Shown piece by piece: positions 1 to 64,000 of a stretch of 64,000 bases of DNA; positions within the stretch are counted from its first letter, which is position 1, and the number at the start of each line of letters is the position of its first letter. Source of the stretch: Alphaproteobacteria bacterium (GTDB lineage Bacteria; Pseudomonadota; Alphaproteobacteria; Rhodobacterales; Rhodobacteraceae). The stretch is from assembly GCA_029289325.1 (NCBI GenBank), contig JARFTV010000011.1:1-64000 (forward strand), given 5' to 3'. The position numbers and the translations under genes are program-made. Under the pieces are notes generated by a model. That model had not been told where the DNA came from. It saw only the letters and a program-made list of their open reading frames with translations, and searched no databases.

Positions 1-289
1 GCGGTATTTAGGCCCCCGCCCAAAAACCCGCAAGAGGAAAATGACAGGAAGATGAAAAATCCTGCATGCGCCTGTAATTACAATGCATTAGGAGACATGT
101 TCGGCGCAGGACCGAGCCACCGCTCCGCCGCCGAGGCCCCCGCCCCACCATATTATCGTGAGAATCTTCAGCCGGTCGCCTGAGTTCCTAAATAGACACG
201 GACTCGGACCTTCCCACCTCGTGTACAGCACCATTTTTCGCTGCACATGGGGGTCTATGATGGAGAAAAGCGCACGACCCGGCATGGTC

Positions 290-1015
290 TTAGTGACTGT
301 GACCCTCTGCCATTCGCTCCAGTGTGGCGATGTTGCAGATCAGCGTCTCGCCCTCGCGCCGCAGCGCACCGCTAGCCAGCAGCGCCTGGAACGCAAGGTT
401 CACCTTCGGACGCGTCGCGCCAAGGATCGCTGAAATGTCGCTCTGGTTCATCTCAAGCAAGAGCCGAGCTTCCGCCTGCCCGCCCGACTGTCTGGATTGA
501 CCGATGAGGTACAGCAAGAACCTGACCACCCGGGTCTGGAGGTCGTAAAGCGCGATGGATTCCATCTGGAAATTCGTGTGCCGCAGATGGGTGCAAAGAT
601 GTCGCGCCAGCGCCAGTCCCACATCCGGGCGTCGGGAGGCCACGGCCTCGAAGGATCGGCGGGGCAGGACGAAGCAGACCGTGTCCTGCACTGCCGTTGC
701 ATCGGCAGACCGCGGGGCGCCGTCCAGAAGCGCCATCTCCCCCAGGATATCGCCCGGTCCCAGTGTCTGCAGCACGATCTCGCGCCCGCGTGCACTGGAG
801 AGCGACAGCCGGATTCGACCGCTGCGAATGGCGAGCATGTGGTCGCCCTCATCCCATTGCGCGAAGATCAGGGCTCCTGCGGGCCAGGTGCGCTGACGCG
901 CGGCAGCGGTCATCTCGGCAAGGCTAGTAACGTCGAGGCCAGAGAAGATCGCAAAATCGGACAGAAGGCCGAAGCCCCCCGTACCGGTGGTCCCTCCGTC
1001 CGGCTGCGTCGACAT
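290..1015 (-). CDS. Crp/Fnr family transcriptional regulator (cNMP-binding domain + C-terminal HTH)
   Basis: ORF 290..1171 trimmed to internal Met (MSTQPDGG). Contains PGDILGEMALLDGAPRSADATA (cNMP phosphate-binding cassette-like) and C-terminal HTH (NQSDISAILGATRPKVNLAFQAL). Confidence 0.85.
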   Translation of the reverse strand: MSTQPDGGTTGTGGFGLLSDFAIFSGLDVTSLAEMTAAARQRTWPAGALIFAQWDEGDHMLAIRSGRIRLSLSSARGREIVLQTLGPGDILGEMALLDGAPRSADATAVQDTVCFVLPRRSFEAVASRRPDVGLALARHLCTHLRHTNFQMESIALYDLQTRVVRFLLYLIGQSRQSGGQAEARLLLEMNQSDISAILGATRPKVNLAFQALLASGALRREGETLICNIATLERMAEGHSH

Positions 1016-1105
1016 GACGCCTCTCCCATACCCCGACACCGCAGCCGACCGGCTGGATGGCCCCAAGGAAGCATAAACCGCTCCGACCCATGCAACAATC
1101 TCGAA

Positions 1106-1123
1106 CTGTTCCCGCGGGAACAG
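1106..1123. promoter_or_regulatory. Perfect 18-bp palindrome CTGTTCCCGCGGGAACAG in the divergent promoter region; candidate operator
   Basis: Read directly from sequence; lies between the Crp/Fnr start (1015) and the + strand ORF start (~1198). Confidence 0.6.
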
Positions 1124-1197
1124 GACGTCGGAGGAGAATCTGGCATGGTGATCCGCAGGACATACCGGCATCTGCCGTCATCAGCAGGGAGGGAGCC

Positions 1198-1596
1198 ATG
1201 ATGCACGTCGTTATCGCCGAAATTCTGGTCAATCGCCTTACCCCGGACTATCAGGAGCCCGTCGAGCGTGGCCCGGGCCTGTTGCGGAGGGCACTTTCGC
1301 GGATTGCGGCCCGACTGTCCTATTGTCTGTCCTTTGGCATGGCGGCAGAGGAGCGGCAGGCCCAGAGCCTTGACGCGCAGCTTGAACGGTTGGCCAAGAT
1401 CTCGCCGCATCTGCTGGTCGATATCGGGATGGACCCCGTGACGATGGAGCATCTGGACCCTGAGGCTCTGCCCATGATCGCACGTCCACGGCCAGAAAGC
1501 ATTCCGACTGCAACGCTGTCTGCGCAGCATGAGCTTCCGCCCCTTCGACTGCACCCCTCAGGTCGCGGGTTCCAGCCCGGTGTGGCACCAGCCTGA
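1198..1596 (+). CDS. Small hypothetical protein (about 132 aa)
   Basis: ORF 1057..1596 trimmed to the ATG preceded by AGGGAGGGAGCC; no family recognised. Confidence 0.5.
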   Translation: MMHVVIAEILVNRLTPDYQEPVERGPGLLRRALSRIAARLSYCLSFGMAAEERQAQSLDAQLERLAKISPHLLVDIGMDPVTMEHLDPEALPMIARPRPESIPTATLSAQHELPPLRLHPSGRGFQPGVAPA

Positions 1597-1643
1597 CGCC
1601 TCCGATCTGGCGGGACTGGGCGTTTCCTGCCGCGTCGAGGGAC

Positions 1644-3212
1644 TTGACGCAGGAAACCTTGTTCCCGCCATATGATCGGAAGCGGCCTGACGAGGGTGGA
1701 ATGCGCAGACGACGCCAGAACTGGCCTTCGCCGCGGGCACATGTGGAAACCGGACTGCCCTGCTATTCCGACGCTTCGCTGGCCGAGCTGACCGCCCGCT
1801 TCGCAGGTACAATCACCTTGGCGGGCGGCCCGGGCTACAACGACGCCCGCGCGGGCTTCATGCACACTTACCAGAGCTACCCGCAGGTCATCGCCAGCTG
1901 CGTAAGCGAACAGGACGTGGTTGCTGCCCTGCGCTTCGCCCGCCACAACCGCTTGAAGGTGGTGGCACGATCAGGCGGGCATTCCACGGCGGGATATTCG
2001 GTCAATGATCAGGTCGTGGTGGACACCAGCGGCATCTCCCATGTCCTGATCGACCGCGAGACGCGGCGGGCCCGGGTTGGGCCGGGGGCGAATTTCCGAA
2101 AGCTGAACCTGATGCTGGATGCTGCCGGACTGCATGTCCCCGGCGGCGGCTGCGAGACGGTCTGCGTCGCGGGCTACATGCAGGGCGGCGGCTACGGCTT
2201 CACCTCTCGCCTTTTCGGGATGAATTGCGACCATGTCGAGGCGGTGACGATTGTGCTGGCCGATGGCCGAGTGGTCCGGGCGTCCCCTGACCAGCACGGC
2301 GACCTGCACTGGGCGGTGCGCGGCGGCACCGGCAACCAGTTCGGCGTCTTGGTCGAGATCGAATACCGACTGGTGCCCCTGCATGAGATGTTCGGCTTCG
2401 GCCTGCGCTTTCCTCTGACCGACCCGGCAGGGATCGACACAGCCGCGCGGGTCCTGGCCGAGTTGCAGGCCGGCTACAGCGACGGCGGCGCTCCGGGCAT
2501 CGGGCTTCAGGCGCTGCTGATGAACCTACCCACGGCCGGGCATCCCAAAGGCCAGATCCCCGGCCTGATGATCCGGGGACTCTACAATGGCACCGAGGCG
2601 CAGACCCGCGCGGCCTTGGCACCGCTCTTGGCCCACGTGACGCAAGGCAGGGCCGAGGTCGAGATCTGGCGGCGTGGCCGCTATCTCCATCTGAACGAGA
2701 TACTGCTCCAGACCGCCGATCCGCCGGGGATCGACATGCCGGCCGTATCGATGAACACCAAACCCATGGTTGACAGCCGGATCGTTGCCGAACACCACGG
2801 CCCCGACCGCTGGGGCGAGGTGGTGCAGCATTTCCTCCGCGCGCCCGACAAGACCACTTTCATCGCCCTGGAATTCTACGGTGGCGCGATCAACGAGATC
2901 GCGCCCGAGTCAACGGCCTTCGTCCACCGCGAGGCAAGTCTCAACCTCTTCGCCTGGGCATTCTGGACCTTCGATCGCACCCAGGAACGCGCGATTGCGT
3001 GGCTGGACGAGTTCGGTCGGATCGCCGGCGCGATGGGCAACGGGCGCCGCTACCAGAACTATCCGCGCCGGGGTAATCCCGGGTTTCGCGAACAGTACTT
3101 CGGCCAGAATCTCGAACGCCTGGTGGAGATCAAGCGCCGGCACGACCCGCACAACCTTTTTGCCTATGAGCAGGGGCTTTCGCCCGAACCGCCGACGGAG
3201 ACCCGGCCATGA
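1644..3212 (+). CDS. FAD-binding oxidoreductase, BBE-like (PCMH/berberine bridge family)
   Basis: VARSGGHSTAGYS and GGGCETVCVAGYMQGGGYGFTSRLFG FAD-domain motifs; C-terminal YQNYPRRGNPGFREQYFGQNLERLVEIKRRHDPHNLF is typical of the BBE domain. Confidence 0.9.
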   Translation: MTQETLFPPYDRKRPDEGGMRRRRQNWPSPRAHVETGLPCYSDASLAELTARFAGTITLAGGPGYNDARAGFMHTYQSYPQVIASCVSEQDVVAALRFARHNRLKVVARSGGHSTAGYSVNDQVVVDTSGISHVLIDRETRRARVGPGANFRKLNLMLDAAGLHVPGGGCETVCVAGYMQGGGYGFTSRLFGMNCDHVEAVTIVLADGRVVRASPDQHGDLHWAVRGGTGNQFGVLVEIEYRLVPLHEMFGFGLRFPLTDPAGIDTAARVLAELQAGYSDGGAPGIGLQALLMNLPTAGHPKGQIPGLMIRGLYNGTEAQTRAALAPLLAHVTQGRAEVEIWRRGRYLHLNEILLQTADPPGIDMPAVSMNTKPMVDSRIVAEHHGPDRWGEVVQHFLRAPDKTTFIALEFYGGAINEIAPESTAFVHREASLNLFAWAFWTFDRTQERAIAWLDEFGRIAGAMGNGRRYQNYPRRGNPGFREQYFGQNLERLVEIKRRHDPHNLFAYEQGLSPEPPTETRP

Positions 3213-5065
3213 CCGACAGCCCTCCAGACTGCACCTGCCGTGCTGATCCTAACGCCGCCTGCGCCGACTGGTGCGGACGGGATCCGAAGGACGGGCATGT
3301 CATCGGCCTCTTCTTCGATCCACCGATGGCCATAGCCCGCGTCGGCCGCTCGCCCGAGCCGATGGACGCCTATCGCTGGGAGATCGATGAGAACCCGCAT
3401 CGCGGCGTGCAGACCCGTATCGTTCCCGCGCCCTCGCTGCATCTGGAATCTGTCTCTGGTGATGGGCACTGGCCGCATCGGCTGGTGGTGGCGACGCCCG
3501 ACAGGATCACCTTCAAGGACCGCAAGGGCCGGGTCCGTCCGGTCGCGCCTTTCTTCGAGCTTTGGGCGCGGGTGCAGGACCCCGATGGCAGCCTCGTCAA
3601 CGTCCCGGTGACCCCGCTGTTCCTGAAGGCGCGGAAGGCGAAGCTCGCGGATCTGGTCTTCACCGTCGATGCGGGAAACCGCAAGGCGCAGTCGCGCACC
3701 AAGCTCGCCTCCTGCGCGGCGGTAGCGCATGTGTCATTCGCGGCCGATTCCTACCGCCCGCATCGGCTTGACGCGATAAGCCCTCGCACCCGGGACCAGG
3801 TCCCGCTGGTCCGCCCTGACGCGCCCCTGCCCTTGGGCTCGGTCCAGACCTTTCTTCCCGGCAACGGGGCCCCGGATTGCCGTACCCGTCTCGACCAGAT
3901 CCGGCTGCGCTTCACCCCCGGCAAGGGTGACGCCTTCGGCCCGCCGGACGCCGATGTCGCCACCGCCTCGCCCCGCCCGCCGGGGGATTTCGAGCCCGCT
4001 GTCACCGAGTACGGGCTGAACCACCGCATGACCCGGCCCGAGAACCGTATTCTCAGCCCGGCCACACCCTGGTCCGGGTTCAACTTCCGCACGGGCGGGA
4101 CGCCGAAATGGCCCACCCCGCAGGACAGCTATGATGGAGCGCGGGAGGGGTCCGGCGACGGCTGGGGCACGATCGACGATACCTGCGATCTGATCCTCCA
4201 GGCGGCGCTTACCCTCGACGGCCGGGTGTTTCGCGCCAGCGCCCGAGCCTTTGCTGGCCCGCCCGATTTCGCCCCTGACCGGCGTCCAATGTACTCGATC
4301 CGCGACGAGCTGGACGACCGCGAGTTGCCTCCGCCCGAACCTGACCCGGAAACTACACCGGACGAAATCCTGGACCTCTTCAGGCGCATCTTCGAGACCG
4401 CAAGCCTGGTGAACCTCGACCAGCGCAGGGCCTGGGCGCTGGCTGGCAATGCGGGGATACTCGGCGCATCGGACACAGAGGACCCAGCCTGGGACGACGG
4501 ATTGTCCCCTAAACTCGGACCGAAAAGCATGCGTGCGGGCGATGCCCCCTATGCTGAGCTTACGCCGGATTACACGCCCGAACTTGGGGACGCCCGCATT
4601 TCCGCTCCGGCAGGCAGTGGGCGGCTTCCTTTCACGCAGGTGGTGCAGCAGGTCCATGCCCGGATGGCCGACAGCCTGATCCTGCGCGAATTCTTGGCGC
4701 GCAGGCCTAGCCGGGTGCGCCGGATCGTCCGTCCTCCCTTCGCGCGGCTGGCCGACCTGCCGCGCCGGGTCGGAGTGCAGAAGCCAGCCGCCGTGCCCGT
4801 GGGTAAATGGGATCTTTCGCCAAAGAAGAGGGGCACACCCCGCACGCCCGACCCCGACCCTCCGCGCTACCGCGATCCGCGCGATGTCATGGACCAGACC
4901 TATGACATGCGGATGCCGCCCTACATGCGCCATTCGATGGGGGTACCGCTCAGCATCACACGGCGGCAGTACGATCTTCTGATGGCCTATCTCGACCGGC
5001 TGGAAACCGACCCAAGCTGGCGGGCAGACCCGAAACCCTCTGCCGCGCAGGACGATGATGAGTGA
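3209..5065 (+). CDS. LodA/GoxA-like protein, N-terminal part (split CTQ-oxidase family candidate)
   Basis: MAIARVGRSP near the N-terminus (LodA family IARVGNS-like) and C-terminal MRMPPYMRHSMGVPLSITRRQYDLLMAYLDRL (RMP...LT..QY..L..W-like). ATGA overlap with upstream gene. Confidence 0.6.
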   Translation: MTDSPPDCTCRADPNAACADWCGRDPKDGHVIGLFFDPPMAIARVGRSPEPMDAYRWEIDENPHRGVQTRIVPAPSLHLESVSGDGHWPHRLVVATPDRITFKDRKGRVRPVAPFFELWARVQDPDGSLVNVPVTPLFLKARKAKLADLVFTVDAGNRKAQSRTKLASCAAVAHVSFAADSYRPHRLDAISPRTRDQVPLVRPDAPLPLGSVQTFLPGNGAPDCRTRLDQIRLRFTPGKGDAFGPPDADVATASPRPPGDFEPAVTEYGLNHRMTRPENRILSPATPWSGFNFRTGGTPKWPTPQDSYDGAREGSGDGWGTIDDTCDLILQAALTLDGRVFRASARAFAGPPDFAPDRRPMYSIRDELDDRELPPPEPDPETTPDEILDLFRRIFETASLVNLDQRRAWALAGNAGILGASDTEDPAWDDGLSPKLGPKSMRAGDAPYAELTPDYTPELGDARISAPAGSGRLPFTQVVQQVHARMADSLILREFLARRPSRVRRIVRPPFARLADLPRRVGVQKPAAVPVGKWDLSPKKRGTPRTPDPDPPRYRDPRDVMDQTYDMRMPPYMRHSMGVPLSITRRQYDLLMAYLDRLETDPSWRADPKPSAAQDDDE

Positions 5066-6896
5066 ACCGCCCCGACCACTGAACCGCGCCGCCTATCCCG
5101 AGCCCGTGCTCGGCAACCCGGTTTCCACCCTGATGGAATCGGGGGTGGGCAACTGTTATCCCGGCCTGGAATTCGACCTGCGCCAGCTCGATACCCGGTT
5201 TTTTCCCGGCCTGACCTTCGATTTCCTTGGGATCGAGCCCTCGGGCCCCGACGGCACCCAGGGCGCACACCTAATCAACGCCGATGCCTCCAGCGACCCG
5301 ACCTTCCAGCAGGACTGCCCTTGGATCGCCGCCCTGCGCCGTCAGCTCAACGGACCGGAAGGCGCGGCCCTGGGCAGCGGCAACTGGTATCTGCATTGGG
5401 TCGAACAACAGGGCAAACGGATTGAACTTTACGACTTCGACGTCTTCCAGAACGCCACCTACCTTGTGCCCTATGAGGGAGAGACATGCTGGTGGATCAT
5501 CCGCTCGATCGAAGCCGACCCTGATGAGAGCACCGCCGATCTGACTATTGCCTTGTCCCAGCGGGATGCCAACGGCCAGCCCACGGGCACGCCGGTCGTC
5601 CTGCACGGCAAGCGGCGCCGCTATCTGGATGAGGCCGGGATGATCCCCGAGGTTTACCGTCCCGGTGAGCTCACCGCCTCGATGTGCAGCCCCTGGACGC
5701 ATGACTTCCGCGACTGCGCCTGCCAATACTGGGCGGCTAACCATCCCGACATTGTCCTGGGACCGGTCCACGGCTATGCGCTGGAGGATGGCACCTCGCG
5801 CGATGACGCGACGCAGGCGGTCACTTTCCTTGACTGGATGCGGCGACGGGGGACGGCGCCGGCGGTCATGGCCGAGGCCACGCTGGAACGCTCCCGGCCC
5901 GATGCTTATGACCCTTACGAGATCAACCTGCGCTGGCAGGAGCTGGATTTCGTCCTTCAGGGCGAGGAAACCGACGGAACGCCCGACCCAAAGCCAAAGC
6001 CAAAGCCAAAGCTAAAATCCGAGCCCGACCCGAACGAGCAGCACAGGCCCACCTATCCCTCAGTCGAAGCAGCGATGGCCGACCTGCGCGAGGAGCTTGC
6101 TCCGCTCGAATTCACGCTGTCGATGGTTTATCTTTACGCCCTCCTCTCGCTCCGCGCGCCAGAGGAGGTGACAGCAGAGGAACACCAGACATGGCACAGC
6201 CTGGCCGAGGACCTGGCCGCCGCGCGCCAGTCGCTCCTGGCTGTCGCAGTCAGCGAGATGACCCATCTGCGCTGGGTGAACCAGATGCTCTGGACCCTGG
6301 GTCGCGCAGGCTTTGACACCAAACACCCCTACAAGCCCGTGGTGCGGCCCCTGCCGCAGCCCGCCGCAGGGGCGTTGCCCGACGACCTGCATGCAAGGGT
6401 GCGGATGCTCCGTCCGGCCAGCCCCACGACGCTGGAGGATTTCGTTGACATCGAACGCCCCGCCGAGGCAGTCGACACCGAATATGCCGGGCTGGTCGAG
6501 TACCTGCGGCACAAGGAGTTTCCGGCGGGGCTGCATGAGCTGGCGGTGCGGATCGACAGCGACGGGCTCCAGCACTATCAGCGCTTCCGCAGCGTCGCCA
6601 CCTCCCTCTCTCGCTATGCGAGGGAGCCCCGACTCTACCTGCGCCCGATCGTGCTGGCAGACGCCAGCGATGCCTCGCTGATGCCTGCACTTGACCTGCT
6701 GGACCGGATCGTCAAGGCAACCGAAAATGGCTACGAAGCCGAGTTCCGTGACGACATGCCCGCGGCCGAAGCGGCGATCCTTGAGGCGCGCGAGGCAATG
6801 CGCGCCTTTCAGATAGAGGCAGAGCGGCTGGCCCGTGACGAGGGCAAAGGCATCCCCTTCTTTGCACGGTGGAAGGCGTCGGACCGTGCCCCGTGA
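5055..6896 (+). CDS. LodA/GoxA-like C-terminal part fused to a ferritin-like domain
   Basis: GNCYPGLEFD (G.FYPGIE-like) and PGELTASMCSPWTHDFRDCACQYWAANHPDIV (PGDLTK.MAVPWQADF..C...WWPA.RPD-like); C-terminal LEFTLSMVYLYALLSL...AVSEMTHLRWVNQMLWTLGRAGF resembles VioB-type ferritin-like domains (ExxH). Confidence 0.65.
   Translation: MMSEPPRPLNRAAYPEPVLGNPVSTLMESGVGNCYPGLEFDLRQLDTRFFPGLTFDFLGIEPSGPDGTQGAHLINADASSDPTFQQDCPWIAALRRQLNGPEGAALGSGNWYLHWVEQQGKRIELYDFDVFQNATYLVPYEGETCWWIIRSIEADPDESTADLTIALSQRDANGQPTGTPVVLHGKRRRYLDEAGMIPEVYRPGELTASMCSPWTHDFRDCACQYWAANHPDIVLGPVHGYALEDGTSRDDATQAVTFLDWMRRRGTAPAVMAEATLERSRPDAYDPYEINLRWQELDFVLQGEETDGTPDPKPKPKPKLKSEPDPNEQHRPTYPSVEAAMADLREELAPLEFTLSMVYLYALLSLRAPEEVTAEEHQTWHSLAEDLAAARQSLLAVAVSEMTHLRWVNQMLWTLGRAGFDTKHPYKPVVRPLPQPAAGALPDDLHARVRMLRPASPTTLEDFVDIERPAEAVDTEYAGLVEYLRHKEFPAGLHELAVRIDSDGLQHYQRFRSVATSLSRYAREPRLYLRPIVLADASDASLMPALDLLDRIVKATENGYEAEFRDDMPAAEAAILEAREAMRAFQIEAERLARDEGKGIPFFARWKASDRAP
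5988..6011 (+). repeat. In-frame hexanucleotide tandem repeat (CCAAAG)x4 encoding a Lys-Pro linker
   Basis: CCAAAGCCAAAGCCAAAGCCAAAG followed by degenerate CTAAAA; protein PDPKPKPKPKLKSEPDP. Confidence 0.9.
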
Positions 6897-8214
6897 TCTC
6901 TCGCCATCGGTGATTGATGCCGCCCGGCCCCGCAGTGCCCATGGCCATCTCGCCGGCGACCTCGCGCTTGTTGCAGAGACAATGGCGCTTTACCGGCTGG
7001 ACCAGGCGCAGATCGACACACTGGCCCGGGGCCTTGAGGCAGGCGATGCAGGCACGGCACAGGCTTTGGAACGGCTGGGCCTTGCACTACCTGCCCCGCG
7101 CCCTGCGCTGCCCGATCCGACCCGACCGATCCGCGCCTTGACGTTGACTGTCTCGCAGACCTGCAATCTTGCCTGTGTTTACTGCTATGCCGGCGGCGGC
7201 AGCTTCGGCGGCCCCGACAAGCGGATGGGATGGGACGTCGCACGGCAGGCGATCGACGCACTGATTGCCGAAACGCCCCCCGGCGGCAGCGTCCGCATTG
7301 CCTTTATGGGCGGCGAGCCAATGGCCAGCCGCGCATTGATCCGCCGCGCGGTACAGCACGCCCTACATCGGGCGGCGACGCGGGCGGTATCGGTCGGCTT
7401 TTCCATGACGACGAACGGCACGCTGGTGACGGAAGCGGACGCCGAATTCCTGGCCCAGCACCGCTTCGCCGTCACCGTCAGTCTGGACGGCGATCGCGCC
7501 GCGAATGACCGGTTGCGCCCGACGAAGACCAAGGCCGGCAGCTTCGACCGCGTGGGCGAAGGTGTCACACGGCTGGCCGCGCGGTCGGACCGGATCGCTC
7601 TGTCCGCCCGTGTCACCGCGACGCCCGACAATCTGGACCTCGAGGCCACGATGGCCGCGCTTGGCGCGCTTGGGTTCGCCTCGGTCGGCGTGTCGCCGAT
7701 GCTCACCTCGCCCACCGGGCAGGGCGCGCTTCGCGGCGACGATTTCACCACGCTTCTGGACGCGATGATCCGGTGCGGTGAGGCGTGGTTGGCGGCGGTT
7801 CTGTCCGGTGGAAGCCATCCCTTCGCCAACCTCGCCACCGCCCTGAGCGAACTCCACAGGGGCCAGCCGCGCAGCCATGCCTGCGGCGCTGCGCGCGACT
7901 ATCTGGCCGTGGATGCCGAGGGCAGCTATTCGGCCTGCCACCGTTTCGTCAACGACCCCCTCGGTCGGATGGGCACCCTCGGCGCGATCGACCATGACGC
8001 GCGGCGGGCCTTCCTGATCGAGCGCGCGGTCGAGCGGCAGGGCCCCTGTGCCTCCTGCTGGGCGCGGCGACTTTGTGGCGGGGGATGCCACCATGAGGTG
8101 CTGCACGCTGGGCGGCCAGCGTGCGATTATGTGCGCGGCTGGCTCCATTTCGCGATGACAGCTTATTCCCGGCTGATTGCGGCCCACCCGGCCTGGTTTG
8201 ATGGGCCGGGCTGA
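6886..8214 (+). CDS. Radical SAM/SPASM domain peptide or protein maturase
   Basis: CNLACVYC (CxxxCxxC) core, MGGEP, and SPASM cysteines CGAARDYLAVDAEGSYSAC...CASCWARRLCGGGC. ORF extends to 6835; GTG at 6886 overlaps the end of the preceding CDS. Confidence 0.9.
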   Translation: MPRDLSPSVIDAARPRSAHGHLAGDLALVAETMALYRLDQAQIDTLARGLEAGDAGTAQALERLGLALPAPRPALPDPTRPIRALTLTVSQTCNLACVYCYAGGGSFGGPDKRMGWDVARQAIDALIAETPPGGSVRIAFMGGEPMASRALIRRAVQHALHRAATRAVSVGFSMTTNGTLVTEADAEFLAQHRFAVTVSLDGDRAANDRLRPTKTKAGSFDRVGEGVTRLAARSDRIALSARVTATPDNLDLEATMAALGALGFASVGVSPMLTSPTGQGALRGDDFTTLLDAMIRCGEAWLAAVLSGGSHPFANLATALSELHRGQPRSHACGAARDYLAVDAEGSYSACHRFVNDPLGRMGTLGAIDHDARRAFLIERAVERQGPCASCWARRLCGGGCHHEVLHAGRPACDYVRGWLHFAMTAYSRLIAAHPAWFDGPG

Positions 8215-9544
8215 AACCGAAGTCGCCATCCTTGGCGCAGGCCCCGCAGGGATCGCTGCGGCCTGTGGTCTTGTGTCTGCCGGGGTGGAGGTTACCCTGA
8301 TCGACGCAGGCACTCCCCTTACCCCCCGGGTGGAGAGCCTGCCCCAAAGCGGCCTCGCGCTGGCCGAAAGCCTTGGACTTGCCGACGCCATCGCTACCGC
8401 CACACTCGGCCAGGCACGGGAGATGCGGATGCACTGGCGCGTCAGCCCCGAGCGGCGCGTGTTCGGCGTCGAGGCGCCCCTGCTTCTTGACCGGATTCTC
8501 CTGCACCGCGCACTTGGCAGCGCAGTCACTGGCCTCCGGCGGATCACCGCCCGCGCCCGGATCCTCGGGCCCGAGGGGGGCCGGCCCCGCGTCCGGGTTG
8601 GGGACTGCATCCTGACTGCCCGGATCATCCTTGACGCGCGGTGCCGCGCGGCCCAACGGTCGCGCGCGGGTCTGGTGGCCCTGGCCTTCGTGGGACGGCA
8701 GGCCGATCGCGCCCTTCCCGCGATGGAGATCGAGGCGCTGGCGGCGGGGGGGCTGTGGGCCTCGACCTTGCCGGACGGTCGGGTCTCGGGACAGCTCTTC
8801 CTACCCGCCGCCACGCTGGCCGGACTCGACCGCCAGGCGCGCCATGGGCTCTTGCATCGGCATCTCGCGGCGATCTTTCCGGACATGGTGCTACGGCCGG
8901 GCGCAGTTGCCCCGGCTATGCTGACGGCCGTCGATGATCCAGTCGCGGGACCCGGCCTGCTCCGACTGGGCGATGCCGCGCTGGCCCGGGATCCGATCGC
9001 CTCGCATGGCCTGATACACGCCTTGCGCAGCGGCGGGCAGGCGGCGGTGGCGGTCGCCACACTTCTTGACCCGGCCTGCGACCCGCAGGCGGCGCTGGCC
9101 TTCCTGCGCGACCGACATCGCCGCGCGTTTGTCGCGGCCCAGGCCGCCACCGCCAGGGCTTATGCTGACCAATCGCGGCTCCGCTCACCCTTCTGGGAGG
9201 GTGAGGCCCCTGCCCTGCCCACCCAGCCCCAGCCCTGGCCGTCGCTCTCCCGCCCGCTGACGCTGGCCGCCCCACTGCGGCAGGTGCCAGTGCTGGAGCC
9301 CGACCGGATCCGCTGGGCGCACGGGCTTTGGCTGGAAACCAGCGGCGAGGCGGTTCCCCGCCTTGGTCCGATCTCGGCACCGGCGCTGGCCCAGCTGCTA
9401 ACGCCACCCGCGCCGCTGACGGAACTCTCCGCGAGGCTGGAACGTGCCGTCGGTCAGGCGGTGGCCCAAGCGATCCTCCGGCGCCTCCTCGATGAGGGCG
9501 CGCTGGCCTCCCTGACTCAGCCCGAGGTCGCCAGAAGCGCCTGA
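8201..9544 (+). CDS. LodB/QhpG-like FAD-dependent oxidoreductase
   Basis: VAILGAGPAGIAAACGLVSAGVEVTLIDAG Rossmann motif; LGDAALARDPIASHGL resembles the FAD-binding GDAA motif of halogenase/monooxygenase families; in operon with LodA-like ORFs. Confidence 0.75.
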   Translation: MGRAETEVAILGAGPAGIAAACGLVSAGVEVTLIDAGTPLTPRVESLPQSGLALAESLGLADAIATATLGQAREMRMHWRVSPERRVFGVEAPLLLDRILLHRALGSAVTGLRRITARARILGPEGGRPRVRVGDCILTARIILDARCRAAQRSRAGLVALAFVGRQADRALPAMEIEALAAGGLWASTLPDGRVSGQLFLPAATLAGLDRQARHGLLHRHLAAIFPDMVLRPGAVAPAMLTAVDDPVAGPGLLRLGDAALARDPIASHGLIHALRSGGQAAVAVATLLDPACDPQAALAFLRDRHRRAFVAAQAATARAYADQSRLRSPFWEGEAPALPTQPQPWPSLSRPLTLAAPLRQVPVLEPDRIRWAHGLWLETSGEAVPRLGPISAPALAQLLTPPAPLTELSARLERAVGQAVAQAILRRLLDEGALASLTQPEVARSA

Positions 9545-12500
9545 GAGCGCCGGTCGTCCCAGCCCCCGTCGACCGAGATGATCCGCCCGCGCAAAAGCCG
9601 CAGCAGCGCAATTGGCTCTGGCGAGGGGTCCAGCTCGACAAGATCGCAGCCGATGCGCAGCGCCAACATCCGCGCCCCGCTGGCCTCGGCCATCTGGAGG
9701 GCGGCGGCAAGCTGCCGCTGCGCGGCATCCCGCTTGCCCTCGGCCACCAGCACCTTCGCCCGCAGGCGCAGCAGCTCGGGGCGCATCCACGTCTCGCCCG
9801 TACTGTCTTGCAAGGCCTCCGCCTGATCCAATGCCCGCGCGGCCGCGTCGATATCGCCCGCGCGCAGGAAAAGGCTTGCCATCAGCGCGCCGGTCAGCGG
9901 GCCGTAGTTGTAGGGATTGAACCGCCGGAACGCGACATCGGCCGCCTGAAGCTCTTCCAGCGCGGTGGCATTGGGCGGATCGGACTGCGCCAGAAGATGG
10001 GCCACCTTGCCGAAAAGAACGCCCGCGCCCTGCATCGCCGGCAGCCCGTGCCGCGCGCTCACCTCTTCGGCCTCGGCCGCGCAGGCGATTGCCGTTGTGG
10101 TGTCCTGTGTAAGCGTGCCCAACATGGCCCGGAAGGCAAGCGCCTGGGCAAGCGAGTGGGTATGGGCGATCCGGCGCGAATGATCGACGGAAAAGGCACT
10201 GATACGCTCGGCTTCGACCGGGTCACCCTTCGACCAGAGGGTGAAGGACAGGAAGGCTGCGCAGATTTCAGCGTGGTCATAGCCGTGGACATGCGCCAGC
10301 TGCAGATGTTCGGCCTCGTCATAGCTGCCCAACGCCTGGCGAAGAAGGCTTGCCGCCTCGTCCAGCGCACCCGTATGGAAGGCCACCACGCCAAGACCGC
10401 GATCGCCGATCATGCGAAAGGTGCGGTCCTGCGACAGTTCCGCCGTCTCGCGCAGCCTTGCCGCCCACTCGCCCGCCGCCGGATAGTCGGACCGGACCAG
10501 AGCATGGGCGTAAAGCCCATTCAGCGCGATCATCTCGCTGCGCCTTTCGCCAAGCGCCTGCGCCAGCTCCAGCACCTGCCTCCCTAGTACGCCCGCTTCA
10601 TCCGAGGCGATGCCAAGCCGCGCGCGGCTTATTGATGCCTGGCCGACCAGCGCGCGCAGGCGAAGCAGTTCATGCGCCCGAGTCCGCTTCAGAAGATCAA
10701 GCGAGCCAATGGCCTGCCGAAGGAAATGCTCCGCTTCGATCAGGGCAGAGCGTGAGAGCGCCTGTTCCCCCGCCACCAGCGCCAGCGGCGCTGCGGTCAC
10801 GTGATCCTCGGCCTGGGCCGCGTGCCAGGCCAGAAGCCCGGGGCGCAGTCGGCTGATCTCGGGTTGGCTTTCGATCAACGCGCCGTAGACCGCTTGGTGA
10901 AGCGCCTTGCGGGTGGATTTCACCAAGCGCTCATACCCAACCTCGCGGTAGAGCGCATGTTGGAACCGCAGGCGGCGCCCGGGCCCTTGACCGGACTGCG
11001 CGATGATCCCGTTGGCCAGCAGCTCGGCCAGGGCAGCGTCGAGGTTCCCAGAGGCAAAACCAAGGGCGTGGGACAGCGTCGCCACATCGGTCGGTTCGTC
11101 GAACACCGCTAGCACCGCGACCGCCTGACGGCCAAGTTGCAGCCGATCCAACCGCCCCGCAATGCTTTCGTAGATCGAGGCAGGCACCTGAAAGGCCTCG
11201 CGCAAGGCGGCATCGTCCTGCCCCTCGACCGACCGCGCCAGCGCTTCCAGCATCAGGGGATTGCCATCGCTCCGGGTGATGATCGCCTCGGCGATACTGT
11301 CGGGTAGCCGGCGGCCCTTCAGGTGATGCGCCAGCACCTCGCTGGCTGCCGAAGGTTCCAGCGCCACGACCGCGAGGTCGAGATGTCGCGGATCACCGGG
11401 CCAGAGCGTCCGCTCCTCATGGCGGGAGGTGGCGACAATCAGCACACCCCGCTCCGGCAGATGGGCGGCACACAGGGAAAGTAGTTCGCGCGTAGAGGCA
11501 TCGGCCCAATGCAGGTCCTCGACCGCGACCAGACGGGGACCACCCCCAACAAGAAAGCGCGCAAGCACAGAAAGCAGTCGCGCACGTCGTTCGGTCGCCG
11601 ATCCGGCGGCGCCGAAGGGCTCGGCCAGGTCCAGAAGCGAGGCGATGGACTTAAAATCATTCTCTTCGACCTCACCCAGCAGGGCTCGCAGCGAAGACAG
11701 CCGTGCCTCGGACGAGGTGGCGCCGGTCTCGGCCAACAGGGCCTCGAGCAGTTGGACGACCGGGCGCAGCGGGGTGTGGCTGGCCACGGCAGAACAGGCC
11801 AGACGCAGGACTTGGGCGCCATCGGCCTCGGCCCGCGCGGTGATCTCGTTCAACAGCGTGGACTTGCCGATCCCTGCCTCTCCCGACAGCAGAGCCAGGG
11901 CCGATTGTCGACTGCGCGCGCTTGTCCAGGCGTCGGCCAGAAGGTCGCTTTCCCGCCGATGGGCGCTGCGCAGGACCTCGACGTCTGGCGGCGACGGTCG
12001 CGGCGGCGCTTCCCCCGACGGCAGTGCCTGCCAGACCTGCTCCGGCGCGTCAAAGCCCTTGAGCCGGGCGTCGGGCAGCCGAAGGAAGCCGCTGGCCGAA
12101 CCGACCAGTTCATGCGTAGCCTCATCCACCACAACCGTGCCAGGTGCCGCCAGCGCCTGCAGCCGCGCGGCCCGGTTGACGGCGGGGCCGATGATCTGGA
12201 CCCCTTGGCCTGGGGTCGGGACCTCGGTCCGGCCTACCACGGTCTGACCGTTGGCAATGCCGATCCGCGTAGCGACCGGGATCTGGTGCCCATCCGCCAT
12301 GCGGTGCGACATCCCGGTCAGATCGGCCTGCAGCGCCAGCGCCGCTGCGACAGCGCGCTCTGCATCGCTGCCAAGGCTGACGGGATAGCCGAACAGCGCG
12401 ACGATCCCGTCACCAAGCAGGGCGGCAATATGGCCGCCAAGCGGTTCGACCGCCTGCCGGGCGGCAGCATAATACCGTTCAAGGATCGACCGGACATCGT

Positions 12501-12822
12501 CAGGATCGATGCGCACGGACAGTTCGGTGAAGCCGATCAGATCGCTGAAAAGGACGGTAAGTCGCCGCTGCTCGAACCCTGCAGCCAGAGGCACCGCTCC
12601 CGGCCCGGTCTTGAGGCGGTCGGTGAGCTTGCGGCGCTGGCCAAGCGTCAGGCCAAGCTCGCGCAGATCGCTGTCGGACAGGGACCACAACACCGACCCG
12701 TCGATATCCTCAGCCGCGAAACGGGGCGCAAGATGGGCAAGCCCGATGCTGCGAAGCGTAGTCTCGACCTCGGGACAGATTTGGCGCGATTGGGTTGCCC
12801 GATTTTCGACACATTGTTCCAT
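9517..12822 (-). CDS. SAM domain - class III adenylate/guanylate cyclase - AAA ATPase - TPR-like protein
   Basis: LTVLFSDLIGFTELS, LGDGIVALFGYP and VNRAARLQ cyclase motifs; P-loop GEAGIGKST; N-terminal SAM-like IGLAHLAPRFAAEDIDGSVLWSLSDSDLRELGL. Confidence 0.88.
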   Translation of the reverse strand: MEQCVENRATQSRQICPEVETTLRSIGLAHLAPRFAAEDIDGSVLWSLSDSDLRELGLTLGQRRKLTDRLKTGPGAVPLAAGFEQRRLTVLFSDLIGFTELSVRIDPDDVRSILERYYAAARQAVEPLGGHIAALLGDGIVALFGYPVSLGSDAERAVAAALALQADLTGMSHRMADGHQIPVATRIGIANGQTVVGRTEVPTPGQGVQIIGPAVNRAARLQALAAPGTVVVDEATHELVGSASGFLRLPDARLKGFDAPEQVWQALPSGEAPPRPSPPDVEVLRSAHRRESDLLADAWTSARSRQSALALLSGEAGIGKSTLLNEITARAEADGAQVLRLACSAVASHTPLRPVVQLLEALLAETGATSSEARLSSLRALLGEVEENDFKSIASLLDLAEPFGAAGSATERRARLLSVLARFLVGGGPRLVAVEDLHWADASTRELLSLCAAHLPERGVLIVATSRHEERTLWPGDPRHLDLAVVALEPSAASEVLAHHLKGRRLPDSIAEAIITRSDGNPLMLEALARSVEGQDDAALREAFQVPASIYESIAGRLDRLQLGRQAVAVLAVFDEPTDVATLSHALGFASGNLDAALAELLANGIIAQSGQGPGRRLRFQHALYREVGYERLVKSTRKALHQAVYGALIESQPEISRLRPGLLAWHAAQAEDHVTAAPLALVAGEQALSRSALIEAEHFLRQAIGSLDLLKRTRAHELLRLRALVGQASISRARLGIASDEAGVLGRQVLELAQALGERRSEMIALNGLYAHALVRSDYPAAGEWAARLRETAELSQDRTFRMIGDRGLGVVAFHTGALDEAASLLRQALGSYDEAEHLQLAHVHGYDHAEICAAFLSFTLWSKGDPVEAERISAFSVDHSRRIAHTHSLAQALAFRAMLGTLTQDTTTAIACAAEAEEVSARHGLPAMQGAGVLFGKVAHLLAQSDPPNATALEELQAADVAFRRFNPYNYGPLTGALMASLFLRAGDIDAAARALDQAEALQDSTGETWMRPELLRLRAKVLVAEGKRDAAQRQLAAALQMAEASGARMLALRIGCDLVELDPSPEPIALLRLLRGRIISVDGGWDDRRSQALLATSG

Positions 12823-12978
12823 AATGGCCTGACTATGGAACAAATCACGCTCAGGTAAACCGTAATCGGTCCGCGAAAGGCCGGCAATGCGCCAGATACC
12901 CGCTGACAGCAGAAGCGTTGCCCCGGCAGACAACCACGAGTTACCGCCATCTGGTCAGCACTGGATTTCCTTTAAGAA

Positions 12979-13016
12979 TCGGACACACCCTGAAGGGTCC
13001 GACGCTGCGTGTCGGA
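12979..13016. terminator. Two overlapping hairpins downstream of nasA (candidate terminator)
   Basis: TCGG-ACAC-ACCC-TGAA-GGGT-CCGA (12979-13002) and TCCGAC-GCTGCGT-GTCGGA (12998-13016) share TCCGA; minus strand continues TTCTT. Confidence 0.5.
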
Positions 13017-13043
13017 AGGGCGGACGTGGCTTCTCAAGAAAAC

Positions 13044-15668
13044 TCACTCGGCAGCTTCGCGGTGGCTGTGACGGTGGATCAGGGCGGCTAGTTCCGGACG
13101 GCAGGATCCGCAATTGGTGCCTGCACCAAGGGCCTTGCCCAAGGCCCGAACGCTGGGCGAAGTGCCGTCTGCGAGGGAGCGGAGGATAGTATTCAATCCC
13201 ACATTCAGGCAGGCGCAGATCGTAGGGCCAGGATCGGGCTGATCGATTCCGGGCCGCCCGGCGAGAGGTCTCTCAGCCAACTTTCCCAGTAAACCCGCCA
13301 GATAGCTCCGGGCCAGCAGAACCGGCTCGGTCGAGATGAAGATGGCGCCCTGAAGGAGCCCATTTTCGGTGAAGGCAAACCGTTGCAGACCGCGCGCTCG
13401 GTCTGACAGGGCAACGGTCGGTTCCGTGCCGAACAACGCACCGACCCAGTCGGTCCAGTCGGCTGGGGCAGCCATGCCTGCAAGCTCCAGGTGCCAACCG
13501 CCCGCGGCCCGAGACTTCGCCCAATATTCGCAAGCCGGGTTAAGGTCATTGCGCGCCACGGCAAAAGCATACCATGCCGCCGGAAAAGGACGGATGGAGA
13601 CTGCGGCGGACTTGCTGGCCGGCTGACCCGAGACCGGGTCGGTAAGCGCCGGAACCAGCGCATCGACGCGGCCGGTGGGCGCCGTCTGGGCCGTCCAATG
13701 CATCGGTGCGAAAGGGTGGCCGGGGGCAACACGATCACTGAGAAGAACCCGCAGAATGGCGCTGCCATGGGGGCTCGTCACTTCCGCCAGCGTGGCGGGA
13801 CCCAGGCCACGGCACGCGGCATCCGCCGGATGGATCTCAAGGAACGGCTCGCCCAGGTGTTGCGACAGGCGCGGGGCAATGCCGGTTCGCGTCATCGTGT
13901 GCCACTGGTCGCGGATGCGCCCGGTATTCAGGCGGAAGGGATAGTCTGGCGTTGTAGCATCAGGCAGGCGAGCCACGACGGGCACCAGCCGCCCCCGCCC
14001 GTCCGGCGTGTGAAACCCCCCGTCGCCGAAGAACCGACGCGCGCTCGCCCTGCCGTGCGGCCAGGTGACAGGTTCAAGGTGGTCGTAATCGGCGTCGGTG
14101 AGACCCGAGATGTCGAAATCGCTGCCCAGTTCCGCTGCGAGCGCGGAAAGACGGGTGTACTCCCTGAAGATCTCCGCCGGCCCCGTCCAGTCGAAACCCT
14201 GAAAGCCCATTCGCCGCGCCACCTCGGCTAGTTGCCACCAGTCCGGCCGCGCCTGCCCCGGCGCGGGCAGAAAGGCGCGCTGCCGGCTGATCATGCGTTC
14301 GGAGTTAGTGACCGTCCCGTCCTTCTCGCCCCAGCCGGTTGCGGGCAGCAGAACATGCGCCAGCCGTGCAGTGTCGGTGTCAGCGCGGATGTCGCTGACC
14401 GCCAAGAAGTCGCAGGCAGCCAGCGCGCGAGCAACGCGGTCGGCTTCAGGCAATGTCACTGCCGGGTTGGTATGCAGGATCCACAGCGCCTTGATCCGAC
14501 CTTCCTCGACCGCACGGAACATGTCCACCGCCTTCAGGCCCGACCTCTCGGCTATGACAGGCGAGGCCCAGAACCCTTGCACCGCAGCGCGGTGGGCCGG
14601 GTTCTCGATCTCAAGGTGACAGGCCAGCATGTTGGCCAGCCCGCCCACCTCGCGCCCGCCCATGGCGTTGGGCTGCCCGGTCATCGAGAAGGGTCCCATG
14701 CCCAGCCGCCCGATCCGCCCTGTCAGAAGGTGGCAGTTCAAGATGGCGTTAACCTTGTCGGTCCCGCTCTCCGACTGATTGATGCCTTGAGAGTAGACGG
14801 TCACGACCTTTTCAGTCCCAGCCCAGAGGGTCAGGAACCGTTCCAAATCGGCGGGTGAAAGGCCGGTATCCCCGGCCCTACTGGCCCGCGCGGCCGTCAA
14901 GGCTGCATCGACGCCGGTGACATGCGGGGCGAAATCGGACGCCAGCAGCCCATGGTCATAAAGATGGCAGAGGAGCAGATTGAACAGGTGCCCGTCCGCC
15001 CCAGGCGCCAGCGGCAGATGAAGGTCCGCCCCCTCACAGGTAGCCGTCCAGCGCGGGTCAATGACGATGATCTTTGTTCCCCGCTCGGCTCGTGCCGCCA
15101 TCACTCGCTGATGCAGGACTGGATGACACCAGGCGAGGTTCGAGCCCACCAGCACGACCAGATCGGCAAGCTCCAGATCTTCATACTGCCCGGGCACCGT
15201 GTCCGACCCGAAGGCACGCCGATGCCCCGCCACGCTTGAGGCCATGCAGAGCCGCGAATTGGTGTCGATATTGGCGCTTCCAATGAAGCCTTTCATCAGC
15301 TTGTTGGCCACATAATAATCCTCGGTCAGGAACTGCCCCGAGACATAAAGCGCCACCGAATCCGGCCCGTGCCTGGCGATGGTCTGCGCAAACCGCTCCG
15401 CGATCAGGTCCAGCGCCTGACTCCAGCCGACTTCGGCGCCACCGATCAGTGGAGCCATAAGCCGCCCTGTGGTTGTCACCGTCTCGGCCAATGCCGCGCC
15501 CTTGATGCAGATCCGCCCGCGGTTGGCCGGATGGTCGGGGTCGCCCATGATCGTCACGCCGCCCTTGCCGTCCGACGCGGCCACCACCCCGCAGCCCACG
15601 CCGCAATAGGGGCAGGTCGTACGGACAGTCGTCTCCAAATGGGTGCGGGTTGAGGCTTGGCCAATCAT
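13044..15668 (-). CDS. nasA: Assimilatory nitrate reductase catalytic subunit with C-terminal BFD-type [2Fe-2S] domain
   Basis: CPYCGVGCGV N-terminal Fe-S motif, molybdopterin oxidoreductase sequence, C-terminal CACLNVG...GTNCGSCRPEL. Confidence 0.93.
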   Translation of the reverse strand: MIGQASTRTHLETTVRTTCPYCGVGCGVVAASDGKGGVTIMGDPDHPANRGRICIKGAALAETVTTTGRLMAPLIGGAEVGWSQALDLIAERFAQTIARHGPDSVALYVSGQFLTEDYYVANKLMKGFIGSANIDTNSRLCMASSVAGHRRAFGSDTVPGQYEDLELADLVVLVGSNLAWCHPVLHQRVMAARAERGTKIIVIDPRWTATCEGADLHLPLAPGADGHLFNLLLCHLYDHGLLASDFAPHVTGVDAALTAARASRAGDTGLSPADLERFLTLWAGTEKVVTVYSQGINQSESGTDKVNAILNCHLLTGRIGRLGMGPFSMTGQPNAMGGREVGGLANMLACHLEIENPAHRAAVQGFWASPVIAERSGLKAVDMFRAVEEGRIKALWILHTNPAVTLPEADRVARALAACDFLAVSDIRADTDTARLAHVLLPATGWGEKDGTVTNSERMISRQRAFLPAPGQARPDWWQLAEVARRMGFQGFDWTGPAEIFREYTRLSALAAELGSDFDISGLTDADYDHLEPVTWPHGRASARRFFGDGGFHTPDGRGRLVPVVARLPDATTPDYPFRLNTGRIRDQWHTMTRTGIAPRLSQHLGEPFLEIHPADAACRGLGPATLAEVTSPHGSAILRVLLSDRVAPGHPFAPMHWTAQTAPTGRVDALVPALTDPVSGQPASKSAAVSIRPFPAAWYAFAVARNDLNPACEYWAKSRAAGGWHLELAGMAAPADWTDWVGALFGTEPTVALSDRARGLQRFAFTENGLLQGAIFISTEPVLLARSYLAGLLGKLAERPLAGRPGIDQPDPGPTICACLNVGLNTILRSLADGTSPSVRALGKALGAGTNCGSCRPELAALIHRHSHREAAE

Positions 15669-15997
15669 GCCGCTGAGCGCCGAGCCATAAAGTCCGCATC
15701 CAAGTACACCCTCCCGCTTTCGACCCTGGCGGCATAGGTGGCAACCCTCGCCTCATCGCCACCTTGCGCGAGGCCGGTGGCAAGATCGAAGACCATCCCG
15801 TGCAGCGGACAGGTGACCTGAGCGCCATGCACGATCCCTTCAGACAAAGGTCCGCCCTTGTGCGGGCAGCGGTCGTCCAGCGCAAAAACCCGGTCGTCGG
15901 CGATGCGAAAAATTGCGATGCAGCCCTGCGGCGTCCTCACCACCCGGGCGCCGTCACGCGGGATGTCGTCAAGGGCTGCGACGTCGATCATGGTCAT
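15665..15997 (-). CDS. nirD: Nitrite reductase small subunit, Rieske-like
   Basis: CPHKGGPLSEGIVHGAQVTCPLHGMVFDLATG; start trimmed to MTMIDVAALDDIP. Confidence 0.92.
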   Translation of the reverse strand: MTMIDVAALDDIPRDGARVVRTPQGCIAIFRIADDRVFALDDRCPHKGGPLSEGIVHGAQVTCPLHGMVFDLATGLAQGGDEARVATYAARVESGRVYLDADFMARRSAA

Positions 15998-16010
15998 GTT
16001 GTGGCCCTCC

Positions 16011-18437
16011 TCATTCCGCCGCCCGCAATCGCAGATCCGCCACCGGCTGCCAGTCGACCGGCCGCTCGGCATATGCGGCCCAAGGATCGGCCTGATGGAT
16101 CGACTGGCTCAGCATGAAGCGGTCGTAAAGCGCGCGCCGGATCGCAGGGTCCACGATCTGGGCGCGGCACCAGTCAAGGCCGACCTTCGCCACCCACTTG
16201 TAGATTCGATGCAGGTAGCGGGCATTCTCGCGGTATAGCTGGGTGAAGGCGGCGATCACCTCCATTGCCTCATCTTCGGTCGCGACAGTGACCAGAAGTT
16301 CAGTCTCCTTCACATCCATCCCAGCCGCCCCCGCGACGCTGATCTGGTAGCCACTATCCACGCAGACAACGCCGATATCCTTGCAAGTCGCTTCGGCGCA
16401 GTTCCTTGGGCAGCCGGACACGCCCAACTTGACCTTGGCCGGCGTCCAGGACCCCCAGAGGAGTTTTTCCAATTTAATCCCGAGGCCGGTGGAATCCTGC
16501 GTGCCGAAGCGGCAGAATTCGGAGCCGACACAGGTCTTCACTGTGCGCAGCCCCTTGGCATACGCGTGACCCGAGACCATCCCGGCGGCGTTCAGGTCGG
16601 ACCAGATCGCGGGCAGGTCTTCCTTCCTGACACCCAGCAGGTCGATCCGCTGGCCGCCGGTCACCTTGACCATCGGCACGGCGTATTTGTCCGCCGCATC
16701 GGCAATCGCCCGCAGCTCCGCCGGAGTGGTCACCCCGCCCCACATGCGGGGGACGACAGAATAGGTGCCGTCCTTCTGGATATTGGCGTGGTTTCTTTCG
16801 TTAACGAAGCGCGATTGCCGGTCGTCGCGGTAGTCGAGCGGCCAGTCGGCCAACAGGTAGTAGTTCAGTGCCGGGCGGCACGAGGCGCAGCCGCCGACCG
16901 TCTTCCAGCCCAGCTCCTGCATCACGGCGGGAATGGATTTGAGACCGCCGGCCTTTATCAGCCGCCGCACGTCCTCATGCGTGTGGTCGGTGCATTTGCA
17001 CATCGGCGGATTGGCATTGGCGGTAAAGCCGTCGCCCAGCGTCAGCGCCATGACCTGCTCCACAAGGCCGGTGCAGGTGCCGCAGCTGGCGCTAGCCTTG
17101 GTGGCGGTCCGAACCGCATCCAGCGTGCTGGCGCCACCTTCGATTGCAGTAACGATCCTTCCCTTGCAGACGCCGTTGCAGCCACAGATCTCCGCCTCAG
17201 GCGGCAAGGCTGCAACGGCTGCCAGAGGGTCCGCTGAAGCGCCCCCCTGAAACGCCGGGCCAAAGATCAGCGTGTCGCGGATCGCAGATACGTCTTCGCC
17301 CGTTCGGATCTTGTCGAAGAACCAGGCCCCGTCGGCGGTATCGCCATACATGACCGCGCCGATCAGCCGGTCATCTTCCACCACCAGCCGCTTGTAGACC
17401 CCACGCCCGGGATCGCGGAAGACGATATCCTCGCGGCCCGGAGCACCGGCAAAATCTCCGGCGCTGAACAGGTCAACGCCGGTGACCTTCAACTTGGTCG
17501 CGGTCTGCACAGGGCGGAAAGCGGCCTCTTGCCCCATCAGGGTCGCGGCCAGCACCCTAGCCTGGTCGTAGAGCGGGGCCACCAGACCGAAGAGCTGCTT
17601 GTCATGCTCAACACATTCCCCCAGCGCAAAGATCGAGGGGTCGGAGGTGCGCATTTGGTCATCGACCGTGATCCCGCGTCCGATGTCCAGACGTGCATCG
17701 GTGGCGATGCGGATTTCGGGCCGGATGCCCACCGCCATGCAGACAAGGTCAGCATCATAGACAGTGCCATCCTCCAGCAGCACTGCTTCTACCCTGCCCT
17801 TTCCCAGAATTGCCTTGGTCGCACCTTTGCAATGCACACGGATGCCGCGTGCCTCGAGGTCCCGTTGCAGAAGATAGCCCGCGGCCGGGTCCAGTTGACG
17901 CTCCATCAGGTGACCCATCAGGTGGATCACCGTCACCTCCGCCCCGCGGGCGGCCATTCCGGCCGCCGCTTCCAGCCCCAGCAAGCCGCCGCCGATCACC
18001 ACCGCCTTCGCACCCGGGCCGCTGGCGGCGATCATCGCGTTCGTATCGTCGAGGTCGCGATAGGTGACGACGCCGGGCAGATCGCGTCCTGCCACCGGGA
18101 TCATGAAGGGCGCGCTACCGGTCGCAATCACCAGCACGTCATAGGGTGTCTCGCCCCGCTGCGAGACAACGACTTTCCGGCCGCGATCGATCCTGACCAC
18201 CGCCTCGCCAAACCGACACTCAACCCCCCGAGCGGCATACCAAGCATCGTCATGCGTGACGATCTGATCATAGGTCTTCTCGCCCGACAGCACCGGCGAC
18301 AGCATCAGCCGATTGTAATTGCCGCGCGGCTCGGCGTTGAACAGTGTCACATGGCCGTCAAAGCCCGCTTCGAACAGATGCTCCAGCATCCGGCCCGAGG
18401 CCATCCCCGCCCCGATCACCACAAGTTTCCAGGTCAT
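16011..18437 (-). CDS. nirB: Nitrite reductase [NAD(P)H] large subunit
   Basis: VVIGAGMASGRMLEHL, BFD-like CGCNGVCKG, siroheme/4Fe-4S CPRNCAEATCKD. Confidence 0.95.
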   Translation of the reverse strand: MTWKLVVIGAGMASGRMLEHLFEAGFDGHVTLFNAEPRGNYNRLMLSPVLSGEKTYDQIVTHDDAWYAARGVECRFGEAVVRIDRGRKVVVSQRGETPYDVLVIATGSAPFMIPVAGRDLPGVVTYRDLDDTNAMIAASGPGAKAVVIGGGLLGLEAAAGMAARGAEVTVIHLMGHLMERQLDPAAGYLLQRDLEARGIRVHCKGATKAILGKGRVEAVLLEDGTVYDADLVCMAVGIRPEIRIATDARLDIGRGITVDDQMRTSDPSIFALGECVEHDKQLFGLVAPLYDQARVLAATLMGQEAAFRPVQTATKLKVTGVDLFSAGDFAGAPGREDIVFRDPGRGVYKRLVVEDDRLIGAVMYGDTADGAWFFDKIRTGEDVSAIRDTLIFGPAFQGGASADPLAAVAALPPEAEICGCNGVCKGRIVTAIEGGASTLDAVRTATKASASCGTCTGLVEQVMALTLGDGFTANANPPMCKCTDHTHEDVRRLIKAGGLKSIPAVMQELGWKTVGGCASCRPALNYYLLADWPLDYRDDRQSRFVNERNHANIQKDGTYSVVPRMWGGVTTPAELRAIADAADKYAVPMVKVTGGQRIDLLGVRKEDLPAIWSDLNAAGMVSGHAYAKGLRTVKTCVGSEFCRFGTQDSTGLGIKLEKLLWGSWTPAKVKLGVSGCPRNCAEATCKDIGVVCVDSGYQISVAGAAGMDVKETELLVTVATEDEAMEVIAAFTQLYRENARYLHRIYKWVAKVGLDWCRAQIVDPAIRRALYDRFMLSQSIHQADPWAAYAERPVDWQPVADLRLRAAE

Positions 18438-19228
18438 TCTGCGGCCTCCACGAACCGATGGCGCTCATACAGGAACCGCAGCACCGCCTCACGGGCGCGG
18501 ACGTAGTCGGGCTGGCTGGCAAGCGCGATCCTGTCGCGTGGACGGGGGATCGGGACGGGCAGCACTTCGCCAATGGTGGCGGCGGGGCCGTTGGTCATCA
18601 TCACGATGCGGTCGGCCAGCAGGACCGCCTCATCCACATCATGGGTGATCATGATCATCGTGTTGCCTAGGCGGGCATGGATATCCATCACAGCATCTTG
18701 CAGATGCGCCCGCGTCAGTGCGTCCAGCGCGCCGAAGGGCTCATCAAGCAGCAGGATCTTCGGCTCCATCGCCAGTGCGCGGGCGATGCCCACCCGCTGC
18801 CGCATACCGCCCGAGATCTCTCCAGGTCGCTTGTCGGCGGCATGGGTCATTTGCACGAGGTCAAGGTTCTGCATGATCCAGTCACGCCGCTCGGCCCGTG
18901 ATTTCGTGCTGCCAAAGACCTTTGTCACGGCCAGTTTCACGTTGTCGTAGACTGTCAGCCACGGCAGCAGGCTGTGGTTCTGGAAGACCACCGCGCGGTC
19001 GGGGCCGGGGGCGTTGACCTCGCGACCTTCCAACTTGATTGCGCCGGTCGTCACTTCGGTCAATCCGGCGATCAGGTTCAGAAGCGTGGACTTGCCGCAG
19101 CCGGAATGGCCGATGATGCTGACGAACTCGCCCTTCTCAATGGTCAGGCGGATATCGGACAGGACTTCGGTCACTTTCGGACCGCTGATGAAGCTTTTGC
19201 AGACCCGGTCGATTTGCAGGTATTTCAT
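18434..19228 (-). CDS. nrtD: Nitrate ABC transporter ATP-binding protein
   Basis: GHSGCGKSTLLN Walker A, SGGMRQRVGIARAL signature, LLLDEPFGALD Walker B; genomic context. Confidence 0.9.
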   Translation of the reverse strand: MKYLQIDRVCKSFISGPKVTEVLSDIRLTIEKGEFVSIIGHSGCGKSTLLNLIAGLTEVTTGAIKLEGREVNAPGPDRAVVFQNHSLLPWLTVYDNVKLAVTKVFGSTKSRAERRDWIMQNLDLVQMTHAADKRPGEISGGMRQRVGIARALAMEPKILLLDEPFGALDALTRAHLQDAVMDIHARLGNTMIMITHDVDEAVLLADRIVMMTNGPAATIGEVLPVPIPRPRDRIALASQPDYVRAREAVLRFLYERHRFVEAAE

Positions 19229-19240
19229 CGTCTGAGCCCC

Positions 19241-20125
19241 CTATGCAGCCGTGCCGCGAGACACGACGCGCCCGATGAAGGCAACCAGCCGGTCAAGCAC
19301 GAAGCCTGTCACCCCGATGTAGACCAGCGCCACCATGATGTCGGTCAGGCGGGAAGAGTTCCACGCATCCCAGATGAAGAAGCCGATGCCCACACCTCCG
19401 GTCAGCATCTCGGCGGCGACGATGGCGAGCCACGAGAGGCCAACGCCGATGCGGAGGCCGGAAAAGATGTAGGGCGCGGCTGAAGGCACCATGATCTTCC
19501 AGAAGAACTCTACCTGGTTCAGCCGCAGGACGGCGGCGACATTGCGGTAATCCTGCGGAATGGCGCGGACGCCGGCGGCGGTGTTGATGATGATCGGCCA
19601 GATCGCGGTGATGAAGATCACGAAGATTGCCGATGGCCGGCTGTCCATGAAGGCGGCCAGCGAGATCGGCAGCCAGGCCAGCGGCGGCACGGTGCGCAGG
19701 ACCTGAAAGATTGGGTCAAAGCCCCGCATCATCAGCGCCGATTGCCCGATCACCGCGCCGACCAGCACGCCCACAACGGCGGCAAGGCCAAATCCATAGG
19801 CCACCCGCTCCAGGGAGGTAAGGACACGCCAACCCAGCCCTATGTCCTGTGTCCCGTAGACATAGAACGGGTCGAGAATAAGGTCGGCGCTCTCGGCCCA
19901 TACAGCGGCGGGGGTTGGGAGACCCGAACCTTCCCCGGAAAACGCTACCTGCCAAACCGCCAGCAGCACCATCAGCACCACCAGCGGCGGCAGGACCATG
20001 GCGCCAAGATCGGACAGGATGCGCCGGACCCCGAGCTGCGGGTTCGGCGTGGCCGGCAGGGAAATGACCTTGGCCGACGGCTTCGGCGCGTTTTCCGGCG
20101 GGGATTTCAATGCGACAATCGACAT
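19241..20125 (-). CDS. nrtB: Nitrate ABC transporter permease
   Basis: Hydrophobic permease with MLTGGVGIGFFIWDAWN; start trimmed to MSIVALKSPP. Confidence 0.9.
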   Translation of the reverse strand: MSIVALKSPPENAPKPSAKVISLPATPNPQLGVRRILSDLGAMVLPPLVVLMVLLAVWQVAFSGEGSGLPTPAAVWAESADLILDPFYVYGTQDIGLGWRVLTSLERVAYGFGLAAVVGVLVGAVIGQSALMMRGFDPIFQVLRTVPPLAWLPISLAAFMDSRPSAIFVIFITAIWPIIINTAAGVRAIPQDYRNVAAVLRLNQVEFFWKIMVPSAAPYIFSGLRIGVGLSWLAIVAAEMLTGGVGIGFFIWDAWNSSRLTDIMVALVYIGVTGFVLDRLVAFIGRVVSRGTAA

Positions 20126-20135
20126 GCCCACCCCC

Positions 20136-21416
20136 TCACGCCATGGCCTTGATCGACAGGCTGTCGAGATAGGCATCCGGGTTCGCCGGGTCGAAGCTCT
20201 TGCCGTCGAAGAATGTCTCTACCCCCCGGCTGTCGCCGAAATCGGGGGTCAGGCCGAGGCCCTTGGCGGCCTCAAGCCACAGATCGCCGCGGTTCGTCGC
20301 ATCGACCAGCGCCTTGGTATTAAGATCGCCCGGCAGGTTGCCCCAGCGCTTGTTCTCGGTGATGAACCAGCTGTCCAGGGACTTCCACGGGTATGAGGTC
20401 GCCCCGTCGCGCCAGAACTTCATCGCAAGATCGGGCCGGGTTTCCACGCGACCGTTGCCATAGTTGATCTCGCCCTTGATGCGGGTAACGATGTCGGCGA
20501 CCGGCACGTTGTACCACTGGCGACGGCCGACGATGGAAGCCATCTCTTCCTTGTTGGCGGGGTCATCGCACCAGATCTGCGCCTCCATCACCGCCATCAT
20601 CAACGCCACCGTTGCGTTGGGGTTTGCGTCCACCCAGTCGGCACGCATGCCCAGGATCTTTTCGGGGTGCAGGTTCCAGATCTCGCCCGTGGTTGTGGCG
20701 GTAAAGCCGATGCCCTGGTTGACCAGCTGTTCGTTCCACGGCTCGCCGACGCAGAAGGCCTCCATGTTGCCGACCTTCATGTTCGCCACCATCTGCGGCG
20801 GCGGTACAACGATCAGGTCGACATCCCTGGTCGGGTCAATTCCGCCCGCTGCCAGCCAGTAGCGCATCCACAAATCATGCGTCCCGCCGGGGAAGGTCAT
20901 GGCGACCGGCACCTCCTGCCCCGCCGCCCGCTTGGCGGCAAAGACCTCGCGCAGGGGCGAGCTGTCGAGGCCAACGCCGGTCTCGGCATGAGCCTGCGCG
21001 ACCGAGATCGCTTGCGCGTCCTCGTTCAGGTTCAGAAGCGTGTACATCGGCAAGGGCTGGTTGTTCTGCATCACACGACCGGTGGCATACAAATGCACCT
21101 TCGGCCGCAGGATATGCCCGCCGTCGATCCCGCCTGCGGCCGACCCTAGCGCCATGTTGTCCCGCGTAGCGCCCCAGCTGGCCTGCTTTTCCACCAGCAC
21201 ATCGGGCATGCCGTGCTTGGCGAAGAACCCCTTTTCCAAAGCGATGATCAGCGGCGCAGAGTCGGTCAACGCGATGTAGCCCAGCTTGGCACCCGTCACC
21301 TCTGGTGTGGAGGTGGCGGCCCAAGCCCCGCCGGGCAGGACCAGCTTGGCTGCGGCGACGGTGGCAGCAAGGCCGGTTGCGGATTTCAGGAAGGCGCGGC
21401 GCGAGCGGTGGGGCAT
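20136..21416 (-). CDS. nrtA: Nitrate ABC transporter substrate-binding protein (Tat-type signal)
   Basis: MPHRSRRAFLKSATG signal; GYIALTDSAPLIIALEKGFF...FCVGEPWNEQLV CmpA/NrtA signature. Confidence 0.92.
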   Translation of the reverse strand: MPHRSRRAFLKSATGLAATVAAAKLVLPGGAWAATSTPEVTGAKLGYIALTDSAPLIIALEKGFFAKHGMPDVLVEKQASWGATRDNMALGSAAGGIDGGHILRPKVHLYATGRVMQNNQPLPMYTLLNLNEDAQAISVAQAHAETGVGLDSSPLREVFAAKRAAGQEVPVAMTFPGGTHDLWMRYWLAAGGIDPTRDVDLIVVPPPQMVANMKVGNMEAFCVGEPWNEQLVNQGIGFTATTTGEIWNLHPEKILGMRADWVDANPNATVALMMAVMEAQIWCDDPANKEEMASIVGRRQWYNVPVADIVTRIKGEINYGNGRVETRPDLAMKFWRDGATSYPWKSLDSWFITENKRWGNLPGDLNTKALVDATNRGDLWLEAAKGLGLTPDFGDSRGVETFFDGKSFDPANPDAYLDSLSIKAMA

Positions 21417-21484
21417 CAGGCAAGTCCTCTGGCAGGGGCCCCCTCCAGACTGGTTGGGGGGGCGGGCGGCTGGGGTCAAACGCA

Positions 21485-21514
21485 AAAGGCCACCGCAATC
21501 GCCGACCGTGGGGC
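21485..21514 (-). terminator. Attenuator-like hairpin in the nas leader
   Basis: Minus strand GGCCCCACGGTCGGCGATTGCGGTGGCC followed by TTTTGCGTTT (imperfect stem). Confidence 0.55.
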
Positions 21515-21545
21515 CGGGATGGGTGGCGTCGTTGCCGTGCGGGGG

Positions 21546-21593
21546 ACCGCATCCTTGCGGTTCTGGGCAGCGCCGGGCGTCGTTGCCCTGCAC
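21546..21593 (-). ncRNA. ANTAR-type two-hairpin leader RNA of the nas operon
   Basis: Minus strand P1 GUGCAGGGC-AACGAC-GCCCGGCGC (21570-21593) and P2 ACCGC-AAGGAU-GCGGU (21546-21561), both hexaloops with A1 and G4; lies between nasS and nrtA, with nasT (ANTAR protein) upstream. Confidence 0.72.
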
Positions 21594-21698
21594 TTGCTCC
21601 AACGGTGCCTACCTGCTTTTCTCCGGTCAAGCGCTGCGGTGCGGTATCGCACTTGCAGCATGAGATTTCTGCAGGTCTGCCGACGCCTGCCCAAATCT

Positions 21699-22874
21699 TC
21701 AGCGCAGAGCGAACGGCGGTTCGAAGGTCTCACCGTCGAAAAAGGCATCCGGTCCCAGAATCATCTGCCCCTTTTCCGAAGCAACCGCTGTCGGATGCAC
21801 CATCCCGCCCTCAATCCGGACCGATGCACCGGGCAGATCCGCTCCCGCCGTGCGTAGGTGGTGGCGGTAAAGGTCGGTACGGAAACACCCCATCGCGACC
21901 TGCATCGCGCGGACTTCGTCCAGTCCGTGCAGCCGGGCGATCCGCCGTGCTAGTAGGGCGGCGAGGCTGCGCCATGGGAAGTTCGCGGCTCCCGCGTGGA
22001 AGCGCACGAAGCCGGGATATTCCCGAACCTCGCCAGTTGCGCTGACGTGGAGACGGTCCATCAGCCCGCGCTCGCTCAGCTCCGTTGGCAGGTTCAGATA
22101 TTCGGGACGTGACAGGATTTCGGCCGCCGTCGCGCGGTTTTCCGCACGATCCAGCCAGCGGCAGGCCCGCCAGACCGCCCGCATCAGACGCCCCGTCTCC
22201 TCTGGTCGGCCCTCAGCGAAGTCGCGGGTCAGGACCAGCCCCTTTTCAGGCGGCGAGGCCCAGATGGCGCGCCCCGCCAGCACCAGCGCTCCAGCCCCGC
22301 GTTCCACCGCGTAAGAGGCCCAGGGCTCTCCCACGCAGAAGGCATCCACCTCGCCGCTGGCCAGTGCATCGGCCATCTGGGGCGGTGGCACGGTGTGGAT
22401 GCTCAGGCCCGCCGCAAGCGCATTCCCGTCCAGCCAGCGCCGCACCAGTTCGGCCTGGGTAGAGAACGGAAAGGGCACGCCCACCCGCAGGCTGTCGGGT
22501 GCAACCGCAGCCAGCGCCGCCCGCGCGGCAAGAGGATCGCCGAATCCGAAGCCATGGCCCTTGCCCCGCATCGCCTGGGCCAAGGCCGTGCTGACGCAGA
22601 TCGCTTGCCCGCCGACCGACAGCACCATCACCAGATCGAACGGCGGATAAGCCGGCCCAAGGCCAAGGCTCTGCGCAATGGGCAGGGGAACCAGCATATG
22701 CGCGGCATCGATCCCGCCCAGACCCAGAAGGTCGCGGCTCTGGGCCCAGCTTTGCAGGCGGATCAGCTTCAGCGCTAAACCCTCCTCGGCTGCAAAGCCC
22801 AGTTCCTGCGCGATGATCAGTGGCGCGGCATCTGTCAGGGGCACGTACCCGAGGCGCAGGCTTGCCATGCTCAT
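21699..22874 (-). CDS. nasS: Nitrate sensor NasS (NrtA/CmpA-like, no signal peptide)
   Basis: LRLGYVPLTDAAPLIIAQELGFAAEEGL...FCVGEPWASYAVERG; adjacent to nasT. Confidence 0.88.
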   Translation of the reverse strand: MSMASLRLGYVPLTDAAPLIIAQELGFAAEEGLALKLIRLQSWAQSRDLLGLGGIDAAHMLVPLPIAQSLGLGPAYPPFDLVMVLSVGGQAICVSTALAQAMRGKGHGFGFGDPLAARAALAAVAPDSLRVGVPFPFSTQAELVRRWLDGNALAAGLSIHTVPPPQMADALASGEVDAFCVGEPWASYAVERGAGALVLAGRAIWASPPEKGLVLTRDFAEGRPEETGRLMRAVWRACRWLDRAENRATAAEILSRPEYLNLPTELSERGLMDRLHVSATGEVREYPGFVRFHAGAANFPWRSLAALLARRIARLHGLDEVRAMQVAMGCFRTDLYRHHLRTAGADLPGASVRIEGGMVHPTAVASEKGQMILGPDAFFDGETFEPPFALR

Positions 22875-23452
22875 GTCAGAAGTCCCGCCGCCATGACCAG
22901 CTGCTGCGCGATGTCAGCCATGCGGCGGTTCTGGTCCATCGCCGTCTTGCGCAGCAGCGCATAGGCAGCCTCTTCGTCGATCCCGCGCGCCTTCATCAGG
23001 ATCGCCTTGGCGCGGTCGATGATCTTGCGTTCCTCCAGCGCGGCGCGCGTCGCGGCCAGTTCGGCGCGCATCTTCTGGAACAGATGAAACCGCGCAATGG
23101 CGGCATCCAGAATCGGCTTGATCCGGTCGGGGTGCAGCCCGTCCACCACATAAGCCGAGACACCCGACTCGATCGCAGCCCGGGTCAGCTGCTCATCCGA
23201 GCGGTCAACGAACATCGCCACTGGTCGCTCCATCGGGCCTGAGATCAACGCCAGCTCCTCCAGTACATCGCGCGACGGATCGGCCACATCGATCAGCACA
23301 ATATCCGGGGACTGCTCGGCAATACGGCGGGCAAGGCCGGTCGGCTCGGAAATGACCGTGATGGCATGATCGCCCGAAGCGCTCAGTCCATCGACGATGC
23401 GAAGGGCGCGGGCGCGGTCCCGCTCGATAACGATGATCGACAGACGCGCCAT
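22871..23452 (-). CDS. nasT: ANTAR-domain response regulator/antiterminator NasT
   Basis: Receiver-like N-terminus; C-terminal LEERKIIDRAKAILMKARGIDEEAAYALLRKTAMDQNRRMADIAQQLV is a canonical ANTAR domain. Confidence 0.92.
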   Translation of the reverse strand: MARLSIIVIERDRARALRIVDGLSASGDHAITVISEPTGLARRIAEQSPDIVLIDVADPSRDVLEELALISGPMERPVAMFVDRSDEQLTRAAIESGVSAYVVDGLHPDRIKPILDAAIARFHLFQKMRAELAATRAALEERKIIDRAKAILMKARGIDEEAAYALLRKTAMDQNRRMADIAQQLVMAAGLLT

Positions 23453-23627
23453 GCCAAGCCCTCCGTGAACCCGATGTTTGCGACCGGGTGCAAGGAAGCA
23501 ACTTTCGAGGCTTGCGCGGCCAGCGCATTCTCCGCTCCGGCCTGTTTGACTTGCAACGACACACACCACTGCATGAAACTTGTGCGAGTAGGCAGAAGAC
23601 CTGGGTTAGGAGGACCTCCGCTCAACA

Positions 23628-23643
23628 ACCGACAGGGGTCGGT
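23628..23643. terminator. Hairpin ACCGAC-AGGG-GTCGGT downstream of cheD
   Basis: 6-bp perfect stem with tetraloop; minus strand followed by TTGTTGAG. Confidence 0.4.
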
Positions 23644-23656
23644 GAGCGAGCGGCAA

Positions 23657-24175
23657 TCAGAACAGCGTAACGTTCGGCCGGAAAAGGGGCTCGATCGGCG
23701 CAGTCGGATCGTCCACGATTCCCGGGACGATCATCTGCTGGGCCTTGCCGGTCTGCGGCCAGAAGTGCACCCGCCGGGCATTGGTTCCGCCCAGACTTTC
23801 AGCGATGCAGTTGATCCCCTCCGTGGCAAGGAACTGTCGCGCGAACCTCGCGTTTCCGTCGCCGATCGGTGCCAGCCTGGGCGACATGTTTGCGCCGCCA
23901 AAGGCCTTTGCCACCAGTGCGCCGCGCCGGGCTCCAAGGCGGAGGAGGGCGTTGATCAGCTGCTCCATCGCATTGACGCCATAGCGGTCCGATCTTGCAT
24001 CCATCGACTTACCGCCGTCCGGGAGCAGGAAATGGTTCATTCCGCCAACCCCGCTTTCAGGATCGTGCAAGCAGACGGCGACGCAGGACCCCAGTACGGT
24101 CGACAGCACGACAGGATCGCGCGTGGCGTGGAATTCGCCTTGCGTCAGGGTCACGAAGCGGTTTGTGGTCATCAT
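23657..24175 (-). CDS. cheD: Chemoreceptor glutamine deamidase
   Basis: TVLGSCVAVCLHDPESGVGGMNHFLLPDG; KAFGGANM. Confidence 0.93.
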   Translation of the reverse strand: MMTTNRFVTLTQGEFHATRDPVVLSTVLGSCVAVCLHDPESGVGGMNHFLLPDGGKSMDARSDRYGVNAMEQLINALLRLGARRGALVAKAFGGANMSPRLAPIGDGNARFARQFLATEGINCIAESLGGTNARRVHFWPQTGKAQQMIVPGIVDDPTAPIEPLFRPNVTLF

Positions 24176-25266
24176 CTGATAGCGTCACGTCTTGTCGCCC
24201 GCAGCGCCTCTTGCGCGATACGGGAGAGGGGAAGCTGCTGCTCGACCGCGCCCATCTCCCAAGCCGCACGGGGCATGCCGTAAACCAGCGAGGTCGTTTC
24301 GTCCTGTGCGATGGTCCTCGCGCCGCCCTGGCGAAGCGCCGCCAGTCCGGCAGCCCCGTCGCGACCCATACCCGTCAGAAGCACGGCGACAGCCTGATCC
24401 GCCCAGGAAAGCGCCGACCGGAAAAGCACATCGACCGAGGGGAGGTGACCGGAAACCGGCGGCCCCTGGTGCAGGTGGCAGCGCAGAGAGTTGCGAGCGC
24501 AGATGCGAAGATGCTGGTCGCCGCCAGCCGCGATGCAGACGGTGCCACGCTGAAGCTCCATGCCGTCGCGCGGCGCCACGACCCGGGCGCGACAGGCCTT
24601 GCCGAGGAGTTGAACAAGGCTGTCGGCGCGGTCGCGCCCCGTGTGCTGGACGATGGCCGTGGGTGGGCAGTCTTCGGGGAAGGCTGACAGGATGTCCATC
24701 AGTGCGTCGACGCCACCTGTGGAGGCTCCGATCAGAAGAAACCGGTCACCGGCGGTCGCGATAGGGGCCGGTGGCTGGACGGGCGGGACCTGGCTCGAGA
24801 TCGGCGGGGCATCGATCGGCGCATCAATGACGGCCTTCAGCGCAACGGCTGCGTCTCCGACTGACAGGCCGTGCGTCAAGACCGGCAGGTTGCGCGCGTC
24901 GCGAAGTGGCGCTGCGCCATTCGGCGCAGCGTGCCGCTGCGTGACCGCGATCCACCGGCAGGCGACGGAAAGCAGCGCCCGGCGCACCTTTTCGAATTCA
25001 TGCGATCCGGCAAGACTTGCATCCACTACGGCAATCTGGGGCCTGGTGGATGATAGAAGTGCTAGTGTCTCTGGCACTGTCCTGGCCTTGCCGACAAGAT
25101 CGACCCAAGGGATGCGGGCAAGCTGTCGGCCGATCTGCGCACTGGCGATCGGGCTTGCCGCAGCCACGAGGATTCGTGTGCGCGGCAAGTCCCTTTCGTG
25201 CAGTGGCCGTCGGAGTGCAGGCCGGGAGCGGTGGTCGCCCGCGGCCCCCGTGACGCGGGACGTCAT
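24172..25266 (-). CDS. cheB: Protein-glutamate methylesterase CheB
   Basis: LIGASTGGVDAL, CPPTAIVQHTGRD, VLLTGMGRDGAAGLAALRQGGARTIAQDE; start trimmed to MTSRVTGAAG. Confidence 0.9.
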   Translation of the reverse strand: MTSRVTGAAGDHRSRPALRRPLHERDLPRTRILVAAASPIASAQIGRQLARIPWVDLVGKARTVPETLALLSSTRPQIAVVDASLAGSHEFEKVRRALLSVACRWIAVTQRHAAPNGAAPLRDARNLPVLTHGLSVGDAAVALKAVIDAPIDAPPISSQVPPVQPPAPIATAGDRFLLIGASTGGVDALMDILSAFPEDCPPTAIVQHTGRDRADSLVQLLGKACRARVVAPRDGMELQRGTVCIAAGGDQHLRICARNSLRCHLHQGPPVSGHLPSVDVLFRSALSWADQAVAVLLTGMGRDGAAGLAALRQGGARTIAQDETTSLVYGMPRAAWEMGAVEQQLPLSRIAQEALRATRRDAIR

Positions 25267-25267
25267 A

Positions 25268-27532
25268 TCAGAAGTCCTGCCAGACGCCTTGTGCAGCCTC
25301 GGCGGCACGGGGCCGTGCAACCGGCGCCTCAGCGCTGTTGGCCACGCTGTCCGAAGCGGACGCTTCCGCGGATGCAGAGACGACCGGGACCACCGGCACC
25401 TGTCCGGCCCGAATACGGAAATGTCCGACCAGACCGGCAAGCGTCGTGGCATCCTGCTGCAGCCCTTGGCTTGCAGCCGAGGATTCCTCGACCATTGCAG
25501 CGTTCTGCTGGGTCACACGGTCAAGCTGGGTGACACCGATGTTGATCTCACCCAAGCCAGAGGATTGCTCGGCTGCACCCGCCGCGATATTCGAGACAAG
25601 GTCAGAAATATGCGCGACACGACCGACAATGTTTTCGATCACGGTTCCCGCGCGATTGACCTGATCCACCCCGGTGCGAACATGTTGACCGCTGGAGGTG
25701 ATGAGCGCCTTGATTTCCTTCGCGGCATCCGAGGACCGCTGCGCCAGGGCGCGGACTTCCGAGGCGACGACGGCGAAGCCCTTGCCAGCATCTCCGGCCC
25801 GCGCGGCTTCGACACCGGCGTTCAAGGCCAGCAGATTGGTCTGGAAGGCGATGTCCTCGATCGTTCCGCTGATGTTCGAGATCTGCTCGGAGGAGCGTTG
25901 GATCTCGGTCATTTTCGATACAGCGGCCTTGACGACCTTGCCGCTTTCCTCGGCTTCGGCCCGGGTGGTGCGGACGGTGGTTTCCACTTCCGATGCACCG
26001 CTGGCGTTGGCCTTGACGCTGACGGTCAGCGCATCCAACGCGGCTGCCGTTTCCTCGAGTGCGGCTGCCTGATTTTCGGTGCGACGCGAAAGATCGACCG
26101 AGGCGTGGTTGATCTCGTTCGATCTTGCGCGGATGCTTTCTGCTACACCCACCACCTGCGAGATGGTTGCGTTCAGCTTGTTGAGGGTCTGGTTGTAGTT
26201 CACCCGCAGCACCTCATACTCCTGGCTGAAGGTCTGGTCGATCGTGGCCGAGAGGTCGCCATCCGCCAGACGTTGCATCCCGTCGCGCATACGCTCCACG
26301 ACGATCCGCAACTGTTCCTGCTGCCGATTGCGTTCTTCCTCGGCCTCGCGGGCTTCGATCAGGGCCACGCGCTGCTGTTCAACGGCCTTTGCGATGTCAC
26401 CCAATTCGTCCGTGCGGTCGGTATCCGTGACCGTGACGTCGTAAGAGCCCTCGCTGATACGGTGGATTGCACCAGTCACCCGGTCCAGCGGCTTGGTGAT
26501 CGAGCGACCGATCAGAAGACCCAGAGCAAGAACCGCGGCGATGGCAGCCGCGCTGACGATAAGCTGCTTGTAAAAGGCGGCTTCGACCTCCTGCAGCACT
26601 TCGACCTCGTCTTTCTGGATAACGATCCCCCATTTCTCGCCGAACAGATTAAAGGGTGCGGACAAGGCGTAGGCTGCCTGTGAATCGGCCGGATCACCAA
26701 CACGGGGCACACCGGTGAATAGTTTCGGCTCGGCCCCTTGCTGCGCGTACTGGATTTGCGGCGACTGCGGGAGAACGTCGCCGAACTTGAAGAGTCCTGG
26801 CGTATGGGAGTTGTTCGCAGCCTCGAAGCCAGGCGCGACGAGAAATGCCTCGGTGGTGGCACCAAAGGAAATTCCGTTCGTCAGGATTTCGTAAAGACCA
26901 GATTGATCCATCTCGATGGCAACCAAGCCAAGCAGATTCCCGTCCAGGCCACGGACCGGGGCGGCGACGAAACTCGACCGGACACCATTCAGCGGACTGT
27001 CACCGGCGGAGCTTTCGAAGAAGAACTCACCCTTCGAAAGCCCCGAGGCTCCCTTGATCACCTTCGAGATCGTCGTGTCTTCGAACATGCGATCCGAGAG
27101 AAAGCTACCCTCCCGAACGCTCGCATTTGAGGAATGCAGGAACCGGCCCCTCTCGTTCAGCACGTAGATGTTGGTTGCGCCCGCATAGCCGGCGAATTCG
27201 TCGATGAAGCCATCGAATTCTGACGAGGTGATCGCGTCGTTGCCCGCGTTCTGCTGCAGGGTTCCCTGCCCTTCCCCAGTAGATTGGAGCAACTTGCGCA
27301 CCGCGGGCGTCGCCGCGAGTTCAAGTGCGGAAACCCGCTTGTTGTTGACCCAATCATGCATGTTGTCCTGCATGTTTTCGACTTGCGCGACGAAGCGTTT
27401 TTCCGCGGCTTCGATCAAGTCCTCACGCATTTCGAAATAGCTGATCGTCTGCAGAATGAGCGCGACGACAATGCTGACACCCACAATGGCAAGCGGGATC
27501 TTGGTCTTCAGCTTGATGGCGGTGATGCCCAT
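25268..27532 (-). CDS. Methyl-accepting chemotaxis protein with Cache-like sensor and C-terminal VWQDF
   Basis: DIAFQTNLLALNAGVEAARAGDAGKGFAVVASEVRALAQRSSDAAKEIK; HAMP; start trimmed to MGITAIKLK. Confidence 0.93.
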   Translation of the reverse strand: MGITAIKLKTKIPLAIVGVSIVVALILQTISYFEMREDLIEAAEKRFVAQVENMQDNMHDWVNNKRVSALELAATPAVRKLLQSTGEGQGTLQQNAGNDAITSSEFDGFIDEFAGYAGATNIYVLNERGRFLHSSNASVREGSFLSDRMFEDTTISKVIKGASGLSKGEFFFESSAGDSPLNGVRSSFVAAPVRGLDGNLLGLVAIEMDQSGLYEILTNGISFGATTEAFLVAPGFEAANNSHTPGLFKFGDVLPQSPQIQYAQQGAEPKLFTGVPRVGDPADSQAAYALSAPFNLFGEKWGIVIQKDEVEVLQEVEAAFYKQLIVSAAAIAAVLALGLLIGRSITKPLDRVTGAIHRISEGSYDVTVTDTDRTDELGDIAKAVEQQRVALIEAREAEEERNRQQEQLRIVVERMRDGMQRLADGDLSATIDQTFSQEYEVLRVNYNQTLNKLNATISQVVGVAESIRARSNEINHASVDLSRRTENQAAALEETAAALDALTVSVKANASGASEVETTVRTTRAEAEESGKVVKAAVSKMTEIQRSSEQISNISGTIEDIAFQTNLLALNAGVEAARAGDAGKGFAVVASEVRALAQRSSDAAKEIKALITSSGQHVRTGVDQVNRAGTVIENIVGRVAHISDLVSNIAAGAAEQSSGLGEINIGVTQLDRVTQQNAAMVEESSAASQGLQQDATTLAGLVGHFRIRAGQVPVVPVVSASAEASASDSVANSAEAPVARPRAAEAAQGVWQDF

Positions 27533-27608
27533 GATCGAGGTTCCTTTGCGTTTGGCGCGAAGCGTGGCGGCCGGGGAGGCGGGGCGGCGTTCCCTGGAAC
27601 GGGCAGGT

Positions 27609-27959
27609 TCAGAAGAGTTCGACATGCTGCTCGTTCCGGGCGTGGATTGGGTCGTGCTGGCCGTTGCGCAACCGCGCCCGCACTGCCCCGAGGCGGAGCG
27701 GCGCGAGGAGCGGCTCGAGATCATCGATCAGCAGCGGGGCGATGGGGCCGGTCTCAGCAAGTGTGGTCAGGAGGGCGGCTATGTCGTCGAGTGTCTGGTG
27801 CAGGAGGTCGATCCCCTGCAGATCGGGAAACGAACCGGAGTCGTGCAGATGCTCGACCGCGTGTTCCACCGACGTGACCAGTGCACGGCAGTGCGCAATC
27901 TCCCGGGCGGCGCGGTTCAGTAGTTCTGTGGCCGATACTGGATGAAGCTTGCAGGTCAT
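27609..27959 (-). CDS. Hypothetical protein in che cluster
   Basis: ORF of 116 aa overlapping the downstream end of the cheY-like gene by 4 nt; no family recognised. Confidence 0.6.
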   Translation of the reverse strand: MTCKLHPVSATELLNRAAREIAHCRALVTSVEHAVEHLHDSGSFPDLQGIDLLHQTLDDIAALLTTLAETGPIAPLLIDDLEPLLAPLRLGAVRARLRNGQHDPIHARNEQHVELF

Positions 27960-28345
27960 AGCCGCTTTCCAATCACCTGTTCGATGGCAGTGCGCAGCGT
28001 GGCGGTGGTGAAGGGCTTGGCTACGAGGTTGTTCAGGCGCAGCTTCTGCCCCTGCTGGATGATGTCAGGCGTAGGCGAGCCGGTGATCACAACGAACCCG
28101 ATGTTCGCGGTCGTGGGGTTCCGGCGCAGTGCCTCGAGCAGTTCGAGGCCGTTCATCCCGGGCATGTTCATGTCGCAAAGGACCAGATGGACCGGCGCGA
28201 CGGTCAGCTTGGACAGTGCTGCCCTGGGGTCGGCCTCGGCGGCGTAATGGGTAACGCCCATTTCATCCAGGGCATTGGTCACCAGCGCCCGACTGACGCC
28301 CATGTCATCGACAACCATCACCCGCAGGTGTTCCCGCACACTCAT
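27956..28345 (-). CDS. CheY-like response regulator
   Basis: VMVVDDMGVSRALV...LVLCDMNMPGMNGLELL...KPF; start trimmed to MSVREHLRV. Confidence 0.9.
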   Translation of the reverse strand: MSVREHLRVMVVDDMGVSRALVTNALDEMGVTHYAAEADPRAALSKLTVAPVHLVLCDMNMPGMNGLELLEALRRNPTTANIGFVVITGSPTPDIIQQGQKLRLNNLVAKPFTTATLRTAIEQVIGKRL

Positions 28346-29238
28346 GTCGGGCTCCTTTCCTGGGTCGGCGGACTCGATCCGCCCGCGCCGGCAGGCGCCA
28401 GTCGGTAGGCGGTGGTCCCCACGTTCTCGAGCTTCGCCTCGCGAGGTCCCGTGATACGTTCGGACTGGCCGATCAGCAGATGCGAACCCGGCCGCATCGC
28501 CCCCACGAAGCGCCGCCAGAGACGCTCCTGGGTGGCCACGTCGAAGTAGATCGCAACGTTGCGGCAGAAGATCACGTCGAATGAACCGCGCATCGGCCAA
28601 TCGTCCATGAGGTTCAGCGTGGCAAAAGTGACCAGCCCGCGCGCGGCGTTCCCGATCTTCAGACCGTCTGGGCCGCTTTCGGTGAACTGGCTCCGCATCG
28701 GCTCGGGGATCGTGTCGCGGTCAGTGATGGGATAGATCCCGTCCTGGGCGCGGGCGATCACCCTGGGATCGACATCCGTCGCGAGGATGCGAATGTCGTG
28801 CAGCGCCGCCTTCGGCATCAGCGAAAGCAGGGTGAACGCGATGGAATAGGGTTCCTGTCCCGACGAGCACCCCGCCGACCAAAGTCGCACCCGAGCACCC
28901 TTGCTCGCCGCCTGTAGGAGGGGGGGCAGGATCCTGCTCCGCAGCAGGTCGAAATGGTGGCTCTCCCGGAAGAAATTGGTGACGTTTGTTGTCAGCGCCG
29001 ACAGCATCTCGGTGCGTTCGGCCGTGCCGGCCGGGCTTTCGATAAGGTCGCAGTAGGCAGAGAAGTCCGGCAAGCGGAGGTTCCGCACGCGGCGCAGAAG
29101 CCGCGAATAGACAAGATCCTTCTTCACCTCGGGAAGGAATATTCCGAATTCGCCCTGCACGCTTCGGGCGATGCGGCCGAAATCGGATGCTGTCATCCCG
29201 ATCGACGCGGCGATGTCTTGGGGCGCGGCTGCGATCAT
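28342..29238 (-). CDS. cheR: Chemotaxis protein methyltransferase
   Basis: TNVTNFFRESHHFDLLR, RLWSAGCSSGQEPYSIAF, FDVIFCRNVAIYFD. Confidence 0.94.
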   Translation of the reverse strand: MIAAAPQDIAASIGMTASDFGRIARSVQGEFGIFLPEVKKDLVYSRLLRRVRNLRLPDFSAYCDLIESPAGTAERTEMLSALTTNVTNFFRESHHFDLLRSRILPPLLQAASKGARVRLWSAGCSSGQEPYSIAFTLLSLMPKAALHDIRILATDVDPRVIARAQDGIYPITDRDTIPEPMRSQFTESGPDGLKIGNAARGLVTFATLNLMDDWPMRGSFDVIFCRNVAIYFDVATQERLWRRFVGAMRPGSHLLIGQSERITGPREAKLENVGTTAYRLAPAGAGGSSPPTQERSPT

Positions 29239-29714
29239 GCGGGCACCGGAATCCGCCGCTGGATCAGGTCGGGCAGGTCGATCACTCGGCTCATGCCTTC
29301 GGCCAGCTGGACCAGACCCGAGATATGGCTTTGCCCCGGCCCGCCGACCACCGTCGGTGCATCCTGGATCGAGCTGTGCGGGATCGAGACGATCTCAGAC
29401 ACCGATTGCACCAGAAGGCCGATGGTGCGCGCGTCATTCATGGCGATCATAATCACATTGCGCTGGTCAGGGACCGTCGGACCGAGGCCAAAACAGCTGG
29501 ATAGGTCGAAGACCGGTATCACTGCCCCGCGGAGGTTCATCACTCCCAGCACCTCTTCGGGCGCATGCGGTAGCGGCGTTACCGCGCTTTGGCCGCGGAT
29601 TTCGCGGACATGGCGAATGTCGAGCGAAAAACTCTGCTCGCCCGAGCAGAAGACGACGAGTTCGATCTCGCCAGAAGGACTTGCCGGATCCTGCATGTTC
29701 TGGGGCTCCATCAT
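29235..29714 (-). CDS. cheW: Chemotaxis coupling protein CheW
   Basis: FSLDIRHVREIRGQSAVTPLPHAPEEVLGVMNLRGAVIPVFDL. Confidence 0.93.
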   Translation of the reverse strand: MMEPQNMQDPASPSGEIELVVFCSGEQSFSLDIRHVREIRGQSAVTPLPHAPEEVLGVMNLRGAVIPVFDLSSCFGLGPTVPDQRNVIMIAMNDARTIGLLVQSVSEIVSIPHSSIQDAPTVVGGPGQSHISGLVQLAEGMSRVIDLPDLIQRRIPVPA

Positions 29715-31804
29715 GGCAGTGCAGCGACGCGCTGGCCGCTCGTTTGGGAAGGGATGGGGTGGGACTGGGCGGCGATGCCGTCTGGATCGAGGATCAGCGC
29801 GATCTGCCCGTCGCCCAGGACGGTCGCCGCCGAGACGCCAGTCACCTGGCCGTAATTGCCTTCAAGGCCCTTTATAACGACCTGCCGTTGGTCATGCACC
29901 CGGTCGACAAGAAGCGCGCAGGTGCCCCGCGCCTCGGTCTCCACCAAAAGAAGGAGCATCGCCGGATCGTCTGCCTCGGCGCGCGGAAAGCCAAGGGTTT
30001 CGGCAAGGTCGATGATCGGCACATAGCGGCCGCGGATGGAGAGAAGCCGCTCGTCCGGGCCGATCTGCTCCACGTCGCCGGGAAGCGGCCGGATCGTCTC
30101 GAGCACGGCCGCGATCGGGACAATCATGCTGGTACCGCCGACCGAGATCAGCATCCCGTCGAGGACGGCGAGAGTCAGCGGCAGCGTGATGGTGAACTCG
30201 GTTCCTTTGCCAGGGCGCGATGTGATGTTGACCCGTCCGCCAAGCGCCTGAACGGCGGTCCGGACCACGTCCAGACCCACGCCGCGGCCCGAGAGAAGCG
30301 AGGTGGCCGACGCAGTCGAGAAACCGGGCTGGAAGATCAGGTTGTCGATCTCGGCCTCTGACAACTCGGTGCCTGCGGGCACAAGGCCCTTGGTCACGGC
30401 GACTCGCAGCACCTTTTCCCGGTCAAGGCCCGCACCATCGTCACGGATTGTGATGATGACACTGCCGGACCGATGCGCGGCCGAAAGCCAGATGGTCCCG
30501 ACTGGGTCCTTGCCCGCTGCCAGGCGGCGTTCCGGAGACTCCAGGCCGTGGTCGACCGAATTGCGCACCATGTGGGTCAGGGGATCGGCCAGCCGTTCCA
30601 CTACAGTTTTGTCGACCTCAGTGGATTCACCCAGCATGACAAGCTGGGCTTGCTTCCCTGTCCCCTCGGCGGCCTCGCGCACGATGCGAGACATCCGCTG
30701 GAATAGTGGCTTCACCGGCTGGGCGCGGATTGCCATCACGGCTTCCTGGATGTCGCGCGCCAGAAGTCGATAGCTTTCGACATGCGATGACATGTCGGTG
30801 TCGTGATGCATCTGCAGGTCATCGACCCTCTGGGCAATCATCGACTGGTTTATGATCAGCTCTCCGACCGCGTTGAACAGTCGTTCGATCCGATCCAAGT
30901 CGACACGCAGGGTCGGCCGCGGGCCCAAACCGTCGGTCGCCGAGGCCGGGGTCGTCTCTGTCATGACGAAGGGGGCCGTAGCGGGTGTAGACTCATCTTG
31001 GCTCATCGGGGAGGGGGAGGGCAGATCGGGCATGGCGGGGATGTCGTGCTCCTCCTCGATCGACAGGTCACAGAGGCCTGCGACGAATTCGAAGATTTCC
31101 TCGATGGCTTCGCGTTTCGCGTTGGTCGCCATGCGGATAACCCAGGCGAACGCCGGTTCGGTGATGTCCGGTGAGGACCAGTCCGGCAAGGCAGACAGGT
31201 CGAGTTCCGTCTGCAACGTGCCGAGCTCGGCGAGATGTGCAATCAGGAGCGTCGGCTCGTGCCCGTTGTCGTATAGGCCCGGATACGGACGAAAGCGGAT
31301 CGTCACGGTCCGCGTCGGCTCTACTTCGATGGGATCGAGGTTCAGAGCCAACGGAGTGAAGGTGAAGGCCGGGGCAGCTTCTGGCTGGAGGACGTCAGCA
31401 GGCGCCTTGTCCTGGCCAATGGCGTCAAGGCAGCCATTCAGCACAGCCACGGCCGCATCCGTCAGAGTGGTATCGGTGTCACGGTCATTCCGCGCGGCCT
31501 CGACAAGGACGGAGAGGTGATCCACCGACCTTTCGACGATACGCAGAAGTTCGGCCGTCAGGGGCAGTTGGTCGCTGCGGACGGCATCCAGAACCGTCTC
31601 GAACCGGTGCGCGAATCCAACAAGGCGGTCCAGAGCGAAAGCCCCAGCACCCCCCTTGATGGAATGGACCGCCCGAAAGATTGAATGCACGATCTCGCTG
31701 TCGCGATCCCCGCCTTTGAGACGGGCCACCTCATCCGAAAGCGTGCCGAGCAGATCCTCGGCCTCTTCGAAGAAAAGGCTGCGGAAGCTGTCCGGACCCG
31801 TCAT
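29711..31804 (-). CDS. cheA: Chemotaxis histidine kinase CheA
   Basis: HPt AVHSIKGGAGAF; MVRNSVDHGLE; FSTASATSLLSGRGVGLDVV; CheW-like C-terminus. Confidence 0.94.
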   Translation of the reverse strand: MTGPDSFRSLFFEEAEDLLGTLSDEVARLKGGDRDSEIVHSIFRAVHSIKGGAGAFALDRLVGFAHRFETVLDAVRSDQLPLTAELLRIVERSVDHLSVLVEAARNDRDTDTTLTDAAVAVLNGCLDAIGQDKAPADVLQPEAAPAFTFTPLALNLDPIEVEPTRTVTIRFRPYPGLYDNGHEPTLLIAHLAELGTLQTELDLSALPDWSSPDITEPAFAWVIRMATNAKREAIEEIFEFVAGLCDLSIEEEHDIPAMPDLPSPSPMSQDESTPATAPFVMTETTPASATDGLGPRPTLRVDLDRIERLFNAVGELIINQSMIAQRVDDLQMHHDTDMSSHVESYRLLARDIQEAVMAIRAQPVKPLFQRMSRIVREAAEGTGKQAQLVMLGESTEVDKTVVERLADPLTHMVRNSVDHGLESPERRLAAGKDPVGTIWLSAAHRSGSVIITIRDDGAGLDREKVLRVAVTKGLVPAGTELSEAEIDNLIFQPGFSTASATSLLSGRGVGLDVVRTAVQALGGRVNITSRPGKGTEFTITLPLTLAVLDGMLISVGGTSMIVPIAAVLETIRPLPGDVEQIGPDERLLSIRGRYVPIIDLAETLGFPRAEADDPAMLLLLVETEARGTCALLVDRVHDQRQVVIKGLEGNYGQVTGVSAATVLGDGQIALILDPDGIAAQSHPIPSQTSGQRVAALP

Positions 31805-32178
31805 CGCAGACTCCCCGTGACGCGGCGGACGACCATGACCAGCGACTGGTCGTCGAAGGGCTTGACTATCCATCCGGTCGCCCCGGCCGTCTGGGCGCGG
31901 GCCTTGAACTCGGGCGCTGTCTCGGTTGTCAGAACAAGGATCGGCACGCTACGGTTGGCGGCATCCTGGCGGATCGTCTCGATCACGCCGAACCCGTCCA
32001 TTCGTGGCATGTTGATGTCGGTGATAACGACGTCGGGACGCAACTCCTCAAAGCGGCGGACGCCCTCGACGCCGTCTTCGGCCACTTCGCAGACAAAGCC
32101 TGCAGCATCCATCGCGCGGCGGACCATGCTGCGCATCGTACGGGAATCGTCGATTGCAAGGACGGTGATCCGCATCAA
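31801..32178 (-). CDS. cheY: CheY response regulator
   Basis: VLAIDDSRTMRSMV...VVITDINMPRMDGFGV...IVKPFD. Confidence 0.92.
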   Translation of the reverse strand: MMRITVLAIDDSRTMRSMVRRAMDAAGFVCEVAEDGVEGVRRFEELRPDVVITDINMPRMDGFGVIETIRQDAANRSVPILVLTTETAPEFKARAQTAGATGWIVKPFDDQSLVMVVRRVTGSLR

Positions 32179-32486
32179 CGCGCCTCGAGTCCGATCAGGT
32201 GCGGTTCAACTCCCAGCAGCGGGAGAAGCGACAAGACCCGCCCTGATGCGCCAGTCACCCGGAAACGCAGGCCGCGAGCCACCCAATCGCGGCAAGCGGC
32301 CGCCAGAAGCTGCAGCAGAAGTGTATCGGGTCGGCGGAGTTCGTCGGCCTTGATGCAGATTGGCTCATTGCGGTTTGCGTCAAGGAAAGCCTGCAGTTCC
32401 AGAAGGGCTTCATGGTCGGGTTGCGCGGAAAGAGCCCAGGAGGCCCCTGCGGAGGTTGGACTGGAGGGCGCGGTCAAGCTGTTCAT
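32175..32486 (-). CDS. STAS-domain protein in che operon
   Basis: ICIKADELRRPDTLLLQLLAAACRDWVARGLRFRVTGAS; 4-nt overlap with cheY; start trimmed to MNSLTAPSS. Confidence 0.75.
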   Translation of the reverse strand: MNSLTAPSSPTSAGASWALSAQPDHEALLELQAFLDANRNEPICIKADELRRPDTLLLQLLAAACRDWVARGLRFRVTGASGRVLSLLPLLGVEPHLIGLEAR

Positions 32487-32533
32487 ATGTGACCCTCGTG
32501 GCTGATGGGCTGGACTTATCGTTTTGATAGCGT

Positions 32534-32542
32534 TTTTCGCAG
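32534..32542 (-). promoter_or_regulatory. TTGCGAAAA-family element (CTGCGAAAA)
   Basis: Plus strand TTTTCGCAG, 47 nt upstream of the STAS gene start. Confidence 0.4.
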
Positions 32543-32725
32543 AATATTCAATTCCTCTTTGCTTGACGAAATCTGGCCAACGTAGCGGGGGCCACAACGA
32601 GGATCCGCGCGGCCACGACCACGCGGGAACGATAAGCTCTAAAATATTGGTTTCAAAACAGTTTTTACAGGAATCTCAGCGCGCGAGCAACCAGACATGG
32701 ACTGTTGCAGCCCGGCAACCTTCCT

Positions 32726-32734
32726 TTTTCGCAA
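32726..32734 (-). promoter_or_regulatory. TTGCGAAAA element
   Basis: Plus strand TTTTCGCAA, 47 nt upstream of the PAS gene start at 32782. Confidence 0.5.
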
Positions 32735-32781
32735 CCCACATTCCACTCGACAGCAACGCCAGTCCGACGCTAGGAGTTGAT

Positions 32782-34008
32782 ATGCGAAAAACTTTGTGGA
32801 GCCCACTCATGCGCGCCAGTGGTCAGGCCAAGGAAGCCGAGGTGCCCTTTGGCATCGAAGAGATCTTCTTCTCGCGCACTGATCCAAGGGGGGTGATCCA
32901 GGCGGGCAACTCGGTGTTCCAGCGCGTTTCGGACTATCCGTGGGAGCGGCTGCTGAACGCGCCACACAAGATCATCCGGCATGGCGACATGCCCAAGGCA
33001 GTGTTCTATCTCCTGTGGGACCGGATCAAGGCCGGGCGACCCACTGGCGCCTATATCTGCAACAGCTCCGCCGATGGGCGCTATTACTGGGTTTTCGCCG
33101 TCGTAATACCGCTTGCCGACGGCTTTCTCTCAGTTCGTATCAAGCCGACGTCAGAGCAGCTTGACCGGGTCAAGGCGATCTACGAAGACTTGCTAAAGGC
33201 CGAGGGAGAAGGGCGTACGCCACAGGACAGCGCCGCCGATCTCGTCGCGAACTTGGCCCGCGCAGGGTTCCCCAGCTACGACTCATTCCAGGCGCGCGCC
33301 TTGGCAACCGAGGTGTTGCATCGAACCCGGCAGGTGGGTGGGCGCAGCGGGGCGCGGGCGGAAACATTGCAGGCGGCCGAGGCTGCGGACGGCATCGAGG
33401 TGGAGTTGACCGGGATGCAATCCATGTTCACCGAGGCGCTGCGGATCGCGCTCAATCTACGGATCGCCGCCTCGCAGTTGGGCGAACTCGGACGGCCGGT
33501 CAGCGCGATTTCCGACAATTATGCGCTTCTGGCCAATGACATGGTGTCTTGGCTGAACAACCGCGCACTGGACGAAGAGGTCGGCTTTGGCGGGATCGCA
33601 AGATCGACGTCGGAAAGCCTGTTTCTACAGAATGCGGCCAATCTTCTGGCCGAAATGTCGGACGCCTTTTCCCGGGAAGACGATCTAGGAGGTGTTAAGG
33701 CTGCCGAGGAGCAGAGGCGCCTGAACGAAGCTGCGGCACGTTACGCGGAGGCGGCCCTGGAATGCCAAGACCGCGCCATGCAGGAGGCGGCAGCAGTCGC
33801 CAGCCATCTCGCAGAGATGCGAAAACACGTTACTGCGCTAAATTCGATTCGGATGCTCTGCCGGATCGAAGGCGCGACCCTGCGCCACACCGGAGTGTCG
33901 CTGGACGAGATTGGCAGCCAGCTCGACGGGTTCCAGGACGAGATTGGCCGACGTCTGGCCCGGATCACCAGCCTCGGCCAGCAGGTCCAGTGGGCAAGCT
34001 CGACGTGA
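32782..34008 (+). CDS. Aer-type PAS protein with a degenerate MCP-like C-terminal region
   Basis: IEEIFFSRTDPRGVIQAGNSVFQRVSDYPWERLLNAPHKIIRHGDMPKAVFYLLWDRIKAGRPTGAYICN PAS; LNLRIAASQLGELGRPVSAISDNYALLAND weakly resembles the MCP tip. Confidence 0.75.
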   Translation: MRKTLWSPLMRASGQAKEAEVPFGIEEIFFSRTDPRGVIQAGNSVFQRVSDYPWERLLNAPHKIIRHGDMPKAVFYLLWDRIKAGRPTGAYICNSSADGRYYWVFAVVIPLADGFLSVRIKPTSEQLDRVKAIYEDLLKAEGEGRTPQDSAADLVANLARAGFPSYDSFQARALATEVLHRTRQVGGRSGARAETLQAAEAADGIEVELTGMQSMFTEALRIALNLRIAASQLGELGRPVSAISDNYALLANDMVSWLNNRALDEEVGFGGIARSTSESLFLQNAANLLAEMSDAFSREDDLGGVKAAEEQRRLNEAAARYAEAALECQDRAMQEAAAVASHLAEMRKHVTALNSIRMLCRIEGATLRHTGVSLDEIGSQLDGFQDEIGRRLARITSLGQQVQWASST

Positions 34009-34038
34009 CCGGACGCTGAGGCGTCGTGCGCCGGACCG

Positions 34039-34935
34039 TCAAGGACTGATTACGGCAGTCGCAGGTTCAAGCTGAATGGTGATACGCCGGTTTCGGGCGT
34101 CAACTGGGTCGTCCGCGATCAGCGGCAAGACATCCGCCAACCCGCTGACCGAGCGGAAACGGTCGGCGGGCACTCCCGCCGCTTCCAGCGTCCGCCGCGC
34201 GGCATTGGCACGGTCAGCGGAAAGCTCCCAGTTTCCATAGCCTGGTCGGCCCCGAAAGGGAGTGGCGTCGGTGTGGCCAGTTATCATCACCACCATCGGC
34301 GCCGCTGCAATGACCGTCGAAAGCTCGGCCAGTACCCGGCCAAGGTCTTCGGTCACCTTCGCGCTGCCGGACTGGAACATTGGACGGTCGCCGAGGTCGA
34401 CAATCTCGACCACCAAGCCGTCTGGAGTCCGCGCGACCATGAGGTTTCCGGCAAGGCTTTCCAATGGATTGCCCTTGGCCATGCGGTCGGTCAGCGCTGC
34501 CTCCGCTGCTGCCACAGGGTCATCAAAGGTCTCCGGCCGCTGCGATTCGGAAGGCACTGGGCTACCAGCCTCTTCAAACGCCGCCCAGGGGTTTGCACCC
34601 TGCCCGGTTGCATTCGGTGGTGGGTCGACGGGCACGGTCTCCTGCCGCGCGGCGTCTGGAAGGGGGGGCTGATCGGCTTCAGGATCGCGGACCACGGCGG
34701 CAGCAGGGTCGTAGCCGGCGATATCCACCAAGGGGACAGCGGCAGGCGTGAAGTATTCTGCGATCCCGGCCAGCTTCTTGGAATCTGAGATCGTCAGGAT
34801 CCAAAGGAGCAGGAAGAAGGCCATCATTGCCGTCATGAAGTCGGCGTAGGCGACTTTCCAGTTACCGCCATGATGACCGTTCACCACCTTCTTCTGGCGC
34901 TTGATGACGATGGGGCGGCCGTTCGATGGTGCCAT
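34039..34935 (-). CDS. motB: Flagellar motor protein MotB (OmpA-like)
   Basis: GNWKVAYADFMTAMMAFFLLLWIL and ITGHTDATPFRGRPGYGNWELSADRANAARRTLEAAG. Confidence 0.92.
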   Translation of the reverse strand: MAPSNGRPIVIKRQKKVVNGHHGGNWKVAYADFMTAMMAFFLLLWILTISDSKKLAGIAEYFTPAAVPLVDIAGYDPAAAVVRDPEADQPPLPDAARQETVPVDPPPNATGQGANPWAAFEEAGSPVPSESQRPETFDDPVAAAEAALTDRMAKGNPLESLAGNLMVARTPDGLVVEIVDLGDRPMFQSGSAKVTEDLGRVLAELSTVIAAAPMVVMITGHTDATPFRGRPGYGNWELSADRANAARRTLEAAGVPADRFRSVSGLADVLPLIADDPVDARNRRITIQLEPATAVISP

Positions 34936-34990
34936 GTTCTATCCACTCCGATCCGACTCACACAGCAGAGGCGTTCGGGCATGATGCGGC

Positions 34991-34999
34991 TTGCGAAAA
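34991..34999 (+). promoter_or_regulatory. TTGCGAAAA element
   Basis: Divergent motB/sigma-factor intergenic, 55 nt from the motB start. Confidence 0.5.
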
Positions 35000-35047
35000 C
35001 AAAAAACTAGAGCTCCTGTGTTGATATTCACCGCAGGGCTTCATGTG

Positions 35048-35056
35048 TTGCGAAAA
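35048..35056 (+). promoter_or_regulatory. TTGCGAAAA element
   Basis: Divergent motB/sigma-factor intergenic, about 57 nt upstream of ATG 35114. Confidence 0.5.
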
Positions 35057-35113
35057 ATATTGCACAAGCTTCTTCAGATGACATTATGCACCGGCCTTGG
35101 TGGGGAATGCGTG

Positions 35114-35854
35114 ATGAAGGAAATGCACCGTGACGATTTCCCCGACCCAAGCCGCCCTGCCCTGCTGCCAGTTCAGGACGACGTCGACTGGATCGCGCAG
35201 TGGCGTGCAACCGGCTGCCGAAGTGCGCTCGACCGCTTGGTGCGGACACATTCGGGCCGCGTACGCGCAATGGCCCGGGCCTGGTCTCGCAGCGCTGTGC
35301 TGGAGGACGACCTGGTGTCCGAGGGAATGCTAGCCCTGATCCGCTGTCTTGACAGCTATGCTCCGCGTCCGGGCGTGCCCTTCTTCGCCTATGCCCGCCC
35401 GTTCGTGCGCGCCGCGATGCGGCAGGCCTACTACCGTGATGCATCGATCATCTCCATGCCGATGCATTACATACGGGCGCTGCGCGAAGGCAGGGCAACC
35501 GCGGCGGACGAGGTCCTGTTCCGGGCGGCCACCAGCCCGGATCGGCTGGACACGCCCGATCCACCGGATCTGGGGGCTGAATGTGAAACGGGTGAAGTTG
35601 CTCTGATCCGCTCCGAGGTCGAACGCCTCCGCGAAACAGCGCTGGCGGACGCGCTGGCCGCGCTGTCCGAGACCGACCGGCTGATCATGGAACGGCGTCG
35701 CGACGGGGAACCGGGGACGGTGTCGGATCTAGCCCAACATCTCGGGATCAGTCCTGCAAAGGCCGCGCAAATCGAGGCACGGGCCTTGGGGAGACTACGG
35801 ACCCAGCTGATCCGTCACGGATTCACCCTGACGGACACAGGGTGCGGGCGATGA
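35114..35854 (+). CDS. RpoH-like sigma-70 family sigma factor in the flagellar cluster
   Basis: Region 2 DDLVSEGMLALIRCLDSYAPRPGVPFFAYARPFVRAAMRQAYY; region 4 ALSETDRLIMERRR...SDLAQHLGISPAKAAQIEARALGRLR. Confidence 0.85.
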   Translation: MKEMHRDDFPDPSRPALLPVQDDVDWIAQWRATGCRSALDRLVRTHSGRVRAMARAWSRSAVLEDDLVSEGMLALIRCLDSYAPRPGVPFFAYARPFVRAAMRQAYYRDASIISMPMHYIRALREGRATAADEVLFRAATSPDRLDTPDPPDLGAECETGEVALIRSEVERLRETALADALAALSETDRLIMERRRDGEPGTVSDLAQHLGISPAKAAQIEARALGRLRTQLIRHGFTLTDTGCGR

Positions 35855-37338
35855 TGGCGGCCCTTGGCCCGCTCGTGCTGCCGACGGCGCGGCCAGCTTC
35901 CGAGCCGGCTCCCGGCGCTACTGTGGAAGAGGGATTTGGACGCCTGGTTGACCGGATCATTCTGTCATCACCGCCAGAGACGTTGCCCGCTCTCCCGGCA
36001 GAGGACGGCCTGATTCCGGCCGAGGACGCGAGCAGCGATGATGCGTCCGCTGGAGATTTGGAGCCAGCCGTGACGGAAGGTCCGTCGCTTGGCCTGTCCT
36101 TTCCCATCCTCGCCCCCTCGCTGCCAGCAAAAGGCGAAACGGCGCCAGCTTCGGCCGAGGTGCCCGTCAACGCACGGCCCGGCGGAAAACCCCTCCTCCC
36201 CTCGCTTGCACAATTGCCCACAGCGACCGGCGACCTCACGGACCCCAAACAATCTGGTCCGTCACTCCCGGTCTCGGTCAGAGCTCCGCTCGTGAGCGAA
36301 GGGGCTGAGCCATTGCCTGTCTCTGAAGAGGGTTGGACACCCGACACTCCGGCGGGCGTCGCGACCGCGTCGGATCCGGCGTCCCCCGCGGAGGCGGTAG
36401 AGACGGATCCCACACCACCGACGCCCGCCGAGGTCGCTGGCTTTCGACCAATTGAGGACAGGATCGGGGATTTGGCCGTTGGACGTCCTGTCACCGATCC
36501 CGTGGGGCGACCAATGGCGTCCGCTCCTGCAGAGGTGCCCGCCGAAGCGCGAACGGTCATTCCGGCAGAGCGGGTGGAGACCGTCGAAGGAAGGCGGCGC
36601 ATGTCGCCCGCTGGGGCAGAGGTGGATCGGCTGACCGTGCGGCGCGGCCCCCCTGGTCTGGTCTACGGGCAGGCCCCGCCGCACAAGGCAACTACTCCCG
36701 AAGCGAACTCCGTTCTTCCGGCCCGGGTGCAAGCCGGGGAGCGCGCGCAGGACGCAGTCGGGCCCGAGCCCGAGGTGCCGGTTACCCAAGATCGGCAGCA
36801 CGACCCCTCCAGCACGGTCCCGGACGCCCCCTTGCAGGACCGGCTGGCGGACCCACCGGTCCAGATAGCGCAACCGCCAGCCTTACCCAAGCCAAGTTCC
36901 AGGACGGAGCCTCTCGCACCCCCCCGGTCGCCGCTGGTTCAGGCGGTGCTGGACCGGATCGCGCCTCTGCCGACTGCCTCAGGCGAAACCGTCGTGCGCC
37001 TGAACCCGCGTGGCCTTGGCTTGATAGAGGTCAAGCTGCAGGAACGCGCGGATGGCATTCTGGACGTGACCCTTCGGGTCCAGAATCCGCTGGTACTTGA
37101 GGCGATGCGGCTGGAACTGGACAGAGTGGCAGAGTCGGTCCTGACTGCGCAGGGCGGGGCATCCGGGTCGCTTTCACTGGATCTGTTCCCCTCCGGTACG
37201 GGCCAGCGCAGCGCGGAGGGTGGCGGCCAGAGCTCCCAGACCGCCCGGGGAAGGGCGACCCAGGACCCAGCTGAGACCAGCACGGACGAGCCTGCTCCGC
37301 AGATCCTGCGCGCCGATCATGTGAACATCGTGACCTGA
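35851..37338 (+). CDS. fliK: Flagellar hook-length control protein FliK
   Basis: Pro/Ala-rich N-terminus; C-terminal VVRLNPRGLGLIEVKLQERADGILDVTLRVQNPLVLEAMRLELDRVAESVLTAQG. Confidence 0.85.
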   Translation: MMAALGPLVLPTARPASEPAPGATVEEGFGRLVDRIILSSPPETLPALPAEDGLIPAEDASSDDASAGDLEPAVTEGPSLGLSFPILAPSLPAKGETAPASAEVPVNARPGGKPLLPSLAQLPTATGDLTDPKQSGPSLPVSVRAPLVSEGAEPLPVSEEGWTPDTPAGVATASDPASPAEAVETDPTPPTPAEVAGFRPIEDRIGDLAVGRPVTDPVGRPMASAPAEVPAEARTVIPAERVETVEGRRRMSPAGAEVDRLTVRRGPPGLVYGQAPPHKATTPEANSVLPARVQAGERAQDAVGPEPEVPVTQDRQHDPSSTVPDAPLQDRLADPPVQIAQPPALPKPSSRTEPLAPPRSPLVQAVLDRIAPLPTASGETVVRLNPRGLGLIEVKLQERADGILDVTLRVQNPLVLEAMRLELDRVAESVLTAQGGASGSLSLDLFPSGTGQRSAEGGGQSSQTARGRATQDPAETSTDEPAPQILRADHVNIVT

Positions 37339-37347
37339 GGAGACGAA

Positions 37348-38004
37348 ATGACACCGAACATAACGAGCCCGGCGCTGTCCCCCACCTCTGCACTGGCGCA
37401 GGCCCCGGCAAATGGTTTGTCGGAGAATTACCAGAGTTTTCTCAAACTACTGGTCACCCAAGTCAGTTACCAGGACCCGCTCAATCCTGTTCAAGGCACC
37501 GAGCTGATCGCCCAGCTGGCGACCCTGACCGGGGTGGAGCAGTCGCTGAAGATGAACCAGCAGATGGAAGCCCTGCGTTCCCAACTGGCCCTAAGCGCGG
37601 CCCTGTCCGAGTCCTCGCTGATCGGCCGGACCGTCACCGTACCCTCCGACGTCATCGAACTGGGCGACGGAGGAGCCCTGTTCAGTTATGAGCTTGGAGG
37701 TGCATCCAGCTCGGTGACTGCAATCATCAGCGATGCAGCCGGCAATCCGGTGCGCCTGCTTGAGGGGCTTCCCGGCCCCGCGCGCGAAATGGTCAGCGTG
37801 AGCTGGGACGGAACGGATGCAGACGGTTCTCCGCTGCCCCCAGGACGCTACCAGATCGCTCTGGCCTCGGCGGATGGCGTGGGCGGCTACAATACTTATG
37901 CAAGTTTCCGGGTGGCCTCGCTAAGCTTCAGCGCCGGGCGGCAGTATCTCGACCTTGCGGGCGGCGGTGCGGTCACCAGCGATCAGATCGTCCGCATCGA
38001 CTGA
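37348..38004 (+). CDS. flgD: Flagellar hook capping protein FlgD
   Basis: NYQSFLKLLVTQVSYQDPLNPVQGTELIAQLATLTGVEQSLKMN. Confidence 0.93.
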   Translation: MTPNITSPALSPTSALAQAPANGLSENYQSFLKLLVTQVSYQDPLNPVQGTELIAQLATLTGVEQSLKMNQQMEALRSQLALSAALSESSLIGRTVTVPSDVIELGDGGALFSYELGGASSSVTAIISDAAGNPVRLLEGLPGPAREMVSVSWDGTDADGSPLPPGRYQIALASADGVGGYNTYASFRVASLSFSAGRQYLDLAGGGAVTSDQIVRID

Positions 38005-38033
38005 GCCACACAGCAGGGTGCCCGGTCTGCGGC

Positions 38034-38519
38034 TTAATGCTCCGCGTCCTTCGCCCCGGTGCCATCGCGGGCGGTCCCGGGCTGGGCGGTGACCAGCTCA
38101 AGTTCCAGTCCTACCAGCCAAGGTGCTGAGGCCGGGGCCATCGCCTGCACGATCCTTTCCAGCTCGGACAGCGAGTCGCGCCCGTCCAGTGCCAAGGGCA
38201 GACTGGAAGCCTCGGTCAGCAGCACAAGCACGGCGTCCCGAAGGGATGCGGGATCTGCCGGCGTATCCTCGGGACGGAGCGAGAGGCGGGCGTTGACGAT
38301 CCGCGGTTGAGCACCGGGCCTGGCGACGGGAAAGGCCCCAGCGTCGACCTGAACCACCTTGGGCTCGGTCGTGGCAGGCAGCAGACCCAGCGACGGCGCA
38401 ACCTGAATTCCGGCAATGAAACCGCCGATCGCCGCTGCCACGGCCAACAGGATCAACACCAGGCGACCCCTGCCGTTGCGGTTCGATCGCTCGCCGCTCC
38501 TCCCGACAGGCTTAGGCAT
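38034..38519 (-). CDS. Single-TM protein of unknown function in the flagellar cluster (weakly FliL-like topology)
   Basis: N-terminal basic segment plus LVLILLAVAAAIGGFIAGIQVAPSLG; located downstream of flgH. Confidence 0.6.
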   Translation of the reverse strand: MPKPVGRSGERSNRNGRGRLVLILLAVAAAIGGFIAGIQVAPSLGLLPATTEPKVVQVDAGAFPVARPGAQPRIVNARLSLRPEDTPADPASLRDAVLVLLTEASSLPLALDGRDSLSELERIVQAMAPASAPWLVGLELELVTAQPGTARDGTGAKDAEH

Positions 38520-38534
38520 GGCGGACTCCCGCGT

Positions 38535-39311
38535 TCAGTAGGGCAGGACGACGTCCAGCACATCCTCGCCATACCGGGGCTGCTGGACACGGGAAAGCTG
38601 ACCCTTGCCGCCATAGGAAATTCGGGCTTCGGCGATGCGCTGATAGGGGATCGAGTTATTCATGTCTATGTCGACCCGGCGGATGATTCCGGCGATCCGC
38701 AGTTCCCGCAGTTCGTTGTTCACCCGGACCTCCTGACGCCCAGCGATGACAAGATTGCCGCCCGCAAGTTCCTGCAAAACCATGGCCGCCACCCGCAGAC
38801 GGATGCGTTCGGTGCGTTTGATGGACCCCGCCCCACGTGACGCACTGTTGGCGGACAGATCGACCAGAGAACCCGAGGGTAGATCCTTGGCGTCCAGTCC
38901 GGGCAGGAAGCGGTCCAGCTTGGACTCGTAGCCCAGGAAGGTGGTCCCATCGACCTCGTTGCCCGAGGATCTCGAGCGCTGGTAAGCGTTTTCCAGCTGT
39001 GCCTCGTCATTTATCTCAATCAGGACAGTCAGGATGTCGCCCACGCCGGCGGCCCGATTGTCGTCGAAAAAGCCCTGCGCATCGGGCCGCCAGAGCGAGG
39101 CCGCCTCGGCCCGATAAGGAACATGCGCTCCACCGGGCGAAGGCTGTGGCACCCGGATAGATGCGGCCTCGGGCATGGTTTGGTCGTCCAGCACCATACC
39201 CGAGAGCTGCGGATCGCGTTGCGCCGAAATGCTGGAACAACCGGAAATACCGATACCGGCGAGCAGGGCGAGGGGCGTGACGAAGGCAAGATGCATGGTG
39301 GAGGGCTTCAT
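38535..39311 (-). CDS. flgH: Flagellar L-ring protein FlgH
   Basis: Lipoprotein-like GISGCSS; SLWRPDAQGFFDDNRAAGVGDILTVLIEINDEAQ; RQEVRVNNELRELRIAGIIRR. Confidence 0.94.
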   Translation of the reverse strand: MKPSTMHLAFVTPLALLAGIGISGCSSISAQRDPQLSGMVLDDQTMPEAASIRVPQPSPGGAHVPYRAEAASLWRPDAQGFFDDNRAAGVGDILTVLIEINDEAQLENAYQRSRSSGNEVDGTTFLGYESKLDRFLPGLDAKDLPSGSLVDLSANSASRGAGSIKRTERIRLRVAAMVLQELAGGNLVIAGRQEVRVNNELRELRIAGIIRRVDIDMNNSIPYQRIAEARISYGGKGQLSRVQQPRYGEDVLDVVLPY

Positions 39312-39991
39312 TCGACGGTGACGCGACCAGACCCGGCGGCAATGGCGGTGATGGTGCGGTTGGAGGAAAGGTTCACGACGCGGATCGCTTCGCCCAAGGC
39401 ACCGTCTTGCAGTGCGCGCCCCGGCGCGGTCAGTTCAATGCCATCTCCGCTGAAGGCGATCAGCACCTGCTCTCCCCGACGGATCGCCCTTGGCTCGCGG
39501 ACCGAGCCTGCAATCACCGGGCGATCTGCAGGCAGGGTCCGCTGGACCTCTTTCCCGATCAGATCTCTTGCTTTGCGGAGCGCGGATCCGGGCAGGGTGG
39601 CAAGCGGGACATCGGCTGGCGCCAGGTCCGCCTCGGTGATGGTCTCGCCAGGCGCTAGACGGCGCACAGGCACCATGGCCGGCACGGTTACGATCGCTTG
39701 CCCGCGCAGGCCATGCCGGGACCCGTCGGCAAGGACCAGTCGGGCAGCAAAGCGCCCTGCGCGGTGGTCAAACGCAAAACCGTCCAGTGCCAGGGCCTTG
39801 GCGGGCGTACCTTCGGGCAGGACGATCCGGATCTGGCCATCCGCGGGCAGGGTGAGGCCAGGGTCGGCCAGCGCGGCCTCCTGCAGCAGGACGATGCTGT
39901 CGACGTCCGACCCAAGATCCTCCGCCTCAACCGGAACCGCGGGAAGAAGCCCGACCAGAGCGGCGGTGAGAAGGGCGTGGAATCTGGCCAT
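39308..39991 (-). CDS. flgA: Flagellar P-ring formation chaperone FlgA
   Basis: SAF-like VVPVRRLAPGETITEADLAPADVP; RAIRRGEQVLIAFSGDGIELTAPGRALQDGALGEAIRVVN. Confidence 0.9.
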   Translation of the reverse strand: MARFHALLTAALVGLLPAVPVEAEDLGSDVDSIVLLQEAALADPGLTLPADGQIRIVLPEGTPAKALALDGFAFDHRAGRFAARLVLADGSRHGLRGQAIVTVPAMVPVRRLAPGETITEADLAPADVPLATLPGSALRKARDLIGKEVQRTLPADRPVIAGSVREPRAIRRGEQVLIAFSGDGIELTAPGRALQDGALGEAIRVVNLSSNRTITAIAAGSGRVTVE

Positions 39992-40776
39992 CAGCGGATT
40001 TGGTTCGCGGTCTGCAGCATCTGGTCGGCGGTGGTCATCGCCTTCGAATTCATCTCATAGGCCCGCTGCGCCGTGATCAGGTCGGTGATCTGCTTGATGA
40101 CGTCGACGTTCGAACGTTCCAGATAGCCTTGCCGCAGCAGGCCACCGCCGTTGACTCCGGCCTCGACCGGAATGGCCGTTCCCGAAGCCGAAGTTTCGAG
40201 GAACATGTTGTCACCGACCGACTTTAGGCCCGCATCGTTGATGAAGGTGACGAGTTCAAGCTTGCCCAGCACCTGCGGAGCGACTTCAGATCCGACATAG
40301 GCCATGACCTGCCCATCCGGCGAAATCTCGATCCTCGTGGCATTCTCGGGCACCACCATCGCCGGTTCCACAAGATCACCATTCAGGGTGACGATCTCGC
40401 CTTGAGCGGAAAGGTTGAAGGCGCCGTCGCGGGTATAGGCGGTGGAGCCATCCGGGCGGGTGACGCTGAAATAACCACGTCCGTCGATGGCCAGGTCAAG
40501 CTGGTTGTCAGTTGCCATCAACCCCCCCTGCGTGGCCGTGCGGATGATCCCGGTAGCCTGCACCCCAAGACCGATGTCGACGGCGACGGGCCGCGCTGCG
40601 CCGTCCTCGCCGGTAAGGGCACCTTCACGGCGATCGGTCTGATAGATCAGATCCTGGAACGCCGCTCGGCCGGCCTTGAAGCCGGTGGTATTGGCGTTGG
40701 CGATGTTGTGCGCTATGACGTCGACTTGCGTCTGCTGGGCCAGCATCCCGGTCGCAGCCGTTCCAAGAGCTTTCAT
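39991..40776 (-). CDS. flgG: Flagellar distal rod protein FlgG
   Basis: MKALGTAATGMLAQQTQVDVIAHNIANANTTGFKAGRAAFQDLIYQ; SNVDVIKQITDLITAQRAYEMNSKAM. Confidence 0.95.
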   Translation of the reverse strand: MKALGTAATGMLAQQTQVDVIAHNIANANTTGFKAGRAAFQDLIYQTDRREGALTGEDGAARPVAVDIGLGVQATGIIRTATQGGLMATDNQLDLAIDGRGYFSVTRPDGSTAYTRDGAFNLSAQGEIVTLNGDLVEPAMVVPENATRIEISPDGQVMAYVGSEVAPQVLGKLELVTFINDAGLKSVGDNMFLETSASGTAIPVEAGVNGGGLLRQGYLERSNVDVIKQITDLITAQRAYEMNSKAMTTADQMLQTANQIR

Positions 40777-40796
40777 GCAGTTCTCCCATCCAGCGC

Positions 40797-40805
40797 TTTT
40801 CGCAT
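40797..40805 (-). promoter_or_regulatory. TTGCGAAAA-family element (ATGCGAAAA)
   Basis: Plus strand TTTTCGCAT, 20 nt upstream of flgG. Confidence 0.35.
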
Positions 40806-40810
40806 AGTCC

Positions 40811-41554
40811 TCATGTCGGACGTCCGATCCGTGCCAGCGTCTCTTTGCGCAGGTCGTCGCTGACCGTCGCCAGGCTCATCGCGCGTTCATAGGCGCGCTG
40901 CTGGCTGACGAGCCGCGTCATCTCGGAAATCGGGCTGACATTGGATTGTTCGAGATGCCCCTGCTTGAGGACCGGGGAGAGGACCGGTGTCAGCGCCACC
41001 TCGCCCTCTCGGGGAACCAGTAGCGAACCGCGCAAGTGCTGCCAGCCGGCAATTCCCGGCTCGTCGAAAATACCGATCTGGCCCAGAACGCCGCCATCAG
41101 CCGTGGTGATCGTGCCGTCGCCGGAAATGCTCAGCGCCCCACTGTCCGGCGGCAGGTTGATCGGCGCACCGCCCGGATCAAGCACGAAATCGCCCGAGGA
41201 CGTGACCAGATCCCCTTCGGCGGTAATTCCAAGCTGGCCGTCACGGCCAAGTGCAGTCTGCCCATCCGGCGTCCGGTAGGCCAGCCAGCCTTCGCCCGGC
41301 AGCGCCACGTCCAGCGGATTGCCCGTAGCCAACAGCGCACCGGGCGTCAGGTCCGAGATAGTGGTCTTTTCTGCGGCATAGCTCACTTGGCCCAGGGCGC
41401 CCTCCAGTCCCGACTTGAAGACAAGGCTCTCGAACAAGGGGTGCGTGGCGCGAAAACCGACCGTGTTCGCATTTGCGATGTTATGCGCGGTGATGTCCGT
41501 GGCGCGCTCCATCATCGCAGCGCGGGACAGCGCGACATATCCGCTGATCTCCAT
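40811..41554 (-). CDS. flgF: Flagellar proximal rod protein FlgF
   Basis: SGYVALSRAAMMERATDITAHNIANANTVGFRATHPLFESL; SNVSPISEMTRLVSQQRAYERAM. Confidence 0.92.
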   Translation of the reverse strand: MEISGYVALSRAAMMERATDITAHNIANANTVGFRATHPLFESLVFKSGLEGALGQVSYAAEKTTISDLTPGALLATGNPLDVALPGEGWLAYRTPDGQTALGRDGQLGITAEGDLVTSSGDFVLDPGGAPINLPPDSGALSISGDGTITTADGGVLGQIGIFDEPGIAGWQHLRGSLLVPREGEVALTPVLSPVLKQGHLEQSNVSPISEMTRLVSQQRAYERAMSLATVSDDLRKETLARIGRPT

Positions 41555-41588
41555 CTGTCGATTCCTCCTGAAACGCGGTCGTTGATCT

Positions 41589-41597
41589 TTTTCGCAA
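41589..41597 (-). promoter_or_regulatory. TTGCGAAAA element
   Basis: Plus strand TTTTCGCAA, 34 nt upstream of flgF. Confidence 0.5.
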
Positions 41598-41620
41598 CCC
41601 GACTATGCTTACCGCGAGTT

Positions 41621-41629
41621 TTTTCGCAG
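41621..41629 (-). promoter_or_regulatory. TTGCGAAAA-family element (CTGCGAAAA)
   Basis: Plus strand TTTTCGCAG, 18 nt upstream of the start at 41648. Confidence 0.4.
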
Positions 41630-41647
41630 ATCAAGGCGGAGAGTGAG

Positions 41648-43636
41648 ATGCAGTCTCGCCAGCACGCGCGACAGAAGCCGGATGCGTCGCCGCAGTGCGC
41701 GCACTATTCCGATCCTACCGTTTCTGCGCTGCTCGCCCTTGTTTTGCTGGGCGTCGCTGCGCCACCGCTGCAGGCCGAAATGACGACTGCCCCGGCCATA
41801 CCCCTGGACCTGTTCCCGCCAATTCAGGGGACCGAATCGTTCCAGTTGGATATGGCGGGCCCGGCAGTCGCGGACCGCGGACGACTCGACCTTTTTTCGC
41901 AAACCGTCGAGCGAGGCGCAGCAAACTTCGTCCTTCCCTCACGCGATCAGGTGCCGGCGGCGGATGACAGCGTGCCTGCCACGCAACCCCTGCCGACGCA
42001 CTACACTACGACGGCCCAGTTCGACGGCCCATTCAAAGACCAGCGCGCCGTGCTTGCCCGAGGGGTGCTGGCGGCGGCACCAGATCTGCGACTGGCCCGG
42101 CAGCTGGACTTCGCGCAATTCCTCATCGCTCGGATGATGCTGCCGGAAGCTCGCGGGGCGTTGGCGGCGCTTCCCGCCGAAATGGATCCATTGTCGGCGG
42201 ATCGCGCGGCGGGATACCTTGCCATCATCGCGCGGCTCTCCGGCGGCCCCCCCGCCGCCCTGCCGCCTGCCTGGGACGAAGATCCGCTCTGGCCCGTCGT
42301 CCTTGGCCCCGCCCCCCAGGAGGAAGCCCGGCTGCGCGGCGCAGCCCGTGCCCTTGCCCAACAGACCCGCGACGTCGCGACCGCCGCACTTCCCCTGCTA
42401 GTCGACACCGCCTTGGCGTCGGGGCACACCACCATTGCCGCCGAGATCCTTGCCGCCGCACCCGCGGGGACCGATCTGGACGGTACCGGCCTTCTCGATC
42501 TCATGCGGGGGCAGCTCGCTCTGGCTCAGGGTGCCGAGGATCTGGCCTTTGACAACTTTGCCCGGGTGGCCGAGGGCCACGACCGCGCGGCCATCGAGGC
42601 TCGGATTGCCTTGGCCGATCTGGCACTGAAACGGAACGACCCTGCGCTGCTGCCGAAGGTCAGCGATCTCTTGCAGGAAGGCCTGCCGCGCTGGCGAGGC
42701 GACGACGCCGCCCTGCGCCTGCGGGTCCGGCTGGCTCGGGTGGCCGAGGATATGGGCGACATCGCTACGGCAATGGACGCGATGTCCATGATCCTGCGTG
42801 AACATCCTGGAACACCCGAGGCCGAGCTGGCCGACACGCGCCTTGGCGTGATGGCCGAACGTCTGGCGCAAGCGATCGTCGATCCCGCCACCTCCCTGCC
42901 CGAGGCGCTGGCCGATGTCCGGCGGCTGGATCTTGCCCTGAGCGCACGAGTGGAATGGCTCGGAGTCCGCATGGCGCTGGCGCAGCGTCTGACAGATGCC
43001 GGGCTGATCCAGGCGGCAAAGGCGGAATACGCCGCGATCACGCTCCCGGCTTCGACCGCCTTGCCAGGAGGCGATCCCGCCACCCTTGACACGCTCGCGG
43101 TCAAACATGCCACGCTGCTTCTGGGGCTGGGCGACGATCCCGCCGCGCGGGCCGCATTGGACCGCCGAGCCTTTCCGCAGGGTTCGGAGCAGCTTTCTAC
43201 CCTGGTTGCGCTGCGCTTGCAGGCCGGCGGGACCACGATCCTTCCCGCCCCATTGCTTGCCGCGACGAAGGAGGAACACGTGTCCCGGATTTCCGACCCG
43301 GAGGTGCAGCTTGCACTGGCACGGGTAGCCCGGATGACCGGGCAGACGGATGCTGCTCTTGCAGCCTATGACCTTGGACTTGATCGGGCCGACCAGACCG
43401 AACGGCTGGTCGCCAGCCTGACCGCGGCCGAGATCGGCGATGCGGCCCGCGCTGGCCGCTATGCGAATGGCCTTACCGGCGACCGCGCCGCCCTCCGCCA
43501 GGCTGCGGTTGCTGCTCTGGCGGCACCGCGCCGGTCTGGAGAAAGCCTTTCAGTCAGCGGAGCATCCGCCCTCATCACCGCCGCCGCCGAGGCGGGCGAA
43601 GCAGTCGACGCGCTTCTCGGAGACGCCGGGCCATGA
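41648..43636 (+). CDS. Exported alpha-helical-repeat protein of unknown function in the flagellar cluster
   Basis: ORF 41036..43636 trimmed to ATG after GGCGGAGAGTGAG; signal-like VSALLALVLLGVAAPPLQA then Ala/Leu-rich TPR-like repeats. Confidence 0.7.
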   Translation: MQSRQHARQKPDASPQCAHYSDPTVSALLALVLLGVAAPPLQAEMTTAPAIPLDLFPPIQGTESFQLDMAGPAVADRGRLDLFSQTVERGAANFVLPSRDQVPAADDSVPATQPLPTHYTTTAQFDGPFKDQRAVLARGVLAAAPDLRLARQLDFAQFLIARMMLPEARGALAALPAEMDPLSADRAAGYLAIIARLSGGPPAALPPAWDEDPLWPVVLGPAPQEEARLRGAARALAQQTRDVATAALPLLVDTALASGHTTIAAEILAAAPAGTDLDGTGLLDLMRGQLALAQGAEDLAFDNFARVAEGHDRAAIEARIALADLALKRNDPALLPKVSDLLQEGLPRWRGDDAALRLRVRLARVAEDMGDIATAMDAMSMILREHPGTPEAELADTRLGVMAERLAQAIVDPATSLPEALADVRRLDLALSARVEWLGVRMALAQRLTDAGLIQAAKAEYAAITLPASTALPGGDPATLDTLAVKHATLLLGLGDDPAARAALDRRAFPQGSEQLSTLVALRLQAGGTTILPAPLLAATKEEHVSRISDPEVQLALARVARMTGQTDAALAAYDLGLDRADQTERLVASLTAAEIGDAARAGRYANGLTGDRAALRQAAVAALAAPRRSGESLSVSGASALITAAAEAGEAVDALLGDAGP

Positions 43637-43727
43637 TGTTCCGCAGACAGAAACGACATTCGCAGCGGGCGGCCCTCCTCCGGCCAGCCACGCTTCTTTC
43701 CACCGACAACCCCGAAGGGAAATCCAG

Positions 43728-45020
43728 ATGTCCATCCTGAACGCGATGCAGGCCGGTGTGAGCGGCCTCAAGGCGAATGCAACGGCGGTCGCGCTGATCG
43801 GCGAGAACATCGCGAACACGGCGACCGTCGGATACAAGCGTTCTTTCGCACAGATGGTCACCGTAAGCTCCGGCGATACAGCAGGGGTCCACGCGAAGGA
43901 CGGCACCACGGTCGCAAAGGCCGGAACCAACCTGATGACGCAGCGCGCCACGGACCTTGCGGTCGAGGGCAAGGGGTTCTTCGTCGTCTCACGCACCCCC
44001 AACGATCCAACACCGGCCAATTATCTCCTGACCCGCGCCGGATCCTTTACCGTCGATGCGCAGGGGTATCTCGTCAATGATGCCGGATACTATTTGGCCG
44101 GCTATGCCTATGGCCCCGAGGGCAACGTGGGCGCGGTCGACCGTCGCAGTTATGGTTCGCTGCGGTCGATCAAGCTTAGCGACGTGGAACTGTCCGCCGC
44201 TGCCTCGACCTCTGCCACGATCAGCGGCAACCTTCCGGCCAGTGCGACGGGCACCGGTACGGTGCAAGGTTCCTTCGTCTCGACCGTAAGCTATTACACG
44301 GCCCTTGGCGCGGAGAAGCATCTCACGCTTACCTGGACGCCCTCGGCCCTGGTGGAAAACCAGTGGCAGCTTCAAGTCTCCGACCGCACGGGCCTCATCT
44401 ATGGCAATGTTACGGTCGACTTCCATGACTCCGGCGCCACCCCCGCTGCGCCCAGCAACTATGCCGGCGTCGCCGACCCAGGGCTTCTACCCCCGGCATC
44501 CTTCGCCATCGATCCGAACGGCAACATTTCGCTGACGATCGACAATGGAACCCTACCGCAGAGCCTGACCATCGCGCTTGGCGGTCTGGGGACCTACGAC
44601 GGAGTGACCCAGTTCGCGGGGGACTACGAACCGCAGAAAGTAACCGTGGACGGCTCCGGAGTCTCCAGCCTGTCCTCGACCGAGATCGACGACACCGGGA
44701 CTGTCTGGGCCTTGTTCCAGAACGGCATCCGCCGACCGCTCTATGAGATCCCGGTTGCCACCGTCATGAATCCCGAGGGGCTGGAGGCGGTGACCGGCAA
44801 CGCCTACCGGCTGACACTGGGCTCTGGCGGGGTAATGCTGAACGTCGCGGGGAACCTTGGCGCGGGCAATATCCTGTCGGGCACGCTGGAAAGCTCGAAC
44901 GTCGATCTCGCACAGGAGATGACGGATCTGATCATGGTCCAGCGCGCCTATTCGTCGAACGCAAAGATCGTGACCACTGCAGACGAGCTTCTGCAGGAAG
45001 CCAACAACCTGAAGCGGTGA
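43728..45020 (+). CDS. flgE: Flagellar hook protein FlgE
   Basis: MSILNAMQAGVSGLKANATAVALIGENIANTATVGYKRSFAQMVT; SSNVDLAQEMTDLIMVQRAYSSNAKIVTTADELLQEANNLKR. Confidence 0.95.
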   Translation: MSILNAMQAGVSGLKANATAVALIGENIANTATVGYKRSFAQMVTVSSGDTAGVHAKDGTTVAKAGTNLMTQRATDLAVEGKGFFVVSRTPNDPTPANYLLTRAGSFTVDAQGYLVNDAGYYLAGYAYGPEGNVGAVDRRSYGSLRSIKLSDVELSAAASTSATISGNLPASATGTGTVQGSFVSTVSYYTALGAEKHLTLTWTPSALVENQWQLQVSDRTGLIYGNVTVDFHDSGATPAAPSNYAGVADPGLLPPASFAIDPNGNISLTIDNGTLPQSLTIALGGLGTYDGVTQFAGDYEPQKVTVDGSGVSSLSSTEIDDTGTVWALFQNGIRRPLYEIPVATVMNPEGLEAVTGNAYRLTLGSGGVMLNVAGNLGAGNILSGTLESSNVDLAQEMTDLIMVQRAYSSNAKIVTTADELLQEANNLKR

Positions 45021-45030
45021 GACGACCGGA

Positions 45031-46422
45031 ATGACGCTTACATCAGCACTGAACATCGCATCCTCCGGCCTTGCCATCGCTGGGCTGCAGACCGAAGTCA
45101 CCTCGCGCAACATCGCCAACGCCGACCGCCCCGGCTTCACCCGGAGGACGGTGGCAACCGTCACCACCGCGACAGGCCAGGTCCGTGTCGGATCGGTCGA
45201 GCGCAGCGTCGATGCGATGCTGGTTCGGCTTGAACGGGCGGGCAGGTCGCGGCTGTTCGCGGCGACGACGCGGGCGGAAGGGATCGCCACCTATACCGCA
45301 CATCTGGGCCAGCCGAAGGATGGCTTTTCGCCCGCCGCGATGGTTGAGAAGCTGCAGACCTCGCTGGTGACATTGTCTGCCCTCCCTTCACAAGAGGCTG
45401 CGCAGTTGCAGGTGGTGTCCTCCGCCAAAGACGTGGTGCGGACCTTGGTCGGCCTGACCAAGGCCCTCGGCACCGTCACGCGCGAGGTCGAGCTGAACCT
45501 GCGCTATGACGTGGTTGCAGCCAACGAAGCCATGCAGGAACTGGCGGCGCTGAACCGCAAGGTTTCGACCCCCATGGATGCGTTGACGAAGGTCGAGATC
45601 GCCGACCGCATGTCGGGACTCGTCGATACCCTGTCAGAATACATGGAGATCCAGACTGTCACCAATGCCGCGGGGATGGTCAGTGTCTACACCGCCGCGG
45701 GCGCCGAGCTCGTCGTGCGCGATCAGGTGTTCGACCTCGCCTATGATCCGGCCACCGGACGCCTGACCGCAGGCGCGCTCGATCTGACTCCGGGTTCAGG
45801 CGGTCGGGGGATCGACGGCGGCTCGCTCGCCGGCCTCCTTGATCTCCGCAACACGATGCTGCCGGCCTTCAGTGACCAGCTTGACGGGCTGGCGGCGGCC
45901 CTGATCCGGGGCTTCGAACTCGCCAATCCCATGACCGACGGACGAGGGCTGTTCACCGACGCAGGTGCGCCGTACTCGCCCTTGAGGCAGCGGGGTCTGG
46001 CGGCACGCATCGCCGTGAACGACGCGATCGACCCCGACACCGGGGGGTCCCCGGCCTGGTTGCAGTCGGGCGGCGCAACGGGCGTTGCACCGGGCGACCG
46101 AAGCCGAATCGACGCCATGTTTGCCGCCTTCTCCCAGGTGGTCACGGTGCCGACCGGGGGGCTGGGCACCGGCCTGACGCTCGCAGCGCTGGCCCCGGCA
46201 CTCATCGGTGGACAGCAGGCTGCACGCGCCAACGCCGAAGCCACGGCCGAGACCGAGCGCGCAGCCTCCGAGACGGTCACTGCCGCACGGACGAACTTCG
46301 AAGGAGTCAGCATCGATGATGAGATGCAGAAACTGCTCTTGGTCCAGCAAAGCTATGCCGCCAATGCCAAGGTCCTAACCACCGTATCCAACATGCTTGA
46401 CACCCTGCTTGCCGCCGTCTGA
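45031..46422 (+). CDS. flgK: Flagellar hook-associated protein FlgK
   Basis: ALNIASSGLAIAGLQTEVTSRNIANADRPGFTRRTV; VSIDDEMQKLLLVQQSYAANAKVLTTVSNMLDTLLAAV. Confidence 0.93.
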   Translation: MTLTSALNIASSGLAIAGLQTEVTSRNIANADRPGFTRRTVATVTTATGQVRVGSVERSVDAMLVRLERAGRSRLFAATTRAEGIATYTAHLGQPKDGFSPAAMVEKLQTSLVTLSALPSQEAAQLQVVSSAKDVVRTLVGLTKALGTVTREVELNLRYDVVAANEAMQELAALNRKVSTPMDALTKVEIADRMSGLVDTLSEYMEIQTVTNAAGMVSVYTAAGAELVVRDQVFDLAYDPATGRLTAGALDLTPGSGGRGIDGGSLAGLLDLRNTMLPAFSDQLDGLAAALIRGFELANPMTDGRGLFTDAGAPYSPLRQRGLAARIAVNDAIDPDTGGSPAWLQSGGATGVAPGDRSRIDAMFAAFSQVVTVPTGGLGTGLTLAALAPALIGGQQAARANAEATAETERAASETVTAARTNFEGVSIDDEMQKLLLVQQSYAANAKVLTTVSNMLDTLLAAV

Positions 46423-46437
46423 CGAAAGGAGTTTCCC

Positions 46438-47346
46438 ATGACCCGGATCCCTACCCTCTCGACCCTGCAGCAGTCCCTCAGCCTGCGCCAGATCATCGCC
46501 CGGCACACCGCTGAGGCCGAGAAACTGACCCAGGAGGTCGCGACCGGCCTGAAACGCGATGTCTTCGCCTCGAAGGCGGCCGCCGCGACGCGCTCGCTGG
46601 AGGTCCGCGCGCACCGGGCGGTTAACACGACATTTCTCAGCACCAATCTGGTTCTGGAAGGGCGGCTTGACTACTCCTCCTCGGCGCTGGCCGGGATCGC
46701 CGGTGTTGGCCGGTCCTTCCTTGACCTCTCGCTCAGCAGCGCGATCATGCCCGGCAACCGGGAGGTCTACCGCAATCAGGCCCGCTTCGCGCTAGAACAA
46801 ATCACCTCCCTGCTGAACACGACCTATGGCGGGAATTACCTGTTCTCGGGCCAGACCACCGGCACTCCGGCGGTCCGCATCGTCGAAGTGCCTGATGGGA
46901 CGGTGACAGTGGATTTCCTTGGCAGCACCTCGCGCCTTTCGGACCGCATCGATCCCTCGACTGTTCTCGACCACGGCATCAACGGGACAGACGATGCTTT
47001 CCGGACCATCATTGCGGCGATCAAGACCGCTGTGAACGCCGATGTCACGACCATGACCGACGCGCAATTCGAAGCACTGCGCGCCGACGTGGCAACGCAG
47101 ATGGCTGCCGGTCTACAGCAATTGACCGGCCTGCAGGCCCGGCTGGGCAACCAGCAGAAAGTGCTCGTCGAACGGATTGACGCTCAGCACGCGCTGGAGA
47201 ACCTCTACGCCCAGGAAATTACCGATGTCGAGGGTGCAGATGTGGAAGAAACCGCAGTCCGGCTGCAGTCGATGCAGACCCAGCTGCGCGCCACCTATGA
47301 AGTGACGGCCCGGATGGGCCGGATGTCCTTGCTCGACTACCTCTGA
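46438..47346 (+). CDS. flgL: Flagellar hook-associated protein FlgL
   Basis: Flagellin-like N-terminus; ARFALEQITSLLNTTYGGNYLFSGQTTGTPAV; YEVTARMGRMSLLDYL. Confidence 0.9.
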   Translation: MTRIPTLSTLQQSLSLRQIIARHTAEAEKLTQEVATGLKRDVFASKAAAATRSLEVRAHRAVNTTFLSTNLVLEGRLDYSSSALAGIAGVGRSFLDLSLSSAIMPGNREVYRNQARFALEQITSLLNTTYGGNYLFSGQTTGTPAVRIVEVPDGTVTVDFLGSTSRLSDRIDPSTVLDHGINGTDDAFRTIIAAIKTAVNADVTTMTDAQFEALRADVATQMAAGLQQLTGLQARLGNQQKVLVERIDAQHALENLYAQEITDVEGADVEETAVRLQSMQTQLRATYEVTARMGRMSLLDYL

Positions 47347-48065
47347 GTCACCCTCTCCGGCCCGGCAGGTGTGTCGGGCCTCGGGACGGCGCGCAAGGCG
47401 TAGCCACGTCCGGGGAAGGTCTCGATATAGTCGCGCAGATGGGGGGCCACCTGCGACAGCTTTGTGCGGATGCGGCAGATGTGAAGGTCGACCGCCTTGG
47501 CGAAGGGTTGATAGTCGGTCAGCCCGTACAGTAGATCAAAGATGGCCGTCCGAGGCAGGACCCGCCCCCGATGGGTGGCCAGCAGGCACAGCACCGCGTT
47601 TTCCTTTGCGGAGAGGCTGACCGGCCGGGACTGGACCGTGGGGTCGCTTCCATCCAGATGCACGACAAGGTCGCCGATCCGCACCTCGGTCTGCACAAGG
47701 CCGTTACGGTGGCGCATCGCGGCGCGCAGTCGGGCAGCAAGTTCGCCAGCGTGGAGCGGAAGCGCCATCACGTCGCAAGCGCCCGCATCCAACAGCACGG
47801 CCGCCTCCCCCGCCTGACGCCGATCCGTCACAATGAGTATCGGGTTCTCCGCCCCGGACCGGCGCATTTCCGTCACAAGCTCCAGCGTGCTGTCGTTTTG
47901 CCCCAGAACCAAGGGAAGAAGAGCCGCCGCAGCGCCGGACAGAAGTGGTAGGGCCCGCACAGTATCCGGCGCGTCCAGAAGTTCGGCACGCATCCCGCCT
48001 TTGGCCAAGGCGGCGAGCGTGGCGCGCATCCGCTCCGGGTTCTGGTCATGCAGGAAAAGCCGCAT
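47337..48065 (-). CDS. OmpR-type winged-helix regulator with degenerate receiver (FtcR/Rem-like)
   Basis: C-terminal SLSAKENAVLCLLATHRGRVLPRTAIFDLLYGLTDYQPFAKAVDLHICRIRTKLSQVAPHLRDYIETFPGRGYAL; receiver core lacks canonical residues; start trimmed to MRLFLHDQNPERM. Confidence 0.85.
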   Translation of the reverse strand: MRLFLHDQNPERMRATLAALAKGGMRAELLDAPDTVRALPLLSGAAAALLPLVLGQNDSTLELVTEMRRSGAENPILIVTDRRQAGEAAVLLDAGACDVMALPLHAGELAARLRAAMRHRNGLVQTEVRIGDLVVHLDGSDPTVQSRPVSLSAKENAVLCLLATHRGRVLPRTAIFDLLYGLTDYQPFAKAVDLHICRIRTKLSQVAPHLRDYIETFPGRGYALRAVPRPDTPAGPERVTQR

Positions 48066-48076
48066 TGATCTGCCTT

Positions 48077-48085
48077 TTGCGAAAA
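48077..48085 (+). promoter_or_regulatory. TTGCGAAAA element within TTTTGC-GAAAA-GCAAAA
   Basis: 11 nt upstream of the FtcR/Rem-like regulator start. Confidence 0.5.
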
Positions 48086-48168
48086 GCAAAACACTAGTAC
48101 CCGCTTATTATGGCTTCATTCAAGCCCTCCAGATGCGATCAGAGAGGTGAAGCCAGCAGCTCTGCATC

Positions 48169-48177
48169 TTGCGAAAA
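48169..48177 (+). promoter_or_regulatory. TTGCGAAAA element
   Basis: 47 nt upstream of flgI. Confidence 0.5.
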
Positions 48178-48224
48178 GCGATGAGATACGTCATTCTTGA
48201 TTAGAATAGCTTGCAGGCTCCCCC

Positions 48225-49319
48225 ATGCTTGGACGTTTCCTCCTCTCCGCCGTGCTGGCGTTCTGCGCCGGGACCACCCTTGCCGAGGTCCGCATCAAGG
48301 ACATCGTCCATTTCGAAGGCGTGCGCCCGAACCAGCTGGTGGGCTATGGACTCGTCGTCGGGCTGGACGGGACCGGCGACAGCATGCGCAATTCCCCCTT
48401 CACCCGCAGTTCGGTGGAAGGGCTGCTTGAAAGGCTGGGGGTTGGCAACCTGTCCAGCCAGGAACTGCGTACGGCCAACACGGCTGCAGTCATGGTGACG
48501 GCAGAACTCCCGCCTTTCGGCCGACGCGGCGGAACAATCGACGTGGTCGTCTCCTCGCTCGGCGATGCTTCGTCGCTGCATGGCGGAACGCTTCTGGTGA
48601 CGCCGCTCGTCGGGGCCGACAACAAGATCTACGCCGTAAGCCAGGGCGCCCTTGCCGTCGGTGGTTTCGCGGCTGAGGGGTCCGCGGCAAGCGTAAAAAG
48701 CGGCGTCCCCACAGTTGGCCGGATCGACAACGGTGCCATCATCGAACGCGAGGTCGAGTTCGATCTCGCTGCACTGCAGACCATACGCCTGGCTCTTCGA
48801 AACCCCGACTTCACCACAGCTTCGCGCATTACAACGGCCATCAACGCGGCAAATGTCCCAGCCAGAGCCCGGATGCTGGACCCGTCCACCGTGGAGCTCT
48901 CCTTCCAGGAGAAGGCAGCAATGCCGGAAACGCTCGCCCAGATCGAGCGTCTGACCGTCCAACCTGATGGCCCTGCCCGCGTTGTCGTGGATTCAAAGTC
49001 CGGGACCATCGTGATCGGGGCCGAAGTGCGCATCGATGAGGTCGCGATCAGCCAGGGTGGCCTGACTGTCAGCGTCCGCGAAAGCGCGGCGGTAAGCCAG
49101 CCCGAACCCTTCTCGATTGGCGAAACCGTGATCGTGCCGCAGACCGGCATCGATCTCCAGCGCCGTGAGTCGGGTTTTGCCGTCGTGGACGGCCAAGTGA
49201 GCTTGCGCGAGCTTGTGGACGGACTGAACGCCATCGGCGTCGGCGCACGCGAGATCATCTCCATCCTGCAGGCGATCAAGGCCGCCGGCGCGCTCCATGC
49301 CGATCTCGAGGTGATCTGA
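48225..49319 (+). CDS. flgI: Flagellar P-ring protein FlgI
   Basis: RIKDIVHFEGVRPNQLVGYGLVVGLDGTGDSMRNSPFTRSSVEGLLERLGV. Confidence 0.96.
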   Translation: MLGRFLLSAVLAFCAGTTLAEVRIKDIVHFEGVRPNQLVGYGLVVGLDGTGDSMRNSPFTRSSVEGLLERLGVGNLSSQELRTANTAAVMVTAELPPFGRRGGTIDVVVSSLGDASSLHGGTLLVTPLVGADNKIYAVSQGALAVGGFAAEGSAASVKSGVPTVGRIDNGAIIEREVEFDLAALQTIRLALRNPDFTTASRITTAINAANVPARARMLDPSTVELSFQEKAAMPETLAQIERLTVQPDGPARVVVDSKSGTIVIGAEVRIDEVAISQGGLTVSVRESAAVSQPEPFSIGETVIVPQTGIDLQRRESGFAVVDGQVSLRELVDGLNAIGVGAREIISILQAIKAAGALHADLEVI

Positions 49320-49597
49320 TGGATCCTGTTCGACCCACTGGCCCAATGCTGCCCCGACCTGCCCCAGCAGCGGACCCTGCCACCACAAAGGCGGCGGAAG
49401 AGTTCGAAGCTGTCTTCATCGCGACGTTCATTGGCGAGATGCTGGAGCAAACGCGCCCCAGGACGGTCGGCGGTGGCGCGGGTGAGCAGATGTTCGGCAG
49501 CCTTCTGGCGAATGAGATCGCACGGGAAATCGCCCGCTCCGGGGGACTCGGCCTCGCCCAAAGCGTTGCGGCGCAGCTTGACGCCTACCGGCGCTGA
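49319..49597 (+). CDS. Rod-binding protein (FlgJ N-terminal type, no muramidase domain)
   Basis: EEFEAVFIATFIGEMLEQTRP...GGGAGEQMFGSLLANEIAREIARSGGLGLAQSV. Confidence 0.88.
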   Translation: MDPVRPTGPMLPRPAPAADPATTKAAEEFEAVFIATFIGEMLEQTRPRTVGGGAGEQMFGSLLANEIAREIARSGGLGLAQSVAAQLDAYRR

Positions 49598-50100
49598 TGG
49601 CCCTCAAGGCCGAACCCGTGCTCTCCCGGCTTGGCATCCGCCTGCGCGCGCGGCGGCATGCCGGTGGCGGCGCCTCGGCCCTGACTCCGGAAGACCAGGA
49701 TAACCTGGGCAACTTCGAACGGCTCCTTTCCCGGACGCTCGACCTTCTTGCAGCCGAGAACGAGGTGCTGCGGCTGGGAGATATTGCGACCGTCGCACGT
49801 CTGTATGACGAGAAGGCCCAGTTGATGAAGCGGCTGGAACTGAACCAGCCGCGGATCGAGCCCTTTCTCCGCGACGAAGGAGAGCATCTGGTCGCCCTGC
49901 GCGATCTGATCCGGGAGCTGGCCGATCAGCTGCAGCTCAATGGCCGTTTGCTGAAAGGCATGGCCGAAGCCTCGCGCGCAATCATGGACGAGGTGGATCG
50001 CGTCCGCACCCGGCAAAGCTTGCATGGGCTATATGACCGGACGGGCCAGCTGCTGCCGACTGTCGGCGTCGAGGCAAATGATCTGCGAAAAATAATTTAG
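49597..50100 (+). CDS. FlgN-like flagellar chaperone
   Basis: Short helical protein, LDLLAAENEVLRLGDIATVARLYDEKAQLMKRLE; between rod-binding and flagellin genes. Confidence 0.7.
   Translation: MALKAEPVLSRLGIRLRARRHAGGGASALTPEDQDNLGNFERLLSRTLDLLAAENEVLRLGDIATVARLYDEKAQLMKRLELNQPRIEPFLRDEGEHLVALRDLIRELADQLQLNGRLLKGMAEASRAIMDEVDRVRTRQSLHGLYDRTGQLLPTVGVEANDLRKII
50083..50091 (+). promoter_or_regulatory. TTGCGAAAA-family element (CTGCGAAAA)
   Basis: At the 3' end of the FlgN-like gene, 121 nt upstream of flagellin. Confidence 0.35.
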
Positions 50101-50212
50101 TCGTCGTTTTATGAAACCCCGCTGAAACCTGCAACGCACTTCCTTTCAACAGCATGGCAAAGCCTGCTGCCCGGAGAATCCGGGTTGAACCGCAGAACGA
50201 ATGGAAACAGAA

Positions 50213-51154
50213 ATGACTTCTCTTATCACGAACACCGCAGCAATGAACGCCCTGCAGGCGCTGCGTAACGTCAACAACGAACTGGGCACCACGCAGGGGC
50301 GCATCGCCTCGGGCCTTCGCATCACCTCGGCCAAGGACAACGCGGCCTACTTCCAGATTTCCGAGACGATGAAAGGCGACTCCGGCTCGCTCTCCTCGAT
50401 CAACGAGGGTCTGACGCTGACCAAGAACTCGATCGCCACCGCGCGGCTTGGTGCGGAATCCTTCCAGGACCTTGCCAAGCAGTTCGTGGAACGCGTGGCC
50501 TTCGCCCAAGGTGCGAAGGGCGGCTTCGACGAGATTGGGAACGATCTGAAAGAAATCGTGAAACAGATGGAGGTCACCATTAAGCAGTCGACCTTCAACG
50601 GCGATAACATGGTTAACGCCGGCGGCACGGTCGCCGCTGCGACAGTCGCTGCAACGACGGGCGTGCTGACTGAAAGCGCCACGCAAGAAGCCAAGGCGAC
50701 CCGAAACGTCGTGACCGGCGTGTCCCGCGCAGGCTCGTTTGGTGTGACTACGACAGAAGTGGAGACCGTCGACCTCACCCGAATGCTGGCGAGCTTCAAG
50801 GCGCTCTCTACGGGTTTTGCAGCCAATGCCGCGGCAACCACTGAAGCAACTGCCGGTACGCCCGATGGCGAGGTCTTCCTCGCGGGCGCCCTCAAGAGCT
50901 CGGAAAGCGTGCTGAAAAAGGCGACCGATGCCGCCACCCAACTTGGCCTGTCAGAAAAGACCATCGAGGATCAGCAGAAGTTCCTGAAGAAGCTGACCGA
51001 CAACATCGACACCGGCGTCGGCTCCATGATCGACGCCAACATGGAAGAGGAAGCCGCCCGCCTGCAGGCGCTGCAGACCCAGCAGCAGCTGGCGACGCAG
51101 GCCCTGTCGATCGCGAACCAGGCTCCGTCGAGCATCATGTCGCTGTTCCGCTGA
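50213..51154 (+). CDS. fliC: Flagellin
   Basis: MTSLITNTAAMNALQALRNVNNELGTTQGRIASGLRITSAKDNAAYFQISETMKGD; C-terminal EEEAARLQALQTQQQLATQALSIANQAPSSIMSLFR. Confidence 0.95.
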   Translation: MTSLITNTAAMNALQALRNVNNELGTTQGRIASGLRITSAKDNAAYFQISETMKGDSGSLSSINEGLTLTKNSIATARLGAESFQDLAKQFVERVAFAQGAKGGFDEIGNDLKEIVKQMEVTIKQSTFNGDNMVNAGGTVAAATVAATTGVLTESATQEAKATRNVVTGVSRAGSFGVTTTEVETVDLTRMLASFKALSTGFAANAAATTEATAGTPDGEVFLAGALKSSESVLKKATDAATQLGLSEKTIEDQQKFLKKLTDNIDTGVGSMIDANMEEEAARLQALQTQQQLATQALSIANQAPSSIMSLFR

Positions 51155-51171
51155 TAACGGACCGACCTGCG

Positions 51172-51193
51172 CCTGGCCCTCGAAGGGGCCAGG
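51172..51193 (+). terminator. Strong hairpin CCTGGCCC-TCGAAG-GGGCCAGG after flagellin
   Basis: 8-bp perfect stem 18 nt after the flagellin stop; no U-tract. Confidence 0.5.
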
Positions 51194-51244
51194 CCACCCC
51201 GATGGTGAGAAACACCGTCGGTTCATGCCAGAAGGTAGCCTGCA

Positions 51245-51640
51245 ATGAGCCTTTCCGCCTATCGGCGCACACTCGCGCAGACCGAAACGCCACGCCAGAT
51301 CGAACGGCGCATCATGCTTCGGATCACGACCGATCTTTCCGTCCATGCCGACAGATTCGACCGCGCGAAAGACCGCGCCGAACGGCTTGGTGTACTGGCC
51401 AGCGGCCTGCGCGAGGCGCTGTCCGATAACGTCCGACTCTGGTCCGCGCTGAAAGCCGATCTGATGAGACCTGGCAACGCCCTACCCCAGGAATTGCGCA
51501 GCGGGCTGGTGAACCTGGCCGCCTTCGTCGAACGCCACACCGGCGCTGTTCTCGGCGGCAATGGGACCGTCGCCGCGCTGGTCGAGGTGAACCGTCCAGT
51601 CATCGCCGCCCTGTCCGGCGCGCCCCCGGAGGCGGGCTGA
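51245..51640 (+). CDS. flaF: Flagellar biosynthesis regulator FlaF
   Basis: AYRRTLAQTETPRQIERRIMLRITTDL...ALSDNVRLWSALKADLMRPGNALPQELRSGLVNLAAFVERHT. Confidence 0.92.
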   Translation: MSLSAYRRTLAQTETPRQIERRIMLRITTDLSVHADRFDRAKDRAERLGVLASGLREALSDNVRLWSALKADLMRPGNALPQELRSGLVNLAAFVERHTGAVLGGNGTVAALVEVNRPVIAALSGAPPEAG

Positions 51641-52047
51641 TGGGTCTGCGTCTTACGCTCAAGCCCGGTGAGCGGGTGATCCTGAACGGCTGCATCGTCC
51701 GCAACGCAGGTCGCGGCCGCATGGACATCGAAGTCGAGAACCGATCCGACGTCCTTCGCGCGGAAGAGATCATCACCTCATCCGAAGCCCGGCTTCCGGT
51801 CCGCTCGGTCGCCCATGCGATCCAGCACGCCTTGGCCAGTCGGGAACACCGCGACGAACTCCTGCCGCGGATCCTCAGCAGCCTCGACCAAATCGAACAG
51901 GCGCTGAACCCCGTGGTGGCTCCAACCTTGGATGCGGTTCGGGAATGCCTTAGCAGCGGCGACTTCTACGCTGCCCTGCGCAAGCTCGGCCCGGTTCTCG
52001 ACCGCGAAAAGCGGCTCCTCGGCGACGGACTGACGAGGCTTTCATGA
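51640..52047 (+). CDS. flbT: Flagellar biosynthesis repressor FlbT
   Basis: LRLTLKPGERVILNGCIVRNAGRGRMDIEVENRSDVLRAEEIIT. Confidence 0.93.
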   Translation: MGLRLTLKPGERVILNGCIVRNAGRGRMDIEVENRSDVLRAEEIITSSEARLPVRSVAHAIQHALASREHRDELLPRILSSLDQIEQALNPVVAPTLDAVRECLSSGDFYAALRKLGPVLDREKRLLGDGLTRLS

Positions 52048-52871
52048 TCTCTACCCGCGGCCTTGCCCCCATGGCCGCGCTGGCCCTGATCGACCGGCAA
52101 AGCGACCGCTTTGCCGAGGCGATCAGGGCCGAACCCCAGGCCAGGCGCGAGATTGCCAGCTTCCGCGACCGGATCGGCAAGGTCGGCACTGTCGATGATC
52201 TGGTCAAGGACCACCAGCTTTACAGCTTTGTCATGAAGGCCTTCGGGCTTGAGCGCGAGATCTTCGCCAAGGCGATGATGAAACGCATCCTCACTGCCGA
52301 CCCGTCCGACAAGTCCTCCCTTGTCAACCGGCTGACCGATCCGAGGTACCGCGAGATCAACAAGGTCATGGGCTTCCATGCCGGGGGTGCCAGCGAGACC
52401 GGGGAGTTCCGCAACCCCGCCTGGGTGGACGCGCTGGTGGACCGCTATGTCACGGAACGCTTGATCGACGGACAGATGGAGGAGAACCCGGCCGTCGGCC
52501 TGGCGCTCGACTTCGAACGCAAGGCGAAGGGCCTGACCAGCTGGTTCAAGGTGCTTGCCGATCCGAAGATGGGCAAGTTCATCCGCACCGCCTTCGGTCT
52601 GCCGGAATCGATCGTGCAGGGCAGCGTAGACGGTCAGGCCCGGATGCTGGAGCAGCGGATGAAGATCGAGGACCTGCAAGACCCTATGGTGCGCAAGAAG
52701 CTGATCCGGCAATATGCGGCCATTGCGGGGGCGATGGAACAGCCGGGGCAGGCCGCGCCGCTTGTCTCGCTGTTCGCACGACCGCGGGACTGGGCGAACT
52801 GGTCGCCGGTCTCGGTCGATGCTGCAACCTTTGCCCCGCGGGGTATTTCGGCCTACCGTCTCTGGCGCTAG
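52044..52871 (+). CDS. DUF1217-type flagellar-cluster protein
   Basis: FRDRIGKVGTVDDLVKDHQLYSFVMKAFGLEREIFAKAMMKRILTADPSDKSSLVNRLTDPRYREINKVMGF. Confidence 0.82.
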   Translation: MISTRGLAPMAALALIDRQSDRFAEAIRAEPQARREIASFRDRIGKVGTVDDLVKDHQLYSFVMKAFGLEREIFAKAMMKRILTADPSDKSSLVNRLTDPRYREINKVMGFHAGGASETGEFRNPAWVDALVDRYVTERLIDGQMEENPAVGLALDFERKAKGLTSWFKVLADPKMGKFIRTAFGLPESIVQGSVDGQARMLEQRMKIEDLQDPMVRKKLIRQYAAIAGAMEQPGQAAPLVSLFARPRDWANWSPVSVDAATFAPRGISAYRLWR

Positions 52872-52876
52872 CCGAC

Positions 52877-53890
52877 CTACTCCAGAAGCTCGTCCTCCTG
52901 CGTGGGCAGCCGGATAATCTCCTGCCGCGCCAGCTCGTTTGCGATGTCGATGAGGGCGGACTGGGCCTCGCGCGTGTCGCGGGCGCGGACCGGCCCCATG
53001 TCCTGCATCTCGGCGCGTAGCATGTCCTGCATCCGCTGCGTCAGCGTGCCCATCATCCCGTCGCGCACGTGCTTCTTCGCGCCACGCAGGGCCAAGGCCA
53101 GCGTCTTCCCCTCGGCCATGCGGATGATCCGCTGCAGGGCATTTGCGTCCAACCGGATCAGGTCGTCGAATGTAAACATCTTCTGCTTGATCGCTGCGAA
53201 ATCCGCCGGGGCCCTGGTCTCAAGCTCTTCGGCCAGTCGGTCGAACACCGCGCCGTCCATCTTGTTGAACATGTCGGCCATGCGCTGCTTGGAATCATGC
53301 GTCGTCTTCCGGGACGCCGCCGCCAGCAGCTCGTTGCGGACCACGTTCTCCAGCGTTTCAGTAACGTGGCGCGGCAGGACGTCGATGCGGATCATCCGCG
53401 TAGTGATCTCGGCCATCCGCTCCGGCCCGAACATCGGTACCACGCGCGCCGCGACATCCGGCTTCACCTTGGTCAGGATCGCGGCAATCGTCTGGTCATG
53501 CTCGCCGCGAAGCCAGCTTGCGATGGTCTGTTCGTTCAGGGTCGAGAATGCCTCCCAGACGTTGCGCGCGCTGGCCGGGCCTTTCAGGTCACCCATGATC
53601 TCGGCCACCTGGTCGTCGTTCATGAAGGTCAGAAGCAGCCGCTCGGCCATCTCGACCGATCCCTGAACTCCGGACGATCCGGACACGTTCTCGGAAAACT
53701 CGGCCAGGACTGTCTCGACCGTTGCCGCCGGTATGGTGCCCAGCGTCGACATTGCCGAGACCAGCGACTGGATCTCATGCGTCGTCAGCTGGCGCATCAG
53801 TTCTGCGCCTTTCATCTCGCCCAGACAGATGAACAGGATCGCGGCCTTCTCGATGCCACGCAGGCGGATGTCGTCGGGAGGCAGCTTCAC
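52877..53890 (-). CDS. fliG: Flagellar motor switch protein FliG
   Basis: EKAAILFICLGEMKGAELMRQLTTHEIQSLVSAMSTLG; FTFDDLIRLDANALQRIIR. Confidence 0.95.
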   Translation of the reverse strand: MKLPPDDIRLRGIEKAAILFICLGEMKGAELMRQLTTHEIQSLVSAMSTLGTIPAATVETVLAEFSENVSGSSGVQGSVEMAERLLLTFMNDDQVAEIMGDLKGPASARNVWEAFSTLNEQTIASWLRGEHDQTIAAILTKVKPDVAARVVPMFGPERMAEITTRMIRIDVLPRHVTETLENVVRNELLAAASRKTTHDSKQRMADMFNKMDGAVFDRLAEELETRAPADFAAIKQKMFTFDDLIRLDANALQRIIRMAEGKTLALALRGAKKHVRDGMMGTLTQRMQDMLRAEMQDMGPVRARDTREAQSALIDIANELARQEIIRLPTQEDELLE

Positions 53891-53903
53891 GGGATGCCCC
53901 TTT

Positions 53904-54689
53904 CTACGATGCGTTATAGGACTGGATCAGCGAGCCGGCCAGCATGTACCACCCGTCGACCAGCACGAAGAAGATCACCTTGAACGGCAGCGAGATCATG
54001 ACGGGCGACAGCATCATCATCCCCGCTCCCATCAGGATCGAGGCCACGATGAGGTCAATGGCCACGAAAGGCAGGTAGATCAGAAAGCCAATGGTGAAGG
54101 CCCGCCGCAGTTCTGAAATCATAAAGGCCGGAACCAGGACCGACCAGGCCAGCTCGCCCCGATCCTGCGCGACGGCCTGGGGCGGTTCCTCGGTCTCGGA
54201 AAAGCGCAGGAACAGGGCGACGTCGGCATCGCGGGTGTTCGCGGCCATGAAACGGTGGAAGGGTTCGGCGATCCGGGGAACCGCCTGCTCTTCCGTGATA
54301 GACCCCTCGATCAGCGGGGCGAGACCCTCGTTCCAACTGGCACGAAAGACCGGCTGCATCACGTAGAAGGAAAGGAACAGCGCCAGCGAGGTAATGACCA
54401 GATTGGGCGGCGACTGGTTCAGCCCAATGGCAGAACGCAGCATCGACAGCACGATGACAAAGCGCGTGAAGCAGGTCATCACGATCATCAGCCCGGGGGC
54501 GACCGACAGCACGGTCAGCAGGCCGATCAACTGGATCAGCCGCCCCGACAGATCACCGCCACCCGCTCCGCCAAGGCTTCCCGAGAGATCGCGCAAAAGC
54601 GGGCCGATCCCATCCATGACGCTGTCCTGCGCCAGGGCGGGCCCTGCCACCAGCACGGCCAAGGCGGTGAACGGAACAAAGCGCAGCAT
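53904..54689 (-). CDS. fliP: Flagellar export apparatus protein FliP
   Basis: APGLMIVMTCFTRFVIVLSMLRSAIGLNQSPPNLVITSLALFLSFYVMQPVF. Confidence 0.96.
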   Translation of the reverse strand: MLRFVPFTALAVLVAGPALAQDSVMDGIGPLLRDLSGSLGGAGGGDLSGRLIQLIGLLTVLSVAPGLMIVMTCFTRFVIVLSMLRSAIGLNQSPPNLVITSLALFLSFYVMQPVFRASWNEGLAPLIEGSITEEQAVPRIAEPFHRFMAANTRDADVALFLRFSETEEPPQAVAQDRGELAWSVLVPAFMISELRRAFTIGFLIYLPFVAIDLIVASILMGAGMMMLSPVMISLPFKVIFFVLVDGWYMLAGSLIQSYNAS

Positions 54690-54690
54690 C

Positions 54691-55020
54691 TCAGGTGATC
54701 GCCGAGACATAGTCCTTGACGATCTCGGTCAGCGTGATGCCGATTCCGTCCTCGCCGACCTTAACCAGATCGCCCCGCGCCACCAGCCGGTCATTGATCA
54801 TAACGTCCAGAGGCTCGCCGATCTTTCGGTCAATCTCGATCACCGACCCGCGTGCCAGCGATAGAAGTTGCGAGATCGACATCCGCGCTTGCCCAAGCAC
54901 GACCTGCACGTTCAGCGACACGTTCAGCATCGCATTGATGTTGTGGCCGTCGATCATCTCGCGTTCCAGCCCGCCCACGGCCAGGTCGGTCAGGAGATTG
55001 GGTTTCAGGGGATCACTCAT
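54691..55020 (-). CDS. fliN: Flagellar motor switch protein FliN
   Basis: MLNVSLNVQVVLGQARMSISQLLSLARGSVIEIDRKIGEPLDVMINDRLVARGDLVKVGEDGIGITLTEIV; start trimmed to MSDPLKPN. Confidence 0.95.
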   Translation of the reverse strand: MSDPLKPNLLTDLAVGGLEREMIDGHNINAMLNVSLNVQVVLGQARMSISQLLSLARGSVIEIDRKIGEPLDVMINDRLVARGDLVKVGEDGIGITLTEIVKDYVSAIT

Positions 55021-55708
55021 GGAAAGGTCCTGCGTGGTCGGGAGCGGCGGAAACGGGGGCAGCGCGGCGGATAAGGGTCTGGATCGACCGGCAGATCGCC
55101 GCAAAGGAATAGCGCGACCGGCCATGCAACCAGCTTGCATAGACTTCGGTCGGGTCCAGCGCGGGATCGGGCACCACCCGGATAGTCTGGCCCGAGGGTG
55201 CCGCCATCCGATGCAATTCGTCGCCAAGTGTCTCTGCGACAGCCGGGGACAGGCGGATCTCCAGCGACGGGCTTCCGATGGCGCGCCGGATCACCCGCCC
55301 GATTTCCTCATCTACGCGCCTCGCCCCTAACTGGCTTACTAGTTCGGGCAAGACGCGATCCGCGAGGTCGGCCACAAAGGCGATCATCTCAGCTTCCAGC
55401 CGCTGGCGATGAGCCGCACGCTCTGCCAGCAACCCATCCACCGCCGTCGCCAGCTTGCCGACCGCCTCCAGGCGCTGCGCTTCGATCGAGGCAAGCGCCT
55501 CGCGCCAGCCCGAGGCAAGACCTTCCGCCAGCCCCGCCGCGTGGCCCTCGGCATGGGCGGCAGCGCTGACACGCGCAAGGTCCTCGGCGCTATGCGTCGC
55601 GACCTGGCTCTCGGCCCGCAGACGCTCGGCCGTCATCTCGGCTTCAAAATCTCGGACGAACAGAAGATGCGCCATGGACATTGAGGTCAGCCTCTCTGGT
55701 TGATCCAT
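55013..55708 (-). CDS. fliH: FliH-like flagellar assembly protein
   Basis: Ala/Glu-rich helical N-terminus, MIAFVADLADRVLPELVSQLGARRVDEEIGRVIRRAI; between fliF and fliN. Confidence 0.8.
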   Translation of the reverse strand: MDQPERLTSMSMAHLLFVRDFEAEMTAERLRAESQVATHSAEDLARVSAAAHAEGHAAGLAEGLASGWREALASIEAQRLEAVGKLATAVDGLLAERAAHRQRLEAEMIAFVADLADRVLPELVSQLGARRVDEEIGRVIRRAIGSPSLEIRLSPAVAETLGDELHRMAAPSGQTIRVVPDPALDPTEVYASWLHGRSRYSFAAICRSIQTLIRRAAPVSAAPDHAGPFHE

Positions 55709-57300
55709 GCGCGGATCGTGCGCACGGCGGCTTCGGGTTCGGTCTCGATGATGCGGCTGAAATCATCGACATAGCGGCGCATCACATTGCCTTGGACCGA
55801 AGAGAAGGACAGGAACTCGGAGCCCTCACCCTCCCCCGCAACGGTCAGCGCCATGGCATCGCCGCCAAGGGCCATCGGGCCTGCCAGAGCCATCTGCATC
55901 GGGCCGCCAATCCCATCCAGCGCCGGCAGCTCTGCAACACTCTCAGCCGGGCGAGACAGCTGGCGCAGCGCGGGTCGCACCACCAGAAGCGCGATCAGCG
56001 CAATGGCGGCCAGCGCCATCAAAGAGCGGATCAGTGTACCCAGATGCTGGGCGAACAGATCGGCCCAGGCCGTCCCCCCCGCGCCGTCCAACACCACACC
56101 TTCGGCGAACTGCAGGCTCTCGACGCTGACAAGGTCCCCGCGCCTCTCGTCGATCCCCGCCGCCGTGCGCACCAGCGTCGCCAGCCGTTCCAGCTCTTCC
56201 GGGCTGCGATCGGCATAGGTGGTTCCATCCCAGATCCCGTTGACGACCGCCGCGACGGTCAATCGCTTGATGCTGCCCGGTTCGGACATCACTTCCTTGC
56301 GCACCGAGCCGATCTCGAAGCGCCTTTCTTCGGATTCCTTGTTCCGGCTTTCCGAACTGCCGCCTCCCGTGTCAGTCCCGCCGATCGCTGCCAGATTGTT
56401 GGCGACATCGACCGCCGCCGAAGCGGCGTCCTGCGACCGGAAATCCTCGGTAGACGAGGTGATGACGCGCGGGACGGACTGGTTGGGATCGAAACTTTCC
56501 TCGACCACCACCCGCCGTTCCGTCTCAAGTTCAGCCGTGACCCTGACGCGTACGTTCTCGGCTCCGACATGGGCCCCAAGGATGCTTTCGATGTTTCGCC
56601 GCAGCCGTTCCTCGATCTCGATCTGCGTGTCGTCCATGCCGGTCGTGGTGCCTTCCTCGGCCAGGATCGTCTGACCCGCAGCGGTCAGGACTGTGACCCG
56701 GCCCGGCGACAGACCTGGAACCGCCGCCGCCACAAGGCTGCGCACGGCCAGCGCCTGCCGCCGCTCAAAGCTCTGGCCACGAACCGTTCGCACGATCACC
56801 GAGGCCGATGCCTCCGGGCGATCCTGCGAAAACGATTCGCGTTCAGGCAGGACGAGATGCACCCTGGCATCTTCCACGACGTCCATGCTCTTGATCGACC
56901 GCACCAGCTCCCCTTCCAATGCGCGAAGGCGGTTGATCTGCTGCAGGAAGCTGTTCATGCCGATGGTGGTGGAACTGTCGAACAGCGCCCATCCCGTGGT
57001 GTCCGCCGCCGGAAGCCCTGCCTCAGCCAGCACCATGCGGGCTCGGGCAATGTCGCCTTCTGGCAGGCTTATGAGCGAACCATCGTCCGAAGTTCGCGGC
57101 GCAAAGCCCGCCCGATCCAACTCCTTCACGATCTGGGCCGCCGTCGCTGCGGTGGCATCCGTCACGAAGGGGCGGTACGTCGGCGCCATTGCCGCACCCA
57201 GACCTAGCAAGAGCGCAAGGGCCAACCCCGCCCCGGTCGCCCCAAGCAGAAGCAGCCGGCGTCTTCCCAGACCTGCAAGATTGTCGAGGAATTGCTTCAC
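55687..57300 (-). CDS. fliF: Flagellar MS-ring protein FliF (GTG start)
   Basis: VKQFLDNLAGLGRRRLLLLGATGAGLALALLLG; ALEGELVRSIKSMDVVEDARVHLVLPERESFSQD. Confidence 0.95.
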   Translation of the reverse strand: MKQFLDNLAGLGRRRLLLLGATGAGLALALLLGLGAAMAPTYRPFVTDATAATAAQIVKELDRAGFAPRTSDDGSLISLPEGDIARARMVLAEAGLPAADTTGWALFDSSTTIGMNSFLQQINRLRALEGELVRSIKSMDVVEDARVHLVLPERESFSQDRPEASASVIVRTVRGQSFERRQALAVRSLVAAAVPGLSPGRVTVLTAAGQTILAEEGTTTGMDDTQIEIEERLRRNIESILGAHVGAENVRVRVTAELETERRVVVEESFDPNQSVPRVITSSTEDFRSQDAASAAVDVANNLAAIGGTDTGGGSSESRNKESEERRFEIGSVRKEVMSEPGSIKRLTVAAVVNGIWDGTTYADRSPEELERLATLVRTAAGIDERRGDLVSVESLQFAEGVVLDGAGGTAWADLFAQHLGTLIRSLMALAAIALIALLVVRPALRQLSRPAESVAELPALDGIGGPMQMALAGPMALGGDAMALTVAGEGEGSEFLSFSSVQGNVMRRYVDDFSRIIETEPEAAVRTIRAWINQRG

Positions 57301-57346
57301 GTCTGGTCCCACTTTTGCCTTCTGGCCGGATGGCCTGACCACCATC

Positions 57347-57355
57347 TTGCGAAAA
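57347..57355 (+). promoter_or_regulatory. TTGCGAAAA element
   Basis: Divergent fliF/fliL intergenic, 46 nt from the fliF start. Confidence 0.5.
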
Positions 57356-57494
57356 TCATACTGATACCCGTCGCGGCAGACAAGCACCCAAGTGCTCTTT
57401 TCGCCGGACTGTGATCCAATGGCGCCCTGCCGGAGCCCAATCGGGACTTTTCCGCATCAAGGGCTTCCAATAGGCGATCCATCGGGTTATGCCT

Positions 57495-57503
57495 TTGCGA
57501 AAA
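57495..57503 (+). promoter_or_regulatory. TTGCGAAAA element
   Basis: Divergent fliF/fliL intergenic, 22 nt upstream of fliL. Confidence 0.5.
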
Positions 57504-57525
57504 TCTTTATCGTGAGGATCGCACC

Positions 57526-58050
57526 ATGACCGACGCCGCTCCTCCGGGGAAGGCCCCGCGTGGTCGCCGCTGGTTGCTGGCTGCTGGCTTTGTCGCCGTC
57601 ACTTTCCTCTTGGGCGCCGCGGCCGGGGTTTATGCTGCAGGGCTTCTAGGCCAGGGGGACGAAAAGCCGGAAGGCCCCAAGGCAGAACCAGCGCCGCAGG
57701 CCGAGCAGGCAGACCGGATCGAACTTGCCGTCGGACGGATCGCGGTCGTCATCCCCTCGGATCAGGGCGCAAAACGGCTGCACATGCTCATTTCCCCGCT
57801 TGTGATCGCCCATTCTCCGGCCGGATCCCCAAACGCCGGACACGGCGCGGCCGATTCCGAGGCGGGAACCGGCCCGGTTGCCGAACTGCGGGACGCCTTC
57901 ATCGAATACCTCTCGCAACTGCGCGAGGCCGAAGTGCGCGGCAGCCTCGGTCTCGTGACATTGCGCGCCGAGCTTCTCCGCCGTGCCCGCGCGGTAGCGC
58001 CCGAGCTGAACGCCTCGGCCGTGCTGATTCAGGAATTCGTCATCCAGTAA
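57526..58050 (+). CDS. fliL: Flagellar basal body-associated protein FliL
   Basis: N-terminal TM; C-terminal VTLRAELLRRARAVAPELNASAVLIQEFVIQ typical of FliL. Confidence 0.85.
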   Translation: MTDAAPPGKAPRGRRWLLAAGFVAVTFLLGAAAGVYAAGLLGQGDEKPEGPKAEPAPQAEQADRIELAVGRIAVVIPSDQGAKRLHMLISPLVIAHSPAGSPNAGHGAADSEAGTGPVAELRDAFIEYLSQLREAEVRGSLGLVTLRAELLRRARAVAPELNASAVLIQEFVIQ

Positions 58051-58063
58051 GGGAGAACCCGAC

Positions 58064-59026
58064 ATGGACGCAGCCAACGAAACCGGCCAGACCTCGGGCA
58101 GACCGGGGCGACAGACCCGACTCGTGGAAGAAGAGATCATCGCCAAGGCCTCCGCCGGTTTCCAGCCGTTGCCGATGCTTGATGTCATCTTCTCGCGCAT
58201 GGCCCCGGCAACGGCCGCCTCGTTCCGGGCAAGGGCAAGCCTGATCACCGAAATCCACTTCGACCGCACCACCTATGCCTGCTGGGGCGATATCGTGGCC
58301 GAGATGGACCCCCACTCCATCTGCGCCACCGCCGAGGCCCCGCAATGGAACGGAGCCATCGCCCTGGCGATGGACAGCGTGCTGGTCCTTGCCGCGATGG
58401 AACGCCTGACGGGCGGGGCACCGACCCCCGACACCATCCCGCGCCGCCCACCGACGGGCATCGAGCGCGAAACGATGCGACACCTCCTGATCCTGATCCT
58501 CGAGGATCTCGCCGCCAACATCTCGCGCATTGCCGAGGCGACCTTTACGCTTGAGTCCGTCGAAACGCCAAAGGAAGTCGGAGCGACCCACGGTGTCTCG
58601 ACGCCCTGCGCCGTTGCCCGCATGGAGGTTCGGCTTGACGATTGTCTGGGCAGCTTCAGCGTGATTATACCGCTGCGGACCCTCGACCCGATCCAGGAAC
58701 GTCTTTCGACCATGTTCCTGGGCGACAAGCTCGGCGGCGACTCCTCTTGGCGCGATCACATCGCCAGCCGCATCACCGGCTCCAGCATCGTCGTCACGGC
58801 GCGCATCCATGAAAAGTCGATCCCGCTTGCCGATATCCTTGCCTGGAAGCCGGGCACCCAGATCGACTTTAGCATCCTGCCGGATCAGGAAGTTACGGTG
58901 ATGTGCTCGGGCATTCCCATCCTCTATGGTCACGCGGGCCGGCTGCGGAACGGGAATATCGCGCTGCGCGTGACGCGCGAGGCGGGAGCCCCCGCAACAG
59001 CCGCTGCAGACCTCGGAGGTCTGTGA
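58064..59026 (+). CDS. fliM: Flagellar motor switch protein FliM
   Basis: Conserved C-terminal SPOA region GSSIVVTARIHEKSIPLADILAWKPGTQIDFSI; position downstream of fliL. Confidence 0.85.
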   Translation: MDAANETGQTSGRPGRQTRLVEEEIIAKASAGFQPLPMLDVIFSRMAPATAASFRARASLITEIHFDRTTYACWGDIVAEMDPHSICATAEAPQWNGAIALAMDSVLVLAAMERLTGGAPTPDTIPRRPPTGIERETMRHLLILILEDLAANISRIAEATFTLESVETPKEVGATHGVSTPCAVARMEVRLDDCLGSFSVIIPLRTLDPIQERLSTMFLGDKLGGDSSWRDHIASRITGSSIVVTARIHEKSIPLADILAWKPGTQIDFSILPDQEVTVMCSGIPILYGHAGRLRNGNIALRVTREAGAPATAAADLGGL

Positions 59027-59316
59027 TGGGCGACATCGGTCTGGTCAATCTGGCCATCCTGGTCCTACTTTGCGGCGCAATCGGCTATGGTTATCTCCTG
59101 TCGCTGCGGCTGGAACGCCTGCGCTCTGCGCTTGTCGCCTTCGGTCCGGCGCTGGAGGCTTTCTGTCACGCCGTCGATCGCACCGAGAAATCGGTGCGTG
59201 ATCTGCGCAGCGAAAGCGGCCAGCTCGCATCGTCGCGACCGCAGCCGCTTCCCAATGCCGATGAACGCGCGGTCCTGATGGCGACGCTCACCGATTTCAT
59301 CCGCAGGAGACGCTGA
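59026..59316 (+). CDS. Small single-TM protein between fliM and motE-like gene
   Basis: MGDIGLVNLAILVLLCGAIGYGYLLSLRLERLRSALVAFGPALEAFCHAVDRTEKSVRDL; stop/start overlap with fliM. Confidence 0.7.
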   Translation: MGDIGLVNLAILVLLCGAIGYGYLLSLRLERLRSALVAFGPALEAFCHAVDRTEKSVRDLRSESGQLASSRPQPLPNADERAVLMATLTDFIRRRR

Positions 59317-59930
59317 TGGCTCGTGCAGTGCGCCTGGGGCTTGTCGCCTTCGCGGGGCTGGTCGCTGCAAAGCTCCTGTCCGACGTCCCCGGCGTGGAGC
59401 GGCTGTCCGAGATCGCCGGCTTCGCAATTGCGGCAGAAACCGACGATCCTGCACCTCCCGCCTCCATCATGCCGCCCCCTGCCCCGGACCCCGAGGCCAT
59501 GGTGCTGCCGGAACTGCTTGCCGCAATCGCAATCGAACGTGATGCGCTCGCCGCCCGGGCCGCTGCGCTGGATGAACGAGAGGCGGAACTCGACCTTGCC
59601 CGCGCCACCCTACTGAAACAGAACGAAGAACTTTCCCGGCTTCGCGAGGATGTCACGGCGCTTCTTGAACGGGCAAAGGGCACAGAAGAGGCAGAGGTCG
59701 GACGTCTGGTCAAGATCTACGAGGCGATGAAGCCCGCCGAAGCCGCGAGCATCCTTCAGGACGCCGACCTTGAACTTGTCGTCCTGGTGATCGCCGCCAT
59801 GGCCGAGCGCAATGCCGGGCCGATCCTGGCCGCGATGAGTCCGGATCGGGCCAGTGCGGTCTCACGCATTCTTCTGGAACGGTCGCGCCTCCCCGGCGAT
59901 CAGCATCCGGTGCTCGTCCAACTCAACTGA
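59316..59930 (+). CDS. MotE-family flagellar protein (MgtE N-terminal-like)
   Basis: Coiled coil then LVKIYEAMKPAEAASILQDADLELVVLVIAAMAERNAGPILAAMSPDRASAVSRIL. Confidence 0.85.
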   Translation: MARAVRLGLVAFAGLVAAKLLSDVPGVERLSEIAGFAIAAETDDPAPPASIMPPPAPDPEAMVLPELLAAIAIERDALAARAAALDEREAELDLARATLLKQNEELSRLREDVTALLERAKGTEEAEVGRLVKIYEAMKPAEAASILQDADLELVVLVIAAMAERNAGPILAAMSPDRASAVSRILLERSRLPGDQHPVLVQLN

Positions 59931-61068
59931 CCGGGGGGTCATCGTCCCCCGGCCGGCGCAGACGCGCCCCCTCCGGCGGCCCGCGGCGGATGCGGCGGCG
60001 AAGATCCATGACATAGCTCACCAGCCGCGCGACCGCCTGCCAATGCGCCTCGGGGATCTCGCGGTCGACCTCGACCGTGGCGTACAGCGCCCGCGCCAGC
60101 ACCGGGCTTTCGATGACCGGAACCTCCGTTTCATGCGCGACCTGCCTTATGCGCGCGGCGATGCGGTCAGCTCCCTTCGCCACACAGACCGGGGCCATGT
60201 CGACGCCCCGTTGATAGCGCAGCGCCACCGCGAAATGGGTTGGGTTGGTGACGACCAGGGTCGCGGTCGGCACTGCCTGACGGATGCGCTGTCGCGACCG
60301 CTGCCGCCGAATCTGCGCCCGCTTCGCCGCGATATGGGGATCGCCTTCGGCCTCCTTGTACTCGTCCCGGACCTCCTGCACCGTCATCCGCTGCTTGCGC
60401 ATATGGTTGATCCGTTTCCAGACAAGATCAAGAATGGCCACGGGCACCATCAGCAGCACCACAAGCCCCAGCATCCGCGCCGCCCCGTCCTGGAAGACGC
60501 CGGGAAGCCACTCCGGTTCGACAACTGTCCCGGGCAGCAGCTGGCCCAGCATCGCCCAGACGATGTACAGCCCCGCCCAGCCGATCACACCCAGCTTGAG
60601 AAGGTTCTTCGCGAAATCGATAAGGTGGTCGGCCGAAACGATCCGCTTAACCCCACGCGCCAGCGACAACCGGTCCGGCTTCGGCCGGATCCGCTCGACC
60701 GACACGACGAACGGGCCTTGCAACAGCCCCGCCAGCACCGAGCCGAGGAACAGAATACCCAGGCCACCCGCCGCCAGCAGAGTAACCGGGACCAACGCCG
60801 CCAGGACGACGGGGGTCAGGTCCAGCAGCCCCGTGCCCTCCACGGCAATCTCCACTTGGCCTGCGCCTGCGAAAAGGCTTGCAAGGCTATCCAGTGACCC
60901 GCGCAGGTTCACCTCTGCCGCAAGAAAGCCCAGAAGCAGCAAGGCGCCGAACCCCGTCAGATGGCCGACGTCGCGGCTGACCGGTACATCTCCCTTGTCG
61001 CGGGCCTTTTGCAGCTTCTGCTCGGAGGCCTGTTCCGACTTTGCGTCCTGATCCTGGTCAGCGGACAT
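59923..61068 (-). CDS. flhB: Flagellar export protein FlhB
   Basis: SEQASEQKLQKARDKGDVPVSRDV; VVTNPTHFAVALRYQRGVDMAP (NPTH autocleavage site). Confidence 0.96.
   Translation of the reverse strand: MSADQDQDAKSEQASEQKLQKARDKGDVPVSRDVGHLTGFGALLLLGFLAAEVNLRGSLDSLASLFAGAGQVEIAVEGTGLLDLTPVVLAALVPVTLLAAGGLGILFLGSVLAGLLQGPFVVSVERIRPKPDRLSLARGVKRIVSADHLIDFAKNLLKLGVIGWAGLYIVWAMLGQLLPGTVVEPEWLPGVFQDGAARMLGLVVLLMVPVAILDLVWKRINHMRKQRMTVQEVRDEYKEAEGDPHIAAKRAQIRRQRSRQRIRQAVPTATLVVTNPTHFAVALRYQRGVDMAPVCVAKGADRIAARIRQVAHETEVPVIESPVLARALYATVEVDREIPEAHWQAVARLVSYVMDLRRRIRRGPPEGARLRRPGDDDPPVS
59931..59952. terminator. Bidirectional hairpin CCGGGGG-N8-CCCCCGG between the convergent motE-like gene and flhB
   Basis: 7-bp perfect GC stem immediately after the motE-like stop, inside the flhB 3' end. 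Confidence 0.5.
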
Positions 61069-61071
61069 GGA

Positions 61072-61833
61072 TCACCGCGTCAGACCGGACAGCCAGTCCG
61101 CCATGTGCTGCACCATCACGTCCAGGACCGCCGGGACAGCCAGGGTCAGAAGAACAAGCCCGGCCAGGATCATGCCCGGCGCCGCGACGAAGAAAACCTG
61201 CATGGTCGGCAGCACCCGGTTCGCTAACCCCAGACCCAGGTTCAAGAGGATCGACACGATCAGGAACGGCGCGGCGAGGCTCGCCGAGATGTGGAATGCG
61301 CTCGCCCCCAGCCGCGCCATCTGCTCGGCCATGTCCGCCGCAGGCAGGCCGCCGGGTGGCAGCACTGCATAGGACCGAACCAGCGCATGAACCATCAGGT
61401 GATGCAGGTCCGAGACGAAGATCAGTGCCACAGCCGAAACCGTCAGCAGCGCCCCCAACGCGGTCGCCCCCTCGGTATTCGCGACGCCGGGTGCAAAGGC
61501 GTTGGAGATTCCAGCGACCATGCCGATCTGCGCCCCCAGCAAGTGCATGGCCGACAGCAGCACCCGCGCCCCTGTCCCGATGAAGACCCCGATCAGCACC
61601 TCGCCCCCCATCAGAAGCGCAAGCCCGGTCACCTGGGCCGGCGGTTCGGGCAGCGGCAGGGCCGGCATCAGGGCAAGGGTCAGGACCAGTCCGAAGGCGA
61701 TGCGGACCCGCGCCGGAATCTGCGTATCGCCAAACCCCGGCAAAAGCAGCACTGCCGTTCCCACCCGCGCGAATGCCAGCGCCGCCAGCAGCAGCCAGCC
61801 CGAGATCGCATCCGGGATCGCAAGCCCCTCCAC
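61072..61833 (-). CDS. fliR: Flagellar export protein FliR
   Basis: LAFARVGTAVLLLPGFGDTQIPARVRIAFGLVLTLAL. Confidence 0.94.
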   Translation of the reverse strand: MEGLAIPDAISGWLLLAALAFARVGTAVLLLPGFGDTQIPARVRIAFGLVLTLALMPALPLPEPPAQVTGLALLMGGEVLIGVFIGTGARVLLSAMHLLGAQIGMVAGISNAFAPGVANTEGATALGALLTVSAVALIFVSDLHHLMVHALVRSYAVLPPGGLPAADMAEQMARLGASAFHISASLAAPFLIVSILLNLGLGLANRVLPTMQVFFVAAPGMILAGLVLLTLAVPAVLDVMVQHMADWLSGLTR

Positions 61834-63915
61834 TCAGGCCCCGATCGCGCCGATGGTCTTCAGGCGCGCCTTCCGGTGGATCTCGGCATGAGAGATGATC
61901 TGCGTCTGTCCGCTGACCCGCTCCAGCATCGACCGCACGATGGGCCGCAGGTCGGCATTGACCAAGAGCGCCGGCCATTCATCGCGGGCAGCGTATTTCT
62001 GGATCTCTACCCGCGCCGCAAGGATGAATTCCTGAACCTTGGCCGGCGCCATGGTGCAGACCGCTTCCTCGCCCTGCGCGCGGACGCTTGCTGCAAACTC
62101 GGCATCCCACTTCGGGCCAAGAACCATCACCGGGACGAAGCCATCGGCATCCTCCAGCCCGTGACAGATCTGCGCCGCCAGCCTGCGCCGGACGTGTTCG
62201 CCGATGGTGACCGGGTTCTTGCTGACCGCCGCCGCCTCGACGATCGCCTCGACGATCATCGGCAAGTTTCGGATCGACAGCCGCTCGGCCAAGAGGTTCT
62301 GCAGCACCTGCTGCAACAGAAGCGCCGGCGCGTTCGAGGGGATGTCGCCAAGCAGCTTCTGGTAATCTCGATCCAGCCGCTTGATCAGCTCCTGCGTCGC
62401 GCCAAAGGTCAGAAGGTCTGGCAGATGCTCCTTGATCACCTCGGTCATATGGGTGATCGCAACGCTTTCCGGGTCCACGACGGTGAAGCCCGCCGCCTCC
62501 GCCTCAGCCGCGCGCGAGGGATCGATCCACAGCGCATTCAGCCCGAAGGTCGGCTCGCGCACCTGTTCGCCCGGAATGCCCGAGGCCTCGCCCGAAGGGT
62601 CGATCAGCAGGCGCCCACCGGGACGCAACTCACCCGTGGCAACATCCAGACCGTGAATGCTGATGCGGTAGGCATTGGGCTTCAGACCGGAATCATCGCG
62701 GATTCGGACGGGCGGAAGGACAAAGCCGTAGTCCGACATGAAAAGATTGCGCAGGCTGCGCACCTTGCCGGGTAGTGCCGCATCCATATCGTTGACCAGC
62801 ACCATCAGTCCCGTGCCCAGATCCAGCCGGATCGCGTCGATCCGCATCGGGTCGATCTGTTCCTCGGCCGTCTCCGTCGGGCCGCGCCGCGCCGCTTCCT
62901 CGGCTGCCTCGCGCCGTCGGTCCCCCGCCCGCCCCACGGTCATCCCGATCAGCACCAGGCCTCCGGCCATCGTCAGGAACATGAGGTGCGGGAAACCCGG
63001 CAACAGACCCAGCCCCGCCACGAGGGCGGCCGAGACGTAAAGCGCCTTGGGGCTCGCTCCCAGCTGGAGGGAAACCGTTTCGCTGGCCGTCCCCTCGGCC
63101 GAGCCCTTGGTGACGATCATCCCTGCCGCGATCGAGACGACCAGCGCCGGGATCTGCGTCACCAGCCCGTCGCCGATGGTCAGGACCGTGAAGTTGTGCA
63201 GCGCCTCGCCCACCGGCATCCCGTGTCGGATCACGCCGATCAGCACACCGCCGACGATGTTGACCAGCGTAATGATGATCCCCGCCATCGCATCGCCACG
63301 GACGAACTTCGCCGCACCGTCCATCGCGCCGAAGAAGTTGCTCTCGCCCTCGACCTCCTTCCGGCGGCGGCCGGCCTCCTCCTCGTCGATGGCTCCTGCG
63401 CCCAGATCTGCGTCGATCGCCATCTGCTTGCCCGGCATCGCATCCAGCGAGAAGCGGGCCGAAACCTCGGCGATCCGGGTCGAACCCTTGGTGATCACCA
63501 TGAAGTTGATCACGATCAGGATGCAGAAGATCACCGCCCCGATGACGAAATCCCCGCCCACCACGAAATGGGCGATCCCCTCGATCACGTGACCGGCGGC
63601 ATCGGTTCCGTTCTGACCTTCGGCCAGGATCAGCCTGGACGAGGCCACGTTCAGCGCCAGCCGCAGCATCGTCACCACCAGCAGAAGCGTCGGGAAACTG
63701 CTGAACTCCAGCGGCTTGTTGACCCAGAGCGCCACCATCAGCACTAGGATCGACACCGTGATCGACAGGGCCAGCCCGATATCCAGCAGAAGCGGCGGCA
63801 GCGGTACGAACAGCACCGCAAGGATGATGGCCATGCCTGCCGCGAAGGTCACGTCGCGGTTGGCAGTCAGGCGCACCACCACGTCCAGTAGGCCGTCCAG
63901 CAGCCCAGCGGACAT
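61834..63915 (-). CDS. flhA: Flagellar export protein FlhA
   Basis: SFPTLLLVVTMLRLALNVASSRLIL; FSLDAMPGKQMAIDADLGAGAIDEEEAGRRR; start trimmed to MSAGLLDGL. Confidence 0.96.
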   Translation of the reverse strand: MSAGLLDGLLDVVVRLTANRDVTFAAGMAIILAVLFVPLPPLLLDIGLALSITVSILVLMVALWVNKPLEFSSFPTLLLVVTMLRLALNVASSRLILAEGQNGTDAAGHVIEGIAHFVVGGDFVIGAVIFCILIVINFMVITKGSTRIAEVSARFSLDAMPGKQMAIDADLGAGAIDEEEAGRRRKEVEGESNFFGAMDGAAKFVRGDAMAGIIITLVNIVGGVLIGVIRHGMPVGEALHNFTVLTIGDGLVTQIPALVVSIAAGMIVTKGSAEGTASETVSLQLGASPKALYVSAALVAGLGLLPGFPHLMFLTMAGGLVLIGMTVGRAGDRRREAAEEAARRGPTETAEEQIDPMRIDAIRLDLGTGLMVLVNDMDAALPGKVRSLRNLFMSDYGFVLPPVRIRDDSGLKPNAYRISIHGLDVATGELRPGGRLLIDPSGEASGIPGEQVREPTFGLNALWIDPSRAAEAEAAGFTVVDPESVAITHMTEVIKEHLPDLLTFGATQELIKRLDRDYQKLLGDIPSNAPALLLQQVLQNLLAERLSIRNLPMIVEAIVEAAAVSKNPVTIGEHVRRRLAAQICHGLEDADGFVPVMVLGPKWDAEFAASVRAQGEEAVCTMAPAKVQEFILAARVEIQKYAARDEWPALLVNADLRPIVRSMLERVSGQTQIISHAEIHRKARLKTIGAIGA

Positions 63916-63935
63916 CTGTCGTCCCCGGCGCGCCA

Positions 63936-64000
63936 TCAGGGCAGCATGTCGTCGTCAATTGCAGCGTCAGGCGCCGGTCGCGGAAGGACAATCAGGCTCC
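63936..64000 (-). CDS. 3' end of an upstream gene truncated by the window edge
   Basis: Open minus-strand frame ...LIVLPRPAPDAAIDDDMLP* ending just before flhA. Confidence 0.45.
   Translation of the reverse strand, partial: SLIVLPRPAPDAAIDDDMLP

Follow-up and report, generated by a model that had tools for sequence, protein, structure and literature searches.

The five-gene operon described here probably encodes a two-subunit oxidase of the LodA fold with a cysteine tryptophylquinone (CTQ) cofactor and its own QhpD-like and QhpG-like maturation enzymes, the cofactor-bearing subunit (LA2) also carrying a ferritin-like domain. This reading comes from sequence comparison: the family assignments, a QhpC-type signature in LA2, the alignment of its C221, W226 and D217 with LodA, and a strict linkage to one type of radical SAM enzyme. 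We found no description of the operon's gene family, which extends over nine bacterial phyla, in the open-access PMC literature, nor a paper there joining a QhpD-type enzyme to LodA; an earlier description elsewhere is possible.

Organization of the operon

Positions 1644-9544 of the window (the whole 64,000-nucleotide stretch analyzed) hold five ORFs, all on the + strand. A preliminary description of this DNA had read them as joined by overlapping stop/start junctions, and both the coordinates and all four overlaps were verified: 3209/3212 (ATGA), 5055/5065, 6886 (GTG)/6896 and 8201 (ATG)/8214. The open frame of gene 4 begins upstream of its start, at 6835, and that of gene 5 at 8177. The features are as follows.

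1644-3212, + strand: BBE-type FAD oxidoreductase (PF01565, PF08031; bicovalent-flavin motif)
3209-5065, + strand: LA1, the LodA/GoxA N-terminal region as its own subunit, 618 aa (hhalign, Foldseek)
5055-6896, + strand: LA2, the LodA C-terminal region plus a ferritin-like domain, 613 aa (LodA_C, PF12902, hhalign)
5154-5171, + strand: NCYPGLE of LA2 with C34...E39, candidate first thioether pair (conservation in 38 relatives)
5685-5750, + strand: QhpC-type signature CSPWTHDFRDCACQYWAANHPD in LA2 (pattern match; LodA alignment)
6063-6869, + strand: ferritin-like (PF12902) domain of LA2, residues 337-605 (Pfam, AF2, Foldseek, conservation)
6886-8214, + strand: QhpD-like radical SAM/SPASM enzyme (TIGR03906; Cys motifs)
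8201-9544, + strand: QhpG-like flavin monooxygenase (NF049967 QhpG)

Divergent from the operon, at 290-1171 (-), lies a Crp/Fnr-type regulator gene (PF00027, PF13545), possibly the regulator of the operon. The downstream flank holds convergent genes for an AAA/guanylate-cyclase protein and nitrate/nitrite reductase-like proteins, at 9517-12933 (-) and 13044-18437 (-). A tRNA-His found by ARAGORN at 56677-56764 (-) falls within overlapping long ORFs of both strands, which are probably not all genes. Elsewhere in the same genome, two adjacent radical SAM matches occur on contig C104 (5460-6840, -). The single LodA_C match in this genome is LA2 of the operon, and a search of the genome did not find a QhpC gamma subunit (PF08992).

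LA1 and LA2 correspond to the two parts of LodA

The second and third ORFs had been described as a split LodA/GoxA-like protein, on the strength of an IARVG opening and an RMP...LT..QY segment in the former and PGIE-like and PGDLTK.M.VPWQ.DF..C-like segments in the latter. All of these were found, as PPMAIARVG and RMPPYMRHSMGVPLSITRRQY in LA1 and as CYPGLE and PGELTASMCSPWTHDFRDC in LA2. That the resemblance is not due to chance follows from hhalign comparison with canonical LodA, in which LA1 matched the N-terminal region (probability 98.9, E 1.1e-17) and LA2 the cofactor region (probability 94, E 1.5e-7). The split is further borne out by natural fusions: LA1 and LA2 form a single ORF in 11 of 80 related loci, for example L053. 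These 80 loci came from a scan of genome contigs with an alignment of the radical SAM enzyme and hence were gathered through that gene. LA1 matched no Pfam family, LA2 scored 21.7 bits for LodA_C (below the Pfam gathering cut-off of 25), and direct phmmer searches of the PDB gave no related structure for either protein.

The comparison with LodA/GoxA structures proposed in the preliminary description was made with AF2 models. The first 25 Foldseek hits of the LA1 AF2 model (pLDDT 72) were all GoxA (E 7.5e-9, probability 1.0), with TM scores of only 0.2 to 0.3. The LA2 model (pLDDT 76) orders two parts, the ferritin-like domain and the domain that follows the first Cys, but leaves the CTQ segment (residues 211-237) unordered, with pLDDT below 50, and so offers no geometry for the cofactor. 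For the LA1 model, GoxA was followed by 1jju_A, the alpha subunit of QHNDH (E 0.016, TM 0.14), which hints weakly that LodA and QHNDH may be related beyond the CTQ segment.

Predicted cofactor and crosslinks in LA2

LA2 carries the signature C211-x5-D217-x3-C221-x-C223-x2-W226-x5-D232, which is exactly that of the crosslinks and cofactor in QhpC, the small subunit of quinohemoprotein amine dehydrogenase (Qhp). The corresponding search pattern, C-x5-D-x3-C-x1-3-C-x1-2-W-x5-D, matched once in each of 109 loci, all of them LA2-like (radical SAM-linked LodA-C) or QhpC genes and a few being repeat fetches of one place. It had no other match in 3.16 million six-frame residues and none in 7.76 million shuffled amino acids, and it was absent from the LodB-only LodA loci sampled (L098-L112 and L116, with L110 excluded as the window itself). 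PF08992, the family of the QhpC gamma subunit, did not hit LA2; nine relatives hit it weakly (best E 0.023).

LodA numbering, read from the alignment with 3weu, places D512 and C516 in PWQADFFNC and W581 at the second Trp of WWPPQSP. Aligned through canonical relatives to 3weu, C221 of LA2 is LodA C516, W226 is W581 and D217 is D512. None of these three, the counterparts of the Cys and Trp of CTQ and of the catalytic Asp, varies among 38 relatives of LA2. The same numbering led us to drop two other candidates for the CTQ Trp, W214 in SPW and W294 in W.ELDFV, leaving W226.

In QhpC, thioethers join C7-E16, C27-D33 and C41-D49, and CTQ is made from C37 and W43 (PMC8172795; PMC7876137). The residue order of QhpC, C27-D33-C37-C41-W43-D49, is that of LA2. 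Four Cys recur among the 38 relatives, C34 in at least 90% (Ala replaces it in L094) and C211, C221 and C223 in all; E39 is conserved in at least 90%. Given the same order and the signature match, the three non-CTQ Cys of LA2 match the three that QhpD crosslinks; the canonical LodA sequences sampled do not conserve them. Most likely, then, the thioethers predicted from the alignment are C211-D217 and C223-D232, and the predicted CTQ is C221-W226. For C211, D220 was also considered as partner and rejected, since Gly stands there in L119 whereas D217 is invariant. C34...E39 is a candidate for the first pair, as counterpart of QhpC Cys7-Glu16, with a spacing of 5 rather than 9.

It had been suggested earlier that Cys might be crosslinked in the LodA-like halves or that an unusual quinocofactor might be matured. 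Crosslinks are indeed predicted, but all predicted modified residues lie in LA2, and the LA1 alignment has no invariant Cys; as for the cofactor, an ordinary CTQ is most likely.

Both maturation enzymes resemble those of Qhp

The operon has, as previously described, its own radical SAM/SPASM enzyme. Its best family is QhpD (TIGR03906, 283 bits, below the equivalog cut-off of 453), and its Cys set is complete: CxxxCxxC of the radical SAM site (C110/C114/C117) and a seven-Cys SPASM pattern (C350, C368, C405, C408, C414, C418 and C430), both invariant in the seven rows aligned. In a tree, the LodA-type radical SAM enzymes form one group, with QhpD on a separate long branch.

The flavoprotein had been called LodB-like, and the operon accordingly a combination of the LodB and Qhp maturation logics. 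Neither description held. The nearest model is QhpG (NF049967, 212 bits with a cut-off of 240), with GoxB at 67 and LodB at only 37, so that by its sequence the operon flavoprotein is QhpG-like, not LodB-like; therefore the Qhp logic appears to be applied to a LodA fold, rather than mixed with that of LodB. Of this proposal, a likely Qhp-like maturation stands. Eight relatives encoded beside the same radical SAM enzyme scored 269-311 bits for QhpG versus about 54-129 for LodB/GoxB, and at L017, a LodA-like locus that lacks this radical SAM, the partner is of the LodB type (182 versus 169 for QhpG). In Qhp, QhpD acts before QhpG, which dihydroxylates the unmodified Trp in triply crosslinked QhpC, unlike LodB/GoxB (PMC7876137).

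One could imagine instead that CTQ is made here as in LodA, by self-hydroxylation with a LodB-like flavoprotein, and that the radical SAM enzyme makes some other modification, for instance on LA1 or between LA1 and LA2. LA1 and LA2 are LodA-fold proteins by hhalign, and QhpG, LodB and GoxB are related families. We nevertheless regard this as very improbable: the flavoproteins linked to this radical SAM are of the QhpG type, LA2 has three extra Cys at QhpC positions that sampled canonical LodA does not conserve, and LA1 offers no invariant Cys.

The locus L017 itself, on a contig of genome G251, encodes a LodA-like protein (6482-8890, -) and a LodB-type flavoprotein, with a QhpD-like gene absent in 13 kb. 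Its LodA-like protein has a segment, AWWPVQRPDIV, in common with the radical SAM type and QhpC; the three extra Cys are absent. From its sequence, it looks like an intermediate form.

The ferritin-like module and the BBE enzyme

The C-terminal PF12902 domain of LA2 (42.1 bits versus a cut-off of 22.3), which the preliminary description had overlooked, is modeled mostly with pLDDT above 90, and its top Foldseek hit is 3hl1 (CC_0557; probability 1.0, E 3.3e-3). Residues E352, E401/H404, E467 and D503/H507 are conserved and are possible metal ligands. Of the 80 loci, 70 encode a PF12902-type protein, 33 of them as a fusion with LA2 and 37 as a separate gene nearby, usually directly upstream of LA1.

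The BBE protein (PF01565, 107 bits; PF08031, 47.9 bits; both above cut-off) has the bicovalent-flavin motif, with His in SGGHS and Cys in GGGCETV; its ORF gives 522 aa from a TTG start, the true start being uncertain. It had been proposed as the partner of the oxidase. The gene is present, but it appears to be an accessory confined to one sub-type, being found in 30 of the 33 loci with a fused ferritin domain and in none of the 37 with a separate one.

Might the ferritin-like and BBE enzymes be the real purpose of the operon? The radical SAM enzyme would then make structural thioethers in LA2 but no quinone, the flavoprotein would be otherwise employed, and LA1/LA2 would be mainly a scaffold for those two enzymes. 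Sequence by itself cannot reveal a quinone, no other part of LA2 folds or scores as well as the ferritin-like domain, and PF12902 is the ferritin-like domain of VioB-type enzymes. We consider this explanation improbable, however, because all 38 relatives keep the two CTQ residues and the catalytic Asp known from LodA, and the gene set includes a flavoprotein of the QhpG type, an enzyme known to dihydroxylate Trp. For the CTQ oxidase that we prefer, VioA/VioB may offer an analogy for a ferritin-like module that handles the imine or peroxide from CTQ.

PF12902 genes have also been described beside fungal lodA-like genes, and further LodA-like proteins carry a fused catalase (PF00199) or PF14518 domain (PMC4417212).

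Distribution and linkage to the radical SAM gene

The five-gene order is repeated in five other genera of the family, and the radical SAM tree of the loci covers nine phyla. The LodA parts of the related loci are mostly annotated as "hypothetical protein." A LodA-C-like gene with the signature lies within the fetched stretch in 75 of the 80 loci; of the five without one, four are on short contigs and the fifth is L057. As a sample independent of these radical SAM-gathered loci, 72,556 plasmids were searched for LA2-type proteins. This gave 19 records, all 19 of which also encode this radical SAM type, and the plasmid records with this radical SAM type were exactly the same 19, the other radical SAM matches listed being PeaB/QhpD. 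Because the 80 loci were found by way of the radical SAM gene and the LodA-type radical SAM enzymes form one group in the tree, the co-occurrence does not represent many independent events. Scanning 398 genomes of the phylum with LA2 gained little.

Several loci depart from the common arrangement. L057 (Acidobacteriaceae) encodes a radical SAM and a flavoprotein of this type together with further genes, one of them a flavin oxidase-like ORF, and has a ferritin-like gene about 5.5 kb downstream; no LodA part is visible in the fetched stretch. A divergent sub-type is found on the plasmids L121, L126, L127 and L128 (Nostoc, Rhizobium sophoriradicis and Streptomyces). The first three have the order LodA-N-like gene, radical SAM, LA2 with ferritin-like domain, a flavoprotein being annotated neither between these genes nor directly after them; in L128, a ferritin-like and LodA-N-like fusion lies upstream, and a weak flavoprotein match is at 10014-11210. 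Tyrosinase is encoded downstream on two further plasmids, L119 (Mesorhizobium sp. AR10) and L120 (Rhizobium leguminosarum), and L119 also has multicopper oxidase and cytochrome P460 genes. Tyrosinase and multicopper oxidase neighbors have been reported for some canonical lodA loci (PMC4417212).

Relation of QhpC to LodA

The equivalence of QhpC Asp33 and GoxA Asp678 has been pointed out before (PMC7876137). From our comparisons, QhpC and the C-terminal region of LodA look homologous, the matching segment being short. QhpC matched canonical LodA over WWPAQ..P and W..LG (66.7%, E 5e-5), and when a model of the LA2 core was run on 12,997 ORFs, each of the seven QhpC copies ranked, at E 0.002-0.08, alongside canonical LodA; in the reverse search, LodA-like proteins led the non-QhpC matches. 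The likeness of LA2 and QhpC might instead be convergence on a motif recognized by related radical SAM enzymes, which would touch only the evolutionary claim. Outside the segment their similarity is weak: QhpC gave a probability of only 8.6 (P 0.004) with the radical SAM-linked LodA-C profile and 0.8% with the full LA2 alignment (hhalign), QhpC being short and its alignment shallow. Convergence seems unlikely to us, given that QhpC still matches canonical LodA, which lacks such a radical SAM, and ranks with it in both directions of search.

Proposed enzyme

We propose that LA1 provides the LodA N-terminal region and LA2 the cofactor-bearing C-terminal region with its diiron-type ferritin-like domain. 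The QhpD-like enzyme would form thioethers from C34, C211 and C223 to E39 or D41, D217 and D232, respectively, and these bonds would fix the shape of the segment. Next, W226 would be dihydroxylated by the QhpG-like flavoprotein, become oxidized and couple to C221, which would complete the CTQ. As LodA and GoxA do, the mature enzyme might deaminate its substrate, either an amine or an amino acid, yielding an imine and hydrogen peroxide. We infer that the ferritin-like module handles one of these products from the CTQ, using or removing the peroxide or acting on the imine, and the BBE flavoenzyme would be an accessory oxidase of this sub-type. The pairing of quinone and ferritin-like module suggests a new kind of tandem oxidase.

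Going further, one can tentatively envision a third class of tryptophylquinone enzyme, with a triply crosslinked CTQ segment of the QhpC type in a LodA fold and a diiron ferritin-like module using imine or peroxide; QhpC and the LodA C-terminal region would then share one ancestor, and QHNDH-type and LodB-type CTQ enzymes would form one superfamily. Two families of cofactor-making enzymes are connected by the operon. So far, QhpD and QhpG have been known from a single enzyme, QHNDH; here their relatives go with LodA-type proteins across nine phyla. If the proposal is true, a stretch within a large enzyme would be the target of radical SAM thioether chemistry, and two CTQ families regarded as separate would be united. 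A function could then be given to many genes now labeled "radical SAM protein," "tryptophan 7-halogenase" or "hypothetical protein." Predictions at the residue level are available for the three crosslinks and the quinone.

Comparison with known systems

LodA/GoxA, matured with LodB/GoxB, are matched by LA1 plus LA2 in the N-terminal and CTQ regions, with the CTQ Cys and Trp and the catalytic Asp aligned. The operon differs from them in being split into two chains and in having three additional Cys that pair with acidic residues by prediction, a radical SAM enzyme, a QhpG-type instead of a LodB-type flavoprotein, a fused ferritin-like domain and a LodA_C score below cut-off.

With Qhp (QhpC, QhpD and QhpG), the operon shares a QhpD-like radical SAM, a QhpG-like flavoprotein and the signature C-x5-D-x3-C...C...W-x5-D. 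Pfam searches of the five ORFs and of the regulator gene upstream showed neither the diheme alpha nor the propeller beta subunit of Qhp. The substrate segment here lies inside the 613-aa LodA-like LA2 (about 800 aa in fused relatives), whereas QhpC is a leader-bearing peptide of 110 aa. In the tree, the operon's radical SAM enzyme lies far from QhpD.

PF12902 proteins (VioB-type; CC_0557, PDB 3hl1) have the same ferritin-like domain with conserved E/EMTH/D...H residues, but the domain is here fused to, or encoded beside, a LodA-like oxidase. For the fungal lodA-like genes with PF12902 neighbors, PMC4417212 reports no radical SAM. Finally, LodA-like fusions with catalase (PF00199) or PF14518 (PMC4417212) likewise join the LodA fold to a metal redox domain; the operon differs from them in the domain, the end of the protein at which it is attached, and the maturation genes.
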